Assembly: GCF_000230995.2 (NCBI RefSeq)
Contig: NC_019973.1
Coordinates: 5,346,001 to 5,410,000 of the forward strand
Origin: Mesorhizobium australicum WSM2073
GTDB taxonomy: Bacteria > Pseudomonadota > Alphaproteobacteria > Rhizobiales > Rhizobiaceae
Direction of reading: 5' to 3'
Length of the DNA: 64,000 bases
The notes under the pieces were generated by a model that was not told the DNA's origin, did no database searches, and saw only the letters and a program-made list of their open reading frames with translations. Numbering within the stretch: position 1 is the first letter of the stretch; each line of letters opens with the position of its first letter. Shown piece after piece: positions 1 through 64,000 of this stretch. Both the position numbers and the translations under genes were made by a program.

Positions 1-122
1 TCTGCAAGGAGCGCTTCGAGCAGTTCGGCACCGCCGGCAATGCGCCGAAGATCAAGCCGCTGCCGGTTTCGGAAATGGCCAAGCGCTACAAGTCGGGCAG
101 CCTCGATCCGAAATTCGCCTAG
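1..122 (+). CDS. Class II fructose-bisphosphate aldolase, C-terminal end (partial)
   Basis: Only the last 39 codons are present, read in the frame starting at base 3 and ending with TAG at 120-122. The peptide contains FGTAGNAPKIKPLPVSEMAK followed by a short tail ending LDPKFA. As I recall, this matches the C-terminus of class II aldolases of the Calvin-cycle subtype, which end in a similar AGNASKIKP...LDPK stretch. The enzyme cleaves fructose-1,6-bisphosphate to dihydroxyacetone phosphate and glyceraldehyde-3-phosphate in the cytoplasm. Its gene converges on the erythritol operon. The catalytic domain lies outside the window, so the call rests on the tail alone. Confidence 0.6.
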   Translation, partial: CKERFEQFGTAGNAPKIKPLPVSEMAKRYKSGSLDPKFA

Positions 123-143
123 TTCGATCCGGTTGCATTTCAT

Positions 144-170
144 GGACAGGAGCCGCAAGGGCTCCTGTCC
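144..170. terminator. Bidirectional hairpin terminator between convergent genes
   Basis: A perfect 11-bp inverted repeat (144-154 with 160-170, GGACAGGAGCC and its complement) encloses a 5-base loop. It sits between the stop codons of the aldolase (122) and eryC (176), which converge. There is no long T tract, only gatttct after the stem, so factor-independent termination is likely but not proven. Confidence 0.7.
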
Positions 171-175
171 GATTT

Positions 176-1117
176 CTATCCGGCCTTCGGCGAAATCCCC
201 GCCCTGCCGGCGTCGATGAACGGTGCCCAATAATCGACCGACTCGCGGATCATGGCGACCACCTGATGGTCGACCGGCTCGCGCTCGCGGAAGGATAGTT
301 CGAGGCAGATTTCGTTGTCGGTGCCGCCGCCGCGTCGTACCGTCTCCAGCAGCTTCTCAGGCGTGATGCGGCCGTCCTTGTTGTGGGCCGCGGTGAATGG
401 CCAATGACCGCCCTTGTTCATCGACGATTGCTTGATGTGGATGATCGGCGACTTCAGGGGAAAAGCTTCGGCCCAGGCATAGGGATCGATGTCGGCCGGA
501 TTGGAGGAAGTGACGTCGCCATGGTCGATGTCGACCATCATCTCCAGCGGAATGGCCATGCCGGCCGCGTCGATCGCGTCCTGCAGCATCCGGCAATTCT
601 CGATCGTATGGCCGAATTCGCGACCGACCGACATCGGCTCCCAGAACAGATAGGTCAGGCCTGCCGCCCGGGCGTGCTCGGCGACCTCGCGCCAGCAATC
701 CAGCGCGATGTCGAACAGCCTGGCGCGACGGGCGGGGTCGTCATAGTCCCGATGCGTGAAAATGGCGAACTGCGTGCCCATGCCGCTGGCGCCAAGCTCG
801 GCCGAGATGTCGGCGAAGGTCTTGAACCAGTCGACATAATAGCGGCGCACATCGGCATCCGGATGGCCGAAATGGTTCAGCCGGCCATAGGGGCCGGTCA
901 TGCCGGAGGTGACGCGCACGCCGGTTCGAGCCAAGGCGTTGCGGAACAGGCGGACGAACTTGACGATCGTCGCCGCCGGCCAGCCTGGGTTGACGAATTC
1001 ATGCGTGAGCTGAACGTCGCGAATGCCGATTTCATAGGCAACGGTATCGATCAGGTCGTCCGGCTCGGCGAAGCGGTTGACCAGCGGATTGGTGTTGAGG
1101 GAGAGCGTGAAAGCCAA
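176..1117 (-). CDS. eryC: EryC-like tetrulose-phosphate isomerase (erythritol catabolism)
   Basis: This TIM-barrel protein of the sugar phosphate isomerase/epimerase (xylose isomerase-like) family has 313 residues. In Brucella, EryC isomerises L-erythrulose-4-phosphate to D-erythrulose-4-phosphate. The N-terminal run LSLNTNPLVNRFAEPDDLI and the segments LTHEFVNP, VRVTSGMTGPYGRLNHFGHP and DIDHGDVTS are typical of EryC as I recall it. Glu, Asp and His residues in FWEP, DIDHGD and IIHIKQS are candidate metal ligands. The frame stays open to a TTG at 1156, but the TTG at 1117 has a GAAGGGA ribosome site about 8 bases upstream and gives the usual N-terminus, so I prefer it. It is the last gene of the erythritol operon. 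Confidence 0.85.
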   Translation of the reverse strand: MAFTLSLNTNPLVNRFAEPDDLIDTVAYEIGIRDVQLTHEFVNPGWPAATIVKFVRLFRNALARTGVRVTSGMTGPYGRLNHFGHPDADVRRYYVDWFKTFADISAELGASGMGTQFAIFTHRDYDDPARRARLFDIALDCWREVAEHARAAGLTYLFWEPMSVGREFGHTIENCRMLQDAIDAAGMAIPLEMMVDIDHGDVTSSNPADIDPYAWAEAFPLKSPIIHIKQSSMNKGGHWPFTAAHNKDGRITPEKLLETVRRGGGTDNEICLELSFREREPVDHQVVAMIRESVDYWAPFIDAGRAGISPKAG

Positions 1118-1165
1118 GGTCGCGATCCCTTCAACGCCGGCGCCGAACAGGGGCAATGAGCGTCA

Positions 1166-2683
1166 TCAGCCTGCCCTTGCCTGCCGGCTGGCGCACCAAT
1201 GCTCGAAGGCCGACTTCTCCTCGGCGGACAAACGCAGGCCATGCTTGGTGCGCCGTTCGAGAATGTCGGCCGCGTCTTCCGCCCATTCCTGTTCGAAGAG
1301 GTAGTTCGCCTCGCGCTCGAAGAAATCCTTGCCGAAGCACCGCCCCAGTGCGGCGAGCGATCGGGCGCCGCCGACCACGGACCGCGTCCTGGTGCCGTAG
1401 AGCCGGCCGTAATGCTTGAGCAGCGATGCCGGCATCCATGGATACTCGCCTGCGAGGTTGCCAAGAAACTGTTCGAAGTCGGCATTGGCGATGTCGCCGC
1501 CGGGCAGATGCGCCTTCGCGGTCCAGGCTTTGCCCATGCGGGGAAAGAACGGTGCGATCCTGTCCAGCGCGTGCTCGGCCAGTTTGCGGAAGGTGGTGAT
1601 CTTGCCGCCGAAGACGGAAAGCAGTGGCGCCTGCGCGTCCGGCGCGTCGAGTTCGAAAATATAGTCGCGCGTCACCGCGCTCGGATTGTCGGCGTTGTCG
1701 TCATAGAGCGGCCGGACACCGGAGAACGAATGGACCACGTCGCCCCGCGCAAGGCCGCGCTTGAAATAGCGATTGACCACTTTGATGAGGTAATCGATCT
1801 CGCTCTCATCCGCCCTCACATCCTCGGGCCGGCCCTCGTAGGGGATGTCGGTGGTTCCGATCAAGGCTAGATCGTTCTGGTAGGGATTGATGAAGATGAC
1901 GCGCTTGTCGTTGTTCTGGACGAGATAAGCCTGCCTTCCCTCCCAGAATTTGGGCACGACGATATGGCTGCCCTTGACGAGGCGGACGTTGCGCCTGGAG
2001 TTCTGGCCGGCAACGCGGTTGACGATGTCGTTGACCCAAGGGCCGGCGGCATTGATCAGCGCGCGGGCCCGTACACTGGTCTTGATGCCGGTCCTGACGT
2101 CGCGCATCTCGACAACCCAGAGGCCGCCCTCGCGGCTGGCCGCGGTGCAGGCGGTGCGGGTGAGGACCTTCGCTCCCCGTTCGGCGGCGTCGAGCGCATT
2201 GATGACGACGAGGCGGGCATCGTCGACCCAGCAGTCCGAATATTCGAAACCGCGCTTGAAGCTGTCCTTGATCGGCGCCCCCTCGGGCGCTGTGCGCAGG
2301 TCGAGCGTCCGCGTGGCGGGCAGCCGCTTGCGGCCGCCGAGGTGGTCGTAGAGGAAGAGGCCGAGCCGCACCAGCCATGCCGGCCGGTCGTCCGGGCTGT
2401 GCGGCAGCACGAAGCGCATCGGCCAGATGATGTGCGGCGCCGATTCCAGCAGCACCTCGCGCTCGATCAGCGCCTCGCGCACCAGGCGGAACTCGTAATA
2501 TTCGAGGTAGCGCAGACCGCCATGGACGAGCTTGCCCGAGCGCGAGCTGGTGCCTTCGGCGAGATCGTCCTTTTCGCACAGGATGACGGAAAGCCCGCGG
2601 CCGGCGGCGTCGCGCGCGATGCCGGCGCCGTTGACGCCGCCGCCAATGACGAAGAGGTCGACTATGTCAGGGCCGACGCTCAT
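1166..2683 (-). CDS. eryB: EryB, erythritol phosphate dehydrogenase (GlpD family flavoprotein)
   Basis: This 505-residue FAD-dependent oxidoreductase belongs to the GlpD (glycerol-3-phosphate dehydrogenase) family. In the erythritol pathway EryB oxidises L-erythritol-4-phosphate to the tetrulose phosphate used by EryC. The N-terminus carries the dinucleotide fold DLFVIGGGVNGAGIARDAAG, followed by the family motifs GTSSRSGKLVHGGLRYLE, NAAGPWV, GTTDIPYEG, FSGVRPL and VFGGKITTFRKLAEHAL. I chose the ATG at 2683 because the dinucleotide-binding fold begins right after it. The frame continues upstream to 2800, but that stretch is arginine-rich and overlaps the previous gene. It is probably attached to the inner membrane, as other GlpD proteins are. 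eryC follows after a short gap. Confidence 0.88.
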   Translation of the reverse strand: MSVGPDIVDLFVIGGGVNGAGIARDAAGRGLSVILCEKDDLAEGTSSRSGKLVHGGLRYLEYYEFRLVREALIEREVLLESAPHIIWPMRFVLPHSPDDRPAWLVRLGLFLYDHLGGRKRLPATRTLDLRTAPEGAPIKDSFKRGFEYSDCWVDDARLVVINALDAAERGAKVLTRTACTAASREGGLWVVEMRDVRTGIKTSVRARALINAAGPWVNDIVNRVAGQNSRRNVRLVKGSHIVVPKFWEGRQAYLVQNNDKRVIFINPYQNDLALIGTTDIPYEGRPEDVRADESEIDYLIKVVNRYFKRGLARGDVVHSFSGVRPLYDDNADNPSAVTRDYIFELDAPDAQAPLLSVFGGKITTFRKLAEHALDRIAPFFPRMGKAWTAKAHLPGGDIANADFEQFLGNLAGEYPWMPASLLKHYGRLYGTRTRSVVGGARSLAALGRCFGKDFFEREANYLFEQEWAEDAADILERRTKHGLRLSAEEKSAFEHWCASRQARAG

Positions 2684-2729
2684 CTTGCCGTCGCCCCACT
2701 GCCTGATTTTCGCATCATGGCCATCGCTC

Positions 2730-3770
2730 TCAGCACGGATTGACCGGAGGCAGGCCGGCCAGGTAGCGGCGCACTTCCTCGGCGGCCTGCTCGGCGGCAT
2801 AGGTCACGGTGCGCACCGAAGCGCCGGCGATATGCGGCGTCAGCGTCACATTGGGCAGCTGCAGCAAGGGCCAGTCCGACGGCACCGGTTCGACCGCGAA
2901 GGTTTCCAGCATGGCGCTGGCGATCTGCCCTGAAACCAGCGGCTCGTAGAGTGCGTCGTAGTCGACCAGCGGGCCACGCGCCGTATTGACGAAGATCACG
3001 CCCGGCTTCATCCGCGCGATGGTGTCCTTGCCGATCAGACCGCGTGTCTCCTGCGTCACCCGCGAATGCAGCGTGACCACATCGGAGCGCGACAGGAGGT
3101 CGTCGAGCGCAACCAGTTCGACGCCAGCGTTGCGATCCTCGGCGCTCAGTTGCACATAGGGATCGCTGACCAGGACGTGGCAGCCGAAGGCGCGCAGCAG
3201 GCGCACCACCTTCGTGCCGATATTGCCGTAGCCGACCACGCCGACGGTCATTTCGCCGAGCTCGCGGCCGGTGCGGTCGGCGCGGTAGAGATCGCCGCGC
3301 CATTCCCCCTTGCGCAAGGCCTCGTGGCCGACCCGGATCAGCCGCGTCTCGGCCAGGATGGCGCCGATGGTAAACTCAGCCACGGCAGTGGCGTTGCGGC
3401 CGGGCACATTGACCACGGTGATGCCGTGCACCCTGGCCGCTTCCATGTCGATGTTGATCGGGCCGCCGCGCGACACCGCGACCAGCTTGAGCCCTGGCAG
3501 GCGCCGCATCATGCCTTCCGACAGGGGCGCAAGCTGGGTGACGACGATTTCGGCATCGCCGATGAAGTCGACGACCTCGTCGGGATGGCCGAAATATTCC
3601 TTGACCCTGTCGAGGCCGAGCGCGGCGTTGCCGAACTCCATCGGCTCGTCGGGCCAGGCCGTCTGCAATGTCCTGATATCGAGGTCGCCACTGGCCACCT
3701 TCTCGATTTTGGCGCGAAACACCTCCGGCAGCATGAAGTTGTCGCCAATGATCGCTATTTTCCTCAGCAT
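2730..3770 (-). CDS. D-isomer-specific 2-hydroxyacid dehydrogenase in the erythritol operon
   Basis: This 346-residue NAD-dependent dehydrogenase is of the 3-phosphoglycerate/2-hydroxyacid family. The NAD fold is marked by VGVVGYGNIGTKV, the catalytic Arg by NTARGPLVD, and the Glu-His pair by LETFAVEP and LTPHIAGAS. The start at 3770 gives the N-terminus MLRKIAIIGDNF; the frame extends 13 codons further upstream without a better start. It lies between eryA (ends 3781) and eryB (starts 2683), with gaps of 10 and 46 bases, so it is co-transcribed. I do not know this enzyme as a standard step of erythritol breakdown. It may handle a side product or a second tetritol or pentitol that enters through the same transporter. 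Confidence 0.82.
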   Translation of the reverse strand: MLRKIAIIGDNFMLPEVFRAKIEKVASGDLDIRTLQTAWPDEPMEFGNAALGLDRVKEYFGHPDEVVDFIGDAEIVVTQLAPLSEGMMRRLPGLKLVAVSRGGPINIDMEAARVHGITVVNVPGRNATAVAEFTIGAILAETRLIRVGHEALRKGEWRGDLYRADRTGRELGEMTVGVVGYGNIGTKVVRLLRAFGCHVLVSDPYVQLSAEDRNAGVELVALDDLLSRSDVVTLHSRVTQETRGLIGKDTIARMKPGVIFVNTARGPLVDYDALYEPLVSGQIASAMLETFAVEPVPSDWPLLQLPNVTLTPHIAGASVRTVTYAAEQAAEEVRRYLAGLPPVNPC

Positions 3771-3780
3771 ACTCGACTTC

Positions 3781-5337
3781 TCAATTTTCCTGCGATGTCG
3801 CCATGGCACGCCAGACCGGCCGCAGGGCCTGGTGCGCCAGCATGTAGGACGGGGTCATCCTGTCGTAGATCGCGGCGAGATCCGGGTCGCTCGGCTCGGC
3901 CTCGCCGAGCAGCGGCGTCACCCATTCGCCGACGCATTCGTCCATGGAGGCGTATTGACCGACGCAGACCGCCGCGATCATTGCGGCACCGGCCGCACCG
4001 GCCTCCTCGCGCGCGCTCGTGCGCGTGTCGGCACCAATGGCCGCACCCAGGATCTTGCGCAGCGCCGGGCTTCTGGCGGCGCCGCCGGTCAGGCGAATTT
4101 CGCGTGGCAGCGGGCCCATGGCGGCGTAGCAATCGCGCGCCGCGAAGGCCAAGCCCTCGAAGACGGCGCGCACCAGATCGGCGTAGCCGTGACGCGACGA
4201 AATGCCGACGAAGCCTGCCCTGGCATTGGCATCGACGAACGGTCCGCGCTCGCCGGCTTCCGACACGTAGGGCTGGTAGAGCAGCGAAGCCGGCTGCGAG
4301 GCCGCGATCCAGGCATCGACCAGCGCGATCATCTCGCCATTGCTGCGGGTTATGCCTTGCGAGGCGAGGATGCCGGAAGCGAGGCCAAGCACCCAGTCGA
4401 TGTTGAGCGTCGCCGCCATGTTGGACTGCATCTGCGCGAAGACGCCCGGCGCCGGCATCGCCATCGTATAGCCGGTCGCCGCTTCGTTGAGCTGCACATC
4501 ATCAGGGGTCTCGGCCAGCCGCATGTGCATGCCGGTGGAACCGATGATCGAGCAGCCGGGCTTGCGCTCGCGGTCGAGGAGGCCGGCGCCGAGCGCGGTG
4601 CAGACGACGTCGACATAACCGAGCACGACGGGTGTGCCGGCAAGCATGCCGGTGACTTCGGCGGCGGCCGGCGACAGTCCGGCGCTGTGGCTCGTGCCGT
4701 CGACGATCGGCGGCAGCAGGTGCCTGAGATCGGCGACGCCGAGGACGTCGAGCACGTCCCCACTGTAGTCACGGGTGCGGAAGTCGCCGAAAGTGAAGGT
4801 CCCTTCGGACGGATCGGTGGCGCGTTCGCCGGTCAGCTTGAAATAGAGCCAATCCTTGCAGTGGAACGCGGTCGCGGCCTTGCCGAGCATTTCGGGCATG
4901 GTGCGCTTCATGAAGGCGAACTGCGAGCCTTGCTGGCAGGCGGCAAGACCGCTGCCGGTCTTCTCGAAGCGCAGCCGGTCATCGGGCCGCGCGCGGATTT
5001 CCTCGACGACGCCCGCGGCGCGCGCGTCGAGCCAGAGCCAACCCTTGGCCACCGGCTCGCCCTTGCCGTCGATCAGCCAGGTGCCGTCCCCCTGCCCGGT
5101 CACCGCGATGGCGACGGTCCGGCTGGCGAGATCGGGCACCTTGTCGGCAAGCTGGCGCAAGGTCGTGGCGGCATCGGCCCATGTGCGGGCCAGATCCTGT
5201 TCGGCGCCGCCGCCCGGCAGCGTCTCGTAATGGTTCGGCGTTGCCGCGGCCGCGATCTGGCGGCCCTTCGTGTCGAAAGCGATGGACTTGATGACGGAAG
5301 TGCCGGCATCGATGCCTATTAATAGATCGCGCATCAT
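3781..5337 (-). CDS. eryA: EryA, erythritol kinase (FGGY family)
   Basis: This 518-residue FGGY-family carbohydrate kinase has the length expected of EryA. It phosphorylates erythritol with ATP, the first cytoplasmic step of the pathway. The N-terminal phosphate-binding loop is IGIDAGTSVIKS. FGGY motifs follow: GWLWLDARA, KDWLYFKLTGE, and the C-terminal IRLTGGAARSPALRKILG, with GAAGAAMIAAV after it. Two consecutive ATG codons (5337, 5334) are possible starts. The start overlaps the stop of the upstream ATPase gene (ATGA-type junction), so the two are translationally coupled. The specific call to erythritol, rather than ribitol or xylulose, rests on its partnership with eryB and eryC. Confidence 0.85.
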   Translation of the reverse strand: MMRDLLIGIDAGTSVIKSIAFDTKGRQIAAAATPNHYETLPGGGAEQDLARTWADAATTLRQLADKVPDLASRTVAIAVTGQGDGTWLIDGKGEPVAKGWLWLDARAAGVVEEIRARPDDRLRFEKTGSGLAACQQGSQFAFMKRTMPEMLGKAATAFHCKDWLYFKLTGERATDPSEGTFTFGDFRTRDYSGDVLDVLGVADLRHLLPPIVDGTSHSAGLSPAAAEVTGMLAGTPVVLGYVDVVCTALGAGLLDRERKPGCSIIGSTGMHMRLAETPDDVQLNEAATGYTMAMPAPGVFAQMQSNMAATLNIDWVLGLASGILASQGITRSNGEMIALVDAWIAASQPASLLYQPYVSEAGERGPFVDANARAGFVGISSRHGYADLVRAVFEGLAFAARDCYAAMGPLPREIRLTGGAARSPALRKILGAAIGADTRTSAREEAGAAGAAMIAAVCVGQYASMDECVGEWVTPLLGEAEPSDPDLAAIYDRMTPSYMLAHQALRPVWRAMATSQEN

Positions 5338-6458
5338 GCGAGCTCCATGCCGTGCGAGATCGCCTTGCCGCTCGCCTGGTCGAAGACGTGCAGGTTCTTC
5401 GGATCGATGCTGACATTGATGGGCGCGCCGAGGTCGAGCCGGGTGCGGTCATGCTCCACCAGGACCAGCGAGCCGCCGGCGAAGTCGGCGGCGATGTGGG
5501 TCTGGTCGCCGAGCCATTGGTTGGCCGAGACCCTGGCCGGAACACCCTCCTTCGAGCGCCTGACCGCATAGGGCCTGATGCCGATGACCACCCGCTCGCG
5601 GCTGAGCAGCTGGTCGCGAACCGGAGTGCTGAAGGCGTCCTTGTCATAGTCGAGCGACAGCCCGTCGGGCAGCTTGAGACTGATGCGGCCGGCGGTCGTG
5701 CCGACAAAGGCCTCGAAGACGTTCATCGGCGGCTCGCCGACGAAGGTGCCGGTGAACAGGTTCGCCGGGCGCTCCTTGATCCGGTCCGGCGTATCGAACT
5801 GCTGCAGCACGCCGCCCTCCATCACCGCGATGCGGTCGGCCAGCGCATTCGCCTCGGTCTGGTCGTGGGTGACCAGGATCGCGGTCAGGCCGCGTTCCTT
5901 GATGAAGTGCTTGATGCGGCCGCGCAGCACGGCGCGAAGCTGCGGCTCGAGCTGGCCCATCGGCTCGTCCAGCAGATGCAGGTCGGCCTCGCGGATCAGC
6001 GCCCGGCCGAGGCTGGCGCGCTGCTGCTGGCCACCCGAAATGGAGCTGGGATAGCGCTCCAATATGTCCTCGATCTCCAGCAGCTTTGCGATGCTGGCGA
6101 CCTTGGCGTCGACCTCGCTCCTGGGCAGCCTTGCGGCCTTGAGGGCAAAGGCCATGTTCTCGCGCACGGTGAGCGGCGGATAGAGCGAATAGCCCTCGAA
6201 GGCCATCGCCACATTGCGTTTGACCGGCGGCAAGGTGTGTACCGTGCGGCCGGCGACCGCGATCGCGCCACGCGACACCTCCTCGAAGCCAGCGATCATT
6301 CGCAAGGTCGAGGTCTTGCCGCAGCCCGACGACCCGAGCAGCGCCACGATCTCGCCCTCGCCGATCTCCATCGTCAGGTTCTTGACGGCGTGAACGCCCC
6401 TGTCGATCGGGCCATAGAACTTGTCGACGCCTGATATGGTGAGCGCGCTCGGGCTCAT
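5334..6458 (-). CDS. Polyol ABC transporter ATPase, second of an unequal pair
   Basis: This 374-residue MalK/UgpC-type ATPase has a C-terminal TOBE region. It has Walker A GSSGCGKT, signature ISGGQQQRASLGRAL, Walker B HLLDEPM with the catalytic Glu, and H-loop His in ILVTHDQ. Two positions are unusual: the Q-loop reads AFEGYSLYP (Glu for the usual Gln), and the D-loop after Walker B reads GQLEPQLR rather than the usual SNLDAKLR. It overlaps the stop of the other ATPase gene by four bases and is followed by eryA. I infer that it pairs with the other ATPase to power the two permeases encoded upstream. The arrangement matches the five-component polyol transporter of Sinorhizobium (mpt type). Confidence 0.85.
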   Translation of the reverse strand: MSPSALTISGVDKFYGPIDRGVHAVKNLTMEIGEGEIVALLGSSGCGKTSTLRMIAGFEEVSRGAIAVAGRTVHTLPPVKRNVAMAFEGYSLYPPLTVRENMAFALKAARLPRSEVDAKVASIAKLLEIEDILERYPSSISGGQQQRASLGRALIREADLHLLDEPMGQLEPQLRAVLRGRIKHFIKERGLTAILVTHDQTEANALADRIAVMEGGVLQQFDTPDRIKERPANLFTGTFVGEPPMNVFEAFVGTTAGRISLKLPDGLSLDYDKDAFSTPVRDQLLSRERVVIGIRPYAVRRSKEGVPARVSANQWLGDQTHIAADFAGGSLVLVEHDRTRLDLGAPINVSIDPKNLHVFDQASGKAISHGMELA

Positions 6459-7573
6459 GCCGCTTCTCCGTTGCGCAGTTTGACGACATTCCTGGCGCCG
6501 ATGCGCTCGCCGCTCGCCCGATCGAACAGCAGGGCGCTCTCGCCGTCGACGGCGATATGCGCCTTGCCTTCGCTGCGCCCCGGGGTTCCGGCCGGGCGCG
6601 AGACCAGGATTTCACGGCCGCGCACGGTGCGCACCAGGGTAACGATCTTTTCGTTGAGCGGCGTCTCCGCCTCGACGGTCACCGGAACGGCGCCGGGTTC
6701 GTTTTCGCCGACGAAATGCAGGGCCTCGGGTCTCAGCCCGATGATGCAGTCGCGGCCGATGGCGGCCTCGGGAGCATCGGCGAGATGGACCTGCACATTG
6801 GACAGGCCGACATAGCCCCCCCGGGCATCGCGCGCGGGCTTGACGTCGAGCAGGTTGATGGTCGGATCGCCGAACAGCCGCGCGATCTCGACGTTGGCCG
6901 GCTCACGATAGATCTGCTCGGGCGTGCCAAGCTGCCTGATGACGCCTTGCGACATCACCGCGATGCGGTCGCCGAGCGCCATGGCTTCCTTGTAGTCCTG
7001 GGTAACGTAAACGACGGTGGCGCCGCGATCGGCGAGCAGCCGCGGCAGTTCGAGCCGCATCTCGAAACGCAGCTTGGCGTCGACATTGCGCAAGGGATCG
7101 TCGAGCAGAAGCAGCGGCGGCGAACCGACCAAAGCGCGGGCAAGGGCCGTGCGCTGCTTCTGGCCGTTTGAGAGCGCGCGCGGCTTGTGGCTCAGCACAT
7201 GGCCGATCTTCAACAATTTGGCGACGCTCTCGACACCGGCCTTGATCGCGCTCTGCGACGAGCGCTTGGCCGCCAGCGGCGTCGCGATATTGTCGAAAGC
7301 GCTCATATGCGGAAACAGCGCGAAATTCTGGAACGCCATCCCGACGCCGCGGAATTCCGCGTCGACATCGGTCATGTCCTCGCCGCCGATCAGGATCTTG
7401 CCTTCGTCCGGATCGATGACGCCGGCGACCAGCCGCAACAGCACCGTCTTGCCGGCGCCCGAGGGACCAAACAGCACCAGCGTTTCGCCATCGGCGACGG
7501 TCAGCGACAGATTGTCGAGGACGGTCTGGCTCTTGTAGCGCTTGACGACGTTTCTGAGTTCGAGGCTGGCCAT
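6455..7573 (-). CDS. Polyol ABC transporter ATPase with degenerate catalytic residues
   Basis: This 372-residue MalK-type ATPase starts at the ATG at 7573 (MASLELRNVVKRYKSQ). The frame runs open far upstream only because the opposite strand's composition avoids stops. Walker A is GPSGAGKT and the Q-loop is MAFQNFALFP. Walker B reads LLLLDDPLRNVD, so the catalytic Glu is Asp. The switch reads VVYVTQDYKEAM, so the H-loop His is Gln. The signature is LSNGQKQRTALARAL. Together these predict weak or absent hydrolysis at the site built from this subunit's Walker motifs, so it probably works as a heterodimer with the ATPase encoded at 5334-6458. Its start lies two bases from the permease stop. Confidence 0.85.
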   Translation of the reverse strand: MASLELRNVVKRYKSQTVLDNLSLTVADGETLVLFGPSGAGKTVLLRLVAGVIDPDEGKILIGGEDMTDVDAEFRGVGMAFQNFALFPHMSAFDNIATPLAAKRSSQSAIKAGVESVAKLLKIGHVLSHKPRALSNGQKQRTALARALVGSPPLLLLDDPLRNVDAKLRFEMRLELPRLLADRGATVVYVTQDYKEAMALGDRIAVMSQGVIRQLGTPEQIYREPANVEIARLFGDPTINLLDVKPARDARGGYVGLSNVQVHLADAPEAAIGRDCIIGLRPEALHFVGENEPGAVPVTVEAETPLNEKIVTLVRTVRGREILVSRPAGTPGRSEGKAHIAVDGESALLFDRASGERIGARNVVKLRNGEAA

Positions 7574-7575
7574 TT

Positions 7576-8433
7576 CTATCCTTTCACCGCGCCGAGCGAC
7601 AGGCCCTCGACCAGATAGCGCTGTGCGTAAAGGGCGAGCGCCAGCGTCGGCGTGATCGACAAGACTATGGCCGCCGAAATCTGGCCGTACTGGATGCCCG
7701 ATGAAGTGATGAAGGCCAACGCGCCGACCGTCACCGGCTGCTTGTCGGCCGAAGCCAACACCAGCGCGAAGACAAAATTGTTCCAGGCGAAGATGAAGGC
7801 AAGCAGGCCGGCCGCCGCGATGCCAGGGCCGGCGAGCGGCAGCGCGATCTTGCGAAAGGTGGCGAACCAGGAATGGCCGCCGATGCGGTAGGCATATTCG
7901 ATGTCGGCCGGAATATCCTCGAAATAGCCGCGCACGATCCACAGGATCAGCGGCAGGCAGATCAACTGGTAGACCCAGATCAGCCCGATATAGGTGTTGG
8001 CCAGGCCGAGCTTCTGGAAATAGAGGGTCAGCGGCAGCAGCACCAGAAGTGCCGGCGCGAACTTGAACGACAGCAGCGTGAAGGCGATATCCTCCGAACC
8101 CCGGAATTTGTGACGTGCGAAGGCGTAGGCCGCCGGCACGCCGAGCAGCAGCGAGACCGCCACCGAAGTCACCGACAGGAACACCGAGTTCCAGAGGTTG
8201 CGCATGAAGGCGATGTCGAGCGTGCCGGCGGCGGTCATCAGCTTGCCGGTGATCAACGCCGTGTAGTTGGCGAGCGTCGGTTCGAAGATGAGCTGCGGCG
8301 GGATGCGCAGAATGGTCTCGTTGGTCTGGAACGACATCATGAAGATCCACAGGATCGGGAACATGAAGAAGATCACGACCAGCGTCAGTGCCGCGCCGCG
8401 CAGGATGCGTTCGAGAAGCGAGGTATGTTCCAT
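7576..8433 (-). CDS. Polyol ABC transporter permease, MalG type
   Basis: This 285-residue inner-membrane protein of the binding-protein-dependent CUT1 permease family shows about six hydrophobic segments. The first is LVVIFFMFPILWIFMMSFQT. The cytoplasmic EAA-type loop that docks on the ATPase is in the region ADIEYAYRIGGHSWFATFRK, followed by IALPLAGPGIAAAGL. The C-terminus, ALYAQRYLVEGLSLGAVKG, is the classic MalG ending. It lies nine bases downstream of the MalF-type permease and just before the first ATPase gene. Confidence 0.88.
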   Translation of the reverse strand: MEHTSLLERILRGAALTLVVIFFMFPILWIFMMSFQTNETILRIPPQLIFEPTLANYTALITGKLMTAAGTLDIAFMRNLWNSVFLSVTSVAVSLLLGVPAAYAFARHKFRGSEDIAFTLLSFKFAPALLVLLPLTLYFQKLGLANTYIGLIWVYQLICLPLILWIVRGYFEDIPADIEYAYRIGGHSWFATFRKIALPLAGPGIAAAGLLAFIFAWNNFVFALVLASADKQPVTVGALAFITSSGIQYGQISAAIVLSITPTLALALYAQRYLVEGLSLGAVKG

Positions 8434-8442
8434 CGCCGCCTC

Positions 8443-9366
8443 CTATGCCTGGCCGCGGGCGCGTTCGCGCAGCCTGAGCCAGTTCTTGATGAAGATGTTG
8501 GAGAGGAAATAGGTGATCGCCCACAGAATGATCATCAGCGCCGCCGAGCGACCGACATTGGTCGACTGGAAGAAGTTGAGATAGGCCTCGACCTGGAAGA
8601 CGGTCAGCGTGTCGCCCGGCCCGCCTTGCGTCATCGCGTAAATGATGTCGAACTGCTGGATGGAATCGAGCAGGCGAAACAAGGTCGCCGTCAGGATGTA
8701 GGGCGTCAGCATCGGCAGCGTGATGCGGAAAAAGACGAAGCTCCTCGGCACGCCGTCGAGCGCGGCGGCCTCGAAGGGCTGCGTCGGCAGGCTGCGCAGG
8801 CCGGCAAGCAGGAGGATCATGATGAAGGGCGTGTAGACCCAGATGTCGACCAGCACGACGGTGAACAGCGCCGTCGACGGCGACGACGCCCAGCGAAAAT
8901 CCTGCAGCCCGATGAGGCTGGCGAGATAGCTCAGCACGCCGAAGCCCGGATTGGTCATCAGCTTCCACATCAGCGCTGCCAGTGCGGGCGCCGTCATCAG
9001 CGGCATCAACAGCATGATCGAGATGAAGTTGTTGAGCGTCGAGCGCTTCTGCAGCAGCAGCGCGATGGCGAGACCGAGAAGCAGTTCCAGCACGACCGTG
9101 GTGCCGGCATAGAGCAGCGACACTTTCAACGTGTTCCAGAATTTCGGGTCGGTGAAGAAGGAAATGTAGTTGTCGCCCCAGTTGAACTGGCGCGCCCAGG
9201 GCTGGCTCAGACGATAGCGTTGGAACGAGTAAACGACCGAGGTCAGGAACGGGATCAGGATGCCTATGCAGACCAGCAAGGCCGGCAGGCTGAGCACATA
9301 GGGCAGCACCCGCTTGCTGATCCTGAAGCCGGATGGCTTGAGCCTTTGCGATACCACCGCAGTCAT
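8443..9366 (-). CDS. Polyol ABC transporter permease, MalF type
   Basis: This 307-residue inner-membrane permease of the CUT1 family begins at the ATG at 9366 (MTAVVSQRLK). The open frame extends 31 codons upstream into the hairpin region after the binding-protein gene, which is unlikely to be translated. Hydrophobic segments begin at VLPYVLSLPALLVCIGILIP. The EAA loop is LPTQPFEAAALDGVPRSFVF followed by FRITLPMLTPYI. It forms the membrane channel with the MalG-type partner. Confidence 0.87.
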   Translation of the reverse strand: MTAVVSQRLKPSGFRISKRVLPYVLSLPALLVCIGILIPFLTSVVYSFQRYRLSQPWARQFNWGDNYISFFTDPKFWNTLKVSLLYAGTTVVLELLLGLAIALLLQKRSTLNNFISIMLLMPLMTAPALAALMWKLMTNPGFGVLSYLASLIGLQDFRWASSPSTALFTVVLVDIWVYTPFIMILLLAGLRSLPTQPFEAAALDGVPRSFVFFRITLPMLTPYILTATLFRLLDSIQQFDIIYAMTQGGPGDTLTVFQVEAYLNFFQSTNVGRSAALMIILWAITYFLSNIFIKNWLRLRERARGQA

Positions 9367-9391
9367 CGAGCTGCTCCGTTGTTGCTGTCGC

Positions 9392-9438
9392 TTCGCCCTG
9401 CCGGCCGCCCAAGGGAGCAAGGCGGCCGGTGGGGCGAA
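9392..9438. repeat. Long stem-loop in the binding-protein/permease gap
   Basis: An 18-base arm at 9392-9409 pairs with 9421-9438, with only a two-base mismatch, around an 11-base loop. It lies in the 157-base gap between the binding-protein stop and the first permease start. Such structures often stabilise the upstream message or reduce read-through, so that binding protein exceeds permease. Confidence 0.6.
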
Positions 9439-9485
9439 ATGGCGGTCACCTTTCGGCACCGCATCGCAAACATGAAAGATGTGGC

Positions 9486-9515
9486 GAGGGCCGGACCGTC
9501 AAGCAGCCGGCCCTC
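9486..9515. terminator. Stem-loop directly after the binding-protein gene
   Basis: A perfect 9-bp stem (GAGGGCCGG at 9486-9494 with 9507-9515) with a 12-base loop starts eight bases past the binding-protein stop codon on the minus strand. There is no T run, so partial attenuation or protection of the mRNA 3' end is more likely than full termination, since the permease genes downstream have no other visible promoter. Confidence 0.55.
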
Positions 9516-9523
9516 GTTGCGAC

Positions 9524-10969
9524 TTAACCGAGGCCGGCTTCCTTGAGCTGGCCGTTGATGCTCTCGGCGAGCTTGTCGAGGCCCTCGTCGACCGGCACTT
9601 CCTTGGCCACCATCTTTTGCAATGTCGCCGCCCATTCGGTGGTGAGGTCGAAGAACAGCGGCTGCGCCGTGAACTTGATCGAGGCGCCGGGTGCCGAAGC
9701 GTCGAACATCTCGACATAGCCAGGGTAGCTCTTGTTCAGCTTCTCGCGGAACATCTCGTCTTTCCACACCGACTGGCGGACCGGATCGACGAAGTCCATC
9801 TTGGTGGCGCCGAACAGGCCGTGCTCGGGGCCGGAGGCCCATTGCAGGAAATACCAGGTCGCGTCCTTGTCCTTGGAGAAGTTGGACATCGCCAGCGACC
9901 AGATCCAGATGTTGGGCGTCGAGGCCTTGGCTTCCGGATTGGCGGTGAAGGCGGCATAGGCGAGCTTGCCGGCCATCTTGTTGTCGCCGCCATTCATGAA
10001 GTAACCGAGGCAGTCGGCGTCGAAGATCATCGCCGAGGCGCCGGCGCCGAGATCGGTGCCGACCTGATACCAGGTGTAGGTCGACCAGTCCTTGGGGCCG
10101 CTCTCCTGGATCATCTGCACCCATTTGGCATGGAAGGCCTTGGAGCCGGCGGTGTTCATCGCCGCCGCGAGCTTGCCATCGGCGGAAACGGTCAGGTCCT
10201 TCTCGTTGAAGTTCGAGTAGGCCGACAGGAAGCCCGGATGGATCGTCGCCCAGGAACGCGAGCCGCGAACGCCAATGCCGTAGACGCCGCCGCCAATATC
10301 CTTCTGCAGCTTGGCCGCCGTCGTGATCATCTCGTCAAGATTGCCGGGAACGCCGACGCCGGCCTTGTCGAACATGCCCTTGTTGTAGGTGATGTTGTTC
10401 TGCTCGAAGGCCCATGGAATGCACCACTGCTTGGCGTCCTCGGAGCCCAGCGCGCCGCCCGGCTTGCCGTTCCAGGCGCACGACGATTTCACGCCCGGCA
10501 GCATATCGTCCCAGGCATAGTTCGGGTTGGTTTTGGCCGGGTCCTTGATCCATTCGTTGAGATCGGTGATCCAGCCGGCTGGGCCATAGGTCCAAGTCAT
10601 GTAGGCGCCGGTCATGAAGGCGTCGTATTCGGGCGAGCTCGCCGACAGCGCCGCCGTCACCTTGTCGAAATAGACATCTTCCGGGAAGACGTCATAGACG
10701 ACGTTCATGCCGGTCAGCTTCTTGAAGTTCTCGAGGTCGGCGATCATCGCATCGGCATAGGGATGCTTGTTGAGCAGCAGCTTGATGGTCTTGCCCTTAT
10801 GCGCCTGCCAATCGAAGTCGGCGGCGAGCGCGCGGGTCTGGCCGAGGTTGAGCAGCGTGCCGGCGGTGCCGGCGGCGAGACCCATGGCGCCCAGGCCCTT
10901 GATCAGTCCACGGCGGTCGACTTGTCCGCGCAGGAAGGCATCTATCAGGTCTTTCTCTTTCTCATGCAT
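9524..10969 (-). CDS. Polyol ABC transporter solute-binding protein, Tat-type signal
   Basis: This 481-residue extracellular solute-binding protein of family 1 is the substrate receptor of the transporter. The start at 10969 is supported by a GGAGGAG ribosome site. The N-terminus carries a twin arginine (DRRGLIKG, residues 18-25) before the hydrophobic stretch GAMGLAAGTAGTLLNL. This suggests export in folded form by the Tat system rather than Sec. The mature part holds the usual features of the family, such as EYDAFMTGAYMTWTYGPAGW and a Trp-rich C-terminal half. By position and partners I infer that it binds erythritol and perhaps related polyols. Confidence 0.85.
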   Translation of the reverse strand: MHEKEKDLIDAFLRGQVDRRGLIKGLGAMGLAAGTAGTLLNLGQTRALAADFDWQAHKGKTIKLLLNKHPYADAMIADLENFKKLTGMNVVYDVFPEDVYFDKVTAALSASSPEYDAFMTGAYMTWTYGPAGWITDLNEWIKDPAKTNPNYAWDDMLPGVKSSCAWNGKPGGALGSEDAKQWCIPWAFEQNNITYNKGMFDKAGVGVPGNLDEMITTAAKLQKDIGGGVYGIGVRGSRSWATIHPGFLSAYSNFNEKDLTVSADGKLAAAMNTAGSKAFHAKWVQMIQESGPKDWSTYTWYQVGTDLGAGASAMIFDADCLGYFMNGGDNKMAGKLAYAAFTANPEAKASTPNIWIWSLAMSNFSKDKDATWYFLQWASGPEHGLFGATKMDFVDPVRQSVWKDEMFREKLNKSYPGYVEMFDASAPGASIKFTAQPLFFDLTTEWAATLQKMVAKEVPVDEGLDKLAESINGQLKEAGLG

Positions 10970-11014
10970 TTCGTCTTCTCCTCCACAGGGTAGTTTCAAC
11001 TGGACTGTTGCCGG

Positions 11015-11989
11015 CTACCCGACCGGCGTCTCTTCCACGAGCGATCGCGCCGTGCGCTCGTCCGTTATCAGGCCCTTGAGATAGCGCCCCTCCAGCACCG
11101 ACTTGATTGCGCGAACCTTAATCCTGCCGCCGGCGACGGCGACAATCCGGCGGCTGGCGATATCCTCGCGCGCCAGTGCCAGCGCCCGGTTGGAAACGGT
11201 CGTCGCCACTGCCTTGCCGGCCTCGTCAAAGAAATGGCCGAGCAATTCGCCGACACCGCCATTGCGACGGATCTCCTCCATCTCGCCCTTCTCGATCATG
11301 CCGGTGGCGACAAGCGAAGCCTCGCGTTCGGCGGTGCCGATGCCCGCAAACAACAGGTCGGCGGATCTGGCGAGATCGAAGACCTCGCTGATGCCCTTCT
11401 GGCCCAGCAGCACGATGCGGTCCTCCGCCGTGTTGGCGAACATCGGCACCGGCATCACATAGGCTTCGGCACCGGTGCGTTCGGCGAGACGGTGGATGAC
11501 ATCATGCGGGTTGGCCGAGAATTTCCGCGTCAGGCCACCAAGCAGCGAGACGAAACGGATGCGGTCGGTGGTGGTGCGCGGCAGATATTCCACGCAGGCC
11601 GCGAGCGTGCGGCCATGGCCGACGCCGATCAGCGCCTGCTCGCCGCGCTCGATCTCGCGCTTGAGGAACTGCGCGCCGGCGATGCCGAGCGCCTTGAGCG
11701 GCAGATCCTCGGAATCGAAATCCGGAACCACCTCGCAATAGTCGAGGCCGTAGCGGCGGGACAATTCGTCCTCGAGCTCGACGCATTCCGACACTTCGCC
11801 GTCGATATAGACCTTCACCAGGCCTTCCTGGTTGGCCTTGGTGATGAGGCGGTGCGCCTTGAGGCTGGTCAGCCCCAGCCGCTTGGCGACCTCGGACTGG
11901 GTCAGGCCGCCGGCGTAATGAAGCCACGCGGCCCGCGCCGCCATGCTGGCATCATCGTCCCGCAAAAGGCCGTTTCCAAAACCAACCAC
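11015..11989 (-). CDS. eryD: EryD-like transcriptional regulator, SorC/DeoR type
   Basis: This 324-residue SorC-family regulator has an N-terminal helix-turn-helix (LTQSEVAKRLGLTSLKAHRL, about residues 30-49) and a large sugar-binding domain (from about residue 60). The latter includes the phosphosugar-type motifs IGVGHGRTLAACVEYLP and LFAGIGTAERE. EryD represses the ery operon in Brucella and is relieved by erythritol. The start is a GTG at 11989; an ATG 15 codons further in is an alternative. The gene is the first of the operon, 45 bases before the binding-protein start, so the regulator probably controls its own transcription together with transport and catabolism. Confidence 0.8.
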   Translation of the reverse strand: MVGFGNGLLRDDDASMAARAAWLHYAGGLTQSEVAKRLGLTSLKAHRLITKANQEGLVKVYIDGEVSECVELEDELSRRYGLDYCEVVPDFDSEDLPLKALGIAGAQFLKREIERGEQALIGVGHGRTLAACVEYLPRTTTDRIRFVSLLGGLTRKFSANPHDVIHRLAERTGAEAYVMPVPMFANTAEDRIVLLGQKGISEVFDLARSADLLFAGIGTAEREASLVATGMIEKGEMEEIRRNGGVGELLGHFFDEAGKAVATTVSNRALALAREDIASRRIVAVAGGRIKVRAIKSVLEGRYLKGLITDERTARSLVEETPVG

Positions 11990-12001
11990 GTTTCCATCCC
12001 G

Positions 12002-12017
12002 CTGATATTTTTATCAG
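12002..12017. promoter_or_regulatory. Candidate EryD operator
   Basis: A perfect inverted repeat CTGATA-N4-TATCAG lies 13 bases upstream of the regulator's GTG start, in the AT-rich part of the 264-base gap shared with the divergent MgtC-like gene. Its position suits autorepression of the whole operon. No clear -35/-10 pair could be fixed beside it. Confidence 0.45.
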
Positions 12018-12253
12018 TTGCTGCAAAATTTTTCACACAGGTCGGACGAAGTCAAGCGCCACCTTCAAATTGCATGGCGTTTGGTCGGCTGCCGCGCGAC
12101 GGTTCGCCGGGAACCTCAGGAAGGCAAAAAGGTTCTTACATCGACAGCCCGAGGTCGCGACGTACCGGCCAGCCGCAAGCAACGTCGTCAGCGAGGGCGC
12201 CGAAATCCTGAGAAAAATGGAGGGCGGAGCACCAGCGCCGCCCTGACAGGGCG

Positions 12254-12979
12254 ATGTTCGAGCCGCTTTGCTGCGATATGCCACTTCATCCGACATGGCC
12301 CGATCTTGTCGCCCGGTTGCTGCTTGCGCTGCTGGCTGGTTTCCTCATCGGCCTGAACAGGGAAGCGCGCGGCCACACCGCCGGGCTTCGCACGACCATC
12401 CTGGTCGCCCTGGCGGCCGCTGTGGCCATGATCCAGGCCAACATACTGCTTGATACCACGGGCAAGGGAATGGACTTCTTCGCCAGCATGGACGTGCTGC
12501 GTCTGCCGCTTGGCGTGCTGACCGGCGTCGGCTTCATCGGCGGCGGCGCCATCCTTCGGCGCGGCGATCTCGTGACTGGAATCACCACCGCGGCCACCAT
12601 GTGGATCATGACGATGATCGGACTTGCCGTTGGCGGCGGCCAGTTTGGTCTTGCGGCAATTGCGACCGTGCTGACGCTACTGACACTTCAGGTGTTGAAA
12701 TGGGTCGACCTCAAGTTGCCGCGCGATCACCATGCGATCCTGTCGGTTTCCTGGGCAAAAGAATCCCCACCTGACCTTCCGGAGATGGTGCGGCCGCTCG
12801 GCTACGGCGCGCGCCTTGCCAAGATCGAGCATGATCCCGGCCGCGACCGCTTCGTGTACTCGTTCAATCTCGAATGGAGGCAGTCCGACGCCGCCGAACC
12901 CTCGACGGAAATCCTGGCGCTGGTCGCGCGCGAATGCGAGATCGAGCGATTCGAGTTCATCGGCGAGAAGGCGTCCTGA
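12254..12979 (+). CDS. MgtC/SapB family membrane protein
   Basis: This 241-residue inner-membrane protein has the MgtC family signatures GFLIGLNREARGHTAGLRTT, LTGVGFIGGGAILRRGD and VTGITTAATMWIMTMIG. About four to five membrane helices occupy residues 18-155. A soluble C-terminal domain of about 80 residues follows, as in MgtC proteins proper. MgtC-like proteins support growth at low Mg2+ and modulate ATP synthase in some pathogens. The role here is unknown, since no magnesium transporter is adjacent. An ATG at 12278 is an alternative start that removes the odd FEPLCCD leader. Confidence 0.85.
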   Translation: MFEPLCCDMPLHPTWPDLVARLLLALLAGFLIGLNREARGHTAGLRTTILVALAAAVAMIQANILLDTTGKGMDFFASMDVLRLPLGVLTGVGFIGGGAILRRGDLVTGITTAATMWIMTMIGLAVGGGQFGLAAIATVLTLLTLQVLKWVDLKLPRDHHAILSVSWAKESPPDLPEMVRPLGYGARLAKIEHDPGRDRFVYSFNLEWRQSDAAEPSTEILALVARECEIERFEFIGEKAS

Positions 12980-13054
12980 AGAGCAATTTTTCCGCCCCGG
13001 GGACGCGGCAGATACCGCGGGTCGCCTGCCCGGGAGGTCAATCGAAGAGAAAGG

Positions 13055-14092
13055 TTACTGCAAGGTCCGTGCGGCGGACGGCACGGAATGGCCATGTGCC
13101 ATGCCGGCATCGGCATCACCCTCGCTGAGCGAACGATCGAGGCCCGTCGCCACCACCGAGACCCTGAAGCGGCCTTCCATGCTCTTGTCGAAGATGGCGC
13201 CGACGATGATGTCGGCGTCCTCATAGACCTCTTCACGGATGCGCGTGGCCGCCTCGTCGACCTCGAACAGGGTCATGTCCCGGCCGCCCGAAATCGACAC
13301 CAGCACGCCCTTGGCGCCCTTCATCGACATTTCGTCGAGCAGCGGATTGGCGATCGCGGCTTCCGCCGCTTTCATCGCCCGGCCGTCGCCCGAAGCCTCG
13401 CCGGTTCCCATCATGGCGCGGCCCATGCCGCGCATCACCGATTTGACGTCGGCGAAGTCGAGATTGATCAGGCCTTCCTTGACGATGAGGTCGGTGATGC
13501 AGCTGACGCCGGAATAAAGCACCCTGTCGGCGATGACGAAGGCATCGGCAAAAGTGGTCTTGGCATCGGCGATCCGGAACAGGTTCTGGTTGGGAATCAC
13601 GATCACGGTGTCGGCGGCCTCGCGCAGCCGCTCGATGCCCTCTTCCGCCATCTGCATGCGGCGCCTGCCCTCGAAGGTGAACGGCTTGGTGACGACGCCG
13701 ACCGTCAGGATGCCGGCCTTGCGCGCCGCCTGGGCGATGATCGGGGCCGCACCGGTTCCGGTGCCGCCGCCCATGCCGGCAGTGACGAAACACATGTGGG
13801 TGCCGGCCAGATGATCCATGATCTCGTCGAGCGATTCTTCGGCCGCGGCACGGCCGATCTCGGGCAACGAGCCGGCGCCAAGGCCTTCCGTGACGTGCGC
13901 GCCAAGCTGGATCAGCCGCGTCGCCTTCGACATGGTCAGCGCCTGGGCATCGGTGTTGGCGGCAATGAACTCGGTTCCCTGAAGCTGTTCCACGATCATG
14001 TTGTTGATCGCGTTGCCGCCGCCGCCGCCGACGCCGATCACGGTGATCTTGGGTCTCATCTCGGAGATTTCCGGCTTCTTGAACTCGGCCAT
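13055..14092 (-). CDS. ftsZ2: FtsZ2, short FtsZ paralogue without C-terminal tail
   Basis: This 345-residue tubulin-like GTPase has the GTP-binding signature [14 protein letters not shown], the N-terminal loop [12 protein letters not shown], and the T7 catalytic loop [12 protein letters not shown]. The GTPase core runs from about residue 12 to 320. The protein then ends after about 20 residues, with no long linker and no conserved C-terminal peptide for FtsA/ZipA-type partners. Sinorhizobium meliloti also carries a short second FtsZ of about this size. I chose the ATG at 14092 ([12 protein letters not shown]); the frame extends upstream without homology. The main ftsZ of the dcw cluster must be elsewhere. 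Confidence 0.9.
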
Positions 14093-14547
14093 GCCTGCTT
14101 CTCCTTCGCCAATTGCGTGCGCTTCACGACCCACAAGCAGACTGCCTGCAAGACATTGCAATCGAGCGGCATGACGCGAATCAGTCCGTTCGGATGGGTA
14201 CCCCAAAAAGCCAGAGAGCGGCCGGACGTGCAAGTGCGTGAAGGTCAAGTTTTGTGATGAAGAGGCCGACCTTCGAGAACGACTGTCCGGTTTCGGACGA
14301 TCGCGATAATGTCGTCGTGGATCAGGCACCAAGCGGATGCCTGCGATGGATGCCCAGAACTCGCATTTGCCGATGGCCATCGATGGCTGAGCGAGATTTC
14401 TACGGACTTCGTCAGCAAGCAAGGCCGAGGGGGATATACGCCCTCCAGACCCAAAGGTATGAAAGAATTGTCCAGTTTGCCATCAATGAGAGTGCGACAG
14501 CCGGGGAGAGTGCGACAGCCGGGATCGCGACGCGGATTTTTGCGGCG
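14093..14547. other. Intergenic region with an open but unconvincing frame
   Basis: These 455 bases separate the divergent ftsZ2 and the dimethylformamidase-like gene. The downstream gene's frame is open back to a GTG at 14254, but the encoded stretch (rich in Arg, with ESATAG twice) has no family resemblance. I treat it as the upstream region of both genes. No clear promoter was found. Confidence 0.45.
14488..14523. repeat. 18-bp perfect tandem duplication
   Basis: The unit GAGAGTGCGACAGCCGGG occurs twice head to tail (14488-14505 and 14506-14523), 24 bases before the chosen start of the next gene. The unit is a multiple of three and would encode ESATAG twice if the upstream frame were translated. 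Confidence 0.9.
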
Positions 14548-16608
14548 ATGAAACGCCCCGTCGACCACGGCGCCATGGCCGTCTCAGGCTATACCGTTCC
14601 TTGGCATACAGCGGCCGGAACGCCAATCGCCCTCCATGTCTCGTCGTCGCGGCCGGTACGCGACGTGCACGTCGTGCGGCTCGACACGCAAGCGGCCGAG
14701 CCGATGGGCTGGCGCGTCGAGCCGACGGGAAATGCCGTGTCCCGTCGCGATTTCGATCACGGATCCTTCCTCAGGGTCGCGGCGGCGGAACTTGCCAAGG
14801 CCACCGAGATCGAAGGCGTCGCCTTCGAAGTATACTTGACCCGCAACGATGGCGCCCGCGTGCTGTTCGAGAGCGGAAACCTGCGCCTCGGCTTGCAGGA
14901 CGGGCGGCTGATATCAGGCGAGGACGGCAACTCGCCCGATAGCGACGTGGTCTTGCCGGCAAACACCTGGCTCAAGGTCGAGATTTCGTCGAACGACGGT
15001 GCGACCGTGCTGCGGATCGATTCGGACGATCTCCTGTCGCCGTTTCGCCTGGATCGTCGATTCGACCTGCCGTGGCGGCTCCTGACCGGTGACATGGTCT
15101 TCGGCACCAGCACGGCAAACGATGTCAGGTCGCTCAACGCGAAATTCTCGACGATCTCGCTGCAAACCGCGGCTGGCCGTATCGCCTGGACGTTTCCGAC
15201 CCTGCTGCCGAGAGGCCCGCTCGCCTCGACAGGCACCGATCGCGTCCTCTTCCTGGAAACGGTCAACCAGCCCGCCTTCTGCATGACCTCGCGCCGCTGG
15301 GACGGGTCGAGTTTCGACCCCCGGCTGGTGCCGTCGCATTACGACGCCGTGCATTGCCACGACGACGACATGGAGGCGTTGCAGTGGCCGGCCTCATACC
15401 AATTGCAGGTTCCCGCCGAGGCGCCCGCCGGGGTCTATGCCTTCGAGGTCGGTCACGATGAAGGATCGGAGCGTATCGTCTTCTTCATCACTTCGTCGGA
15501 GCGCCGGGCGCCGTTGTTGTTCCTGGTGCCGACGGCCACCTATCTCGCTTACGCGGACGAATTCCTGCCGGCGCATCTCTACGAATGGATGTGCGAAGAT
15601 CGCGGCCATCGCTTCGCGATCGATAACAATCTGAAGTCGCTCTACGACTATCACAGCGACCTCAGCGGCGTGTCGATCTGTTCCACCAGGAAGCCCAAGG
15701 CGACGCTGCGTGACGACTACAAGTATCCGCTCTGCGGCTGCCCGCACAATCTGCCGGTCGACCTGCATTTTCTACGCTTCTGCCACAACAATGATATCGC
15801 CTTCGATCTCATCACCGACCGCGACCTGCACGAACTGGGTCTTGCCGGCCTGCAGGAGTATCAGGCGGTCATCACCGGTAGCCATCCCGAATACATGTCG
15901 GTCGAGATGGAGCATGCGCTGCGCCAATTCGCGGCGGCGGGCGGCAGCATCGCCTATCTCGGCGGCAATGGCTTTGCCGGCAAGGTGGCGTTCCAGGACG
16001 ATCTGATGGAATTGCGCCGCTCGCCGCTCGAGGCGGGCCGGACCTGGGACGGCCCCATCGCCGAACAGTCACTGTCGATTACCAACCAGTCGGGAGGCTA
16101 CCTGCGCGCCAGCGGGCGCGGCGAGTTCTCGCTGACCGGCGTCGCCATCTCGCTGATGGGTTTCGATGGCGCGCGGCCTTTCACGCGTACGCCGGAAAGC
16201 CGTCAGCCCTCGGCCGCGTGGTTGTTCGACGGCGTCACCAGCGAGACCTTCGGCGACGAGGGCATCGTGCTTGGAGGCGCCGCCGGCTACGAGGTCGATG
16301 CCACCGACCCGCATCTGGGCACATCCCCCGACACCATGGTCATTGCCCGCGCGACCGGATTCCCGGACAGCTTCGTCCATGACGCGACGCGCTGGTACGA
16401 AGGAGGTGACAGAGAGCGCGACGAGCGCCGCTGCGCGGAGATGACGCTGCGCCATCTGCCCTCGGGCGGTCTGATCTTCTGCGCGAGTTCGGTCGCCTGG
16501 TGCGGCGCCTTGCCCGCGGGCGATGCCATGAACGACGTCGGCCGGATCACCAGGAATTTGCTGACGCATCTGGCGCAGGAAAAGAGCGGGCCGGCTCCGG
16601 ATCGATAG
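14548..16608 (+). CDS. N,N-dimethylformamidase large-subunit-like protein
   Basis: This protein of about 686 residues resembles the large subunit (DmfA2) of N,N-dimethylformamidase, which hydrolyses dimethylformamide with a mononuclear iron held by two Tyr and one Glu. The matching motifs are present: TYLAYADE (Tyr332/Tyr335), YDYHSDLSG (Tyr366/Tyr368) and GSHPEYMS (Glu448). The N-terminal half (about residues 10-250) is a beta-rich domain. The rest is a glutamine-amidotransferase-like fold with AAGGSIAYLGGNGF. No gene for the small subunit is visible nearby. The true substrate may be another small amide. The frame is open upstream to 14254, but homology begins about SGYTVPWH, so ATG 14548 or 14575 is likely. 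Confidence 0.7.
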   Translation: MKRPVDHGAMAVSGYTVPWHTAAGTPIALHVSSSRPVRDVHVVRLDTQAAEPMGWRVEPTGNAVSRRDFDHGSFLRVAAAELAKATEIEGVAFEVYLTRNDGARVLFESGNLRLGLQDGRLISGEDGNSPDSDVVLPANTWLKVEISSNDGATVLRIDSDDLLSPFRLDRRFDLPWRLLTGDMVFGTSTANDVRSLNAKFSTISLQTAAGRIAWTFPTLLPRGPLASTGTDRVLFLETVNQPAFCMTSRRWDGSSFDPRLVPSHYDAVHCHDDDMEALQWPASYQLQVPAEAPAGVYAFEVGHDEGSERIVFFITSSERRAPLLFLVPTATYLAYADEFLPAHLYEWMCEDRGHRFAIDNNLKSLYDYHSDLSGVSICSTRKPKATLRDDYKYPLCGCPHNLPVDLHFLRFCHNNDIAFDLITDRDLHELGLAGLQEYQAVITGSHPEYMSVEMEHALRQFAAAGGSIAYLGGNGFAGKVAFQDDLMELRRSPLEAGRTWDGPIAEQSLSITNQSGGYLRASGRGEFSLTGVAISLMGFDGARPFTRTPESRQPSAAWLFDGVTSETFGDEGIVLGGAAGYEVDATDPHLGTSPDTMVIARATGFPDSFVHDATRWYEGGDRERDERRCAEMTLRHLPSGGLIFCASSVAWCGALPAGDAMNDVGRITRNLLTHLAQEKSGPAPDR

Positions 16609-16793
16609 CCGGAAAGGAAGGCAGCCCGCCGCACCGCGCCGGCTCCGGCGGTTGGCTTGCCGCGCAACGATCGAAGCGTCTATCATGCCTGGTCAATCGG
16701 CGGCTTGGGTGTTCCCGCCGTGCCGGGCCTAAGCTTTGTCCGCGGCGCGTGTCGTCAGGTCATTTTCAGAACGGATGAAGGTGCGCCCCGCCA

Positions 16794-17492
16794 ATGGCCG
16801 GCAGAACACATTTCGGTTTGACCGCCGTCGACACCGTGCCCTTGCACGAGAAGGTCTATCTGGAGCTTGTGCGAGCCCTGATGTCGGGCCAATTCCTGCC
16901 CGGCCAGAAGCTGACCTCGCGCAAGCTCGCCAGGGAACTCGGCACCAGCGACATGCCGGTGCGCAGTGCCTTCATGCGGCTGCAGGCATTGCGTGCACTG
17001 AGCCCGATGCCGAATGGCAGCGTCGAGGTGCCGGTGATCTCGGCCGAGCGATTCTCGCAATTGACCGCCGTGCGCACACTGCTCGAAGGCCCGGCGACCG
17101 AGCTTGCGACGAAACTGATCAACGGCAACAATCTGCGGGCGATCCGACGCCATTGCACGGAACTGACCCTGACGGCCCGCAAAGGCGATATCGGCGACTA
17201 TCTCAGGAAGAACCACGATTTTAAGTTCTCGATCTATCGCCATTGCGGCAACGAGCAGATGATCTTCCTGATCGAGACGGTGTGGATGCAGGTCGGCCCG
17301 TTTCTCAGAAACCTCGCCGTGGGGTTCGAGGACGACCTCTCCTCCATCCTGGACATCGACTATCACGAGGAAGTCGTTGCCGCGATCGAGGCGCAGGACG
17401 GTGCGCGAGCGCGGGCGGCCATCGTTCGCGACATCGACGAGGGTGCTGCCCACATCCTGCGGCAGGTCAGATTCCCGGAAGCGAGGAGCTAG
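16794..17492 (+). CDS. GntR family transcriptional regulator, FCD type
   Basis: This 232-residue regulator has a winged helix (LHEKVYLELVRALMSGQFLP, then LTSRKLARELGTSDMPVRSA, about residues 15-70) and a C-terminal FCD all-helical ligand domain. The metal-site pattern of FCD domains is suggested by DFKFSIYRHCGNEQM and DYHEEVVAAIEAQD. It sits between the dimethylformamidase-like gene and the glutamine-synthetase-like gene, all on the plus strand with gaps of about 190 bases. It may control one or both. No palindromic operator stood out in the flanking gaps. Confidence 0.82.
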   Translation: MAGRTHFGLTAVDTVPLHEKVYLELVRALMSGQFLPGQKLTSRKLARELGTSDMPVRSAFMRLQALRALSPMPNGSVEVPVISAERFSQLTAVRTLLEGPATELATKLINGNNLRAIRRHCTELTLTARKGDIGDYLRKNHDFKFSIYRHCGNEQMIFLIETVWMQVGPFLRNLAVGFEDDLSSILDIDYHEEVVAAIEAQDGARARAAIVRDIDEGAAHILRQVRFPEARS

Positions 17493-17689
17493 GCCGGTGT
17501 CTCCTGCACCCCAGATGCCGCTTGGCTTTCCCTTGCCTTGTCGCTATGTTGCGATCGCAGATCGCGCAATTGGTTCCTGAAATGCCTCCCGACATACCGG
17601 CTAACTGCTTGAAAAAATGAAGGAAACTTTTCCGACCGATGTCGGAGGTGCCTTCATGAACTCATCAGCTGCTTTGTCGTAGAAATAGG

Positions 17690-19090
17690 GTGCTCGCCTC
17701 AGACGCGACACCGCAGGGAACCAGAGGTTTGAAATTGGGCGATGCAATTGCGGACGTTTTGAACTGGCTTGAAAGCCGAAGCGACATCCAGAGCCTGAGG
17801 GCCGCGGTGTGCGACCTCAACGGCATCATGCGGGGAAAACGCATCCCCGTCGAGCAGGCCCGCAAGGCGCTGGAGGGCAAGCTGCGCATGCCCTACTCGC
17901 TGATCGGGCTCGACGTCTGGGGCGAGGACATCGAAGGCAACAGCCTGGTCTTCTCGACCGGCGATGCCGATGGCCTTTGCCAATGGACGGGTCGCGGCAT
18001 TCTGCCGGTGGAATGGACGGCGCATCCGACGGCGCTCGTCCCGCTCTGGCTCGCCGATGAGAGCGGAGCGCCCTATCTCGGCGACCCCCGGCGGGCACTG
18101 GCCCGCATCCTCGATCGCTACAAGGCGCTCGGCCTGACGCCTGTCGCGGCGACCGAACTCGAATTCTACCTGGTCGATCCGCAATCGCAGCGGCCGGTCG
18201 GGCCGGTCTCGCCGGTCACCGGGCGGCGCCTCGATTCCGACGCGGCGCTGTCGATCGACGAGATCGACGATTTCGAAGCCTTCATCCACGACATCTATGA
18301 AGCCTGCCGCGCGCAAGGCATTCCCGTCGATACGGCAATCGCCGAAAACGGCGTCGGCCAGTTCGAGATCAACCTGAACCATGTCGCCGACGCCTTGCGG
18401 GCCGCCGACGATGCGGTGTTGTTCAAGCGCACGGTGAAGGGCATTGCCCGCAAGCACGGCTTTGCCGCCTGCTTCATGGCCAAGCCCTATGGCGACCGCG
18501 CCGGCAACGGCTTCCATGTCCATTTCAGCCTGGTCGACGCCGATGGGCGCAACGTGTTCGACGACGGCACCGACCAGGGTTCCGACACCATGCGACACGC
18601 GGTCGGCGGGCTGCTGGCGGCGATGGCCGAAAGCACGCTGGTGTTCGCGCCGCACTTCAATTCCTACCGCAGGCTGCGCCCGAGATCCTACGCGCCGACC
18701 GCGGTCGCCTGGGGTTACGAGAACCGCATGGTCGCGATCCGCATCCCCGGCGGCCCGACCGGCGCGCGCCGCATCGAACATCGCGTCTCGGGAGCCGACG
18801 CCAACCCCTATCTCGTGCTTGCCGCCATACTGGGCGCCGCGCTGATCGGCATCGAGAAGCAGATGTCGCCGGGCGACCCGGCGGGGAATGACGGGCAAGG
18901 CGTTGCCCCGGCCAAATTGCCGCCGGACTGGGCGTCGGCGATCGCAACCTTTGAAGGCGGGACGCATGTGGCGGAGATCTTCCCGGCGATCCTGCGCGAC
19001 TCCTTCGTCGCCTGCAAACGCCAGGAATTGAATACGTTTGCCCTCAACGTCAGCGATTTCGAGATCGAGACCTATCTCGAAAGCGTCTGA
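17690..19090 (+). CDS. Glutamine synthetase family ligase (gamma-glutamyl-amine synthetase type)
   Basis: This 466-residue cytoplasmic ligase has the glutamine synthetase fold. An N-terminal beta-grasp contains VCDLNGIMRGKRIP. The catalytic domain has ATELEFYLVD (metal-binding Glu), the GNGFHVHFSL box, RPRSYAPTAVAWGYENR and RIEHRVSGADANPYLVLAA. The RGK(R/I) N-terminal pattern and the lack of an adenylylation-site Tyr loop point to the PuuA-like subgroup, which joins glutamate to amines such as putrescine, rather than to housekeeping GlnA. The start is a GTG at 17690; a TTG at 17729 is an alternative. A link to an amine released by the amidase-like protein upstream is attractive but unproven. 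Confidence 0.8.
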   Translation: MLASDATPQGTRGLKLGDAIADVLNWLESRSDIQSLRAAVCDLNGIMRGKRIPVEQARKALEGKLRMPYSLIGLDVWGEDIEGNSLVFSTGDADGLCQWTGRGILPVEWTAHPTALVPLWLADESGAPYLGDPRRALARILDRYKALGLTPVAATELEFYLVDPQSQRPVGPVSPVTGRRLDSDAALSIDEIDDFEAFIHDIYEACRAQGIPVDTAIAENGVGQFEINLNHVADALRAADDAVLFKRTVKGIARKHGFAACFMAKPYGDRAGNGFHVHFSLVDADGRNVFDDGTDQGSDTMRHAVGGLLAAMAESTLVFAPHFNSYRRLRPRSYAPTAVAWGYENRMVAIRIPGGPTGARRIEHRVSGADANPYLVLAAILGAALIGIEKQMSPGDPAGNDGQGVAPAKLPPDWASAIATFEGGTHVAEIFPAILRDSFVACKRQELNTFALNVSDFEIETYLESV

Positions 19091-19095
19091 GGCCT

Positions 19096-19956
19096 TTACG
19101 ACGAGCGCTCGGCCTTCAGCACCGTGACCGCCGCCTCGCTGTTGTGAACGTAGTCGTTGGCGTCGGGCTGCTTCTGTACCAGCAGGATGAACAGAAGGTC
19201 GGTCAGCGTCAGCTGCGCGTCGCGCGCGGTGATGGAGGAAGAGCGCGCGCGTTCCTCGTCGGCGAGGGTGTAGAGGCGGATGTCGGCGACGCGGCTCAGC
19301 GGATTGTCGTGCAGGCCGGTGACGGCGATCACCGTCGTGCCACGCTTGCTGGCAAGCTCCGCGATACGCAAGGTTTCGATGCTGGCGCCGGAATAGGACA
19401 GCGCGAACAGCACATCGTCAGGCCCGAGCGTCGAGGCGTTGGCCATCTGGATGTGGCTGTCGCTGTCATGCAGCACATTGCGGCCGAGCTTCATCAGCTT
19501 GTATGAAAAATCGCGCGCCACCAGCGAGGAGGCGCCGACGCCGACCAGATGGATGCGCCGCGCGCCATCCAGCAGGTCCAGCGTCCTGGAAAGGATGCGC
19601 TCGCTGTTGGCGGCGACGGTCTGCTGCATCGACAGCAGCTTGCTGCCGATCAGCTTCTTCAGGATGACCGGAAAACCGTCACCCACCTCGATGGAGCCGT
19701 GGATGACGCCGGCCGGCACCTGCCAATCCTGCGCCTTGGCCTCGCTGACGGCGAGCTTGAGCTCCTGATAGCTGTCATAGCCGAGCTTCTGGCTGAACTT
19801 GACGACGCTAGACTGGCTGCGGCCGATCTCGGCCGCAAGCGCGGCCGTCGACAGCCGCAGCATCTGGTCGGGATTGTCGATGATATAACGGCCGATCTCG
19901 CGATCGCCGGGCGCCATGCCGTCGAGCTCGGCACTGATCCTGCTTAAGACGGACAC
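19096..19956 (-). CDS. MurR/RpiR family transcriptional regulator
   Basis: This 286-residue regulator has an N-terminal RpiR-type helix-turn-helix (ALAAEIGRSQSSVVKFSQKL, about residues 38-57) and a C-terminal SIS sugar-phosphate domain with IHLVGVGASSLVARDFSYKL and VLFALSYSGASIETLRIA. SIS domains of MurR proteins sense MurNAc-6-phosphate. The start is GTG 19956, backed by a GAGGGG ribosome site. It is divergent from murA and next to murQ and anmK, which makes a MurR role very likely. Two matching palindromes upstream of murA and murQ are candidate binding sites. Confidence 0.83.
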   Translation of the reverse strand: MSVLSRISAELDGMAPGDREIGRYIIDNPDQMLRLSTAALAAEIGRSQSSVVKFSQKLGYDSYQELKLAVSEAKAQDWQVPAGVIHGSIEVGDGFPVILKKLIGSKLLSMQQTVAANSERILSRTLDLLDGARRIHLVGVGASSLVARDFSYKLMKLGRNVLHDSDSHIQMANASTLGPDDVLFALSYSGASIETLRIAELASKRGTTVIAVTGLHDNPLSRVADIRLYTLADEERARSSSITARDAQLTLTDLLFILLVQKQPDANDYVHNSEAAVTVLKAERSS

Positions 19957-19986
19957 GGAAACCCCTCGCTCTTCACTGCAAGACGA

Positions 19987-20001
19987 GGAATAAATTATTC
20001 C
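19987..20001. promoter_or_regulatory. Candidate MurR-type operator 1
   Basis: The palindrome GGAATAAATTATTCC (7-bp arms around a single central base) lies in the divergent gap between the regulator and murA. A near-identical site occurs at 22254-22268 upstream of murQ. The shared sequence and shared spacing to a -35 box argue for a common regulator. Confidence 0.75.
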
Positions 20002-20009
20002 AATTTTGA

Positions 20010-20037
20010 TTGACAGCCAAGAACGCAGAATTAATTC
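20010..20037 (+). promoter_or_regulatory. Candidate promoter of murA
   Basis: TTGACA at 20010-20015 is followed, 16 bases later, by TAATTC at 20032-20037. It begins eight bases after operator 1 and about 70 bases before the murA start. Confidence 0.5.
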
Positions 20038-20106
20038 TCGACCGACCCGAGGTCATCGCTCGGGATCCCGGGCAGGTCACCGGACGTGGCCGTCAAGGTT
20101 TCAGCC

Positions 20107-21363
20107 ATGGACAGATTGCGGATCGTCGGCGGACAGAGACTGGAAGGCGCGGTCACCATATCGGGCGCCAAGAATGCCGCTTTGCCGCAGATCGCGGCCG
20201 CTCTTCTCAGCCCCTACCCGCTGGAACTGACCAACCTGCCCGATGTGACCGACGTCGAAAACATGCTCGGCGTGGTGCGACTTCACGGCGCCGAAATCAC
20301 CCGGTCCGCCCATGCCGCCACAATCGACACAAGTACCGCCGTTTCCAAGGAGACCTCCTACGACACGGTACGGAAAATGCGGGCGACGGTGCTCGTCCTG
20401 GCGCCGTTGCTGGCGCGGTTCGGCCATGCCCGGGTTTCGCTGCCGGGCGGCTGCGCGATCGGCGCGCGGCCGGTCGACATGCATGTCGCCGCACTCGCCG
20501 CGCTTGGCGCCAGGATCGCCGTCGAGAACGGCCTGATCGTCGCCTCGGCCCCGAACGGGCTGACCGGCACGCGCATCGTGCTCCCCTCGCCATCGGTCGG
20601 GGCGACGGAAACCGCCATGATGGCGGCGACCGCGGCCAAGGGCGAAACCGAGATCCTGAACGCGGCGCGCGAGCCGGAAGTGGCCGATCTCGCCGCCTGC
20701 CTCGTTGCCATGGGCGCGCGCATCGAAGGCGCCGGCACGCACCGTATCCTGATCGCGGGCGACACCGGCTGGCACGCCGCCAGGCACGACATCATCCCCG
20801 ACCGCATCGAGGCCGGCACTTATGCCATCGCGGCCGCCATCACCGGCGGCCAGCTCGAACTGACGCACGCCCGGCTCGAGCACATGGCCTCGGTGGTGCA
20901 ATTGCTGGAGGCGACCGGCGTCAGCGTCTGGCCAGGCGACCGCGGTCTGATCGTCTCGCGCGACCGGCCGCTCAAGGCCGCGGATCTGACGACGGAACCC
21001 TATCCGGGCTTTCCGACCGACCTGCAGGCGCAATTCATGGCGCTGATGTGCTGCGCCCAGGGTGCGTCGCTGCTGCGCGAAACCATCTTCGAGAACCGCT
21101 TCATGCATGTGCCCGAACTGATGCGGCTCGGCGCCAACATCAAGCTGCAAGGCACCATGGCGCTGGTGCGCGGCGGCGAGAAATTGCACGGCGCGCAGGT
21201 GATGGCCACCGATCTGCGGGCTTCGGTGTCGCTGGTGCTGGCGGCGCTGGTCTGTGAAGGCGAGACGACAATCAACCGCGTCTATCACCTCGACCGCGGC
21301 TACGAGCAGCTGGACCGCAAGCTGCGCCTGTGCGGCGCCGATATCGAGCGGCTGGGCGCATGA
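20107..21363 (+). CDS. murA: UDP-N-acetylglucosamine 1-carboxyvinyltransferase (MurA paralogue)
   Basis: This 418-residue cytoplasmic enzyme transfers enolpyruvate from phosphoenolpyruvate to UDP-GlcNAc, the first committed step of peptidoglycan synthesis. It has the substrate motif [16 protein letters not shown] and the catalytic Cys in [15 protein letters not shown] (the fosfomycin target). [26 protein letters not shown] and [10 protein letters not shown] are also present. ATG 20107 gives the usual MDRLRIVGG start; a GTG seven codons upstream is possible. Being inside a MurR-linked salvage locus rather than a biosynthetic one, it is probably a second copy. Its stop overlaps the start of the kinase gene (ATGA). 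Confidence 0.87.
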
Positions 21364-22241
21364 ATACCGAAGCGGATTATTTTCTCGGCGTCGACGGCGG
21401 CGGCACCGGTTGCCGCGCCCGTCTCGAGGACGCGCAAGGCACGGTGCTGGGACAGGGCCTGTCGGGGCCGGCGACGACGCGGCTCGGCATCGAGGCAGCC
21501 TGGACCTCCATCGCGAAAGCTTTCGGCGCGGCGATCGAGGAAGCAGGTTTCGCGCCAGCCGAAACCGCCAAGATCCATGCCGGCATCGGCCTTGCCGGCA
21601 TCGGCCGCAAAGGCGCGCTTGAGGCGTTGCGGGCAATCGCGCATCCCTTTGCCAGCATCGACTTCGTCAGCGACGGCATCGGTGCCTGCCTTGGCGCGCA
21701 TTCCGGCCGGGACGGCGCCATCGTCATCGCCGGGACCGGCTCGATCGGCCTCGGCTTCGTCGAGGGCCGCGACCTGCGCGCCGGCGGCTACGGGTTTCCG
21801 ATCTCCGACGAGGGCAGCGGCGCCGACCTTGGATTGAAAGCCGTGCAACTGGCATTGCGCGCCCATGACGGCCGCCACGAGCGCACGGCGCTGCTGGCGG
21901 AGGTCATGCAGCGCTTCGCGGGCGACCCCATGGAGGCTGTCGCCTGGATGGACCGCGCCAGCGCCACGGACTATGCCGCGCTTGCACCCATGGTGATGCG
22001 CCATGCCGACCAGGGGGATCCCGTTGGGCGCCGCATCGTGCAAGGTGCCGCCGAACAGATCGACACGCTGGTGCGGGTATTGTTCGAAAAAGGCGCGCTG
22101 CGCGTGACGTTGCTGGGCGGCCTCGCCAGCCCGCTGGAGCCCTGGCTTTCTCCCGATGTGCGCCGCCGCCTGAAGCCCGCCGACGGCGACGCCGTATCCG
22201 GCGCGATCATTCTTGCCAAGCGTTCGGTTTGCAAGGGATAG
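21360..22241 (+). CDS. Amino-sugar kinase, BadF/BadG/BcrA/BcrD ATPase family (GlcNAc kinase-like)
   Basis: This 293-residue cytoplasmic kinase of the ASKHA fold has the phosphate loop FLGVDGGGTGCRARL, the second phosphate motif IVIAGTGSIGLGF, and GYGFPISDEGSGADLGLKA, which is typical of N-acetylglucosamine kinases of this family. The C-terminal adenosine motif is VTLLGGLASPLEPWL. It likely phosphorylates GlcNAc and/or MurNAc taken up or released from cell-wall fragments, making MurNAc-6-phosphate or GlcNAc-6-phosphate. It overlaps murA by four bases. I cannot tell from motifs alone whether it prefers GlcNAc or MurNAc. Confidence 0.8.
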   Translation: MNTEADYFLGVDGGGTGCRARLEDAQGTVLGQGLSGPATTRLGIEAAWTSIAKAFGAAIEEAGFAPAETAKIHAGIGLAGIGRKGALEALRAIAHPFASIDFVSDGIGACLGAHSGRDGAIVIAGTGSIGLGFVEGRDLRAGGYGFPISDEGSGADLGLKAVQLALRAHDGRHERTALLAEVMQRFAGDPMEAVAWMDRASATDYAALAPMVMRHADQGDPVGRRIVQGAAEQIDTLVRVLFEKGALRVTLLGGLASPLEPWLSPDVRRRLKPADGDAVSGAIILAKRSVCKG

Positions 22242-22253
22242 CCAGCACGGGCA

Positions 22254-22268
22254 GGAATAAAATATTCC
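22254..22268. promoter_or_regulatory. Candidate MurR-type operator 2
   Basis: GGAATAAAATATTCC differs at one position from operator 1 at 19987. It lies 13 bases past the kinase stop and nine bases before a -35 box, giving murQ and the downstream transporter their own regulated promoter. Confidence 0.75.
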
Positions 22269-22277
22269 AAATCTCTG

Positions 22278-22306
22278 TTGACGATGTGAATATCAAATTC
22301 TAAAAA
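22278..22306 (+). promoter_or_regulatory. Candidate promoter of murQ and the following ABC genes
   Basis: TTGACG at 22278-22283, a 17-base spacer and TAAAAA at 22301-22306 form a plausible sigma-70 promoter in an AT-rich stretch. It has the same operator-to-promoter spacing as the murA promoter. Confidence 0.5.
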
Positions 22307-22409
22307 GTTAACAAAGAAAAACTGCGATGACAGACCCAAGGTCCGTCTGCACTGGTTGCCAGTCGAGCGATGCCGGGCGCCGTGTGGCAGAACTTTTGAA
22401 AGCGCTGGG

Positions 22410-23333
22410 ATGACCGAGCAAGGGTTGATGTCTGAGCTGGATCGCTTGGTTTCCGAGGGTCGGAACCCAAGGACCGTCGACATCGATCTGCTGCCGACCC
22501 TCGACGTGCTGCGCAGGATCAATGACGAGGACAAGATCGTCCCAGCGGCCGTCGAAAAGGTGCTGCCCGAGATTGCCGCCGCGGTGGACCGGATCGTGCT
22601 TGCCTTCGAGAGGGGCGCACGCCTCATCTACATGGGCGCCGGCACCAGCGGTCGGCTTGGCGTGCTCGACGCTTCGGAATGCCAGCCGACATTCGGCGTG
22701 CCCGAAGGCATGGTGGTCGGCCTGATTGCCGGCGGGTCCGACGCGCTGGTGCGCTCGCTCGAAGGCGCCGAGGATGACCCGAAGACGGGCGCCAAGGCCT
22801 TGCAGGGGATCGGACTCACACCCGACGACGTGGTGGTCGGCATCGCGGTCAGCGGACGCACGCCCTATGTCATCGGCGGGCTGACCCATGCCAGGCAGAT
22901 CGGCGCAACGACGGTCGCCCTCTCCTGCAATCCGGCATCCACCATTGCCGGTATCGCCGACATCGCGATCTCGCCCGTCGTCGGCCCCGAAGTGCTCACC
23001 GGCTCGACCCGGCTGAAATCGGGAACCGCGCAGAAGCTGGTGCTCAACATGCTGACCACGGCCTCGATGATCCGGATCGGCAAGAGCTACCAGAATCTGA
23101 TGGTCGACCTGAACCCATCGAACAGGAAGCTGGTGGCCCGGGCGATCAGGATGGTCATGCAGACGACCGGCTGTACCGCGCCGCAGGCGCGGCAGGCGCT
23201 CGACCGGACCGGCAAGGACGTCAAGTTGGCGATCCTGGTGACCATCACCGGCCTCGACGTGGACGCGGCGCGGGCCGCTTTGTCCAGGGCCGGAGGGTTC
23301 CTGCGAAAGGCGATCGGCGACGAAGCAACCTGA
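22410..23333 (+). CDS. murQ: N-acetylmuramic acid 6-phosphate etherase
   Basis: This 307-residue SIS-domain lyase cleaves the D-lactyl ether of MurNAc-6-phosphate to give GlcNAc-6-phosphate and D-lactate in the cytoplasm. The diagnostic motifs are all present: [71 protein letters not shown] and [11 protein letters not shown]. Its length is normal for MurQ. ATG 22410 gives the expected N-terminus [10 protein letters not shown]; the frame is open further upstream through AT-rich promoter DNA, which I exclude. It heads a transcript with the peptide-type transporter genes. Confidence 0.95.
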
Positions 23334-23453
23334 AGCCACTTTAGACAAGACGGCGTCAAGCCGCATAGACTGGGCCGACACTCCATAGCATGTGTGCCTT
23401 GGAAGCGGTCCTCGGAAACTGCAAGGCACCGAGTTCAATAATGGGAGACGAGA

Positions 23454-24965
23454 ATGGTTCATCTTACAAGAAGGCTGCTTTCGGGCATCACCCTTGCCGC
23501 GATGCTCGGCATCGCGACGGTTTCGGCGCAGGCGGCGACGCTGCACATGGCCTGGTCCCAGGACGCCACCGGGCTTGATCCGCACAAGCAGACGGCCTTT
23601 TCCTCGCTGCGGCTTTTGGAGCTGATCTATGAGCCGCTGGTGCGCGTCGACGCCAGCCTGCGGATCATTCCCGCCATCGCCTCCTCCTGGGAGTTTTCGA
23701 AGGACGGCAAGGGGCTGACCTTCAAGCTCGATCCCAAGGCGAAATTCCAGGACGGCACCGCCGTGACATCCGCCGACGTCAAGGCGTCGTTCGAGCGCAT
23801 TCTCGACGAGAAGACCGGTGCCGCCGCCCGCGCCAACTTCCTGTCGATCGCCAGCATCGACACGCCGGATGCGGCGACCGTCGTGTTCCACCTGTCGCAG
23901 GCCGACGCGCCGATCCTGACGGCGATGAGCGACGTCAACGCGGCCATCGTTCCGGTGGCCGAGATCAAGGCCGGCTCGATCGGCACCAGGACGGTCGGTT
24001 CGGGGCCGTTCAAGCTCGACAAGTGGGATCCCAACGCCAAGGAAGTCTTGAGCGCCAACAAGAACTGGGCCGGCGGCGCGACCGGCGTCGACGGCATCGA
24101 GATCAGTGTGCTGCCCGACGAGGCGGCGATCCTCGCCGCCATGCGCACCAAGCAGATCGATTTCGCCTTGCTCAACGATCCGCTCGTCGCCACGCTGGTG
24201 CCGAAGGAAGCCAACTTGCAATTGAACCGCGTGCCGGTGCTGGCTTACAACGTGCTGCAGCTCAACCCGTCGCGGAAGCCGATGACCGAGCTCAAGGTGC
24301 GCCAGGCGATCTCCTGCGCTATCGACCGGCAGGAGGTGCTGGACACCGCCGCGCTGGGCGAAGGCAAGGTCACCGGACCGCTGACCATCCCGGCGCTGGC
24401 CACCGATCCCAGCCAGTTGTTCTGCTACAAGCGCGATGTCGAAAGGGCCAAGAAGCTGATGGCCGAGGCCGGCTTTGCCGACGGCTTTTCGGCGACCGTG
24501 ATCGGCGCCACGGGCGAGCCGCCGACGGCAGCGGCCGAAGCCCAGGTCATCCAGTCGCAGCTCGCCGAAATCGGCGTCAAACTCGATATCAAGATGATGG
24601 AGCTCAACGTCTATGTCGACGCCTGGCTGAAGGGCGATTTCGACATGGCGATCGCGCTCAATGGCGGCCGGGCCGACCCCTATACCATGTACAACCGCTA
24701 CTGGACCAAATCAGGCAATCTGCAAAAGGTGGCGAACTACATTGACGACACGCTCGACAGCCTGATGCAGCAGGGCCGCGCAGAGACCGATCCGGCCAAA
24801 CGCAAAGCGATCTTCGCCGAATTCGAGAAGCACCTCGCCGAAATGTCGCCGTGGATCTGGCTCTACACCTCCTATAGCTATACGGCGCAACAGAAGAACA
24901 TATCCGGGTTCGTGCCGACGCCGACCGGCACGCTGTTCAGCCTGAGCAAGGTGACGATCCAGTAG
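23454..24965 (+). CDS. ABC transporter solute-binding protein, family 5 (peptide/cell-wall fragment type)
   Basis: This 503-residue periplasmic receptor of the DppA/OppA family begins with a Sec signal peptide (MVHLTRRLL, hydrophobic core ITLAAMLGIATV, cleavage near SAQA-A). The family motif for this fold is GLTFKLDPKAKFQDGTAVTS followed by ADVKASFERIL. A strong ribosome site GGGAGACGAGA precedes the ATG. Members of this family bind peptides, but also sugars and muropeptides. Next to murQ and anmK the most likely ligand is a peptidoglycan fragment such as MurNAc, anhydro-MurNAc or a muropeptide. Confidence 0.87.
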   Translation: MVHLTRRLLSGITLAAMLGIATVSAQAATLHMAWSQDATGLDPHKQTAFSSLRLLELIYEPLVRVDASLRIIPAIASSWEFSKDGKGLTFKLDPKAKFQDGTAVTSADVKASFERILDEKTGAAARANFLSIASIDTPDAATVVFHLSQADAPILTAMSDVNAAIVPVAEIKAGSIGTRTVGSGPFKLDKWDPNAKEVLSANKNWAGGATGVDGIEISVLPDEAAILAAMRTKQIDFALLNDPLVATLVPKEANLQLNRVPVLAYNVLQLNPSRKPMTELKVRQAISCAIDRQEVLDTAALGEGKVTGPLTIPALATDPSQLFCYKRDVERAKKLMAEAGFADGFSATVIGATGEPPTAAAEAQVIQSQLAEIGVKLDIKMMELNVYVDAWLKGDFDMAIALNGGRADPYTMYNRYWTKSGNLQKVANYIDDTLDSLMQQGRAETDPAKRKAIFAEFEKHLAEMSPWIWLYTSYSYTAQQKNISGFVPTPTGTLFSLSKVTIQ

Positions 24966-24996
24966 CTTCGGCAACGGGACGAGAGGTCTTCCTGGC

Positions 24997-25956
24997 GTGA
25001 ACTATCTCCTGCGACGGCTGGCGACGTTTCCTCTCGTGCTGCTTGGCGTGTCCATCCTGGTCTTCGTCGCGATCCGGATGGTGCCTGGCGATTCGATCAC
25101 GGCGATGCTGGGAACCGAGGCCGGCCTGCTGACGCCGGCGCAGCGCGATGCGCTCGCCGCCTATTTCGGCATCGACCAGCCCTGGTTCGTCCAGTACTGG
25201 CGCTGGATCGGCGGCATCCTGCACGGCAACTTCGGCATATCCGTCACCTATGGCAGGCCGGTTCTCGACGTCATCCTCGAGCGCTTCCCGCTGACCTTGG
25301 AGCTGGCGCTCCTCTCTATGATCATCGCGCTCCTGGTCGGCATGCCGGCGGGAATCTACGCCGCCACCCACAGCGAGAAGCTGTCCGACCTCGGTGTGCG
25401 CGTCGTCGCCATGATCGGCCAGTCGACGCCGAGCTTCGTGCTTGGCCTGTTGATCATCTACACGCTGTCGGCGGGCTTCGGCGTGCTGCCGGCGATGGGC
25501 GAATTCGTGCCGCTCTGGCAGGATCCCTTGCGCAATCTCAGCCAGTTGATCCTGCCCGCCATCACGCTCGGCTTTGCCTTCGCGGCATCGGTCACCCGCA
25601 TTGCGCGCTCGGCAATGCTCGACGTGTTGAGCGACGATTATGTGCGCACCGCGCGCAGCAAGGGCGCTTCGGCGCGCAGCGTCATCTGGCGGCATGCGCT
25701 TCCCAATGCACTGATCCCGGTGGTGACGCTGAGCGGCATAGAATTCGGCTACCTCCTGGGCGGCGCCGTCATCGTCGAGCAGATCTACGCCCTGCCCGGC
25801 CTCGGACGCATGGTGCTCGACGCGATCCTGCAGCGCGATTACGCGCTGGTGCAGGGCAGCGTGCTGTTCATCGCCTTCAACTTCATGATCGTCAATCTCC
25901 TGGTCGACCTCGCCTATGTCGCGCTCGATCCGCGCATCCGGCTGGGGGAACAGTGA
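24997..25956 (+). CDS. ABC transporter permease, DppB type
   Basis: This 319-residue inner-membrane permease has the DppB N-terminus (LLRRLATFPLVLLGVSILVF) and the VRMVPGDS-like element IRMVPGDSITAML. The EAA loop reads DYVRTARSKGASARSVIWRH, and ALPNALIPVVTL follows. Six hydrophobic segments are visible. It uses a GTG start at 24997 31 bases after the binding-protein gene. Its partners are the DppC-type permease and the fused ATPase that follow. Confidence 0.9.
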   Translation: MNYLLRRLATFPLVLLGVSILVFVAIRMVPGDSITAMLGTEAGLLTPAQRDALAAYFGIDQPWFVQYWRWIGGILHGNFGISVTYGRPVLDVILERFPLTLELALLSMIIALLVGMPAGIYAATHSEKLSDLGVRVVAMIGQSTPSFVLGLLIIYTLSAGFGVLPAMGEFVPLWQDPLRNLSQLILPAITLGFAFAASVTRIARSAMLDVLSDDYVRTARSKGASARSVIWRHALPNALIPVVTLSGIEFGYLLGGAVIVEQIYALPGLGRMVLDAILQRDYALVQGSVLFIAFNFMIVNLLVDLAYVALDPRIRLGEQ

Positions 25957-26795
25957 TGCACATCCTGCGTGCCATCTTCGGCCATGGCAGCGGCCGCATT
26001 GGCGGCGTCATCGTGTGCGTCTATCTGCTGCTTGCCATCCTCGGCCTGCTCGGGCTGACGCCGCACAATCCGATCACGCAGTACCGTATCGACCGCCTGC
26101 ATGCGCCCAGCGCCGCCTACTGGATGGGCACCGACCTGTTCGGCCGCGACGTCGCCAGCCGCCTGATGGCGGGCATCGGCCAGTCTTTTACCGTCGCCTT
26201 CTTCTCGGTGGCCTTCGCGGCGCTTGCCGGAACGATCCTGGGGTTGGCCGCCGCCTGGCTCGGGCGCCGCTGGGACGGCGTCGTGATGCGGATCATGGAC
26301 GTGCTGCTGGCCTTCCCGGCGATCCTCCTGGCGCTGCTCATCGTCACCGTTGCCGGCCCCGGCACCTGGACCAGCGTCGTTGCCATCGGCATCGTCTACA
26401 CGCCGATCTTCACCCGCGTGGTGCGCGGCCCCGCGCTGTCGCTCAAGACACGCGAATTCGTCGATGCCGCGCGCACCTTCGGCAGCAGCTCAAGCTACAT
26501 CGTCACGCGCCACCTGCTGCTCAACCTGGTGGCGCCGCTGACCGTACAGGTGACGCTGGCACTGGCCTGGGCGCTGCTGACCGAAGCCGGCTTGAGTTTT
26601 CTCGGCCTCGGCACGCAGCCGCCCGCCGCGTCGCTCGGACTGATGCTGAGCGACAGCCGCAACCTGATGGAGACGGCACCCTGGCTGATGATCTTCCCGG
26701 GCCTGGCGATCATGATCAGCATTCTCGGCTTCAACCTTCTGGGCGACGCCTTGCGCGACATCCTCGACCCGAGGATGCGGAGCGCGTTCGCATGA
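25956..26795 (+). CDS. ABC transporter permease, DppC type
   Basis: This permease of about 279 residues has the DppC signature GTDLFGRDVASRLMAGIGQS and the EAA loop FVDAARTFGSSSSYIVTRHL. Near the C-terminus it has LSFLGLGTQPPAASLGLML. The ATG at 25956 overlaps the previous stop (GTGATG, so the GTG at 25953 is also possible). The tight overlaps across all three membrane and ATPase genes indicate coupled translation and fixed stoichiometry. Confidence 0.9.
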   Translation: MHILRAIFGHGSGRIGGVIVCVYLLLAILGLLGLTPHNPITQYRIDRLHAPSAAYWMGTDLFGRDVASRLMAGIGQSFTVAFFSVAFAALAGTILGLAAAWLGRRWDGVVMRIMDVLLAFPAILLALLIVTVAGPGTWTSVVAIGIVYTPIFTRVVRGPALSLKTREFVDAARTFGSSSSYIVTRHLLLNLVAPLTVQVTLALAWALLTEAGLSFLGLGTQPPAASLGLMLSDSRNLMETAPWLMIFPGLAIMISILGFNLLGDALRDILDPRMRSAFA

Positions 26796-28540
26796 CCCCG
26801 CTCTTGTCAGTCTCGGACCTGCGCGTCGGCTTCGGCCGCGACCCCCGGGCCAACGAGGTGGTGCGCGGCGTCGGTTTCGATATCGCCGATGGCGAGACGC
26901 TGGCCATTGTCGGCGAAAGCGGCTCGGGCAAGTCGGTGACGGCGCTGTCGATCAACCGGCTCGTCGATTTCGGTGGCGGCCGCATCACTGGCGGCTCGAT
27001 GAAGCTCAAGCGGGCCAATGGGACCGTCTTCGAGTTGACGACCGCGACCGAACCGCAACTGACCGGCATTCGCGGCGCCGAGATCGGCATGATTTTTCAG
27101 GAACCGATGACCTCGCTCAACCCGGTGCTGACCATCGGCACCCAGATCGAGGAATCGTTCCGCCTGCATCGCGGCCTGACCGGCCGGCAGGCTACTGCGG
27201 CAGCCAAGGACGCACTCGACCGCGTGCGCATTCCCGATGCCGCAAGGCGGCTGAAATACACGCCCAACCAGCTGTCCGGCGGCATGCTGCAGCGGGTGAT
27301 GATCGCCATTGCACTGGCCTGCAACCCGCGCCTGCTGATCGCCGACGAGCCGACGACGGCGCTCGACGTTACCGTGCAGGCACAGATCATGGCGCTGCTT
27401 GCCGAGCTGAAGCGCGAAAGCGGCATGTCCGTCATCTTCATCACCCACGATATCGGCCTGGTTGCCGGCATCGCCGACAAGGTGATGGTGATGCAGAACG
27501 GGCAGGCCGTCGAACAGGGTGAGCTCAACCGGATCCTCGACAGCCCCCAGCATCCCTACACCCAGCATCTGCTGCACGCCGTGCCGCATTTCGCCAGCGG
27601 TCGCGCGACGCGCTCGGATGGGCAACGCGACAACGGCGCGAGCGCCGAACCGGCCTTGAAGGTCGATGGCCTCCTGGTTCGGTTTCCCCTCAAGAGCAGT
27701 TTCTTCAGCCGCGCCACCGGCGCGGTGCATGCCGTCGACGGCGTCGATTTCGACCTGATGCACGGCGAGACGCTGGCCATCGTCGGCGAGAGCGGTTCGG
27801 GCAAATCCACTGCCGCCAAGGCGGTGCTAGGGCTTGTGCGGCCGGCGCGCGGCGGCTTCTCGGTCGGCGCCCGAGCGGCCTCGCCGAGGCGCAGCGCCAG
27901 GCCCATACAGATGGTGTTCCAGAACCCTTATGCCTCTCTCAATCCAAGGCTGACGATCGAGAGCATTCTGGCGGAACCCGTGATCGCCACCGGCGGCCGG
28001 GTGGATGCCGAAACGCGGGCCAGAATGGCGCGCCTGCTGGAACGCGTCGGCCTGCCCAAGAACAGCCTCGAGCGCTATCCGCATGAATTCTCCGGTGGCC
28101 AGCGGCAAAGGCTGTGCATTGCGCGCGCGCTGATGCTCAACCCGTCCGTCGTGGTCCTCGATGAAGCAGTGTCGGCGCTCGATGTGTCGGTGCAGGCCAA
28201 GGTGCTGGAGTTGCTGGTCGACCTGCAGCGCGAGTTTGGGCTGGCCTATCTGTTCATCTCGCATGACATGGCGGTGGTCGAGCGGATCGCGCACCGCATC
28301 GCCGTCATCTATGCCGGCCAGATCGTCGAGATCGGCGACGCACAGTCCGTGCTGTCGAAGCCGAGACATTCCTATACGAAGAAGCTCATATCAGCCGTTC
28401 CGGCTATCGACCGTCGGCGCGAGCATTTCGAGATCGACACACGCCAGGTGCCTTCGCTGGTGCGCCCGCCAGGGTTCGAGCCGGCGCCGGCGAAGTGGGA
28501 GCGGTTTGGCGGGGATCACATGGCGAGGGTGGAGGTGTGA
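26792..28540 (+). CDS. Fused two-domain ABC ATPase, DppD-DppF type
   Basis: This 582-residue protein carries both ATPases of a peptide-type importer in one chain. Domain 1 (about residues 1-265) has GESGSGKSVTAL, LSGGMLQRVMIAIAL and LLIADEPTTALDV. Domain 2 (about 290-570) has GESGSGKSTAAKAV, FSGGQRQRLCIARAL and VVVLDEAVSALDVSVQ. Both contain H-loop His residues (FITHDIG and FISHDMA), so both sites look active. Fusion of the pair is known for YejF-type transporters. ATG 26792 overlaps the permease stop by four bases; the same frame is open further upstream, but only as the shadow of the permease gene. Confidence 0.92.
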   Translation: MTPLLSVSDLRVGFGRDPRANEVVRGVGFDIADGETLAIVGESGSGKSVTALSINRLVDFGGGRITGGSMKLKRANGTVFELTTATEPQLTGIRGAEIGMIFQEPMTSLNPVLTIGTQIEESFRLHRGLTGRQATAAAKDALDRVRIPDAARRLKYTPNQLSGGMLQRVMIAIALACNPRLLIADEPTTALDVTVQAQIMALLAELKRESGMSVIFITHDIGLVAGIADKVMVMQNGQAVEQGELNRILDSPQHPYTQHLLHAVPHFASGRATRSDGQRDNGASAEPALKVDGLLVRFPLKSSFFSRATGAVHAVDGVDFDLMHGETLAIVGESGSGKSTAAKAVLGLVRPARGGFSVGARAASPRRSARPIQMVFQNPYASLNPRLTIESILAEPVIATGGRVDAETRARMARLLERVGLPKNSLERYPHEFSGGQRQRLCIARALMLNPSVVVLDEAVSALDVSVQAKVLELLVDLQREFGLAYLFISHDMAVVERIAHRIAVIYAGQIVEIGDAQSVLSKPRHSYTKKLISAVPAIDRRREHFEIDTRQVPSLVRPPGFEPAPAKWERFGGDHMARVEV

Positions 28541-28578
28541 TGGACGGTGCACTGGGATATGCAAGGTCGGCGGGACAG

Positions 28579-28736
28579 CACCCCCCTCTGGCCTGCCGGC
28601 CATCTCCCCCGCAAGGGGGGAGATTAGCAGCTTCGGCATCCCGCCCCTTCCTGCGACGTCGGCGATTGGCGAAAGCCGCTATTACGGCCAATCTCCCCCC
28701 TTGCGGGGGAGATGTCCGGCAGGACAGAGGGGGGTG
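28579..28736. repeat. Large intergenic palindrome (REP/RIME-like element)
   Basis: Two arms of about 47 bases (28579-28625 and 28690-28736) are near-perfect inverted copies. Each contains its own small hairpin of the type CTCCCCC-gcaa-GGGGGGAG. The central 64 bases are less structured. Elements of this form are common between rhizobial and Mesorhizobium genes. Here it separates the ATPase gene from the serine hydrolase gene and could form a very stable RNA hairpin, dampening read-through. Confidence 0.85.
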
Positions 28737-28775
28737 CGAAGGATCGCCGACTTTTCCGTTTGACGACATGCCCAC

Positions 28776-29798
28776 GTGCGGTGGCCGGCATTGAGCCCCC
28801 TTGCCCAGCTCTTCGATCGCGCGTTCCAACCGCTCGCAGCGGCAGTGGCGGCCAAGCGCATTCCCGGCGGCGTGCTCGGCCTCGTCGGTGGAAATGGCGA
28901 GCGCATCACCAGAGCGATCGGCTCCGCGCAGCTTGTGCCTAAGGTCAGGCCGATGACTGTTGAGACCTGGTTCGACCTGGCGTCGCTGACCAAGGTGATC
29001 TTTACCACGCCGCGTATCCTGGCGCTGGCGCAGGACGGCATCATCGATCTCGACGCGTCGCTGATTTCCCTGCTTCCCGACCTTCGCCAGTATGACGCGA
29101 ACGCATGGGAGCGGAAGGTGACCTTTCGCCAGTGCCTGGGCCACCAGACGCCCTTCCCGGCCGTCGAGCCGATCTACACCTATGGGCGCGACCGCGAACT
29201 GCTGCGCGCCTTCATCCTGCAGCGGGAATGGCGGGCGCGCGACCCTGTCTATTCCGACATCAATTTCATCCTGCTCGGCTTTGCGATGGAGCGGCTGTCG
29301 GGCAAGAGCATCCGCGCCATGGAACCCGGCCCAGGCTTTGCCTGGTTCGCGGAACCCGATGCCGCCGCGGCGACCGAGGACTGCACCTGGCGCCATCGCG
29401 TGCTGTCCGGCGAGGTCCACGACGACAATTGCTCGGCGCTGCAGGGTGCGGGTCATGCCGGCCTGTTCGGCACAGCTGCTTCGGTGCTCGATTTCGCCTG
29501 GGGATTGCTGGACGGAACCGGCGCATCCGAACGGTTGATCGCGCTGATGCGCGAGCCCCTGTCGGCCACCCGCACCCATGGCTGGGAGCGCCCTTACCAA
29601 GGCTGGTCCGGCGGTGCGCTGTGCGGTCCGGGAACGATCGGCCACACCGGCTTCACCGGCACAGGATTGTGGATCGACTTCGACAAGGGCAAGGCGTGGA
29701 CCTTGCTTACCAACCGGATCCATCCGACACGTCATTTCGACAGCGGCATCGTTCAGCTTCGGCAAGCGGTCGGCGACCTCATCAATGGAGCTCAATGA
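28776..29798 (+). CDS. Serine hydrolase, beta-lactamase/class C PBP family
   Basis: This 340-residue protein of the beta-lactamase-related superfamily has the active-site Ser-x-x-Lys in [12 protein letters not shown], Tyr-x-Asn-like YSDIN, and the third motif HTGFTGTG in place of KTG. No clear signal peptide is visible, which suggests a cytoplasmic enzyme. Bacillus MurNAc salvage operons also carry a gene of this superfamily (ybbE) next to murQ and murR. A role in trimming peptides or amides from muropeptides fits the locus but is inference. The start is a GTG at 28776 (TTG 28791 is possible). It overlaps anmK by four bases. Confidence 0.75.
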
Positions 29799-30913
29799 TG
29801 GAACCAATCTGGGCCGTCGGCCTGATGACCGGCACGGTGCTTGACGGCAACATCGATGTCGCCCTGATCAAGACCGATGGCGAGCGGATAGACGATTTCG
29901 GCACTTACCGGCTGATGCCTTATCCCGCGTCGATCCGGTCGCTGCTGGAAGAGACGCTGGCGGCGGCGCGGGCCTGGAATTTCACTGGGCCGGAACCTGC
30001 GATTTTCCGCAAGGCCGAAGAGGCGCTGACGCGCGCGCAGTCGGCGGCGGTGAAGGAACTCGTGAAAGGTTACGGCATGACGATGGCCGAGATCGGGGTC
30101 GTCGGCTTTCACGGCCAGACAGTGCTGCATCGCGCGCCGCAGGTCGGACGGCTCGGCCAGACCCGGCAGCTCGGCGACGGCGAGCTCATGCATGCCATCC
30201 TCGGCACCAAGGTCGCCTATGATTTCCGCTCGGCCGACATGCGCGCCGGCGGACAGGGCGCGCCTTTGGCCGCTGCCTATCACACCGCGCTGATGCGCGG
30301 CGCCGGCGCCAGTGGCGAGGTGGCGGTACTCAATCTCGGCGGCGTCGCCAACATCACCTGGTGGGACGGCGCCGACAATGTCATCGCCTTCGACACCGGC
30401 CCCGCCAACGCGCCGCTCAATGACTTCATCAAATCGAAGGGGCTCGGCGAAATGGACCGCGACGGCGCGCTTGGCGGCGCGGGAAAGGTGGACGAAGCCC
30501 GGCTCGCCAAGCTGTTGCAGCATCCCTATCTGACCAAGGCCTATCCGAAATCACTCGACCGTTTCGATTTCGGCGCGGCCATGGCCGACGGCCTGAGCGC
30601 CGAGGATGGCGCGGCCCTGCTCACCGCCTTCACCGCGTCCGCTGTCGGCAAGGCGCTCGACCTTCTGCCCAGCCGGCCGAAGAAGCTGGTGGTCAGCGGT
30701 GGCGGTCGCCACAACCCGACAATGATGGCGATGCTCGCCAGCCGCGCCGGGGTCGAGGTCGTACTGGCCGAAAGCCTCGGCTGGAGCGGCGACGCGGTGG
30801 AGGCGGAGTGTTTTGCCTTCCTCGCGGTTCGCGTGCTGCGCGGCCTGCCGATCAGTTTCCCGAGCACGACGGGCGCGCCGCGGCCGATGCGCGGCGGAAA
30901 GCTGGCTGGCTGA
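29795..30913 (+). CDS. anmK: Anhydro-N-acetylmuramic acid kinase
   Basis: This 372-residue cytoplasmic kinase opens the 1,6-anhydro ring of anhydro-MurNAc and phosphorylates it to MurNAc-6-phosphate, the substrate of MurQ. Motifs: phosphate loop [13 protein letters not shown] (GLMSGTSxDGxD in E. coli type), [40 protein letters not shown] and [13 protein letters not shown]. It overlaps the hydrolase gene and ends exactly where the convergent acetyltransferase gene ends. Together with murQ it allows use of lytic-transglycosylase products. Confidence 0.94.
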
Positions 30914-31339
30914 TCAGTCGACCAGTTTCTTCCGCAGGAAGATGCGGCTGCGGCCGACAGGGAAATCGGCCAGCGTCCCGAAAGGCTGGTAGCCTTGCCT
31001 CTGATAGACCTTGGCGGCGTTGGGATTGAATGTGTCGATCCAGGCGTTTTGGCAGCCGCGCGCCACGGCTTCGCGTTCGGCCGCGTCGAGCATCCGGCCT
31101 GCCATGTGCTGGCCGCGCAGCCTTTCGTCGACCCACAGCCACTGCACGTAGAGCCAGCCCCAGGCGGTGTAGCCTGAAATGCCGGCGACGATCGCCCCGA
31201 TTTCGTCGCGCACGAACACCGCCAGCGCCTTCTTTTCGGACGCGCCGACATCGCCGTCGTTGAACGCCGTCAGCCGCTCACTGAGAAAGGCGAGTTCTTC
31301 CGGCAGGGGATCGGCGGTCGTTTCAAGTGTCGTGTTCAT
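30914..31339 (-). CDS. GNAT family N-acetyltransferase
   Basis: This 141-residue protein has the acetyl-CoA site of GNAT enzymes (LRGQHMAGRMLDAAEREAVA, a Q/RxxGxG/A-type motif) and the following DTFNPNAAKVYQRQGY, where Asn-Ala and Tyr typify the family C-terminus. The region WLYVQWLWVDERLRG supplies the central strand. Its target, whether a small molecule or protein, is unknown. It converges with anmK, with no base between the two stop codons, and is not obviously linked to the dct genes downstream. Confidence 0.82.
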   Translation of the reverse strand: MNTTLETTADPLPEELAFLSERLTAFNDGDVGASEKKALAVFVRDEIGAIVAGISGYTAWGWLYVQWLWVDERLRGQHMAGRMLDAAEREAVARGCQNAWIDTFNPNAAKVYQRQGYQPFGTLADFPVGRSRIFLRKKLVD

Positions 31340-31366
31340 GGCTTTCGCGATACTCGCTTGGAAAGA

Positions 31367-32722
31367 TCAAGAGGGACGGAAATCAGATGCGGCGATGCCA
31401 TAGCGCTTGAGCTTGTCGTAGAACGTCTTGCGCGGCACGCCGAGCGCGTCGATGGCGCCGCGCACGTCGCCGCCATGGTCGCGCAGCGCGTCGCGGATGA
31501 GCTGCGCCTCGTAATGCCCGACCCGCTCCGGCAGTGCGGCGGCAGGCACTGGCAATCGTGCGGGCGAGAACCTGGTTTCGTCATCGGGACCAAGACCGAG
31601 CGCGACGCGATCGGCGAAATGGGCGAGTTCGCGCACATTGCCCGGCCAGTCGTGCGACTGGAGATGATGGCTCACGGCGGCGTTCACCTTGGCGACTGGC
31701 CGGCCAAACCGTTTCGCCGCCTTGCCAAGGAAGTGGCCGAACAGCATCTCGATATCGCCGCGCCGCTCGCGCAGCGGCGGAATGCGCAGCGTCACCACGT
31801 TGAGGCGGAAATAGAGATCCTCGCGAAAATCGCCGCGCTGGTCCTGCCGGCTGAGATCGACCTTGGTCGCCGCGACGACCCGGAGATCGAGGCGCCTTGT
31901 TTCGTTCGAGCCGAGCGGGGTGAGGCTGCGCGTCTCCAGCACCCGCAACAACTTGACCTGCAGGGCCGGCGGCATGGATTCGATCTCGTCGAGGAACAGC
32001 GTGCCGCCGCTGGAATGCTCTATGCTGCCGATCCGCCGTCGCTGCGCCCCGGTAAACGCGCCGGCCTCGTGGCCGAACAGCTCGCTTTCGATGACGGTCT
32101 CGGGCAGAGCGCCGCAGTTCAGTGCCACGAACGGCTTTGCACGCCGCCGGCCCCACCGGTGCAGGAGGTCGGCCACCACTTCCTTGCCGGTTCCGGTCTC
32201 GCCCTCCACCAGCACGTCGACGTCCATGTCGGCGATCTGGCGCAAGGTCTCGCGCAGCCGCCTTATGGCCGGCGCTTCGCCGATCAACGGCATGCCGTCC
32301 GCGGCAAGTGCGGCGGCTTCGCGGAGCCGCCGGTTTTCCATCACCAGCCGCCGCTTCTCCGATGCACGCTTCAGCGCCTCCACCAGACGCTCCCCCGCAT
32401 AGGGTTTCGGGATGAAATCATAGACCCCATCCTTGAGCGCGGCGACCGCAAGATCGACATCGCCATGCCCGGTGACCAGGATCACCGGCAAGTCGGGATC
32501 AACAGCCTTGACGCGGTCGAAGAGTTGCAGCCCATTCATGCCGGGCATGCGGATGTCGCTGACGACCACACCCTCGAAGTCCCTGTCGACGACACCAAGC
32601 GCTGCCTCGGCGGCGTCGAGCCCGATCACCGTGAAGCCGGCAAGTTCGAGCAGTTGCGTGGTGGCATGCAGCAGATCCGCATCGTCGTCGACAAGCGCGA
32701 CCAGCCCCGATCCCTGCGTCAT
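31367..32722 (-). CDS. dctD: C4-dicarboxylate response regulator DctD (sigma-54 activator)
   Basis: This 451-residue response regulator has a receiver domain with phospho-acceptor Asp56 ([13 protein letters not shown]) and acidic pocket VDDDAD. A central AAA+ domain follows, with GETGTGKE, the sigma-54 contact loop GAFTGAQ and [13 protein letters not shown]. The Fis-type helix-turn-helix at the C-terminus is [20 protein letters not shown]. Phosphorylated DctD binds upstream of dctA and activates the sigma-54 promoter. Its start overlaps the dctB stop by four bases. Confidence 0.93.
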
Positions 32723-34674
32723 TCGATCCGCCTCAAGTCGATGGTGAAGGATGCGCCGCTGGCGGTGTCGGGGTCGAGCCGCAGCGTGCCGCCCAATTCT
32801 TGGGCGATCTCCTGCGAGATCACCAGGCCAAGGCCAAGCCCCTTCTCCTTGGTGGTCTGGAACGGCATGAACAGATTGGCGGCCGCGTCCGGCTGGAGGC
32901 CGGGCCCATTGTCGCGCACCGAAATCAGCACGCGGTCGCCGCGTTCGGCGAGGTCGATCTCAATGCGGGGATCAGGCCGGTCCTTCATGGCGTCCAGCGC
33001 GTTCTGCAACAGGTTCACGAGGATCTGCTCCAGCCGGATGCGGCTTGCCATCACCAATGGCGATGCGGTGCCGCGCGGCTTGACGATGGTGACGCCGGAA
33101 TCGCGGATGCGGCCGGACAGCAGCGACAGCGCGCCCTCGATCGCCTCGCGTACCGGCAAGGGCGAGGCAGCGACGCCAGGCCGTCGCGCAAAGGTGCGCA
33201 GCGTGCTGGTGATCGCGCCGATGCGCTCGGTCATCGAGACGATCGAGGTCAGGTTGCCGCTTGCCGGTTCGGTCTTGCCGGCCTCGAGAAAGCGGCGGGC
33301 ATTCTCGGCATAGGTGCGGATGGCGGCGACCGGCTGATTGATCTCATGCGCCACGCCGGCGGCGATCTGGCCGAGGATGGAGAGCCGGTTGGCCTGGGCA
33401 AGATCGTCGCGCAGCCGGCGGACCTTGGCCTCGGCGTTTTCGCGCTCGGCGATTTCGCCGGCAAGGGCCGTGTTCGATCGCGTCAGTTCGGCGGTCCGGG
33501 AACTGACCCGGCTTTCGAGTTCGGCATTCATGCGCGCCAGCGCCTCCTGCCGCAGCCGGCGTGTGCGCCGGCGCCGGGTGAACACATAGGCAAGCAGCCC
33601 CATCAGCAGCAGCCCGAGCAGTGTCGTCAGGCGCGCCGTGTTGGCGGCGGCGGTCAAGGCGGCATCGGCGGGCGTCAGCAGCCACAGGCGCCAGCCGGGG
33701 ACGGCACCGGGCAAGTCCTGCACCACCTCGACGAACCGGCGCGATTTTCCGGCTTCTTCGATCGTCGCCAGGCCGTCACCGGCGCCACGCCGTATCGGCA
33801 GCGGCTCGAAGGCGGCGTCGACCAGTTGAAGCTGGTCATGCGCCGCGGCGGCATCCGCGGCGGAGAGCGGCGCCAGCGCATGGAACCGCCAGTCGGGCTG
33901 GCTGGTGGCCAGAACGACGCCGCGCTCGTCGGTGACGAAAACGAGAAAGCCGCTCGCCCGCCAATTGGCTTCGACACCGCCGAGTTCGACCTTCAGAACC
34001 GCGACGCCAAGCGGTTTGCCACCGTCGTCGACACGGCCGGCAAGGTAGAGTCCCGGCTTGCCGCTGATCGTGCCGAGGCCATACTGGCTGGCCGCGCCCT
34101 TGGCCATCGCATCGGTGAAATAGTGGCGAAAATTATAATCGATGCCGACAAAGCTGTCCGGCTGGCCGGCATTGCTGGCCGATATCGCCATGCCCGCCGT
34201 ATCGATGACATAGATGGCCGAGGCCGACGCATCGCCGGCTATGGCCTTCAGCTTGGCGTCGAGCGCTGTTTCCTCGACTTTCCCGGCACGGCGCAGCGCA
34301 TCACGCACCGCATCGTCGCGCGCCAGCACCAGCGGCACGAGACGTTGCTTTTCGATTTCGCCGGTCAGGGTTCCGGCCGCCAGCGGCAAGGCGGCCAATG
34401 CCCCGTCGCGCAGGTCATCGGCGGCCTGACCCTCGGCGATGCGCCCGGCGGTGGCAACCGCGCCGGCAAGCAGAGCGAGCGCTATTGCCGCAAACAGCCA
34501 ACGGCCGCGCAGGCGCGCTACCGCTTCGCGCAGCAGGTCGCGGCCGGCAAACCCCGGGGATCCGCTATCGATGCGCTGTTGTGGCGTCGGCCCTCTCCCT
34601 TTGCTCCCCGGCTTTGCCCCCAGTCTAATGCGAAATTCCGCCCAGGCAAATAAGACCTGTGCGGAAATCCGCAC
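32719..34674 (-). CDS. dctB: C4-dicarboxylate sensor histidine kinase DctB
   Basis: This inner-membrane sensor kinase has up to 651 residues. A first membrane helix lies at about residues 59-80 ([18 protein letters not shown]), followed by a periplasmic PAS-like (dCache) sensor domain, then a second helix ([16 protein letters not shown]). The cytoplasmic part has an H-box [21 protein letters not shown]-box [13 protein letters not shown]-boxes [11 protein letters not shown] and [13 protein letters not shown]. It phosphorylates DctD in response to C4-dicarboxylates with DctA. The start is uncertain: GTG 34674 has a GGAGAG site four bases upstream but lies inside the DctD binding palindrome, and no ATG, GTG or TTG follows before the first helix. 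Confidence 0.9.
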
Positions 34675-34675
34675 A
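34658..34675. promoter_or_regulatory. DctD upstream activator sequence
   Basis: The palindrome TGTGCGGAAATCCGCACA (8-bp arms, AA centre) matches the rhizobial DctD-binding site as I know it. It lies about 60 bases upstream of the sigma-54 -24 element of dctA. A weaker candidate site overlaps 34711-34727 (CAGGGATTCCGGCCTG). The first palindrome also covers the probable start codon of dctB. Confidence 0.88.
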
Positions 34676-34736
34676 ACTCTCCGTCAAAGGCAAGGCAGGA
34701 ACGGCTGAACCCAGGGATTCCGGCCTGTCCGGCATC

Positions 34737-34752
34737 TGGCACAGCGTTTGCA
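34737..34752 (+). promoter_or_regulatory. Sigma-54 promoter of dctA
   Basis: TGGCAC-N5-TTGCA matches the -24/-12 consensus exactly in both conserved blocks and in spacing. It is about 90 bases before the dctA start and correctly placed relative to the DctD site, so dctA depends on RpoN and DctD. Confidence 0.93.
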
Positions 34753-34840
34753 AACATCCGTGCAGCGGCGGGCGACCGGAACGCCGCGATGGGAGAAGTT
34801 ACGCAGGGCGGGTTCCGTCCATCCGGCCAGGGAGAGTTCG

Positions 34841-36169
34841 ATGCATATCGCAGACCAATCCGCCGCGCCCGCCGCGCAGCGCAAGCCCCTCTATGCCCAG
34901 CTCTACGTGCAAGTGCTGGTGGCGATCACCGTCGGCATCCTGCTCGGCCATTACTATCCGTCGATCGGCGAGAGCATGAAGCCGCTCGGCGACGCCTTCA
35001 TCAAGCTGGTCAAGATGATCATCGCCCCGGTCATCTTCCTGACGGTCGCAACCGGTATCGCCGGCATGAGCGACCTGCAGAAGGTCGGCCGCGTCGCCGG
35101 CAAGGCGATGCTCTATTTCCTCACCTTCTCGACGCTGGCGCTGATCATCGGCCTTGTCGTGGCCAATGTCGTGCAGCCAGGCGCCGGCTTCAACATCGAT
35201 CCGGCGACGCTCGACGCCTCGACGGTCAACACTTACGCGGCCAAGGCACATGACCAGTCGGTCACCGGCTTCCTGATGAACATCATTCCCGGCACGATCG
35301 TCGGCGCCTTCGCCGACGGCGACATCCTGCAGGTGCTGTTCTTCTCGGTCCTGTTCGGCATCGCGCTGGCGCTGGTCGGCGACAAGGGCACGCCGGTGCT
35401 CAATTTCCTGCAGGCGCTGATGGCGCCGATGTTCAAGCTGGTCAGCGTGCTGATGAAGGCAGCCCCGATCGGCGCGTTCGGTGCGATGGCCTTCACCATC
35501 GGCAAATACGGCATCGGCTCGGTCATCAACCTCGCCATGCTGGTCGGAACCTTCTACGCGACCTCGTTCCTGTTCGTGTTCGTCGTGCTCGGTGCCGTCT
35601 GCCGCTACAACGGCTTCTCGATCCTGTCGCTGATCCGCTACATCAAGGAGGAGCTGCTTCTGGTACTGGGCACCTCGTCGTCGGAAGCAGCCCTGCCCTC
35701 GCTGATGGAGAAGATGGAGAAGGCCGGCGCCAAGCGCTCGGTGGTCGGACTGGTCATCCCGACCGGCTATTCCTTCAATCTCGACGGCACCAACATCTAC
35801 ATGACGCTTGCCGCTCTGTTCATCGCCCAGGCGACGAACATCCATCTGTCGATATCAGACCAGATCCTGCTGCTGCTGGTGGCGATGCTGTCGTCCAAGG
35901 GTGCCGCCGGCATCACCGGGGCAGGCTTCATCACCTTGGCCGCCACGCTTTCGGTGGTTCCCTCGGTGCCGGTCGCCGGCATGGCACTGATCCTCGGCGT
36001 CGACCGCTTCATGTCGGAATGCCGGGCGCTGACCAACTTCGTCGGCAATGCGGTGGCGACGCTGGTCGTGGCGCGCTGGGAAGGCGAACTCGATGAGGCC
36101 AAGCTGGCGAGAGCGCTGGCTGGGAGCGCCGACGACAGCCTGCCGGCGGACATCGTTCCCGCCGAGTGA
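34841..36169 (+). CDS. dctA: C4-dicarboxylate transporter DctA
   Basis: This 442-residue proton or sodium symporter of the DAACS family takes up succinate, malate and fumarate across the inner membrane. In rhizobia it feeds nitrogen-fixing bacteroids. The reentrant-loop motif is [17 protein letters not shown], the substrate-binding region is [20 protein letters not shown], and [21 protein letters not shown] closes the transport core. ATG 34841 follows a GGGAGAG ribosome site; upstream in-frame codons fall into the promoter. Expression is set by the sigma-54 promoter and DctB/DctD, encoded divergently. Confidence 0.96.
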
Positions 36170-36192
36170 TCCACCGTTTCATACGACGGATA

Positions 36193-36221
36193 ATGGCCGC
36201 AAGCACGCCGCTTGCGGCCAT
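36193..36221 (+). terminator. Terminator hairpin after dctA
   Basis: A perfect 12-bp stem (ATGGCCGCAAGC at 36193-36204 with 36210-36221) encloses a 5-base loop, 24 bases past the dctA stop and before the convergent ROK kinase gene. The T tract is short. Confidence 0.7.
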
Positions 36222-36343
36222 GGTCATGTTTCATCGCTATCAGACGGCTTTGCGCAGCGGTGGCACGGCCTTGCCACCCCCCGCGAAGGGGTCGCAGCGC
36301 GACGGACCGGCTTGCGGCGAGACAGGGCCGCGCAAGCTTGAGC

Positions 36344-37366
36344 TCAGCCGTTGAAGTCCTTCCGCGTGTCCGGATATGTGCTTGGGCCGACCGGCATGGG
36401 AGCCGCCAACGTGCCCAAATCATCGGACAGGACGAGGCTCGCCGCGCCGACCAGCCCGGCGTGGCGGCCGAGCTGGGCCTGGACGACCGGCACGTCGCGA
36501 TAGGCGCGCATGGCGCGCTGGCGGATGGTCGCCCCGATGACGGGCGCCATCAGGTCGAGGCCATTGGCGATGCCGCCGCCAACGACCAGCACGTCGGGCG
36601 AATAGAGGTGCAAAAGGTTGGTGAAGCCGACGCCCAGCCAGCGCGCCTCCTCCTCGAGCAGAGCCAGAGCGAGGTCGTCCTGCAGCCCTGCGGCCTCGAC
36701 CACGTGGCGACCCGTGACCTCGGCGTTGGCCGAGAGGCGGCGCAGCGTCGAACCGTCCAAAGGAGACGTTGCGGCATTGGCGCGGCGGCCGAGCGCGGTT
36801 CCCGAAGCGATCGCCTCGAAGCAGCCGACGACGCCGCACACGCAGCGCTCGCCTTCGTTGGTGATGGTCATGTGGCCGATCTCCGCGGCAAGACCGCGAC
36901 GGCCGTGCAGGATGCGTCCGTCGGCGACGACGCCACCGCCGATCCCGGTCGAGACGGTGACGAAGACCAGGGAGCGCGCACCGTGGCCGGCGCCGAAGCG
37001 CCATTCGCCGAGCGCTGCCGCATTGGCGTCGTTCTCCAGCCGCACCGGCAGGCCGAGCCGCCGCTCGAGGATGTCGGCCAGCGGCACGTCCTGCCAGCCG
37101 GCCAGCGTCGGCGGTCCGACGGCGATGCCGGCCAGCGGATCGAGCGGGCCCGGCGCGCCGACGCCGACGCCGAGGATCGACAGCCCCGGCGCTTCGGCAT
37201 GAATGGTCGCGGCCAGCGCCTCGATCTGGCCGATCACCACGTCGGGGCCGGCCTGCGCCTGCGTCGGCACAGCCGCGAAGGCCAGGATCTTGCCGTCACG
37301 GTCGACCAGGGCGGCACGAAGCTCGGTGCCGCCAAGATCGATCGCGAGGGCGACTTCAATGCTCAT
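36344..37366 (-). CDS. ROK family sugar kinase
   Basis: This 340-residue cytoplasmic kinase has the N-terminal ATP site LAIDLGGTELRAALVD, the catalytic Asp region RLENDANAAALGEW, STGIGGGVV, and the zinc-binding ROK signature ERCVCGVVGCFEAIASGTAL. ROK kinases phosphorylate aldohexoses or amino sugars at O6 (glucose, allose, N-acetylmannosamine). It is the last gene of a six-gene operon and overlaps the Rpe-like epimerase gene by a base (ATGA-type junction). That pairing recalls alsK-alsE of the D-allose pathway. The substrate cannot be read from the sequence. Confidence 0.85.
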   Translation of the reverse strand: MSIEVALAIDLGGTELRAALVDRDGKILAFAAVPTQAQAGPDVVIGQIEALAATIHAEAPGLSILGVGVGAPGPLDPLAGIAVGPPTLAGWQDVPLADILERRLGLPVRLENDANAAALGEWRFGAGHGARSLVFVTVSTGIGGGVVADGRILHGRRGLAAEIGHMTITNEGERCVCGVVGCFEAIASGTALGRRANAATSPLDGSTLRRLSANAEVTGRHVVEAAGLQDDLALALLEEEARWLGVGFTNLLHLYSPDVLVVGGGIANGLDLMAPVIGATIRQRAMRAYRDVPVVQAQLGRHAGLVGAASLVLSDDLGTLAAPMPVGPSTYPDTRKDFNG

Positions 37367-38088
37367 CAGGCCGCGACCTTCAGACCACGCAACCAGCCGA
37401 TGCGGCCGGCGAGATCCTTGTCGCCGAAAGCGAGCGAACCGAGCACCACGGTCTCGGCGCCGGCGGCGCGCAGCAGCGGCACGGTTTCGTGGCGGATGCC
37501 GCCATCGGCGGCGAGCACCACGGCCGACTCACGACCAGCGTTCCTCAGGATGGCGCGGGCTTCGCCCAGCCTGTCACAGGCCTTCTCCGACAGGCCCTGG
37601 CCCTTGACGCCGATCGCGGTTCCAAGAAGCGTGACGAACGCCACTTCGGAGACGAAAGGCTTCATCGCCTCTACAGGGGTCTCCAGCCTCAGCACGACGC
37701 CGGCCTCGGCGCCGAGTTCATGCGCCAGCCGCACCGCGCGCAGACCCGCCTCGCCGTTCTCGGCATGGACGCTGATCATGTCGGCGCCGGCCTCGATGAA
37801 CTGGCGCGTCTGTTCTTCGACGATTGCTTGGTCGACCATCAGATGGACGTGGATGGGCCTGGCCGTCAGTTTGGCGATACGGGCGACGAGATCGGGGAAG
37901 AACAGGAAGGACGGCGCGAAATGGCCGTCCGCGACGTCGATGTGGTGCATATCGGCATAGGGTTCGATGCGCTGCAAGTCGCTCTCGAAATTGGCGAGAT
38001 TGGCCGACCACGATGAGAATTCGGCGATCAGACGGTCGCGCGGCAGTGCGGCAATGGCGGCCGGGCCTGACAAAGGTTTCGAGATCAT
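37366..38088 (-). CDS. Ribulose-phosphate 3-epimerase family protein
   Basis: This 240-residue TIM-barrel epimerase keeps the metal and acid-base residues of Rpe/AlsE: MHHIDVADGHFAPSF (His, Asp), IHVHLMVD (His), MISVHAENG, and the second catalytic Asp in VLAADGGIRHETV. Family members epimerise ketose phosphates at C3, such as ribulose-5-phosphate or allulose-6-phosphate. It is longer than housekeeping Rpe at the N-terminus by about 20 residues and lies in a sugar operon with a ROK kinase. I therefore favour a pathway-specific epimerase (AlsE-like) over a second pentose-phosphate enzyme. Confidence 0.82.
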   Translation of the reverse strand: MISKPLSGPAAIAALPRDRLIAEFSSWSANLANFESDLQRIEPYADMHHIDVADGHFAPSFLFFPDLVARIAKLTARPIHVHLMVDQAIVEEQTRQFIEAGADMISVHAENGEAGLRAVRLAHELGAEAGVVLRLETPVEAMKPFVSEVAFVTLLGTAIGVKGQGLSEKACDRLGEARAILRNAGRESAVVLAADGGIRHETVPLLRAAGAETVVLGSLAFGDKDLAGRIGWLRGLKVAA

Positions 38089-38915
38089 GATTGGTCCTGG
38101 TTGTTGAAATTTCTATCGAGAAAGCCGCCGATGGCGGCGCGGATTTCGGTGAAATGGCGATCCTTGTCGAGGGCTTTCGGCGTCACCTCGGTGAGGGCGG
38201 CGCCGGGGATGGTCTCAGCCAGTTCGCGGGCGGTCGCCAGGGGATGGACGAGGTCTATGCCGCTGCCGACGACGAGCGTCGGGATTGCGAGGCCGGTCGC
38301 CATCGCCCGCGTCACGCCAGGCCCGTCATTGGCGATCGCCTGCATCACCTCGGCAAAAACGCTCGCGTTGTCACGCGCGAAGAAGCCGAGCAACGAGGCG
38401 AGATTGTCCGGCGCCTCGCTGCGAAAGCGGGCCGCCGTTGCCGAAGCCGCGAAGATGTCGCGCGCCTCTTCCAGCGGGTGGTCGCGGATGAGTTCCGCCA
38501 CTTCGACGTAAGGGCGCATGTTTTGCGGGGCCGCGTCGAAGGTCCAGGCCGGGCGCACCAGCACAAGAGCGGTGACGCGAGCCGGGTGGCGGGCCGCCAG
38601 GTGCAGTGCAATGGCGGCGCCCATCGAGATGCCACCGGCAACGAAGCGCTCAATGCCAGCTGCATCGGCAGCGGCGAGCACATCGTTGGCGAACATCCCG
38701 ATCGAAAACGGACGCTTGCCGCCGGCACCTGAGCCGCCCTGCGCGCGGCATTCCACAGTCAGCCGGCGGCGCGACGGACTGTCGGGAAAGTTCAGCGCCA
38801 CCTGCGCGGCATCGCCGCCGAGGCCATGCTGGAAGACGATGGGAAGCCCCTGCCCCGTGTCGAAGACGTGGAGCGCAGCGTCGTCGCGCAGCATGATCGT
38901 CGGCGCGGCACCCAT
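38085..38915 (-). CDS. Alpha/beta hydrolase
   Basis: This 276-residue alpha/beta-hydrolase-fold protein has the oxyanion region VFQHGLGGDAAQV, nucleophile elbow FVAGGISMGAAIAL (Gly-x-Ser-x-Gly), probable acid Asp in VVGSGIDLVHP, and a C-terminal His in KDRHFTEI. There is no signal peptide, so it is cytoplasmic. In this operon it could hydrolyse a sugar lactone or an acylated sugar produced by the oxidoreductase. That is inference. It overlaps both neighbours by one to four bases. Confidence 0.8.
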   Translation of the reverse strand: MGAAPTIMLRDDAALHVFDTGQGLPIVFQHGLGGDAAQVALNFPDSPSRRRLTVECRAQGGSGAGGKRPFSIGMFANDVLAAADAAGIERFVAGGISMGAAIALHLAARHPARVTALVLVRPAWTFDAAPQNMRPYVEVAELIRDHPLEEARDIFAASATAARFRSEAPDNLASLLGFFARDNASVFAEVMQAIANDGPGVTRAMATGLAIPTLVVGSGIDLVHPLATARELAETIPGAALTEVTPKALDKDRHFTEIRAAIGGFLDRNFNNQDQS

Positions 38916-39733
38916 CAGAGCAGCCCCCGCAGGATGGTTGCGACGCCAGGAGCCTCGTCGGCGGACAAGCCGTGGGTGACGAGCGCGCCATCGAAACCCA
39001 CCCCCTTCAGCCGCGCGACGAAATCCGGGAAGTCGACGACACCCTGGCCTGATGTGGCGAAGCGGCCGTCGGCAAAACGATCCTTGGCGTGCGCCATGGC
39101 GATGTGGCCAGCGGCCTCATCGATCGCGGCGGCGACGATGGCTCTCGCTTCATCGGGCTTTGCATGCTCGAACAGGTTGGCGGGGTCGAGCACGATCTTC
39201 AGATGCTTCGAACCCATCTCGGCGATCAGCCGGGTCGCATCCATGGCCGAGGTGACGATGTTGGCCTGCTCGGGCTCGATACCGAGATCGATGCCGGCCT
39301 CCTCGGCCAGCGCCAGTGCCTTCGCCATTTCGACGGCCATGTCGAACCAGGCCGACGGATCGGCATTGTCGGGATGGTATGCCCATTGGTCGGCTGCGTT
39401 GCGCGAGCCGGTGCAGAGCGTCACCAGTGGGATGTCGAGCTTGGCTGCAGTGTCGATGACCACCGCCAGGCGCCTCAGTCCGTCGTCGCGCGCAGCCTTG
39501 TCAGGATGCGCCATGTTGTAGGTGCCCGACAGCGCGGCCAGCGAAACGCCTGACGATCGCGCGGCGGCACCAGTGGCGGCGACGGCATTCGCCGGCACGG
39601 CATCCGGCATCGACGGCAGGCCGGCGCAGGCGAGATTGAACTGCGTCGTCTCGTAGCCGGCCTGCTTCACGGCAGCCAGCACGGTGGCCGGGTCGGTGCC
39701 CGCAAATGTCTTGGCGAAGATGCCGAGGCGCAT
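38915..39733 (-). CDS. TIM-barrel sugar isomerase/epimerase family protein with altered last ligand
   Basis: This 272-residue protein of the xylose isomerase-like TIM-barrel superfamily has candidate metal ligands Glu in LGIEPEQANIV, Asp in IVLDPANLFEH and His in IAMAHAKDRF. The last strand, where most members place a fourth ligand Glu, reads GALVTHGLSADEA, with His but no Glu. It may use a different metal geometry or only bind substrate. It lies between the hydrolase and Gfo/Idh genes with one-base overlaps (TGATG). The reaction is unknown. Confidence 0.78.
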   Translation of the reverse strand: MRLGIFAKTFAGTDPATVLAAVKQAGYETTQFNLACAGLPSMPDAVPANAVAATGAAARSSGVSLAALSGTYNMAHPDKAARDDGLRRLAVVIDTAAKLDIPLVTLCTGSRNAADQWAYHPDNADPSAWFDMAVEMAKALALAEEAGIDLGIEPEQANIVTSAMDATRLIAEMGSKHLKIVLDPANLFEHAKPDEARAIVAAAIDEAAGHIAMAHAKDRFADGRFATSGQGVVDFPDFVARLKGVGFDGALVTHGLSADEAPGVATILRGLL

Positions 39734-40809
39734 CAGGCCGCACCCGAAACCGAGGCAAGCTCGATCCGCTCGCCAGTCTCGACAGAGCGCGCAATTGCCA
39801 CCATGGCGCGGATCGACGCAATGCCGTCCCCGACATTGGCGCCGCGCATCGGCGCGCCGGTGAGCACGGTGTCGGCAAGGCCCTCGAGCTGGCGACGGAA
39901 GAAGTGGCCGTCGGCACCAAGCGGTTTTCGCGAGGTCGCGTCCTTCTCATGGAAGATGTCGACCTCGCTGGCGCGGAAATACCAAGGATTGAAGGTTTTG
40001 GCGATGACGGAACCGTTCTCGCCATAGAGCTGAAACCCTTCGTGCCAGTCCATGCGCACGGCGACGGTGAGGTCGAGATGGCCGAGCGCGCCGCTGGCGA
40101 ATTCGGTTTCGACGAACCAGCAATAGGCGCCGAAGCGCTCGTTGAGGCGGGCGCGCACGGCAACGATGTCGCCACAGAGGAAGCGGGCGGTGTCAACCAA
40201 ATGCGATCCGTGCGCCAGCATGAAATATCGCCTGAGATCAGCCTTGGGATTTCCGCCGGGCTTTTTTGCGAGCTTGCTGGTGACTGGCAGCGGCTGCACG
40301 GCGTCGGTGTTGGTGTAGCGGTGGGTGGAGTCGCAATACCAGGCCTTCAGTGCCAGCACCTCGCCCATCTCGTCGCGAACGAAGTCGCGGGCGGCCTCCA
40401 GCGCCGGATCGAAGCGCTTCATGTGGCCGACCTGCAGCACCTTGCCGGAGCGCTTGACCGCCTCTGCCAAGGCCTCGCCTTCCTCGACCGAGGTACCGAT
40501 CGGCTTTTCGCAGAGAACATGCTTGCCGGCATCGAGCGCCTTGATCGACATTGGCACGTGATAGGCATCCGACGTGGCGACGATGACTGCTTCGAGCTCG
40601 GGATCTGCGAGCATGGCGTCATAGTCGGCATACATCTTCTTTGGTTCATAGGTGGCGCCCATGCGGGCGAGCAAATCGGGTGCCGCATCGCAGATGGCGT
40701 AGAGGTCGGCATTGCCGGCCTTGACGCAGGATTCCAGATGCGCGAACTGGGCGATCGGGCCGCAGCCGAGCACACCGACCCTGAGGCGTCTGTCCTGTTT
40801 CTTGATCAT
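39733..40809 (-). CDS. Gfo/Idh/MocA family oxidoreductase
   Basis: This 358-residue NAD(P)-dependent oxidoreductase has the N-terminal Rossmann motif VGVLGCGPIAQFAHL, the family signature HVLCEKPIGTSVEEGEALAE (EKP is the conserved Lys-Pro), and a C-terminal beta-sheet domain with MLAHGSHLVDTARFLCG, where the catalytic His is expected. Members oxidise sugars, inositols or glycosides at a secondary hydroxyl. The chosen ATG 40809 is four bases after the upstream isomerase stop. Together with the two isomerases it suggests keto-sugar chemistry before phosphorylation by the ROK kinase. Confidence 0.86.
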   Translation of the reverse strand: MIKKQDRRLRVGVLGCGPIAQFAHLESCVKAGNADLYAICDAAPDLLARMGATYEPKKMYADYDAMLADPELEAVIVATSDAYHVPMSIKALDAGKHVLCEKPIGTSVEEGEALAEAVKRSGKVLQVGHMKRFDPALEAARDFVRDEMGEVLALKAWYCDSTHRYTNTDAVQPLPVTSKLAKKPGGNPKADLRRYFMLAHGSHLVDTARFLCGDIVAVRARLNERFGAYCWFVETEFASGALGHLDLTVAVRMDWHEGFQLYGENGSVIAKTFNPWYFRASEVDIFHEKDATSRKPLGADGHFFRRQLEGLADTVLTGAPMRGANVGDGIASIRAMVAIARSVETGERIELASVSGAA

Positions 40810-40813
40810 CGTC

Positions 40814-41635
40814 TCAGGCCCCGTAGCCGCGCATCGTCCGGCGGTTGGTCTTGACCGCGCCGGCCGGATCGGCGGCGGCGGTGTCGGATTCTTCTTCCAG
40901 CACCAGCCAGCCGTTGAAGTTCGGCGCGGTACCGGCGATCTCGATGACCTTAGGCGTGTCGCAGACGCCTTGGCCCAGCATCGCCCAGGTGCCGTCGGCA
41001 TCGACGTCCTTGAGGTGGATGTAGCGGATGCGGTCGCGGTAGGTGGTGAGCGTGTCGGCCATGTCCCTGTGGCCGCGCAGGATGTGACCGGTATCCGGCA
41101 CCCAGCCGACCAGATCGGGGTCGAGCAAGGCAAAAATCGCGTCGTAATCGGCGCGGTCGAACAGCAGCGTGTTGTGGTGCGAACTCGGATGCACCGCCAC
41201 CTGGACACCCGCCTTGCGGCCGAGTTCGCCGGCCTTGTTGTAAACCTCGGCCGCGACAGCGAATTTGTCGTGGCGTGGCCCGTCGGAGACGACGGTGGCC
41301 GAGCCCATCGACACGAGCGCATCGGGAAAGTTTGCCACGAAATCGATCCAGCGCCTGGCGGTTTCGAGATCGGTGCCGATCCCGTTCTTGAGCGTGAAGC
41401 CGCTCCTGGAGCCGAAGGCGAAGGAAATGAGCGCCAGACCGGACGACTTCAGCGCGGCGGCGAACTCGGTGGGTTTGCCGGCATAGTGGCCGATCATGGT
41501 GTCGGTGATCTCGATGCCGGCATAGCCACCATCGGCGATCGCCTTCAACAGATCGTCGGGGCCGCCGGTGAACCGGTCTCCCAGCATTTCCCAGGTGAAG
41601 GTCTGGCAGCCGACTTTGAGGTCTTTCACGTTCAT
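40814..41635 (-). CDS. Sugar phosphate isomerase/epimerase family protein
   Basis: This 273-residue TIM-barrel protein of the same superfamily has a complete-looking ligand set: HPSSHHN, WVPDTGHILRG (Asp, His), RYIHLKDVDADG (His) and WLVLEEESD (Glu). The start at ATG 41635 has an AAAGG site. The open frame runs upstream into a decayed permease fragment that ends in TGA at 41640-41642. It is now the first intact gene of the operon running to 36344. It may be transcribed by read-through from the DeoR cassette, since no promoter is obvious in the gap. Confidence 0.83.
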   Translation of the reverse strand: MNVKDLKVGCQTFTWEMLGDRFTGGPDDLLKAIADGGYAGIEITDTMIGHYAGKPTEFAAALKSSGLALISFAFGSRSGFTLKNGIGTDLETARRWIDFVANFPDALVSMGSATVVSDGPRHDKFAVAAEVYNKAGELGRKAGVQVAVHPSSHHNTLLFDRADYDAIFALLDPDLVGWVPDTGHILRGHRDMADTLTTYRDRIRYIHLKDVDADGTWAMLGQGVCDTPKVIEIAGTAPNFNGWLVLEEESDTAAADPAGAVKTNRRTMRGYGA

Positions 41636-41639
41636 CCTT

Positions 41640-41771
41640 TCATTCCTTGATCCCGCCCATTCCTTGATGCCGCCCTGCGTCAGCCCTTCGATGATGGAAG
41701 AACGGCACGAGTGCAATCAGCGGAACGGTGACGACGGCGGAGGCGCGGCGATATCGCCCGCCAGCAGACAG
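41640..41771 (-). pseudogene. Frameshifted C-terminal remnant of an ABC sugar permease (MalG type)
   Basis: On the minus strand 41741-41697 reads SAVVTVPLIALVPFF, and 41695-41660, one frame off, reads IIEGLTQGGIKE. Together they spell the C-terminus of a MalG-type permease (hydrophobic helix, FF, then IEGLTxGGIK). Upstream, LLAGDIAA-like coding appears in yet another frame. A 17-base segment encoding GGIKE is duplicated with one mismatch, and the second copy reads GGIKE-stop at 41640-41642, directly before the isomerase start. This is the debris of a permease gene that once preceded the isomerase, distinct from the intact permease at 41833. Confidence 0.65.
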
Positions 41772-41804
41772 GGTCCAATCATCCATTGCAACACACGGAC
41801 CCTG
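41769..41804 (-). terminator. Possible hairpin at the end of the transporter cassette
   Basis: CAGGGTCC at 41769-41776 pairs with GGACCCTG at 41797-41804 around a 20-base loop, 29 bases beyond the last cassette permease stop. The loop is long and no T run follows, so termination is uncertain. Confidence 0.35.
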
Positions 41805-41832
41805 CTCCGTCAGTCTCCTTGGGATGGACATC

Positions 41833-42675
41833 CTACTTGACCGAGCCCGCGGTCATGCCGGCGAGGAAGAACCTCTGGGCAACGAGGTAGATGAGCAAGA
41901 GCGGTAGCGAGCCGAGCACGCTCATCGCCATCATCTGGTTCCATTCGAAGGCGTGCTGCCCCATCAACAGCTGTATGCCGATCGGAACGGTGCGCATGGA
42001 GGTCGACTTCGTCAGTGTCAGCGCAAAGAGAAACTCGTTCCAGCATAACAGGAAGGTGTAGACCGACGTCGCCACGATACCAGGCAGTGAGATCGGCACG
42101 ATTACCCGCCAGAGCGCCGTCCAACTGGTGCCGCCGTCAACGGCAACGGCTTCATCGAGATCGCGTGGCAACGTGTTCAGGTACCCTGTCATCAGCAGGA
42201 TCGCATAGGGCAACGTAAACACCAGGTAGGTCAGGATCAGCGCGACATAGGTGTCGAAGATGCCGTACGAGACGACAAGCCCGAAGAAGGGGATCAGAAG
42301 CGTGATCGGAGGGATCGTCTGCGTGCTGATGATGAGTGTGTTCAGAATGCCCTTGCCGCGGAAGTTGAAGCGGCTGAACCCATAGGCCGCCAGCAAGGCG
42401 ATCAGCACCGTGAGCACGGTCACCGCCCCCGCGACGAAGTAGCTGTTGAAGAAGAAGCGCAGCTTTACCGGGTCGCCAAGGATGGCCGCATAGGCTTCCA
42501 GGGTGAAGGCCTTCGGCAGGATGGTCGGTGGCAGGGCAAAGATTTCGGTATTCGACTTGAACGAGCTGCTGAGCATCCAGTAAATCGGGAAGGCTGCGAA
42601 GAACAGCCCTGCCGCAAGAGCAACATGCAGCGCGACGGTGGTCAGTTTGTCCTTGCCGGAGTTCCGTTTCCTCAT
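41833..42675 (-). CDS. Sugar ABC transporter permease, MalG type (DeoR cassette)
   Basis: This 280-residue CUT1-type inner-membrane permease begins MRKRNSGKDKL, with hydrophobic segments from AAGLFFAAFPIYWMLSSSF onward. The EAA loop is PRDLDEAVAVDGGTSWTALW followed by RVIVPISLPGIVAT. The C-terminus is VAQRFFLAGMTAGSVK, a complete MalG-type end. Its start is six bases after the stop of the MalF-type partner. It is the last gene of the cassette operon. Confidence 0.9.
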   Translation of the reverse strand: MRKRNSGKDKLTTVALHVALAAGLFFAAFPIYWMLSSSFKSNTEIFALPPTILPKAFTLEAYAAILGDPVKLRFFFNSYFVAGAVTVLTVLIALLAAYGFSRFNFRGKGILNTLIISTQTIPPITLLIPFFGLVVSYGIFDTYVALILTYLVFTLPYAILLMTGYLNTLPRDLDEAVAVDGGTSWTALWRVIVPISLPGIVATSVYTFLLCWNEFLFALTLTKSTSMRTVPIGIQLLMGQHAFEWNQMMAMSVLGSLPLLLIYLVAQRFFLAGMTAGSVK

Positions 42676-42681
42676 GGCGTC

Positions 42682-43578
42682 CTACCTGGCCCGCTGATAG
42701 CGAATATAGAACAGCGTCAGGCCGAGAGAGATCAGCAGGATGACCACGGCGCTCGCCGATGCCTGAGACAGGTTGTAGCTCGAAAACGCCAGCTTGTAGG
42801 TGTAGGTGCTGAGGACCTCGGTCGCGTAGATCGGGCCGCCGCCCGTGGTGATCCAGATCAACGGGAAGACCTGCATGGTCCAGATGAAGTCGAGCAGCGA
42901 GATGCTGATGATGATCGGCATCAGCTGCGGGATGGTGATGAAGATCAGCTTCTGGTAGGCTTTCGCCCCGTCGATATCGGCAGCCTCGTAGAAGTCCTTG
43001 GGAATGCCTTGCAGGCCTGCGAGCAGGCTGACCATGAAAAGTGGGTAGCCCGCCCAGATATTGGCGAAAGTGACGGCATGCAGCGCGGTCTCGGGCGAGG
43101 AAAACCACTCGACCTTGGAACCGATGATGCCCATCTGCATGAGGATGCTGTTCACGACGCCGTTCGGCTCAAGCAGGAGGCGCCAGATCACGGCGATGAT
43201 CACCGCGGTGAACAGCCAAGGCAGTATGTAGAGCACGCGCAGTACATTGCGCAGCGTCGGATTGATGCGGTCGCTGTTCAGCATGAGCGCGAAGATCATG
43301 CCGATGGTCATGTGGAAAACCACACTCATGCATGTGAAATAGAGCGTATGCCACAGCGAAGCCCAGAACACCGGATCGTCAAAGATCGCCTGGTAGTGCT
43401 TTAGCCCGGCAAAGGATGGATCACGACGCAGGACCGCGCTGTTCTGAAAGGAATAGGCAATCACCGTAACCATCGGCAACAGCATCAGGAGCCCGACTAT
43501 GAGCAGCGAGGGCGACAGATAGAGATAAGGTGTCACGGCTCGCTTGAGCTTGTGATGGGAGCGCTTCTGCCGGGTCAT
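42682..43578 (-). CDS. Sugar ABC transporter permease, MalF type (DeoR cassette)
   Basis: This 298-residue CUT1-type permease has an N-terminal hydrophobic segment YLYLSPSLLIVGLLMLLPM and the EAA loop IPKDFYEAADIDGAKAYQKL with IFITIPQLMPII. Six membrane segments can be traced. It forms the channel with the MalG-type partner encoded next. Confidence 0.9.
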   Translation of the reverse strand: MTRQKRSHHKLKRAVTPYLYLSPSLLIVGLLMLLPMVTVIAYSFQNSAVLRRDPSFAGLKHYQAIFDDPVFWASLWHTLYFTCMSVVFHMTIGMIFALMLNSDRINPTLRNVLRVLYILPWLFTAVIIAVIWRLLLEPNGVVNSILMQMGIIGSKVEWFSSPETALHAVTFANIWAGYPLFMVSLLAGLQGIPKDFYEAADIDGAKAYQKLIFITIPQLMPIIISISLLDFIWTMQVFPLIWITTGGGPIYATEVLSTYTYKLAFSSYNLSQASASAVVILLISLGLTLFYIRYQRAR

Positions 43579-43634
43579 AGGGCCAACCTCGCGACAAGAG
43601 AAAAGAGCTTCAAACCATTCGGAGTGGTCATTTG

Positions 43635-43666
43635 CCGGCTGGCCCGCCTAATGGCAGGCCAACCGG
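43635..43666. repeat. Imperfect stem-loop after the cassette binding-protein gene
   Basis: CCGGCTGGCCCGCC (43635-43648) pairs with GGCAGGCCAACCGG (43653-43666) with three mismatches and a 4-base loop. It sits in the 118-base gap between binding-protein and permease genes, the same position as the hairpins in the erythritol transporter. Confidence 0.5.
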
Positions 43667-43696
43667 TAGATGGGCCGCAAGAGCGGAGCACGAGGG

Positions 43697-44944
43697 TCAG
43701 AATTTCGCTATCCAGCCCTTTTGCGCGGCAGCGGCTGCTTCTTCCGGCGTTTGCTCGCCGGCAAGCATCTTTTGAGCCTGCACGTCGAACTGGGTCATCA
43801 GGTCTTCAGCCACCGGCAGGCCCGTGAACTCGTTGGCGAGATAGCCGGTCTTGAAGATCTCGAAAGCCTTGCCGAAAGCCTTGTCGGAGGTCACGAAATC
43901 GGGCTTGGCGTTGACGTTGCCCGGGAAGGCGTTGGCAAGCGAGACGAGCTTGGCGTTCACCTTTTCGCTCATCAGATACTGGACGAGTTTCCAAGCCTCC
44001 TCCTGATGTTTCGAGGCAGCGGAGATGCCGATGCCCCAGGAGGCATAGGGAAGGCCGCGCTTGCCCGTATAGCCCTCCACAACCGGGACCGGGATGAGGT
44101 CGAAGTTCAGCTTGGGATTGCGCTTGCGGATGAGGTTCACATGCGCGAGCGAGTCGATCATCATCCCGACGCGGTCGTTGACGAATTCCTCGACTTTTTC
44201 CTGTTCGGTCTTGGTGGCGATGCCGGGCGAGATGGTGCCGGCGTCATTGAGCGATTTGACGAAGGAGAGCATATCCACCACCGGTTTGCCCTCGAGGGCG
44301 GGCTTGCCGTTCGCCATCATCGACTGACCCGAAGCCCAGACCCACGACATCATGTCGTTCTGGACACCGGAAGGCGTTTGCAGCGACAGAGGCAGCACCC
44401 AGCCATACTGGTTCTTGTCGGCGTGCGTCATCTTCTTGGCGGCTTCGAGAAATTCCGCGCGCGTCGACGGCAGCTTGGTCACGCCTGCCTGGGCGGCAAG
44501 GTCCAGATTGACGAAAACCGGATAAACGAACGAGGCGACCGGAAACATCACCGCCTTGCCGTCGACCTTGATGATATCGGCGACCTGGCTCTTGTCGAAC
44601 TTGCTCGCATCCATCATCGGGTTCATGTCGGCGAGTGCGTTCTGCGCGTTCAGATTGTTCACCCAGGCGCCGTCGAGGCCGACGACGTCGCTGAGCGTTC
44701 CGGTTGCAGCCCCAACCGAGATCTGGTCCCGCGTGGTCGCGTAGGGGCCGCTGACCAGCGTCACCTTGATTCCGGGGTTTGCGGCCTCGAAGCCATCCAT
44801 GATTGCCCTGAGCGAGCCGGCCGGCAGTTCGGGCTCCCACCATTGGGTGAATTCCAGCGTCGTGTCCGCCATGGCACCGGTTGCGCCAAGCAACCACGCG
44901 GCCGCGGCTATTTTCAGCATCGCGGATTTCATATGAAACGTCAT
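43697..44944 (-). CDS. Sugar ABC transporter solute-binding protein, family 1 (DeoR cassette)
   Basis: This 415-residue periplasmic binding protein starts at ATG 44944 with a GGAGGAGAAT ribosome site. The Sec signal peptide (MTFHMKSAMLKIAAAAWLLG, cleavage near AMA-D) precedes the mature start TTLEFTQWWEPELP. The family pattern IMDGFEAANPGIKVTLVSGP follows, and aromatic residues such as WVWASGQSMM may line the sugar site. The ligand is unknown; a mono- or oligosaccharide or polyol is expected from family 1. Confidence 0.88.
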   Translation of the reverse strand: MTFHMKSAMLKIAAAAWLLGATGAMADTTLEFTQWWEPELPAGSLRAIMDGFEAANPGIKVTLVSGPYATTRDQISVGAATGTLSDVVGLDGAWVNNLNAQNALADMNPMMDASKFDKSQVADIIKVDGKAVMFPVASFVYPVFVNLDLAAQAGVTKLPSTRAEFLEAAKKMTHADKNQYGWVLPLSLQTPSGVQNDMMSWVWASGQSMMANGKPALEGKPVVDMLSFVKSLNDAGTISPGIATKTEQEKVEEFVNDRVGMMIDSLAHVNLIRKRNPKLNFDLIPVPVVEGYTGKRGLPYASWGIGISAASKHQEEAWKLVQYLMSEKVNAKLVSLANAFPGNVNAKPDFVTSDKAFGKAFEIFKTGYLANEFTGLPVAEDLMTQFDVQAQKMLAGEQTPEEAAAAAQKGWIAKF

Positions 44945-45057
44945 ATTCTCCTCCTTCTCTTTTATGATCGACCGCACAATGCCGCCGATCGTCTGGTTAT
45001 TCAGAAGTCTTCTTACGCGGACGCCTCGCCCTCGCCCGCGGGCCTTGCCACGGATGT

Positions 45058-46203
<1,146 letters not shown>

Positions 46204-46292
46204 ATTCCTCCCTCCACAAGTCCAGCCCGCCGATTTTTATAGTTCTCCTTGGCTTATGTTCGCCTGCGAAATATTTGCTCGGACAGTTCAGG

Positions 46293-47243
46293 CTATGTAC
46301 CAGTATCGAGCGGCGCATATTTCAGTTCGACTGCCGACGGCGCGTTCGTCGATGCAAGGAATTCCGTGACCTGGCCGTCGGTCGGCAGCGCCTCGCGCCC
46401 GCCCCGCCCCGTTATCGAAAGGGCCGCCGCCGCGGCCGCGAACGCGACCCGGCGTGGGGTGTCGGCCCCGCGCGTCAATGCCAGGGCATAGGCGCCATGA
46501 AAGCAGTCACCGGCGCCGGTCGAATCGACAACGGCAACCCGATGGGGAGGCAGGTGCCAGAGCCCTTTCTCGTCGCGTCCGCGATAATAGACGCCCCTGC
46601 CGCCATCCGTCAGAACCACGGCGGACCGCGACGGCAACCACAATGCATCGAGTATCTCGGCGGGCGAGCGGCACCCTGTGGCGATCCGCGCAAAGCCGAG
46701 GGGAAGAATGAGGTGGTCGCAGAGCGCGATCAGCTTCTCGGTGGCTGGGCCTCTGCTCCATTCGATATCGCCGAGGATCGCAAGGCCGAGATCGCGAGCC
46801 CGAACCACGACATCCAGCGACCGGATCGCGTAACTATCGACGATCAGGACTGTCGCGCGGCTGAGGACCTCGTCCGGAAAGTCCGGCGCGGTGCCCAGCA
46901 TCGCTTCGTCGTCATAGGCGATGAACCGCTCCCCATCCGAGCCGACGGTGATCCGCGAGCGCACCGGGCGTGCGTGCGGGTGGCGCGGCGCGAATGCAGT
47001 TTCAACACCGCTCGCAACGAGATCGCACAGCACGGCGTCGTCCGCGGCACTGCCCAGCCATCCGACGAACCCGGCGGTGCCGCCGAGCCGCGCGACGGCG
47101 GCAAGGGCCGTCGCGACATTTCCGCCGAAAGCCCGGGCGCTTTGCAGAACCTTCCCCTTGCCCGCCGACAACGGCTGATCGACATAGACGATGTCGTCGA
47201 TCGCAATAGCTCCGAAGCCGAGGATTGAAGGGACGGCGGGCAT
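46293..47243 (-). CDS. PfkB family carbohydrate kinase (DeoR cassette)
   Basis: This 316-residue ribokinase-fold kinase has the N-terminal GG motif RAFGGNVATALAAVARLGG and the C-terminal signature with catalytic Asp VVDSTGAGDCFHGAYALAL. The lid strand region LGFGAIAIDDIVYVD is normal. It overall recalls YihV-type (sulfofructose kinase-like) members, but the residues I associate with sulfonate recognition could not be placed, so I do not assign that substrate. With the class I aldolase encoded three bases upstream it likely makes a ketose bisphosphate or 1-phosphate for cleavage. Confidence 0.83.
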   Translation of the reverse strand: MPAVPSILGFGAIAIDDIVYVDQPLSAGKGKVLQSARAFGGNVATALAAVARLGGTAGFVGWLGSAADDAVLCDLVASGVETAFAPRHPHARPVRSRITVGSDGERFIAYDDEAMLGTAPDFPDEVLSRATVLIVDSYAIRSLDVVVRARDLGLAILGDIEWSRGPATEKLIALCDHLILPLGFARIATGCRSPAEILDALWLPSRSAVVLTDGGRGVYYRGRDEKGLWHLPPHRVAVVDSTGAGDCFHGAYALALTRGADTPRRVAFAAAAAALSITGRGGREALPTDGQVTEFLASTNAPSAVELKYAPLDTGT

Positions 47244-47246
47244 CGT

Positions 47247-48080
47247 TCAGGCACCCGCCCTTGCCAGGGCGTCTTGCGCCGAAAGGCCGTCATGGATGAC
47301 GCCCCGAAAGGCTATCGCTGCTTTCTCCGGATCGCCATGCCCCCAGAGATTGCGGCCCACCACGGCACCGCGCGCACCGGCACGGATGGCGTCCGCCGTC
47401 TGCTGGAGGGCGCCGAGCAGCGTATCGGTCTTCGGGCCACCCGCGATCACAACCGGCACCGGGCATGTCCGAACGGTCTCTCGGAACGATTCGAAATCTC
47501 CCGTGTAACCGATCTTGATCACGTCGACGCCAGACTCGTAGCCGATGCGCGCCGCATAGGCGATCTCGTCGGGGGTGAAGACGATTTTTGCCCCGTCGGT
47601 GAAATCGCGAGGATAGATATGCGCGACCACCGGCATGCCGTAGCGGGCCGCTGCATTCACCGAATCGGTCAGCCAGCGTATGTATTTGCCCTCGGTCGCG
47701 CCGCGTACCGGAATGGCCACGGCCAAGGCATCGGCGCCGGCGCGCACGGCATCCTCGGGCGTTGCGATCAGCTCACAGATGCGATCGTCCGGGGTGAAGC
47801 AGCCGGCCTGGATCACCAGGCAGGCCTTGCCCGCGTATTGCGGCCATAGATGGCGCGCTGTGCCAGGCTGGATGCTGACGTAGTCGGGTTTGCCCACCAT
47901 GACGCGGGCGAGCGCACCGGGCAGATCGGCAAGACCGCCTTTGCGCACGTCGCCATAGCCGACAAAGTGGTCGACCGCGCCGCCAAAAAGATTGCCCGAT
48001 GGATGCGAGAAGAGGCGCGCAAGGCGCACCTGGGTTCCGAGGCTCATGAGTGCAAAATTCTCCAATCGATTGATTTCCAA
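47247..48080 (-). CDS. Class I aldolase, DeoC/LacD/LsrF-like family (DeoR cassette)
   Basis: This 277-residue TIM-barrel aldolase has the Schiff-base Lys in DVIKIGYTGDFESF, the aldolase phosphate-site region VVIAGGPKTD and a second phosphate motif GARGAVVGRNLWGH. The N-terminal ALARV and FGGAVDHFVGYGD match the DhnA/LsrF type. Such enzymes cleave phosphorylated ketoses into dihydroxyacetone phosphate and an aldehyde. It is the first gene of the operon, directly downstream of the DeoR operator region. The exact phosphosugar is unknown. Confidence 0.8.
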   Translation of the reverse strand: MEINRLENFALMSLGTQVRLARLFSHPSGNLFGGAVDHFVGYGDVRKGGLADLPGALARVMVGKPDYVSIQPGTARHLWPQYAGKACLVIQAGCFTPDDRICELIATPEDAVRAGADALAVAIPVRGATEGKYIRWLTDSVNAAARYGMPVVAHIYPRDFTDGAKIVFTPDEIAYAARIGYESGVDVIKIGYTGDFESFRETVRTCPVPVVIAGGPKTDTLLGALQQTADAIRAGARGAVVGRNLWGHGDPEKAAIAFRGVIHDGLSAQDALARAGA

Positions 48081-48095
48081 ATCCTGGATCCAGTG

Positions 48096-48140
48096 TTTTC
48101 GAAAGAAAGGATAAATGCAATCTTTCGAAATCTTTCGAAT
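48096..48140. promoter_or_regulatory. Repeated TTTCGAA operator for the DeoR regulator
   Basis: The gap between the divergent aldolase and regulator genes holds TTTTCGAAAG at 48096-48105, TCTTTCGAAA at 48121-48130 and TCTTTCGAAT at 48131-48140, with a further ATTTTCG at 48147. The last two full copies are exactly 10 bases apart, one helical turn, as expected for a cooperative DeoR-type repressor. Confidence 0.7.
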
Positions 48141-48203
48141 TCGCGTATTTTCGGTAGCGTGAGCCGAGGCCAGGGCTTGGCATATGGAGGCAAGGACAAG
48201 GCA

Positions 48204-48965
48204 ATGTTGTCAGAGCAGAGACGCCAATCGATCCTGTGTGAGGTGCAACGCAGCGGACAGGTTCGCATCAAGGACCTGTCAGACGATTTTGGCGTGTCGG
48301 AGGTCACGGTCCGCTCCGACCTCGAGATACTGGACCGCAAGGGACTGCTGACCAAGACCCGTGGAGGGGCGGTGACCCGGACCACGGATTCGACCACGGC
48401 CGCGTTCGCCCGCCGGATGCAAACCAACCTCGATGCGAAGAAACGCATCGCCCGGGCAGCGGTAGAGCTGTTCGAGGACAACCAGTCGGTCATCTTCGAC
48501 GGCGGCTCGACATTGATGCAGGTTGCCATGCAGCTACCGCCGCTCAACAATGTCGTGGTCGCGGCCACGGCGATGAATATCGTGCAGCATCTGATGCATC
48601 GGCCCGGGCTCGACGTTCACATGATCGGTGGCCGGGTCTATCCAGACACGGTGAGCACGCTGATTACCGATGCCGACACGGCTCTCGGCGGCTTGGTAGC
48701 GCATCAGGTCTTTGTCGGAGCGCATGCGATCGACTCGTCACTGGATGTGGTCGACGTGAACGAAGACATGGCGCGAACGAAGCGAATCCTCGTGCGCATG
48801 GCCCGGCGCGTTGTCCTCCTGGCGGATTCGAGCAAATGGGGCGTCAGCGGGACCTCCAAGGCCTTTTCGCTGTCGGGCGTCGATGTGGTGATCACCGACG
48901 ATGGCCTGCCCGGTCCAATACGCAGCCAGCTTGATAGGATCGGGGCCATGGTGATCTATGCCTGA
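48204..48965 (+). CDS. DeoR/GlpR family transcriptional regulator
   Basis: This 253-residue repressor has a DeoR-type helix-turn-helix (VRIKDLSDDFGVSEVTVRSD, residues about 20-39, then LEILDRKGLLTKTRGGAV) and a sugar-phosphate sensor domain with VIFDGGSTLMQVA, VVVAATAMNIVQHL and VLLADSSKWG. The chosen ATG 48204 gives the classic MLSEQRRQSIL start with GGAGG upstream. It is divergent from the seven-gene cassette operon and almost certainly controls it through the repeated TTTCGAA sites. Confidence 0.9.
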   Translation: MLSEQRRQSILCEVQRSGQVRIKDLSDDFGVSEVTVRSDLEILDRKGLLTKTRGGAVTRTTDSTTAAFARRMQTNLDAKKRIARAAVELFEDNQSVIFDGGSTLMQVAMQLPPLNNVVVAATAMNIVQHLMHRPGLDVHMIGGRVYPDTVSTLITDADTALGGLVAHQVFVGAHAIDSSLDVVDVNEDMARTKRILVRMARRVVLLADSSKWGVSGTSKAFSLSGVDVVITDDGLPGPIRSQLDRIGAMVIYA

Positions 48966-49059
48966 ACCCGTCGCGATTCCTGGCCGCCCTCGAAATATCC
49001 GAGGCCGAATGACCCGCGGGCTTCGGCGCCCGCGATCGGCCGGTTTTCATGTCCGTCAT
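48966..49059 (-). pseudogene. Possible truncated 5' end of a lost gene
   Basis: A strong ribosome site GGGAGGAGAA (49070-49061, minus strand) precedes ATG 49059 and MTDMKTGRSRAPKPAGHSAS. The frame then runs into the 3' end of the divergent-side deoR gene without recognisable homology. With the permease remnant at the other edge of the cassette, this looks like the start of the operon that the cassette interrupted. The product is not identifiable, and a chance site cannot be excluded. Confidence 0.35.
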
Positions 49060-49227
49060 TTTCTCCTCCCAGGGCCAGCAGCCTCCCGACACCGCACCAG
49101 CATTTCCGCATGTTCTATAAAAATTTTACGCGCGTCAATATTTAAAACGTTGTATAGCCATTTCGAGCCCGATCCGGCACCGTCGCGACGATCGGGCAGA
49201 CGTGATCGCATTGGGAGGTACGACAGA

Positions 49228-50376
49228 ATGCAGGCAAACTCACAAGCCAAACTCGGCATCGGTGTCATCGGATGCGGCAACATCTCGATGACGTACCTGC
49301 GCAATGCCGCGCTTTTCGGCGGCATCGAATTGCGCGCCTGCGCCGATATTTCAGCCGAGATGGCGGCGCTGCGAGCCAAGGAATACGGTATCCGGCCCCT
49401 TGACGTCGATGCGCTGCTGGCCGATCCCGAGATCGACCTCGTCCTCAACCTGACCATTCCGGCGGCGCATTTCGATATTTCATTCTCCGCCCTTTCGGCG
49501 GGAAAGCATGTCTTCACTGAAAAACCGCTCGCAACCTCGGCCGGCGACGGCCGCCGCCTGGTGGCGGAGGCGGCCAAACGCGGCCTGCTGCTCGGCTCGG
49601 CTCCGGACACTTTCCTTGGCGCAGCCGGACGCAAAGCGCGCCGCCTGATGGACGAGGGCGCCATCGGCCGCCCTGTCACCGGCACCGCCTTCATGATGGG
49701 GCGCGGCATGGAGCGCTGGCACCCCAACCCGCAATTCTATTATCAGCCGGGCGGCGGCCCGGTGTTCGACATGGGTCCCTATTATCTGACCATGCTGGTC
49801 AATCTGCTCGGCCCGGTCGCACGCGTCATGGCGATGGTGACACGCGGCCAAGAGGAACGCCTGATCACGGCCGAAGGGCCGTTCAAGAACACCAAGTTCA
49901 AGGTCGGCACGCCGACCAGTGTGCTGTCGCTGCTCGAATTCCGCTCCGGCGCGACCGTCACTTTCGGCGCGTCATGGGATGTCTTCAGGCATTCCAATCA
50001 TCCGATCGAACTGCACGGCACGGAAGGCTCGCTGCGGCTGCCCGACCCGGATACGTTCGGCGGCACGGTGTCGCTGTCGGAACGCGGCGCCGACTGGAAG
50101 GATTTCGCCAGCGAAGGCGAACTCTACGGCGCCTGCAACTGGCCTTACGCGGCGCCCGACCGCGCCAACTACCGCATGCTCGGCGTCGCCGACCTGGTGC
50201 GTTCGCTGCAGACAGGCGCGACGCCCCGCGCTTCCGGCAATCTGGCGCTGCATGTGCTGGAGATCATGGAAGCGATCCTGCATTCGGGCGAGACGAAAAG
50301 TCCGGTCGCCATAGCAGGTGACGTCGTCCAGCCGGCCCTGCTTGGCGAAGACGAGGCGCGCGGCCTGCTCGCCTAA
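49228..50376 (+). CDS. Gfo/Idh/MocA family oxidoreductase
   Basis: This 382-residue NAD(P)-dependent oxidoreductase has the Rossmann motif IGVIGCGNISMTYLRNAAL, family signature HVFTEKPLATSAGDGRRLV, and the C-terminal domain with GGGPVFDMGPYYLTMLVNLL, where Asp and Tyr/His serve catalysis in relatives. ATG 49228 follows a GGGAGG site. The 5' flank (49060-49227) is AT-rich with CGTCAATATT and AAAACGTTG elements. It is followed by an esterase gene and a convergent LacI regulator. Substrate unknown; likely a glycoside or cyclitol. Confidence 0.86.
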   Translation: MQANSQAKLGIGVIGCGNISMTYLRNAALFGGIELRACADISAEMAALRAKEYGIRPLDVDALLADPEIDLVLNLTIPAAHFDISFSALSAGKHVFTEKPLATSAGDGRRLVAEAAKRGLLLGSAPDTFLGAAGRKARRLMDEGAIGRPVTGTAFMMGRGMERWHPNPQFYYQPGGGPVFDMGPYYLTMLVNLLGPVARVMAMVTRGQEERLITAEGPFKNTKFKVGTPTSVLSLLEFRSGATVTFGASWDVFRHSNHPIELHGTEGSLRLPDPDTFGGTVSLSERGADWKDFASEGELYGACNWPYAAPDRANYRMLGVADLVRSLQTGATPRASGNLALHVLEIMEAILHSGETKSPVAIAGDVVQPALLGEDEARGLLA

Positions 50377-50392
50377 GCGTTCCTTGTTTCAC

Positions 50393-50436
50393 GCAATTCC
50401 GGACGGAAAACCGCTGCACACTTTTCCTGGAATTGC
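50393..50436. repeat. Common rhizobial intergenic palindrome
   Basis: GCAATTCC at 50393-50400 and GGAATTGC at 50429-50436 form perfect 8-bp arms around a pseudo-symmetrical core GGACGGAAAACCG...CACTTTTCC. As I recall, very similar 45-base elements are scattered between genes of Rhizobium, Agrobacterium and Mesorhizobium. Confidence 0.7.
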
Positions 50437-50446
50437 TTTGACGGAG

Positions 50447-51406
50447 ATGACGATGACGCTCGACCCAGATGCGCTGCGTGCCCTGGAAATCGGCCGTGCC
50501 GCCGGCGGCGAACCCTTCGAGAATGACAGCGTCGCGGCGGCGCGGGCCACGTACAACGCTTCGTTCCCGACGCTGCAGGGCGAGCACGAGCCGGTCGCGG
50601 CAACCGAGCAGCAGCAGATCGACGGGCCGAACGGCCCGGTGACGATCCGCATCCATCGCGGTATCGGCGCGCCGCGGACGGGGGCGCGCGCCGTGCTCTA
50701 TCTGCATGGTGGCGGCTGGGTGATCGGCAATCTCTCCTCGCATGACGATATCTGCCGCTGGCTGGCCAATCTCGGCAACGCCGTCGTCGTCTGTCCCGAT
50801 TACCGGCTGGCGCCGGAGCACAAGTTTCCCGCCGGGCTCGAGGATTGCGCGGCAGCGCTGCGCTTCATGGCCGCTGGAGAACTCGGCATCGACCCTACCC
50901 GTATTGCCGTCGCTGGCGACAGTGCCGGCGGCAACCTTGCCGCCGTGCTGGCATTGCTCGCCCGCGACAGGCTGGCGCCGCCGCTCGCCGCCCAGATCCT
51001 GATCTATCCCAACACCGATGCCCGCCAGACGGCGGACAGCTACCGGCGTTTCGGCGAAGGCTTCGGACTCACCGCCGCCACCATGGCCTGGTTCCGCGAC
51101 CACTATGTGCGAACGCCCGATGATATCGCGGACTGGCGCGTATCGCCGCTGCTGGCCTCCAGCCTCGCCGGCGCACCGTCGGCCTTCGTCGTGATCGCCG
51201 GCCACGACATCCTTGCCGACGAAGGCACGGCCTATGCCGAGCGCCTGCGCGCCGACGGAGTGCCGCTGGCGTTGCGACACTGGCCGGGTCAGATCCACGG
51301 CTTCGTCTCGATGGGCCGCCACATCCTGGCCGCGCGGCAAACGGTAAGCGAGGCGGCGGCCTGGCTCCGCCTACAGACGCCGGAGCCGATCACTCAGGCC
51401 GACTGA
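50447..51406 (+). CDS. Alpha/beta hydrolase, hormone-sensitive lipase type esterase
   Basis: This 319-residue esterase has the HSL-family oxyanion motif LYLHGGGWVIGNL, the nucleophile elbow VAGDSAGGNLAAVLA (Gly-Asp-Ser-Ala-Gly), the catalytic Asp region VIAGHDILADEG and His in QIHGFVSMGR. The typical DYRLAPEHKFPAGLED segment is intact. There is no signal peptide. ATG 50447 and ATG 50453 are both possible; the GGAG site favours the second. It may remove acyl groups from a sugar or xenobiotic. The gene's 3' end overlaps that of the convergent lacI-type gene by 13 bases. Confidence 0.87.
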   Translation: MTMTLDPDALRALEIGRAAGGEPFENDSVAAARATYNASFPTLQGEHEPVAATEQQQIDGPNGPVTIRIHRGIGAPRTGARAVLYLHGGGWVIGNLSSHDDICRWLANLGNAVVVCPDYRLAPEHKFPAGLEDCAAALRFMAAGELGIDPTRIAVAGDSAGGNLAAVLALLARDRLAPPLAAQILIYPNTDARQTADSYRRFGEGFGLTAATMAWFRDHYVRTPDDIADWRVSPLLASSLAGAPSAFVVIAGHDILADEGTAYAERLRADGVPLALRHWPGQIHGFVSMGRHILAARQTVSEAAAWLRLQTPEPITQAD

Positions 51407-52428
51407 CGCATCACCAGGGTGGCGCCAAGCTTGACGTTGCGCGCCAGATCATGGCCGGACGGATCGGCCTCGTCCAGCAACGCCAGCAGGATCTCGACGC
51501 TGCGGCCGGCCATGGCGGCGAAGTCCTGTGCCATGGTGGTCAGCGCGGGACAGGTGTAGCGGCTCAACGGATGATCATCGTGGGCGGCGACGCGAAAATC
51601 GCAATCGGCGCGGCGGCCGATCTTCAGCCCGCGCGAAAAGGCGGCCGCCATCACACCGAAGGCGAGACGGTCATTGGCGCAGAGCAGCGTGCGGGCCGGC
51701 AGGCCGCCTTTCTCCAGCGTCCTGTCCATCCATTCGTGGCCGATGCGCTCGAAGTCCCAGCTATAGTCGCCCGCCGCCTTGAGAACGGTGGGCTCCAGGC
51801 CCGCGGCCTGCATCGCGTCGATATAGCTCTGCAGGCGTTCGCCCGAATTGTGGTTGACGTGCGGGATGTCGACATAGACAGGCGGTTCGCCGGACCGGCA
51901 GAGATAATCGACGATGGTCGAGGTGCTCTGGTGGTTGTCATTCCCGACGAATGGCGTGTCGCCTTCGATATAGGTGTCGAAATAGACGATCGGGATGTCC
52001 TCGCTCATCCGTTCGAAGACGCCGGGTTCGGAGACCAAGCCCAAGGGCGCGACGATAGCACCCGCGACCTTCAGCGACATCAGCGTCCTGACCGATTCCG
52101 CCTCCAGTTTCGGCGAACCGTGCGAGGAGATGACGATCGGCCAAAACCCTTCGTCGCGACAGCGCCGTTCGATGCGGCTGACCATCTCGGCGTAGAACGG
52201 ATCGGTGATCGCCGGTACGACGATGCCGACATTGCGGGTGCGCTTGCGGTTGAGGTTGCGGGCAAAAACATTCGGCTGATAGTCGGACGAACTAAGCGCC
52301 GCCTCGATGCGCGCCCGGGTCGCCGGCTTCACGCTGGCCGGATCGTCGAAATACTTCGACAGGGTCGGCCGCGAAACGCCGGACGCCCTGGCGAAATCAT
52401 CCATCGTCCGGTGGGTCTTTTCCGCCAT
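51394..52428 (-). CDS. LacI family transcriptional regulator
   Basis: This 344-residue repressor has a LacI helix-turn-helix and hinge (TMDDFARASGVSRPTLSKYF, residues 8-27, then YQPNVFARNLNRKRT) and a periplasmic-binding-protein-like core (VGIVVPAITDPFYAEM; LCANDRLAFGVMAAA). The HTH contains FDDP where many LacI members have LNG or LSG. It is divergent from the tagatose-type kinase gene and convergent with the esterase gene, so it may control both units. An inverted repeat at 52577-52596 is a candidate site. Confidence 0.88.
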   Translation of the reverse strand: MAEKTHRTMDDFARASGVSRPTLSKYFDDPASVKPATRARIEAALSSSDYQPNVFARNLNRKRTRNVGIVVPAITDPFYAEMVSRIERRCRDEGFWPIVISSHGSPKLEAESVRTLMSLKVAGAIVAPLGLVSEPGVFERMSEDIPIVYFDTYIEGDTPFVGNDNHQSTSTIVDYLCRSGEPPVYVDIPHVNHNSGERLQSYIDAMQAAGLEPTVLKAAGDYSWDFERIGHEWMDRTLEKGGLPARTLLCANDRLAFGVMAAAFSRGLKIGRRADCDFRVAAHDDHPLSRYTCPALTTMAQDFAAMAGRSVEILLALLDEADPSGHDLARNVKLGATLVMRQSA

Positions 52429-52576
52429 CTATATTTCAGGCCCCTTATCCTCGATGCCAGCCTTAACGCTCTGGCGAGAATCAGTCTTGCGATCGTCGCG
52501 GTGAGGCAGCATTGCTTGAGCCAACTTATTCAGTCAAATTTCCACGGTTTCCAGTACAACGCAGAAGCATTGCGCA

Positions 52577-52596
52577 CGTCAAATTATTTATTGACG
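52577..52596. promoter_or_regulatory. Inverted repeat upstream of the tagatose-type kinase gene
   Basis: CGTCAA-N8-TTGACG with an AT-rich centre lies in the 258-base gap between the divergent lacI-type and kinase genes. Its right arm could also serve as a -35 box. A related half CGTCAATATT occurs at about 49134-49143 before the Gfo/Idh gene. Confidence 0.4.
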
Positions 52597-52686
52597 CTCC
52601 GAAAACGACAACTTAGGTTTTGAACATGCACGGATAAAGGAATTTCTGGCCAAGCGGAGGCCGTCCGTCCGGCAGATGGTGAGGAC

Positions 52687-53640
52687 ATGAAGAAACTGGT
52701 TTGTGCCGGCGAGATCCTGGTCGAGATCATGGCCGAGCGGATCGGCCAGAGTTTTCGCGCTCCCGGCCCGCTGGTCGGTCCGTTTCCCTCGGGCGCTCCC
52801 GCCATCTTCGTCGATCAGGCGGCGCGGCTCGGCCAGCCGGCGGGGCTGATCGCGGCAGTGGGCGACGACGATTTCGGCCATTTGAACATCGAGCGCCTGC
52901 GTGCCGACGGCGCCGACATCTCGGCCATCACCGTCCATCAGGGTGCCGCGACCGGAACCGCCTTCGTCACCTATGAGAGCGATGGCAGCCGGCACTTCGT
53001 CTACAACATCAAGCAGAGTGCCGCCGGCCTGATCGAGATGGGCGCGGAAGCGCGCGCGCTGCTGGCCGGCGCCGACCATTTTCACGTCATGGGGACATCG
53101 CTGTTCTCGCCCGAGGTGATCGAAATTGCCCGCAACGGGATCGAAGCCGTCAAGATGCGCGGCGGCACGGTCTCTTTCGACCCCAACATCCGCAAGGAGA
53201 TGCTCGATCTACCGGGCATGCGCGACGCCTTGCTCTTCGTGTTGTCAAAGGCCGACGTGTTCCTGCCGAGCGGGCCGGAACTCTTCACCTTCGCTGAGGC
53301 AAACGACGAGGAAAGCGCGGTACGCGAAATGCTGGACCGCGGCATCTCCACTATCGTCGTCAAGAAGGGCGCGCAGGGCGCCGTCCACTACGACCAGTCG
53401 GGGCGCACAGCCTCACCCGGCTTCGTCGTCGAGGAAATCGATCCGACCGGCGCCGGAGACTGCTTTACCGCGGCCTTTGTCTCCTTCTGGCTGCGTGGAG
53501 AGGCACCGGAAAGGGCGCTGCGAATAGCCAATGGCTGCGGCGCGCTGGCGGTGACGAAGAAGGGACCAATGGAAGGCATCGCCTCGCTCGCCGCCGTCGA
53601 GGCGTTCATCGAGACCGCCCGGACCGGAGCACCGGCATGA
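52687..53640 (+). CDS. PfkB family kinase, tagatose kinase-like
   Basis: This 317-residue ribokinase-fold kinase begins KKLVCAGEILVEIMAERIGQ and has GAPAIFVDQAARLGQPAGLI as substrate strand, and the signature with catalytic Asp EIDPTGAGDCFTAAFVSF. A kinase of this type in Agrobacterium phosphorylates D-tagatose to tagatose-6-phosphate during altritol/galactitol use, as I recall, and is paired with a GatZ/KbaZ-like gene as here. It overlaps that next gene by four bases (ATGA). 2-Keto-3-deoxygluconate is a less likely substrate. Confidence 0.8.
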   Translation: MKKLVCAGEILVEIMAERIGQSFRAPGPLVGPFPSGAPAIFVDQAARLGQPAGLIAAVGDDDFGHLNIERLRADGADISAITVHQGAATGTAFVTYESDGSRHFVYNIKQSAAGLIEMGAEARALLAGADHFHVMGTSLFSPEVIEIARNGIEAVKMRGGTVSFDPNIRKEMLDLPGMRDALLFVLSKADVFLPSGPELFTFAEANDEESAVREMLDRGISTIVVKKGAQGAVHYDQSGRTASPGFVVEEIDPTGAGDCFTAAFVSFWLRGEAPERALRIANGCGALAVTKKGPMEGIASLAAVEAFIETARTGAPA

Positions 53641-54920
53641 GCCAGGCGACCGATCGACTGGCTAGCATCGCCACGCGCCGTGCGGCCGGCGAACGCTGTG
53701 GCATCGCCTCGATCTGCTCGGCCCATCCGCTGGTCGTCGAAGCGGCGCTGCGCCACGGCAAGGCGCGCGGCGCCGATGTGCTGATCGAGGCCACCTGCAA
53801 CCAGGTCAACCACGAGGGCGGCTATACCGGCATGACACCGCGCGATTTCCGCCGCTTCGTCGAGACGATCGCCGGCAAGGCCGGCTTTCCCCTGGACAGG
53901 CTGGTGCTCGGCGGCGACCATCTGGGCCCCAATCCTTGGAAGCACCTGCCGGCGCCCGAGGCGATGGAAAAAGCCGCACGCATGGTGGATGCCTATGCCG
54001 AGGCCGGCTTCACCAAGATCCACCTGGACGCCAGCATGGGCTGCGCCGGCGAAGGCGCGGCACCGCCCGACGCCACCATCGCCGCGCGCGCCGCCGAACT
54101 GGCCGAGGTGGCGGAGGCCGCGGTTGAACGAACAGGCGGCACCACGCCTGTCTATGTCATCGGCACGGAAGTGCCGGTGCCGGGCGGCGCACAGGAGGCC
54201 ATGGACCATCTGGCGGTGACGACACCGGAGGCCGCGGGCGAGACGGTTCGCATCCACCGCGATGCGTTCAGCCGGCGCGGCCTCGACCAGGCTTTCTCGC
54301 GGGCGATCGGCGTCGTCGTGCAGCCGGGCGTCGAATTCGGCAATGCCGAGGTCATCGCCTACCGGCCGGAACGCGCCCGGGCGCTTGCCAGCACGCTGCG
54401 AGACCTGCCGCAATTCGTCTTCGAGGCCCACTCGACCGACTACCAGCCCACTGCGGCGTTGAGCGCGCTGGTCGACGACGGTTTTGCCATACTCAAGGTC
54501 GGGCCCTGGCTGACCTTCGCGCTGCGCGAAGCCCTCTATGGTCTGAGCCATATCGCCGACATTCTGGTTCCCGACCCATCGCGGGAAAGCCTGCCGGCGG
54601 CCATGGAGCGCGTCATGCTGGCGGCGCCCGGCAATTGGAAGAATTACTATCACGGCTCTGAGGCCGAGCAGCGGATCGAGCGGCATTTTTCCTACAGCGA
54701 TCGTATCCGCTACTACTGGCCTGCGCCGGCGGCGCGGCAGGCCGTGAACGCGCTGATGCAGGCGCTGGGCGAGCGCGACATCCCCTCACCCCTGATCAGC
54801 CAGTATCTCGGCCGCCTCGACAGCGCGGTAGCGAGCGGATCCGTCGCGCCAAAGGCCAGGGAACTCCTCATCGCAGGCGTGACGGACGTTCTCGACATCT
54901 ATGCCAGCGCAACCGGCTGA
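53637..54920 (+). CDS. GatZ/KbaZ-like protein, probable tagatose-6-phosphate 4-epimerase
   Basis: This 427-residue TIM-barrel protein of the GatZ/KbaZ family has GIASICSAHPLVVEAAL, the DVLIEATCNQVNHEGGYTGM segment, LGGDHLGPNPWKHLP, THP-like FEAHSTDYQP and WLTFALREAL. In enterobacteria GatZ/KbaZ is a non-catalytic aid to the class II aldolase GatY/KbaY. No gatY/kbaY-like gene is present here. In Agrobacterium a relative paired with tagatose kinase was reported to epimerise tagatose-6-phosphate to fructose-6-phosphate, which would complete a two-gene pathway. That role is my preferred reading, by analogy. Confidence 0.82.
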   Translation: MSQATDRLASIATRRAAGERCGIASICSAHPLVVEAALRHGKARGADVLIEATCNQVNHEGGYTGMTPRDFRRFVETIAGKAGFPLDRLVLGGDHLGPNPWKHLPAPEAMEKAARMVDAYAEAGFTKIHLDASMGCAGEGAAPPDATIAARAAELAEVAEAAVERTGGTTPVYVIGTEVPVPGGAQEAMDHLAVTTPEAAGETVRIHRDAFSRRGLDQAFSRAIGVVVQPGVEFGNAEVIAYRPERARALASTLRDLPQFVFEAHSTDYQPTAALSALVDDGFAILKVGPWLTFALREALYGLSHIADILVPDPSRESLPAAMERVMLAAPGNWKNYYHGSEAEQRIERHFSYSDRIRYYWPAPAARQAVNALMQALGERDIPSPLISQYLGRLDSAVASGSVAPKARELLIAGVTDVLDIYASATG

Positions 54921-54980
54921 TCCCGACTTTCATGGCTGTGGCACTAGGGCGCACGTGATGCGGCGCAACGCCAGATCGCG

Positions 54981-55103
54981 ATGCGCGTCAGCGGCGGCGT
55001 CAAGGGCTCCGGCTATGGTTGCTTCGGCGGCAAGGCCTCGATCGCCGAATTCACCGATTTGCGCTGGGTGACGATCGAGGACCCGGGCCAGCACTATCCG
55101 TTC
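54981..55103 (+). pseudogene. C-terminal remnant of an aldehyde dehydrogenase
   Basis: The plus-strand frame from 54981 reads GGVKGSGYGCFGGKASIAEF and then TDLRWVTIEDPGQHYPF. These are the last 40 or so residues of many NAD(P)-dependent aldehyde dehydrogenases (FGGVKxSGYGRFGGKAGI...RWITIE). The catalytic Cys domain is absent and no start, ribosome site or proper stop is seen. The fragment lies in the gap between the GatZ-like gene and the convergent aldose epimerase gene, a sign of past deletion or rearrangement. Confidence 0.7.
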
Positions 55104-55139
55104 TGCAACGGCCTCGCTTCGGGCAAGTCGCGGCGAAGA

Positions 55140-56069
55140 TCAAACAGCCAGCGACGGTATGAGGCGGACGCTGGCGGATTGTTTCTGGCCAGGGGCCAGC
55201 ACAATGCAACCGGTGTCGATCTCCTTGTCGCCCCTCCGGTTGAAAGCATCGGTAATGTTGCTGACCGGCTCGGCGCAAAAGAACGGTTCGCCCGGCGGCG
55301 TGTAGAGGGCGAGGAAGTCGAGCGGCGCCTCTGCCTCGATGTCCAGCTGCCGCCCGTGTTCGGGCCAGGTAATCCGGGCGCGGCGCGCCCATCCGGTGAA
55401 GACCGTGTCGAACTCCACTTCCGATACGTCAAAGCCGATGGATGGATCGGCCCCCACGGGCGGCGGGACATGCCGGATGGGCAGCACCTCCGCATCGGTT
55501 TCCCACATGCCTGATACCCGTGCCTGGACATGCGTCCACGGTGTCGACGGGAAGTAAGGATGGAGACCGAGGCCAACCGGCATCGGCGCGTCCGACAGGT
55601 TGCGCATGGTAATGGTCATGCAAAGCCTGCCTTCGGCCAGCGAGATCACTTGCTCGGCTTCGTAGCTCCATGGCCAGGAATCGGCGGCGTGGCGATAGCG
55701 CAGGACGATCATGCTCGCTTCATGGCTCACGACGGCCCACGGGTGACGCCAGCCATGGCCGTGCTCATGATGTGGATCGTCCGGGGCCGTCGGCAATTGA
55801 ATGGGGCGCCCCGCGAATTCAAAGCGGCCATTCCTTATGCGGTTGGAATAGGGCACGAGCGGAAAGCAGGCCATGGCGCCGGCATCGCCACGGCCGATCG
55901 CCGCTGGGTGAGCCGCACGCAGCCAATCCACGGCCGAACCATCCCGCCACCATCGATACGACGCCAGCGCTCCACCAGCGGCGGGAGCAATTTCAACCGT
56001 CGCGATGCCGTCGCTGATCGAGACCAGTTCCGTGTACTGCGCGACGGCCACAGCGAAATTCTTTGTCAT
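55140..56069 (-). CDS. Aldose 1-epimerase family protein
   Basis: This 309-residue galactose mutarotase-fold protein has FPLVPYSNRIRNGRF (substrate Arg), the first His in HHEHGHGWRHPW, the catalytic His in VGLGLHPYF and the catalytic Glu in FFCAEPVSNI. It interconverts alpha and beta anomers of a sugar, preparing it for a 1-dehydrogenase. ATG 56069 has a GGGGGAGTG site upstream; the frame reaches 56150 but that stretch lies across the regulator's start. It is divergent from the FadR-type regulator, and the pair shares a short promoter region. Confidence 0.86.
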   Translation of the reverse strand: MTKNFAVAVAQYTELVSISDGIATVEIAPAAGGALASYRWWRDGSAVDWLRAAHPAAIGRGDAGAMACFPLVPYSNRIRNGRFEFAGRPIQLPTAPDDPHHEHGHGWRHPWAVVSHEASMIVLRYRHAADSWPWSYEAEQVISLAEGRLCMTITMRNLSDAPMPVGLGLHPYFPSTPWTHVQARVSGMWETDAEVLPIRHVPPPVGADPSIGFDVSEVEFDTVFTGWARRARITWPEHGRQLDIEAEAPLDFLALYTPPGEPFFCAEPVSNITDAFNRRGDKEIDTGCIVLAPGQKQSASVRLIPSLAV

Positions 56070-56114
56070 CGGCACTCCCCCAATCCCTTGACTCCAATCC
56101 CCACGCCTATAAGA

Positions 56115-56125
56115 CATATCATATG
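56115..56125. promoter_or_regulatory. Candidate autoregulatory operator
   Basis: CATATCATATG is an 11-bp palindrome that overlaps the start codon at 56123 and is followed by a looser repeat TCATA-N7-TATGA (56119-56135). The location between divergent epimerase and regulator genes suits a FadR-type repressor. Confidence 0.4.
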
Positions 56126-56923
56126 AATAGTATGAAGAATAGAAAATCATTCAGCACAGCCCGCACGTCACGAGTCGCGGTCGCGGTTTCCAGCGGCTCC
56201 ACCGCGCTGCACGCCACCGTCGTCGAGCAGATCGGGCTGCGCATCGTGCAAGGCGACTTCCTGCCCGGCGAGGCGCTGCCCAATGCCGACGATTCCAGCG
56301 AGATGCTGGGGGTCAGCCGCACAGTGCTGCGCGAGGCGATCAAGGTCCTGGCGGGCAAGGGGCTGGTCGAATCCAGGCCGAAGACCGGCACGCGGGTGCG
56401 TCCTCGCGCCGACTGGAATTTCCTCGACCCCGACGTCCTGTCCTGGCGCTATACCGGCGGTGTCAGTGCGGAGGATGTGCGGGCGCTGTTTGAACTGCGC
56501 CGCGCCATCGAGCCGATGTCGGCGGCCCTTGCCGCGCAGCGTGCGACGCCGGCTCAGATCGCCGAAATCCATGCAGCGCTGGCTGAAATGGAAGCACTGA
56601 GCGATGACGGAGACCGCTTCGCCAAGCCCGATCTGGTGTTCCACCAGACCATATTGCGCATGACCGGCAACGAGCTGATCGGCTCGCTGGCCGCACTGGT
56701 CGAGACCGCGTTGGTAATGAGCTTTCGCCTCTCCAACGACAATCCGGAAGGGCAGCGCCATTCCTTGCCGCTGCACCGGGAAGTCGCCGAGAAGATTGCC
56801 GACGGCGACGCCGCCGGCGCGCAAAAGGCATTGCTGGTGCTTATCGACAATGCCGAGGATGACGTGCGCCGCAGCGTCGAGAACCGCAACAAACGCCGCA
56901 ACGAGCGGGGCCTGCAATCGTGA
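56123..56923 (+). CDS. GntR/FadR family transcriptional regulator
   Basis: This 266-residue regulator has a winged helix (VVEQIGLRIVQGDFLPGEAL and SSEMLGVSRTVLREAIKVLA, about residues 30-85) and an FCD domain with probable metal ligands in DLVFHQTILRMTGNEL and LPLHREVAEKIADGDA. The RADWNFLDPDVLSWRY segment is typical of DgoR-like regulators of sugar-acid operons. ATG 56123 or 56132 are the likely starts. It overlaps the dehydratase gene by four bases and so is the first gene of the catabolic operon it presumably represses. Confidence 0.87.
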   Translation: MNSMKNRKSFSTARTSRVAVAVSSGSTALHATVVEQIGLRIVQGDFLPGEALPNADDSSEMLGVSRTVLREAIKVLAGKGLVESRPKTGTRVRPRADWNFLDPDVLSWRYTGGVSAEDVRALFELRRAIEPMSAALAAQRATPAQIAEIHAALAEMEALSDDGDRFAKPDLVFHQTILRMTGNELIGSLAALVETALVMSFRLSNDNPEGQRHSLPLHREVAEKIADGDAAGAQKALLVLIDNAEDDVRRSVENRNKRRNERGLQS

Positions 56924-58647
56924 CCGAGACCAAACGCAAATTGCGGTCGGAAGCCTGGTTCGGCGGTGAAGGCAAGAACGCTTTCATGCACCGCAGCTGG
57001 ATGAAGAACCAGGGCATTCCCGCTGACGCTTTCGACGGCCGCCCGGTCATCGGCATCTGCAACACGTGGTCGGAACTGACCCCCTGCAATGCGCATCTGC
57101 GGGCGCTCGCCGATCACGTCAAGCGCGGCGTCTATGAGGCCGGCGGCCTGCCGTTCGAATTTCCCGTGATGTCGCTGGGCGAGAGCAACATGCGCCCCAC
57201 CGCCATGCTGTTTCGCAACCTGGCCAGCATGGATGTCGAGGAATCCATCCGTGGCAATCCGATCGACGGCGTCATCCTACTTGTCGGTTGCGACAAGACC
57301 ACGCCGGCGCTCTTGATGGGGGCTGCCTCGTGCAACCTGCCGACCATCGCCGTCTCCGGTGGGCCGATGCTGAACGGCAAGTTCCGCGGACAGGATATCG
57401 GCTCGGGCACGCATGTCTGGAAATTCGCCGAGGAGGTCAAGGCCGGCCGCATGCCGGTCGCCGACTTCCTTGCCGCCGAGCAGGGCCAGAGCCGGTCGGC
57501 CGGCAGCTGCATGACGATGGGCACCGCCTCGACCATGGCCAGCATGGTGGAGGCGCTCGGCATCGGCATGCCCGACAACGCCGCGATCCCGGCGGTGGAT
57601 TCGCGCCGAAGCGTGCTTGCCCAGTTGGCCGGACGGCAGATCGTCGATCTTGTCCACCGCGACGTGACGATTGCAAAGATCCTTACCAGGCAAGCCTTCG
57701 AGAATGCCATTCGCGTCAATGGCGCGATCGGCGGCTCGACCAATGCGGTGCTGCATCTGATCGCCATCGCCAACCGGGTCGGTGTCGATCTCGGCCTCGA
57801 TGACTGGGACCGCCTTGGCCGCGGCGTGCCAACCATTGTCGACCTGATGCCGTCGGGCCGGTTCCTGATGGAAGATTTCTACTATGCCGGGGGGCTAGCT
57901 GCGGTCATGGCGTCGCTTGATGAAGTGGGGCTTCTTCATCGCGACGCCATGACCGTCAGCGCCAAGACCATCGGTGAACTGATCGACGGCGCGCCCAACT
58001 ATAACCGTGAGGTCATACGGCCGCTGCGCGAGCCGCTGACCAAGGAGGGCGGCATCTCGATCCTGCGTGGCAATCTGGCGCCCAACGGAGCCGTCATCAA
58101 GCCGTCCGCGGCAACGCCCGAACTGATGCAGCATCGCGGCAAGGCGGTCGTCTTCGAGAACATCGAGCATTACCATGCCCGCATCGACGATCCGGAGCTG
58201 GATATCGACGCCTCCTCGGTGATGGTGTTGAAGAATTGCGGACCACGCGGTTATCCCGGGATGGCCGAGGTCGGCAACATGCCGCTGCCAGCCAAGCTGC
58301 TCAGAGAAGGCGTTTCCGACATGGTGCGCATTTCGGACGCGCGCATGAGCGGTACCGCCTACGGCACGGTCGTGCTGCATGTGGCGCCGGAGGCAGCGGC
58401 CGGTGGTGTGCTGGCCCTGGTGCGCGACGGCGACCTCATCGAGCTGGACGTCGCCGGCCGCCGTCTCGAGCTTTTGGTTTCGGACGAGGAACTGGCGATC
58501 CGCCGGCGTGACTGGAAGCCGCCGGAGCCGCCGGAGGGCGGCTACCAGAGCCTCTATGTCGAGCGCGTGCTGCAGGCCGACAAGGGCTGCGACTTCGACT
58601 TTCTCGTCGGCCGGCGCGATGCCGGCATCCCCCGGCATTCCCATTAG
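56920..58647 (+). CDS. IlvD/Edd family sugar-acid dehydratase (L-arabinonate dehydratase-like)
   Basis: This 575-residue iron-sulfur dehydratase has cluster Cys residues in IGICNTWSELTPCN, LLVGCDKTTPALLMGAASC and SAGSCMTMGTASTMASM. The substrate region is IRVNGAIGGSTNAVLHLIAI, and SDARMSGTAYGTVVLHVAPE holds the conserved catalytic Ser. Length and the GWFGG-like SEAWFGGEGKNAFMHRSWMK start match L-arabinonate/D-xylonate dehydratases rather than IlvD proper. It converts an aldonic acid to its 2-keto-3-deoxy acid. It is flanked by a GntR regulator and an SDR gene, supporting a non-phosphorylative sugar oxidation pathway. Confidence 0.87.
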   Translation: MTETKRKLRSEAWFGGEGKNAFMHRSWMKNQGIPADAFDGRPVIGICNTWSELTPCNAHLRALADHVKRGVYEAGGLPFEFPVMSLGESNMRPTAMLFRNLASMDVEESIRGNPIDGVILLVGCDKTTPALLMGAASCNLPTIAVSGGPMLNGKFRGQDIGSGTHVWKFAEEVKAGRMPVADFLAAEQGQSRSAGSCMTMGTASTMASMVEALGIGMPDNAAIPAVDSRRSVLAQLAGRQIVDLVHRDVTIAKILTRQAFENAIRVNGAIGGSTNAVLHLIAIANRVGVDLGLDDWDRLGRGVPTIVDLMPSGRFLMEDFYYAGGLAAVMASLDEVGLLHRDAMTVSAKTIGELIDGAPNYNREVIRPLREPLTKEGGISILRGNLAPNGAVIKPSAATPELMQHRGKAVVFENIEHYHARIDDPELDIDASSVMVLKNCGPRGYPGMAEVGNMPLPAKLLREGVSDMVRISDARMSGTAYGTVVLHVAPEAAAGGVLALVRDGDLIELDVAGRRLELLVSDEELAIRRRDWKPPEPPEGGYQSLYVERVLQADKGCDFDFLVGRRDAGIPRHSH

Positions 58648-58658
58648 AGAGGCGCGCG

Positions 58659-59438
58659 ATGACGGATCAGATCGGCAGCTACGCGACCTACCCCAGCCTG
58701 AAGGGCCGCAGCGTGTTCATAACCGGCGGCGGCAGCGGCATCGGCGAAAGCCTGGTGCGCCATTTCTGCGCGCAAGGCAGCCGCGTCGCCTTCGTCGATC
58801 TGGCCGAGGAGCCTTCACGGCGCCTGGTCGATGCGATCGCGGCCGAAGGGCATGCCGCGCCGCTGTTCATTCCCTGCGACCTGCGCAATGTCGAGCAGCT
58901 GCAGGCGGCGACCGTCGAGGCGATGCGGCACAACGGTCCGATCCAGGCGCTGTGCAACAATGCCGGCAATGACGACCGCCACCAGACCAAGGACGTCACG
59001 GTGGCCTATTGGGACGACCGCATGGCGGTCAATCTGCGCCACCAGTTCTTCGCCGCCCAGGCGGTGCGCCCGCAAATGGGCTCGCTGGGCGGCGGCTCGA
59101 TCATCAATTTCGGTTCCATTACCTGGATGGTCGGCGATCCCGACTGCCCTGCCTATGTCACCGCGAAAGCCGCTGTCTACGGCATGACGCGGGCGCTGGC
59201 CCGCGAACTCGGCCCCGAGCGCATCCGCGTCAACTGCATGGTGCCTGGCTGGGTGATGACAGAGCGCCAGATGCGGCTATGGCTGAACCCCGCCGGCGAA
59301 CGCCAGATCGCGGAGCGGCAGTGCCTGCCCGACCGGCTGCAGCCATCCGACATTGCGCGCATGGCGCTGTTCCTCGCCGCCGACGACAGCCTGATGTGCA
59401 CGAGCCAACAGTTCATCGTCGACGCGGGCTGGGTGTGA
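58659..59438 (+). CDS. Short-chain dehydrogenase/reductase of a sugar operon
   Basis: This 259-residue SDR has the NAD site VFITGGGSGIGESLVRHF, NNAG in LCNNAGNDDRH, catalytic Ser in INFGSITWMVG and the Tyr-x-x-x-Lys in AYVTAKAAVYG. The C-terminus LMCTSQQFIVDAGWV is usual. Two roles fit the operon: oxidation of an aldose at C1 to the lactone, or oxidation of a 2-keto-3-deoxy acid at C4 before hydrolytic cleavage. It lies 11 bases after the dehydratase gene. Confidence 0.86.
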   Translation: MTDQIGSYATYPSLKGRSVFITGGGSGIGESLVRHFCAQGSRVAFVDLAEEPSRRLVDAIAAEGHAAPLFIPCDLRNVEQLQAATVEAMRHNGPIQALCNNAGNDDRHQTKDVTVAYWDDRMAVNLRHQFFAAQAVRPQMGSLGGGSIINFGSITWMVGDPDCPAYVTAKAAVYGMTRALARELGPERIRVNCMVPGWVMTERQMRLWLNPAGERQIAERQCLPDRLQPSDIARMALFLAADDSLMCTSQQFIVDAGWV

Positions 59439-59471
59439 CCCGGTACGGCCTCTAGGGAAGAAGGGTATTTC

Positions 59472-60473
59472 ATGCGTCTTGTTCAGTACACAACGATCGA
59501 CGGCGGCAGGCGGGTCGGCCGCGTTTCCGATGACGACGGCAATCGCCTGTATCTACTCGACAAGACAAGCACCGTGCTGGAGCTCGCCGAAGCGGCGATC
59601 GCCCAGGGTGCGTCGATCGCGGCGCTGGTCGAGAAGCGGACGGCTGCGGCCACGATCGACTATGGCGAACTGCTGCGCGATGGCCGCGTGCTCGCTCCCG
59701 TCGACCATCCGGAACCGGCGCGCTTCCTGGTCACCGGCACCGGCCTCACCCACACGGGAAGTGCCGCCGCGCGCGACAAGATGCATGTGCTGACCCATGG
59801 CGAGGACGCCGAGGAGTCGGATTCGCTGAAGATCTTCCGCATGGGCTTGGACGGGGGCAAGCCCGGCGCCGGCAAGATCGGCATCCAGCCCGAATGGTTC
59901 TTCAAGGGCGTCGGCACCTGTGTCGTGCCGCCTGGCGCCGATCTGCCGATGCCTGCCTTCGCGAAAGCCGGCGCCGAAGAAGCCGAGATCGTCGGCCTTT
60001 ACCTCAATGGGCCGGATGGCCGCCCTTATCGCATCGGCTATGCGCTGGGCAACGAATATTCCGACCATGTGACGGAGGCCGAGAACTACCTTTATCTCGC
60101 CCACTCGAAACTCCGCTCCTGCTCGATCGGACCGGAGCTTTTGATCGGCGACCTGCCCGAAGAAGTGCGTGGCCATTCCCGCATTCTGCGCGACGGCACT
60201 GTTATCTGGGAACAGGAATTCCTGTCGGGCGAAGCGCACATGTCGCATTCGATCGCCAATCTCGAACACTTCCATTTCCGCTACCCGATGCACCGCAGGG
60301 CGGGCGACCTGCACGCCTATTTCTTCGGAGCGGCGGTGATGAGCTACGCCTCCGGCGTCAAGACGGCTTCCGGCGACGAGTATGAAATCCAGGCACAGAC
60401 ATTCGGCAAGCCGTTGCGCAACCGGATGGTGTCGGTGCCGGACGAGGGACTGGTCGCCGTCACCCAGCTGTGA
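59472..60473 (+). CDS. AraD1/GguC family protein (FAH-like fold)
   Basis: This 333-residue protein resembles the GguC/AraD1 family found near the chvE-gguAB sugar operon of Agrobacterium. It begins MRLVQYTTIDGGRRVGRVSD and has FRMGLDGGKPGAGKIGIQPE, GAEEAEIVGLYLNGPDGRP (the acidic metal site of fumarylacetoacetase-like enzymes) and GYALGNEYSDHVTEAENYL. Such proteins act on 2-keto-3-deoxy sugar acids, as dehydratases or as diketo-acid hydrolases. Here it would be the step after the IlvD/Edd dehydratase, leading to central metabolites. Confidence 0.82.
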   Translation: MRLVQYTTIDGGRRVGRVSDDDGNRLYLLDKTSTVLELAEAAIAQGASIAALVEKRTAAATIDYGELLRDGRVLAPVDHPEPARFLVTGTGLTHTGSAAARDKMHVLTHGEDAEESDSLKIFRMGLDGGKPGAGKIGIQPEWFFKGVGTCVVPPGADLPMPAFAKAGAEEAEIVGLYLNGPDGRPYRIGYALGNEYSDHVTEAENYLYLAHSKLRSCSIGPELLIGDLPEEVRGHSRILRDGTVIWEQEFLSGEAHMSHSIANLEHFHFRYPMHRRAGDLHAYFFGAAVMSYASGVKTASGDEYEIQAQTFGKPLRNRMVSVPDEGLVAVTQL

Positions 60474-60526
60474 CGGCGATAGCCCCGGAAATTACGGTCC
60501 ACCAGAACGACAATGGGAGATTAAAA

Positions 60527-61552
60527 ATGGGACTGAAGAAAGCGTTTCTGAGACTAGCGACCATCGGGCTCAGCATCGGCCTGATGACGTCGGCGGCGCT
60601 GGCCGCGAACCTTCGCGTGCTGGCCTGGGACGGTTATGCCGACCCGGACTGGGTGAAGGACTTCACCGCCGCCACCGGCATCGGCGTCGATGTCGTCTTC
60701 ATCGGCAGCGATGACGAAATCTGGGCCAAGATCAAGGGCAGCGAAGGGCAGGACTTCGACGTCTTCGCCGTCAACACCGCCCAGTTGCAGCGCTACATCA
60801 AGGCCGATCTGGTGTCGCCGATCGACATCACCAAGCTGCCGAACCAGAAGGACGTGCTGCCGCGCTTCCGTGATCTGTCTCAGGTCAGCGGCGACACCAA
60901 GGACGGCAAGGTCTACGGTATTCCGTTCTGCTTCGATTCCATCGGGCTGATCTACGACACCGACAAGGTCAAGCCGGCGCCGACCTCGATGTCCGTCCTG
61001 TGGGATCCGGCCTACAAGGGCAAGATCCTCGCCTACGACAATGGCGAGCACAATTTCTCGTTCACCGCGCTGACGCTCGGCTACAAGGATCCGTTCAACC
61101 TCGACGAAAAACAAATGGCGGCGGTCAAGGCCAAGCTGGTCGAGCTCAAGCGCAATGTGCTGAGCTTCTACACCACCGCCGACGAGGCGCAGCAGATCTA
61201 CCAGAACAATGATGTTGCGCTGATCTGGGCCAATTATGGCCAGCAGCAGGTGAAGGCACTGCAGAAGATCGGCGCCCATGTCGCCTACGTCAATCCGAGC
61301 GAAGGCGCGCTTGCCTGGCTCGACAACTGGGTGATCTCCAAGGGTGTCCGCGACAATGCCGCGGCCGAGAAATGGATCGACTTCATGCTGACGAAGAAGG
61401 TCAGCGGCGCGCTTTCCGAGCGCACCGGATTCGGCAACACGGTGGTCGAGTCGAGCAGTGCGGGCGGCAACGACAAGCTGGTCTGGCTCAACAATGTCGA
61501 GGATCCGCTCAAGCGTTCGGACTTGTGGAACGAGGTCAAGGCGACGCCCTGA
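60527..61552 (+). CDS. ABC transporter solute-binding protein, polyamine (PotD) type
   Basis: This 341-residue periplasmic protein begins at ATG 60527 with a GGGAGATTAAAA ribosome site. Its signal peptide is MGLKKAFLRLATIGLSIGLM, with cleavage near ALA-A. The mature part starts NLRVLAWDGYADPDWVKDF, the PotD-like first strand, and has YGIPFCFDSIGLIYDTD and LIWANYGQQQVKAL. The polyamine-binding acidic set is not obvious. By operon context it may bind a sugar acid or other catabolic substrate instead, since PotD-like receptors vary widely. It starts the importer genes that run to the window end. Confidence 0.85.
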   Translation: MGLKKAFLRLATIGLSIGLMTSAALAANLRVLAWDGYADPDWVKDFTAATGIGVDVVFIGSDDEIWAKIKGSEGQDFDVFAVNTAQLQRYIKADLVSPIDITKLPNQKDVLPRFRDLSQVSGDTKDGKVYGIPFCFDSIGLIYDTDKVKPAPTSMSVLWDPAYKGKILAYDNGEHNFSFTALTLGYKDPFNLDEKQMAAVKAKLVELKRNVLSFYTTADEAQQIYQNNDVALIWANYGQQQVKALQKIGAHVAYVNPSEGALAWLDNWVISKGVRDNAAAEKWIDFMLTKKVSGALSERTGFGNTVVESSSAGGNDKLVWLNNVEDPLKRSDLWNEVKATP

Positions 61553-61628
61553 TCCCTTCCGCGCCTGACTTCGAAGGACCCGGCGGTCCGGACGTTCCGG
61601 ACCGCCGAAGCGTATGCGAGAATATCCC

Positions 61629-62732
61629 ATGAGCCAGAACACCGACCTCTTGACGCTGCGGTCCGTCTCGAAATCCTACGGCACGGTTCCCGTGCTGCAC
61701 GACATCGACCTGTCGCTCCGGGACGGTGAGTTCCTCACCGTCCTTGGACCGTCGGGTTCGGGCAAGACCACGGTCCTGCGGCTGATCGGCGGGCTGGAGC
61801 CGCTGACGTCAGGCGAGATCCGGCTGGACGGCCAGGACATCAGCCGCATGCCGATCAACAAGCGGCCGTTCAACACGGTGTTCCAGGACTATGCGCTGTT
61901 CCCCCATATGACCGTCTCCGGCAATGTCGGCTATGGGCTTTCGGTGCGCCATATCAAGCGCAAGGAGATCGCCAGCCGCGTGGCGCAAGCCCTCGATCTG
62001 GTGCAGCTCGGACGTTTCGCCGAGCGCTTTCCGGCACAGCTTTCCGGCGGCCAGCGCCAGCGTGTCGCGCTCGCCCGGGCGCTGATCTGCCAGCCGCGCC
62101 TGATCCTGCTCGACGAGCCGCTGGCGGCACTCGATCTCGAATTGCGCCGGCAGATGCAGGAGTTCCTGAAATCCATCCAGCGCGAGATCAAGACCACCTT
62201 CCTGTTCGTCACCCACGACCAGGAAGAAGCGATCGGCATGGCCGATCGGATCTGCGTCATGCAGGCCGGCCATATCCGCCAGCTCGGCACGCCGCATGAG
62301 CTCTACTACAAGCCGAATTGCGAATTCGTGGCGCGCTTCTTCGGCGAGAACAATCTGGTGGCCGGAAAGCTCGGTCCGGTGCAAGGCGAGCAGCGACCGA
62401 TCGAGACGGCACTCGGACGGTTGGTCTGCTCGATCGGCGACCAGCCGCATCTGAAGATTGCCCCGGATGGCGCCGCGGCTTTCGCGGCGTTCCGCCCCGA
62501 AGCCTTGCATCTCGCGGACGCCCGTGATGGCGCCAATCGCTTTTCCGGTGCCATTGCCGATCTCGCCTTTGCCGGCTCGTCGACGGTCGCCACGATCATG
62601 GCGGGGGCGGACGATGCCGCGCAGCGCCTGCGGCTGCGCATGCCGAGCCGGATCGACGGCAGCATCTTGAAATCCGGCGAGACGGTCTCGCTTTCGTTTG
62701 CGCCGCATGAAGGCCATCTGGTGCTGGCATGA
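61629..62732 (+). CDS. ABC transporter ATPase, PotA type
   Basis: This 367-residue ATPase has complete motifs: Walker A GPSGSGKT, Q-loop TVFQDYALFPHMTVSGNV, signature LSGGQRQRVALARAL, Walker B LILLDEPLAALDLELRRQ and H-loop FLFVTHDQEEAIGMA. The C-terminal TOBE domain has AAFRPEALHLADARDG. ATG 61629 (MSQNTDLLTL) is preferred; ATG 61614 is in frame. Its stop overlaps the permease start by four bases. Confidence 0.92.
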   Translation: MSQNTDLLTLRSVSKSYGTVPVLHDIDLSLRDGEFLTVLGPSGSGKTTVLRLIGGLEPLTSGEIRLDGQDISRMPINKRPFNTVFQDYALFPHMTVSGNVGYGLSVRHIKRKEIASRVAQALDLVQLGRFAERFPAQLSGGQRQRVALARALICQPRLILLDEPLAALDLELRRQMQEFLKSIQREIKTTFLFVTHDQEEAIGMADRICVMQAGHIRQLGTPHELYYKPNCEFVARFFGENNLVAGKLGPVQGEQRPIETALGRLVCSIGDQPHLKIAPDGAAAFAAFRPEALHLADARDGANRFSGAIADLAFAGSSTVATIMAGADDAAQRLRLRMPSRIDGSILKSGETVSLSFAPHEGHLVLA

Positions 62733-63601
62733 GCGGAACCGGCTCGACACACGCCGCGCAACGGCGACTGTCAGGGTTGGTGACGGTGCTGGCATTCGCC
62801 TTGCCGGTTATCTTCGTCCTCGTGCCGCTGGCAATCTTCCTGGTCTACAGTTTCTTCAGCGTCGACCAGGGTACGATCGTCCATGCACCGATGCTCGGCA
62901 ACTATGTCAGGTTCTTCACCGACCCGATCTTTCTGCCGGTGTTCTGGAACACCATCGTGCTGTGCGTATCGGTGGCCGTCATCTGTATCCTGCTCGCCTA
63001 TCCCGCCGCCTACTTCCTGACGACGCTGAAGGGGCGGTGGCGCTACGCCCTGCTGATGTTGCTGCTGGTGCCGCTGCTGATGAGCTACGTCATCAAGATC
63101 TACGCGATCCGCAGCATCCTCGGCCTCAACGGCTTCCTCAACAAGGCGCTGGTGGCGCTCGGCATCCTGGATCAGCCATCGACGCTTTTCGTCTTCAACA
63201 TGAACGCCATCCTCTTGACGCTGAGCCTGCTTTTGATCCCGTTCGCCATCCTGCCGATCTTCCTGTCGCTGGAGCGGATTCCGCAGACCTTGCTGCGCGC
63301 CTCGGATGACCTGGGCGCCAGCAGCCTGCAGACATTCCTGCGCATCACCTTGCCGCTGAGCCTGCCCGGCGTCGCCTCGGCGGCGAGCTTCGTCTTCGTA
63401 CTGGCGATCGGCGATTTCCTGACGCCGCAGATGGTCGGCGGGATCAGCGGCTTCACCTTCGGCCGCATCCTCTACAGCCAGTTCGGCACGGCCTATAACT
63501 GGCCGTTCGGCGCCGCGCTGTCGGTGGCGCTTGCGATCGTGGTGATCGCCGCCATTCTCATTGGCGAACGGTTCGGGCGCAGCCGGGGGACGTCGGTATG
63601 A
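62729..63601 (+). CDS. ABC transporter permease, PotB type
   Basis: This 290-residue inner-membrane permease has six hydrophobic segments, the first VTVLAFALPVIFVLVPLAIF. The EAA loop is LLRASDDLGASSLQTFLRIT, with LPLSLPGVASAASFVF following. PotB-type features include FGRILYSQFGTAYNWPFGAA near the end. Its stop overlaps the start of the PotC-type gene (ATGA). Confidence 0.92.
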   Translation: MSGTGSTHAAQRRLSGLVTVLAFALPVIFVLVPLAIFLVYSFFSVDQGTIVHAPMLGNYVRFFTDPIFLPVFWNTIVLCVSVAVICILLAYPAAYFLTTLKGRWRYALLMLLLVPLLMSYVIKIYAIRSILGLNGFLNKALVALGILDQPSTLFVFNMNAILLTLSLLLIPFAILPIFLSLERIPQTLLRASDDLGASSLQTFLRITLPLSLPGVASAASFVFVLAIGDFLTPQMVGGISGFTFGRILYSQFGTAYNWPFGAALSVALAIVVIAAILIGERFGRSRGTSV

Positions 63602-64000
63602 GCGCGCTGCCCCGGCCGTCCACCATCTTCCTGGCCGCGATTACGACGCTGGTCGCGGTGCTGCTATACAGTCCACTGTTCGTGCCGATCGTGTCGTCGT
63701 TCTTCACCATTTCGCATGGCAATGTCGACTGGTCGTCGCCGACCTTTTCGACCTATGTGGCGCTGGCTGAAAACCATGACATCCTGACCGCGTTGCGCAC
63801 CACGCTGATCGTCGGCGTCTGTACCGTGATCCTGTCGGTGGTCAGCGGGACGCTGCTGGCGCTCTACTATCACGGCCGCCGCTCGGGACGTTCGGTTCTG
63901 CAGTTCATCATCTTCCTGCCATTCCTGATGCCGCCTATCATCAGCGGCCTGGCGCTGCTGATCTTCTTCCGCGAGATCGGCCTCGAACGCTCGCTGCTGA
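63598..64000 (+). CDS. ABC transporter permease, PotC type (partial, cut by window end)
   Basis: The first 134 codons are present, from ATG 63598, and the frame is still open at the last base. Hydrophobic segments include FLAAITTLVAVLLYSPLFVP, TLIVGVCTVILSVVSGTLLA and FIIFLPFLMPPIISGLALLI. PotC-like SSFFTISHGNVDWSSPTFST sits between the first two. It is the second permease of the polyamine-type importer. The EAA loop and C-terminus lie beyond the window. Confidence 0.9.
   Translation, partial: MSALPRPSTIFLAAITTLVAVLLYSPLFVPIVSSFFTISHGNVDWSSPTFSTYVALAENHDILTALRTTLIVGVCTVILSVVSGTLLALYYHGRRSGRSVLQFIIFLPFLMPPIISGLALLIFFREIGLERSLL

Follow-up and report, generated by a model that had tools for sequence, protein, structure and literature searches.

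The window—a stretch of 64,000 nucleotides from Mesorhizobium australicum WSM2073—contains a sugar-catabolic operon of six genes whose first gene (ISO) is separated from a divergent dehydrogenase gene (IDH2) by a transporter cassette with its own enzymes and its own regulator.

The operon and the cassette in front of it

36344..37366, minus strand: rok, ROK-family sugar kinase, last of the six operon genes (Pfam ROK)
37366..38088, minus strand: rpe, ribulose-phosphate 3-epimerase family protein (Pfam)
38085..38915, minus strand: abh, alpha/beta hydrolase (Pfam)
38915..39733, minus strand: tim2, second TIM-barrel isomerase/epimerase-like protein (Pfam AP_endonuc_2)
39733..40809, minus strand: idh1, Gfo/Idh/MocA dehydrogenase (Pfam)
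40814..41635, minus strand: ISO, TIM-barrel isomerase/epimerase-like protein, IolE-like, first of the six operon genes (Pfam)
41790..48985: cassette unit, approximate ends
41833..42675, minus strand: cassette MalG-type permease (Pfam BPD_transp_1)
42682..43578, minus strand: cassette MalF-type permease (Pfam BPD_transp_1)
43697..44977, minus strand: cassette sugar-binding protein (Pfam SBP_bac_1; best solved relative SmoF)
45058..46203, minus strand: cassette ATPase of UgpC/MalK type (NCBIfam PRK11650 above its cut-off; OB_MalK)
46293..47243, minus strand: PfkB-family sugar kinase (Pfam)
47247..48047, minus strand: aldolase of DeoC/LacD fold (Pfam; ATG at 48047, mechanical open reading frame from 48080)
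48098..48139, no strand assigned: three CTTTCGAA sites, candidate DeoR operators
48204..48965, plus strand: deoR, DeoR-family regulator (Pfam HTH_DeoR and DeoRC)
49228..50376, plus strand: IDH2, divergent Gfo/Idh/MocA dehydrogenase (Pfam)
51394..52428, minus strand: LacI-family regulator (NCBIfam LacI-type matches, each under its cut-off)

The cassette comprises seven open genes—two permeases, a binding protein, an ATPase, the PfkB kinase, the aldolase and the divergent deoR—which bears out the complete unit of regulator, aldolase, kinase and transporter described at this place in an earlier note made from the sequence. Its importer has the full set of binding protein, two permeases and UgpC/MalK-type ATPase. 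The ends of the unit were set by eye where the similarity to the differently placed cassettes of genomes G014 and G124 stops. Relatives of the cassette aldolase are MJ0400 and the archaeal class I FBP aldolase, and the best solved relative of tim2 is D-tagatose 3-epimerase, a weak match. We recognised no paper on the function of this gene cluster.

The layout of the genes suggests that DeoR controls the operon. Sites of the CTTTCGAA type occur in 50/50 spacers between deoR and the aldolase gene and in 0/19 loci without deoR; the window holds four of them versus 1.6 expected, a number reached in 6 of 100 shuffles. Judged by sequence, the LacI-family gene at 51394..52428 is a candidate for the native regulator of the operon.

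Remnants of an earlier importer

Relatives of this strain can carry another importer between ISO and IDH2, called transporter B here, with a binding protein and two permeases; its ATPase was typed by about 50–60% identity to the cassette ATPase. We take both the cassette and the B importer to be CUT1-type carbohydrate ABC importers. The cassette permeases are distant from their B counterparts, with 36% identity for the MalG-type permease (to that of B locus L054 in the relative G125) and 31% for the MalF-type permease. Alignment to L054 places three scars of B in the window, next to the promoter that preceded it:

36327..36351, minus strand: scar 3, start of ugpC', the original ATPase gene (first codons)
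41640..41770, minus strand: scar 1, decayed 3' end of malG', the original permease gene
49008..49059, minus strand: scar 2, start of sbp', the original binding-protein gene (ATG and ~17 codons)
49085..49145, minus strand: original promoter block, shared with divergent IDH2

In scar 1, positions 41658–41770 (minus strand) align with the 3'-terminal ~110 nt of the permease gene of B. The alignment scores 71.0 versus at most 21.5 among 30 shuffles, so that the decayed permease C-terminus seen in the earlier note right before ISO is indeed permease-like. It reads in two frames because of an 8-nt gap relative to L054, and its duplicated GGIKE end is a tandem duplication of ~17 nt. At the right edge, about 52 nt of sbp' coding sequence and the upstream region up to the gene at 49228 align to L054 (MTDMKKRPTADSKPVGH in L054 versus MTDMKTGRSRAPKPAGH in the window). 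The ATG at 49059 and the ribosome site just upstream of it, which had seemed to lead nowhere, mark where the gene for the B binding protein began. A genome-wide search found no B binding protein in the genome of the window.

Scar 3 overlaps the stop of rok and bears ACG in the window versus the start ATG in L054. The B genome G142 likewise has ACG at the start of ugpC'; hence, loss of this start is not limited to cassette genomes. This third scar had been missed in the earlier note.

The original promoter ahead of sbp' is marked by TTGACGCGCG, and its block is nearly invariant in the cassette genomes of clade I. A near-palindrome inside it, TTTACGCGCGTCAA at 49125–49138, is a single match and not above chance (mean 3.45 at two or fewer mismatches). 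Antisense control of deoR as a reason for retaining the old promoter and scar 2 was considered and rejected, as scar 2 is not better conserved than other spacers (p-distance 0.200 versus 0.088–0.192). Near-invariance is confined to the promoter block, a constraint for which the divergent gene at 49228 would account.

Alleles in the genus and beyond

The 146 Mesorhizobium genomes were searched with thresholds of E ≤ 1e-60 for the cassette aldolase (74 genomes) and E ≤ 1e-100 for the B binding protein (29 genomes). ISO is present in 105 of them, where the interval from ISO to IDH2 holds the cassette in 70, transporter B in 29 and neither in 6. The allele which the earlier note had asked for—an intact transporter between the same two genes, without the cassette—exists at 28/105 loci, where all three B genes are open; in the 29th B genome, G132, the B binding protein lies on another contig. 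With B in 29 genomes, the case that all relatives carry the cassette did not occur. Genome-wide, the 105 genomes divide into 74 with the cassette, 29 with B, none with both and 2 with neither. Four genomes carry the cassette at another position nearby, and these also lack B and still keep B scars. The order from ISO to rok is the same in cassette and B loci, except for four cassette genomes whose operon is without idh1-tim2-abh. One might read this loss as the three genes having become dispensable through the cassette, a suggestion we dropped, as the four genomes carry a 69–70% identical idh1 elsewhere.

The permease scar exceeds 30 shuffles at 51 of the 70 in-place cassette loci; ten did not, and nine were too short. 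Decay is seen at the far end of the operon as well: ugpC' follows rok in 26/26 assessable B loci (2 of the 28 loci end too early) and is recognisable at 13/70 in-place cassette loci, mostly as fragments (G005 has one such fragment; 3 of the 70 loci end at rok). The regulator is variable too, with deoR missing at 19/70 in-place loci; in G081, deoR sits on a second contig.

Outside the genus, 14 loci were found via ISO: 8 bear cassette genes, 2 bear B, 4 bear neither and none bears both. This preponderance of the cassette would favour the reverse order of events, in which the cassette is original and B the newcomer. Against it stand the B remnants at three places inside the cassette loci of this genus, and the B ATPase gene, which all assessable B loci have and most cassette loci have lost or keep as a fragment. 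No cassette remnant was seen in the 28 B loci, whose spacers leave little room for one (7–30 nt on the permease side; 157–290 nt on the other side, filled by the promoter). We regard the reverse order as highly improbable within the genus. An older ancestor of the family that carried the cassette may nevertheless have existed and is compatible with the scars in this genus. A permease-scar candidate in Sinorhizobium B11 scores 27.5 versus 25.5 for shuffles, and L302 and L304 exceed their shuffles similarly slightly.

At four further loci outside the genus, found via the aldolase, ISO and IDH2 adjoin the aldolase gene, and Rhizobium, Sinorhizobium, Jiella and Martelella have the cassette genes inside the ISO cluster or next to it. 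The earlier note had described the operon as left under foreign control; the replacement of the original ABC genes behind that phrase is supported by the scars and by the B loci of relatives, whereas the word foreign is misleading, since the cassette genes neighbour the same ISO cluster in other genera, and deoR is missing from the 19 loci mentioned above. As far as sequence can tell, the cassette represents an alternative module that combines import with a kinase and an aldolase. In the R. johnstonii locus L311, the aldolase is probably pRL120027, which a transposon-sequencing table lists once, as 'Putative aldolase', with the entry NE, which we take as non-essential (PMC5118466).

This neighbourhood also bears on the possibility that the cassette serves another, unrelated sugar and was inserted by chance, the loss of B being incidental. 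The cassette is self-contained, with its own regulator and enzymes, and its transporter genes have a GC content of 0.58–0.60 versus 0.63–0.70 in the flanking genes, as such an insertion might have. However, besides its recurrent place at the ISO cluster, the aldolase is absent, at the thresholds used, from 41/41 genomes of the genus without ISO, and the four genomes with the cassette elsewhere nearby are without B as well; this makes a chance insertion improbable. The GC comparison proposed in the earlier note gives no mark of recent foreign origin: although the transporter genes are lower, third-position GC of the cassette (0.75–0.84) is like that of the flanking genes (0.78–0.85), and composition was discarded as such a sign.

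The rpoB tree requires at least 13 changes of allele, where 200 shuffles gave a mean of 22.3 and a minimum of 17; replacement or exchange is recurrent. The cassette tree mostly tracks two species clades with 3 clade changes and, hence, transfer between clades is rare. Median dS between the clades is 0.21–0.35 for the cassette versus 0.62–1.31 for the flanks, and low for the B genes too (0.40–0.46). Among close pairs (62 of the same and 18 of different allele), those of different allele have no clearly raised synonymous divergence in the adjacent genes, so that exchange tracts were not located. A mobile element or an integron-like cassette system could account for a discrete unit whose ends agree between the in-place cassettes and those at other positions (G014 and G124). 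Yet the window lacks tRNA genes, the scan of the seven cassette proteins turned up neither a transposase nor an integrase, and any terminal repeat stays within chance (the longest run common to both ends is 8 nt versus a random-pair average of 8.3). The pattern would be compatible with exchange by homologous recombination in flanking DNA, albeit with tracts that flank divergence did not locate, and insertion by a mobile element appears most improbable.

A replaced importer and its possible history

Comparison of these loci documents a replacement, its direction within the genus, a common cassette unit and the decay that followed. Replacement of the B importer by the cassette is the best explanation of the locus, with a probability of roughly 0.88, and no evidence contradicting it was found in this comparison. 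On this explanation, the ancestral operon of ISO, idh1, tim2, abh, rpe and rok had a CUT1 importer of its own at the front, sbp'-malF'-malG', and the gene for the ATPase of this importer, ugpC', at the end. The importer genes then gave way to a module of seven genes (deoR, the aldolase, the PfkB kinase, ugpC, the binding protein and two permeases), whose own importer genes have the same orientation. The old promoter, the binding-protein start and the permease tail stayed behind as scars, and the partnerless ugpC' was deleted except for its first codons. Transcription of the operon now presumably starts at the aldolase promoter under DeoR control and passes through the importer genes; the cassette presumably imports a substrate of the same pathway and adds an exit by kinase and aldolase. 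Later, 19 relatives lost deoR and the putative operators, and there the old promoter lies upstream of the aldolase gene without an intervening gene.

The kind of event is gene displacement in situ, which is already known: resident genes are lost, functionally similar genes stand in the same place, and the remaining order and orientation are kept. In the mosaic operons of Omelchenko et al. 2003, as cited in the consulted part of PMC2783167, transferred counterparts likewise replace operon genes while the operon order is kept. Unlike those described there, the replaced and replacing permeases are distant here, the incoming unit exceeds the replaced genes in size, and the old ATPase gene, at the other end of the operon, decays.

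The erythritol/polyol loci of Rhizobiales provide a parallel from the same bacterial order and genus, with homologous catabolic loci bearing non-orthologous ABC transporters (EryEFG versus MptABCDE), for which recombination after horizontal transfer was proposed; Mesorhizobium ciceri has the other transporter type, one exceptional Mesorhizobium among 19 genomes (PMC3599248). The sections of that source consulted describe no scars. Here, the comparison spans 105 genomes and shows scars at three sites and several decay stages, and the module in addition brings enzymes and a regulator that is later lost. Whole ABC transporter operons, such as mal, move horizontally between lineages according to the part of PMC2246101 consulted; these are gained as such, in contrast to a replacement inside a catabolic operon with scars.

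Levoglucosan-type clusters (lgdA, lgdB1, lgdB2, lgdC; oxidation-elimination-hydration-reduction) share with this locus two dehydrogenases (in lgd, LGDH and a reductase of the Gfo/Idh/MocA family), a pair of 'sugar phosphate isomerase/epimerase' proteins, a regulator of LacI type and an ABC importer for sugar, as far as the consulted account goes (PMC7676230). The likeness is at family level, and a hydrolase, an epimerase, kinases and an aldolase are additional here. Membership in the levoglucosan pathway was rejected, as IDH2 and idh1 reach 71.8 and 73.9 bits versus a cut-off of 650 for levoglucosan dehydrogenase.

The locus provides an unusually complete record of an importer change in a catabolic operon: besides the ancestral state and the swap itself, it shows scars of three kinds, a stranded ATPase gene at several stages of decay, the module in other positions, and relatives that have since lost the imported regulator, so that the old promoter stands in front. 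Its natural strain pairs offer a way to test if transferred genes come under resident control by re-wiring, and if an importer and its exit enzymes form a single exchangeable module in evolution. A tentative reading, given somewhat under even odds, is that two mutually exclusive, interchangeable import modules serve this one operon across the genus and were repeatedly swapped at one spot by recombination, after which deletions removed the repressor of the incoming module and placed its genes right behind the resident promoter. If this holds, import and exit steps would be exchangeable parts of such an operon, and control would return to the resident regulator.

Replacement of the original importer

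On the complete 6.2 Mb chromosome carrying the window, a seven-gene cassette sits upstream of ISO, a TIM-barrel isomerase/epimerase-like gene that is the first of a six-gene catabolic operon:

Genes of the operon and the cassette (positions in the window)
36344-37366, minus strand, rok, catabolic operon
37366-38088, minus strand, rpe, catabolic operon
38085-38915, minus strand, abh, catabolic operon
38915-39733, minus strand, tim2, catabolic operon
39733-40809, minus strand, idh1, catabolic operon
40814-41635, minus strand, ISO, catabolic operon
41833-42675, cassette permease
42682-43578, cassette permease
43697-44977, cassette binding protein
45058-46203, cassette ATPase, UgpC/MalK-type
46293-47243, cassette PfkB kinase
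47247-48047, cassette aldolase, DeoC/LacD-fold
48204-48965, cassette deoR, divergent
49228-50376, IDH2, divergent dehydrogenase, next after the cassette

Relatives whose aldolase is 93-98% identical are mostly Mesorhizobium. A tagatose kinase gene followed by one for a GatZ/KbaZ-type tagatose-bisphosphate aldolase subunit (52687-54920; both above the NCBIfam cut-off) adjoins a LacI gene, and this pair lies beside both alleles alike in many fetched stretches.

The earlier note's claim that a regulated cassette replaced the operon's original transporter is right—a different CUT1 transporter (B) is intact in relatives, where the ancestral importer state thus survives, and three scars of it remain in the window. 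The scars show the window's cassette allele (A) to be derived from B. In the intact reference L054 (genome G125), the order is IDH2, sbp' (binding protein), malF' and malG' (permeases), ISO, with the ATPase gene ugpC' after rok. Alignment to L054 reveals that malG' survives before ISO as its final ~110 nt, interrupted by an 8-nt gap; that sbp' has left its promoter, its ribosome site and ~52 nt of coding sequence near the deoR end; and that the first ugpC' codons remain over the rok stop, reading ACG instead of ATG. The ugpC' start of G142, a B genome, likewise reads ACG. Cassette and original permeases share just 36% and 31% identity.

Of the 70 in-place cassette loci, 51 have a malG' scar scoring above 30 shuffles and 10 do not, while 9 are too short; by eye, the long malG' scars resemble each other at the cassette junction. 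The ugpC' gene follows rok in 26/26 assessable B loci (2 of 28 stop too early). A translated search recognises it in 13 of the 70 cassette loci, most of which reach only a few hundred bases beyond rok (3 stop at rok). In G046 and G035 it is free of stops as far as the sequence extends, in G144 it has an altered start and one stop, in G076 it is frameshifted, and in G018, G084, G133, G005, G053, G089, G143, G131 and G139 it survives as short pieces. The stranded ATPase gene thus appears to be decaying independently in several lineages.

Two importers that exclude each other

Of the 146 genomes of the genus searched, 105 gave an ISO match (E at most 1e-60). The surroundings of the other 104 loci were compared, a few of which stop early at contig ends. 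After adjustment for two contig breaks, the ISO–IDH2 interval holds the whole cassette in 51, the cassette without deoR in 19 and neither cassette nor B in 6; B occurs in 29 (28 in place, the G132 copy on another contig). All three of sbp', malF' and malG' are open in 28/28 B loci. The cassette aldolase (E at most 1e-60) is present in 74 of the 146 genomes and the B binding protein (E at most 1e-100) in 29—all within the 105 with ISO, and never together (0/146). Of these 105, G109 and G086 have neither protein; their loci (L079, L132) keep the operon, and that of G086 also lacks IDH2 and the esterase gene.

Four genomes bear a cassette at another position close to the operon. G014 and G124 carry it downstream of rok (aldolase 96% identical); G051 and G054 have a divergent version (most genes 66-81% identical, kinase 54-55%). 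B is absent from all four, yet its scars are retained—the sbp' head in G051 (155.5 versus at most 30.5 in 25 shuffles) and G054 (124.5 versus 37.0), the malG' tail in G014 (35.0 versus a shuffled maximum of 26.0) and G124 (42.0 versus 28.5). Hence, B loss accompanied the cassette in more than one arrangement. By eye, the A and G014/G124 cassettes share only ~43 nt of flank past the last permease and ~20 nt past deoR, which fixes the extent of the unit.

In four cassette genomes (G050, G034, G114 and G005; loci L072, L100, L110 and L124), the operon has no idh1, tim2 or abh, and each genome carries an idh1 copy 69-70% identical elsewhere—perhaps another displacement.

Control and history

Of 50 A loci read, 49 retain the old promoter core TTGACGCGCGTAAA (G039 has no exact match), and a CTTTCGAA-type site lies in all 50 deoR–aldolase spacers. 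The deoR-less loci have the core in 19/19, the CTTTCGAA-type site in 0/19, and no gene between promoter and aldolase start. As G003 retains the sbp' start together with the extreme end of deoR, and cassettes elsewhere carry deoR, the regulator was lost rather than originally absent; the junctions vary from genome to genome. Layout and conservation suggest that DeoR would repress via CTTTCGAA, that the old promoter might drive the cassette in deoR-less loci, and that the LacI protein may work at TTTACGCGCGTCAA.

On a single-gene rpoB tree (90 genomes, FastTree; 21 of 87 inner branches weak), the A/B state of 71 genomes requires at least 13 changes, against a mean of 22.3 and a minimum of 17 in 200 shuffles. 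The two rok types require 2. Presence of deoR among A genomes changes 6 times there and 5 times on the cassette tree (65 rows). Because the scars derive A from B, later switches point to repeated replacement or to exchange. Between clades, median synonymous divergence is 0.21-0.35 for cassette genes versus 0.62-1.31 for flanks, but it is low for B genes too (0.40-0.46). The cassette tree shows just 3 clade changes, which counts against wide spread between clades; in close A/B pairs, flank divergence is not clearly raised. Two protein types, ~55-80% identical between clades, occur for rok, rpe, abh, esterase, LacI, kinase and GatZ (36344-38915, 50453-54920), unlike idh1, ISO, IDH2 and both transporters, which are mostly >80% identical.

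Probably one pathway with alternative modules

Beyond the genus, the aldolase led to three Jiella genomes and a Martelella genome (L287-L290) that have IDH2 divergent from ISO-aldolase-kinase-ugpC-binding protein-permeases; idh1 gave no match at 1e-20 in these four genomes, in a search without its own positive control. Fourteen loci (L296-L309) were found through ISO. L296 and L297 were hand-picked in a plasmid search of 101 records, and L311, which is closely related to L297, stays outside the count; the other 12 are every non-genus match in a sample of 297 family genomes. Eight carry cassette genes, two B with the same operon (L298 of G303, L300 of G232), four neither in the stretch, and none both. 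Thus, B is probably old. Among cassette arrangements, R. leguminosarum 248 has deoR, aldolase, kinase and ugpC placed between ISO and idh1, and Sinorhizobium sp. B11 has them beyond the LacI gene. In the latter (L296, 8755-9000), the spacer before ISO ends malG'-tail-like (27.5 versus a shuffled maximum of 25.5), a possible parallel replacement; two other loci beat shuffles by similar margins.

Family membership suggests import, oxidation (candidates: the two Gfo/Idh/MocA dehydrogenases), TIM-barrel steps, phosphorylation (ROK, PfkB) and aldol cleavage. The enzyme mix resembles the levoglucosan oxidation-elimination-hydration-reduction route (PMC7676230), but IDH2 and idh1 fall short of the levoglucosan dehydrogenase cut-offs; a 3-keto-sugar route of this general type is rather doubtful.

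Gene displacement in situ is a known kind of event, and a transporter difference in Mesorhizobium erythritol loci is already known (PMC3599248). For so complete a record, and for repeated loss of an imported regulator, no earlier description was found in the literature searched. Since cassette genes accompany the ISO cluster in other genera, the best interpretation of the cassette is that it forms an alternative module of a single pathway, not a unit for some unrelated sugar. Exchange has recurred at this locus, and the replacement in the window is one example of it.
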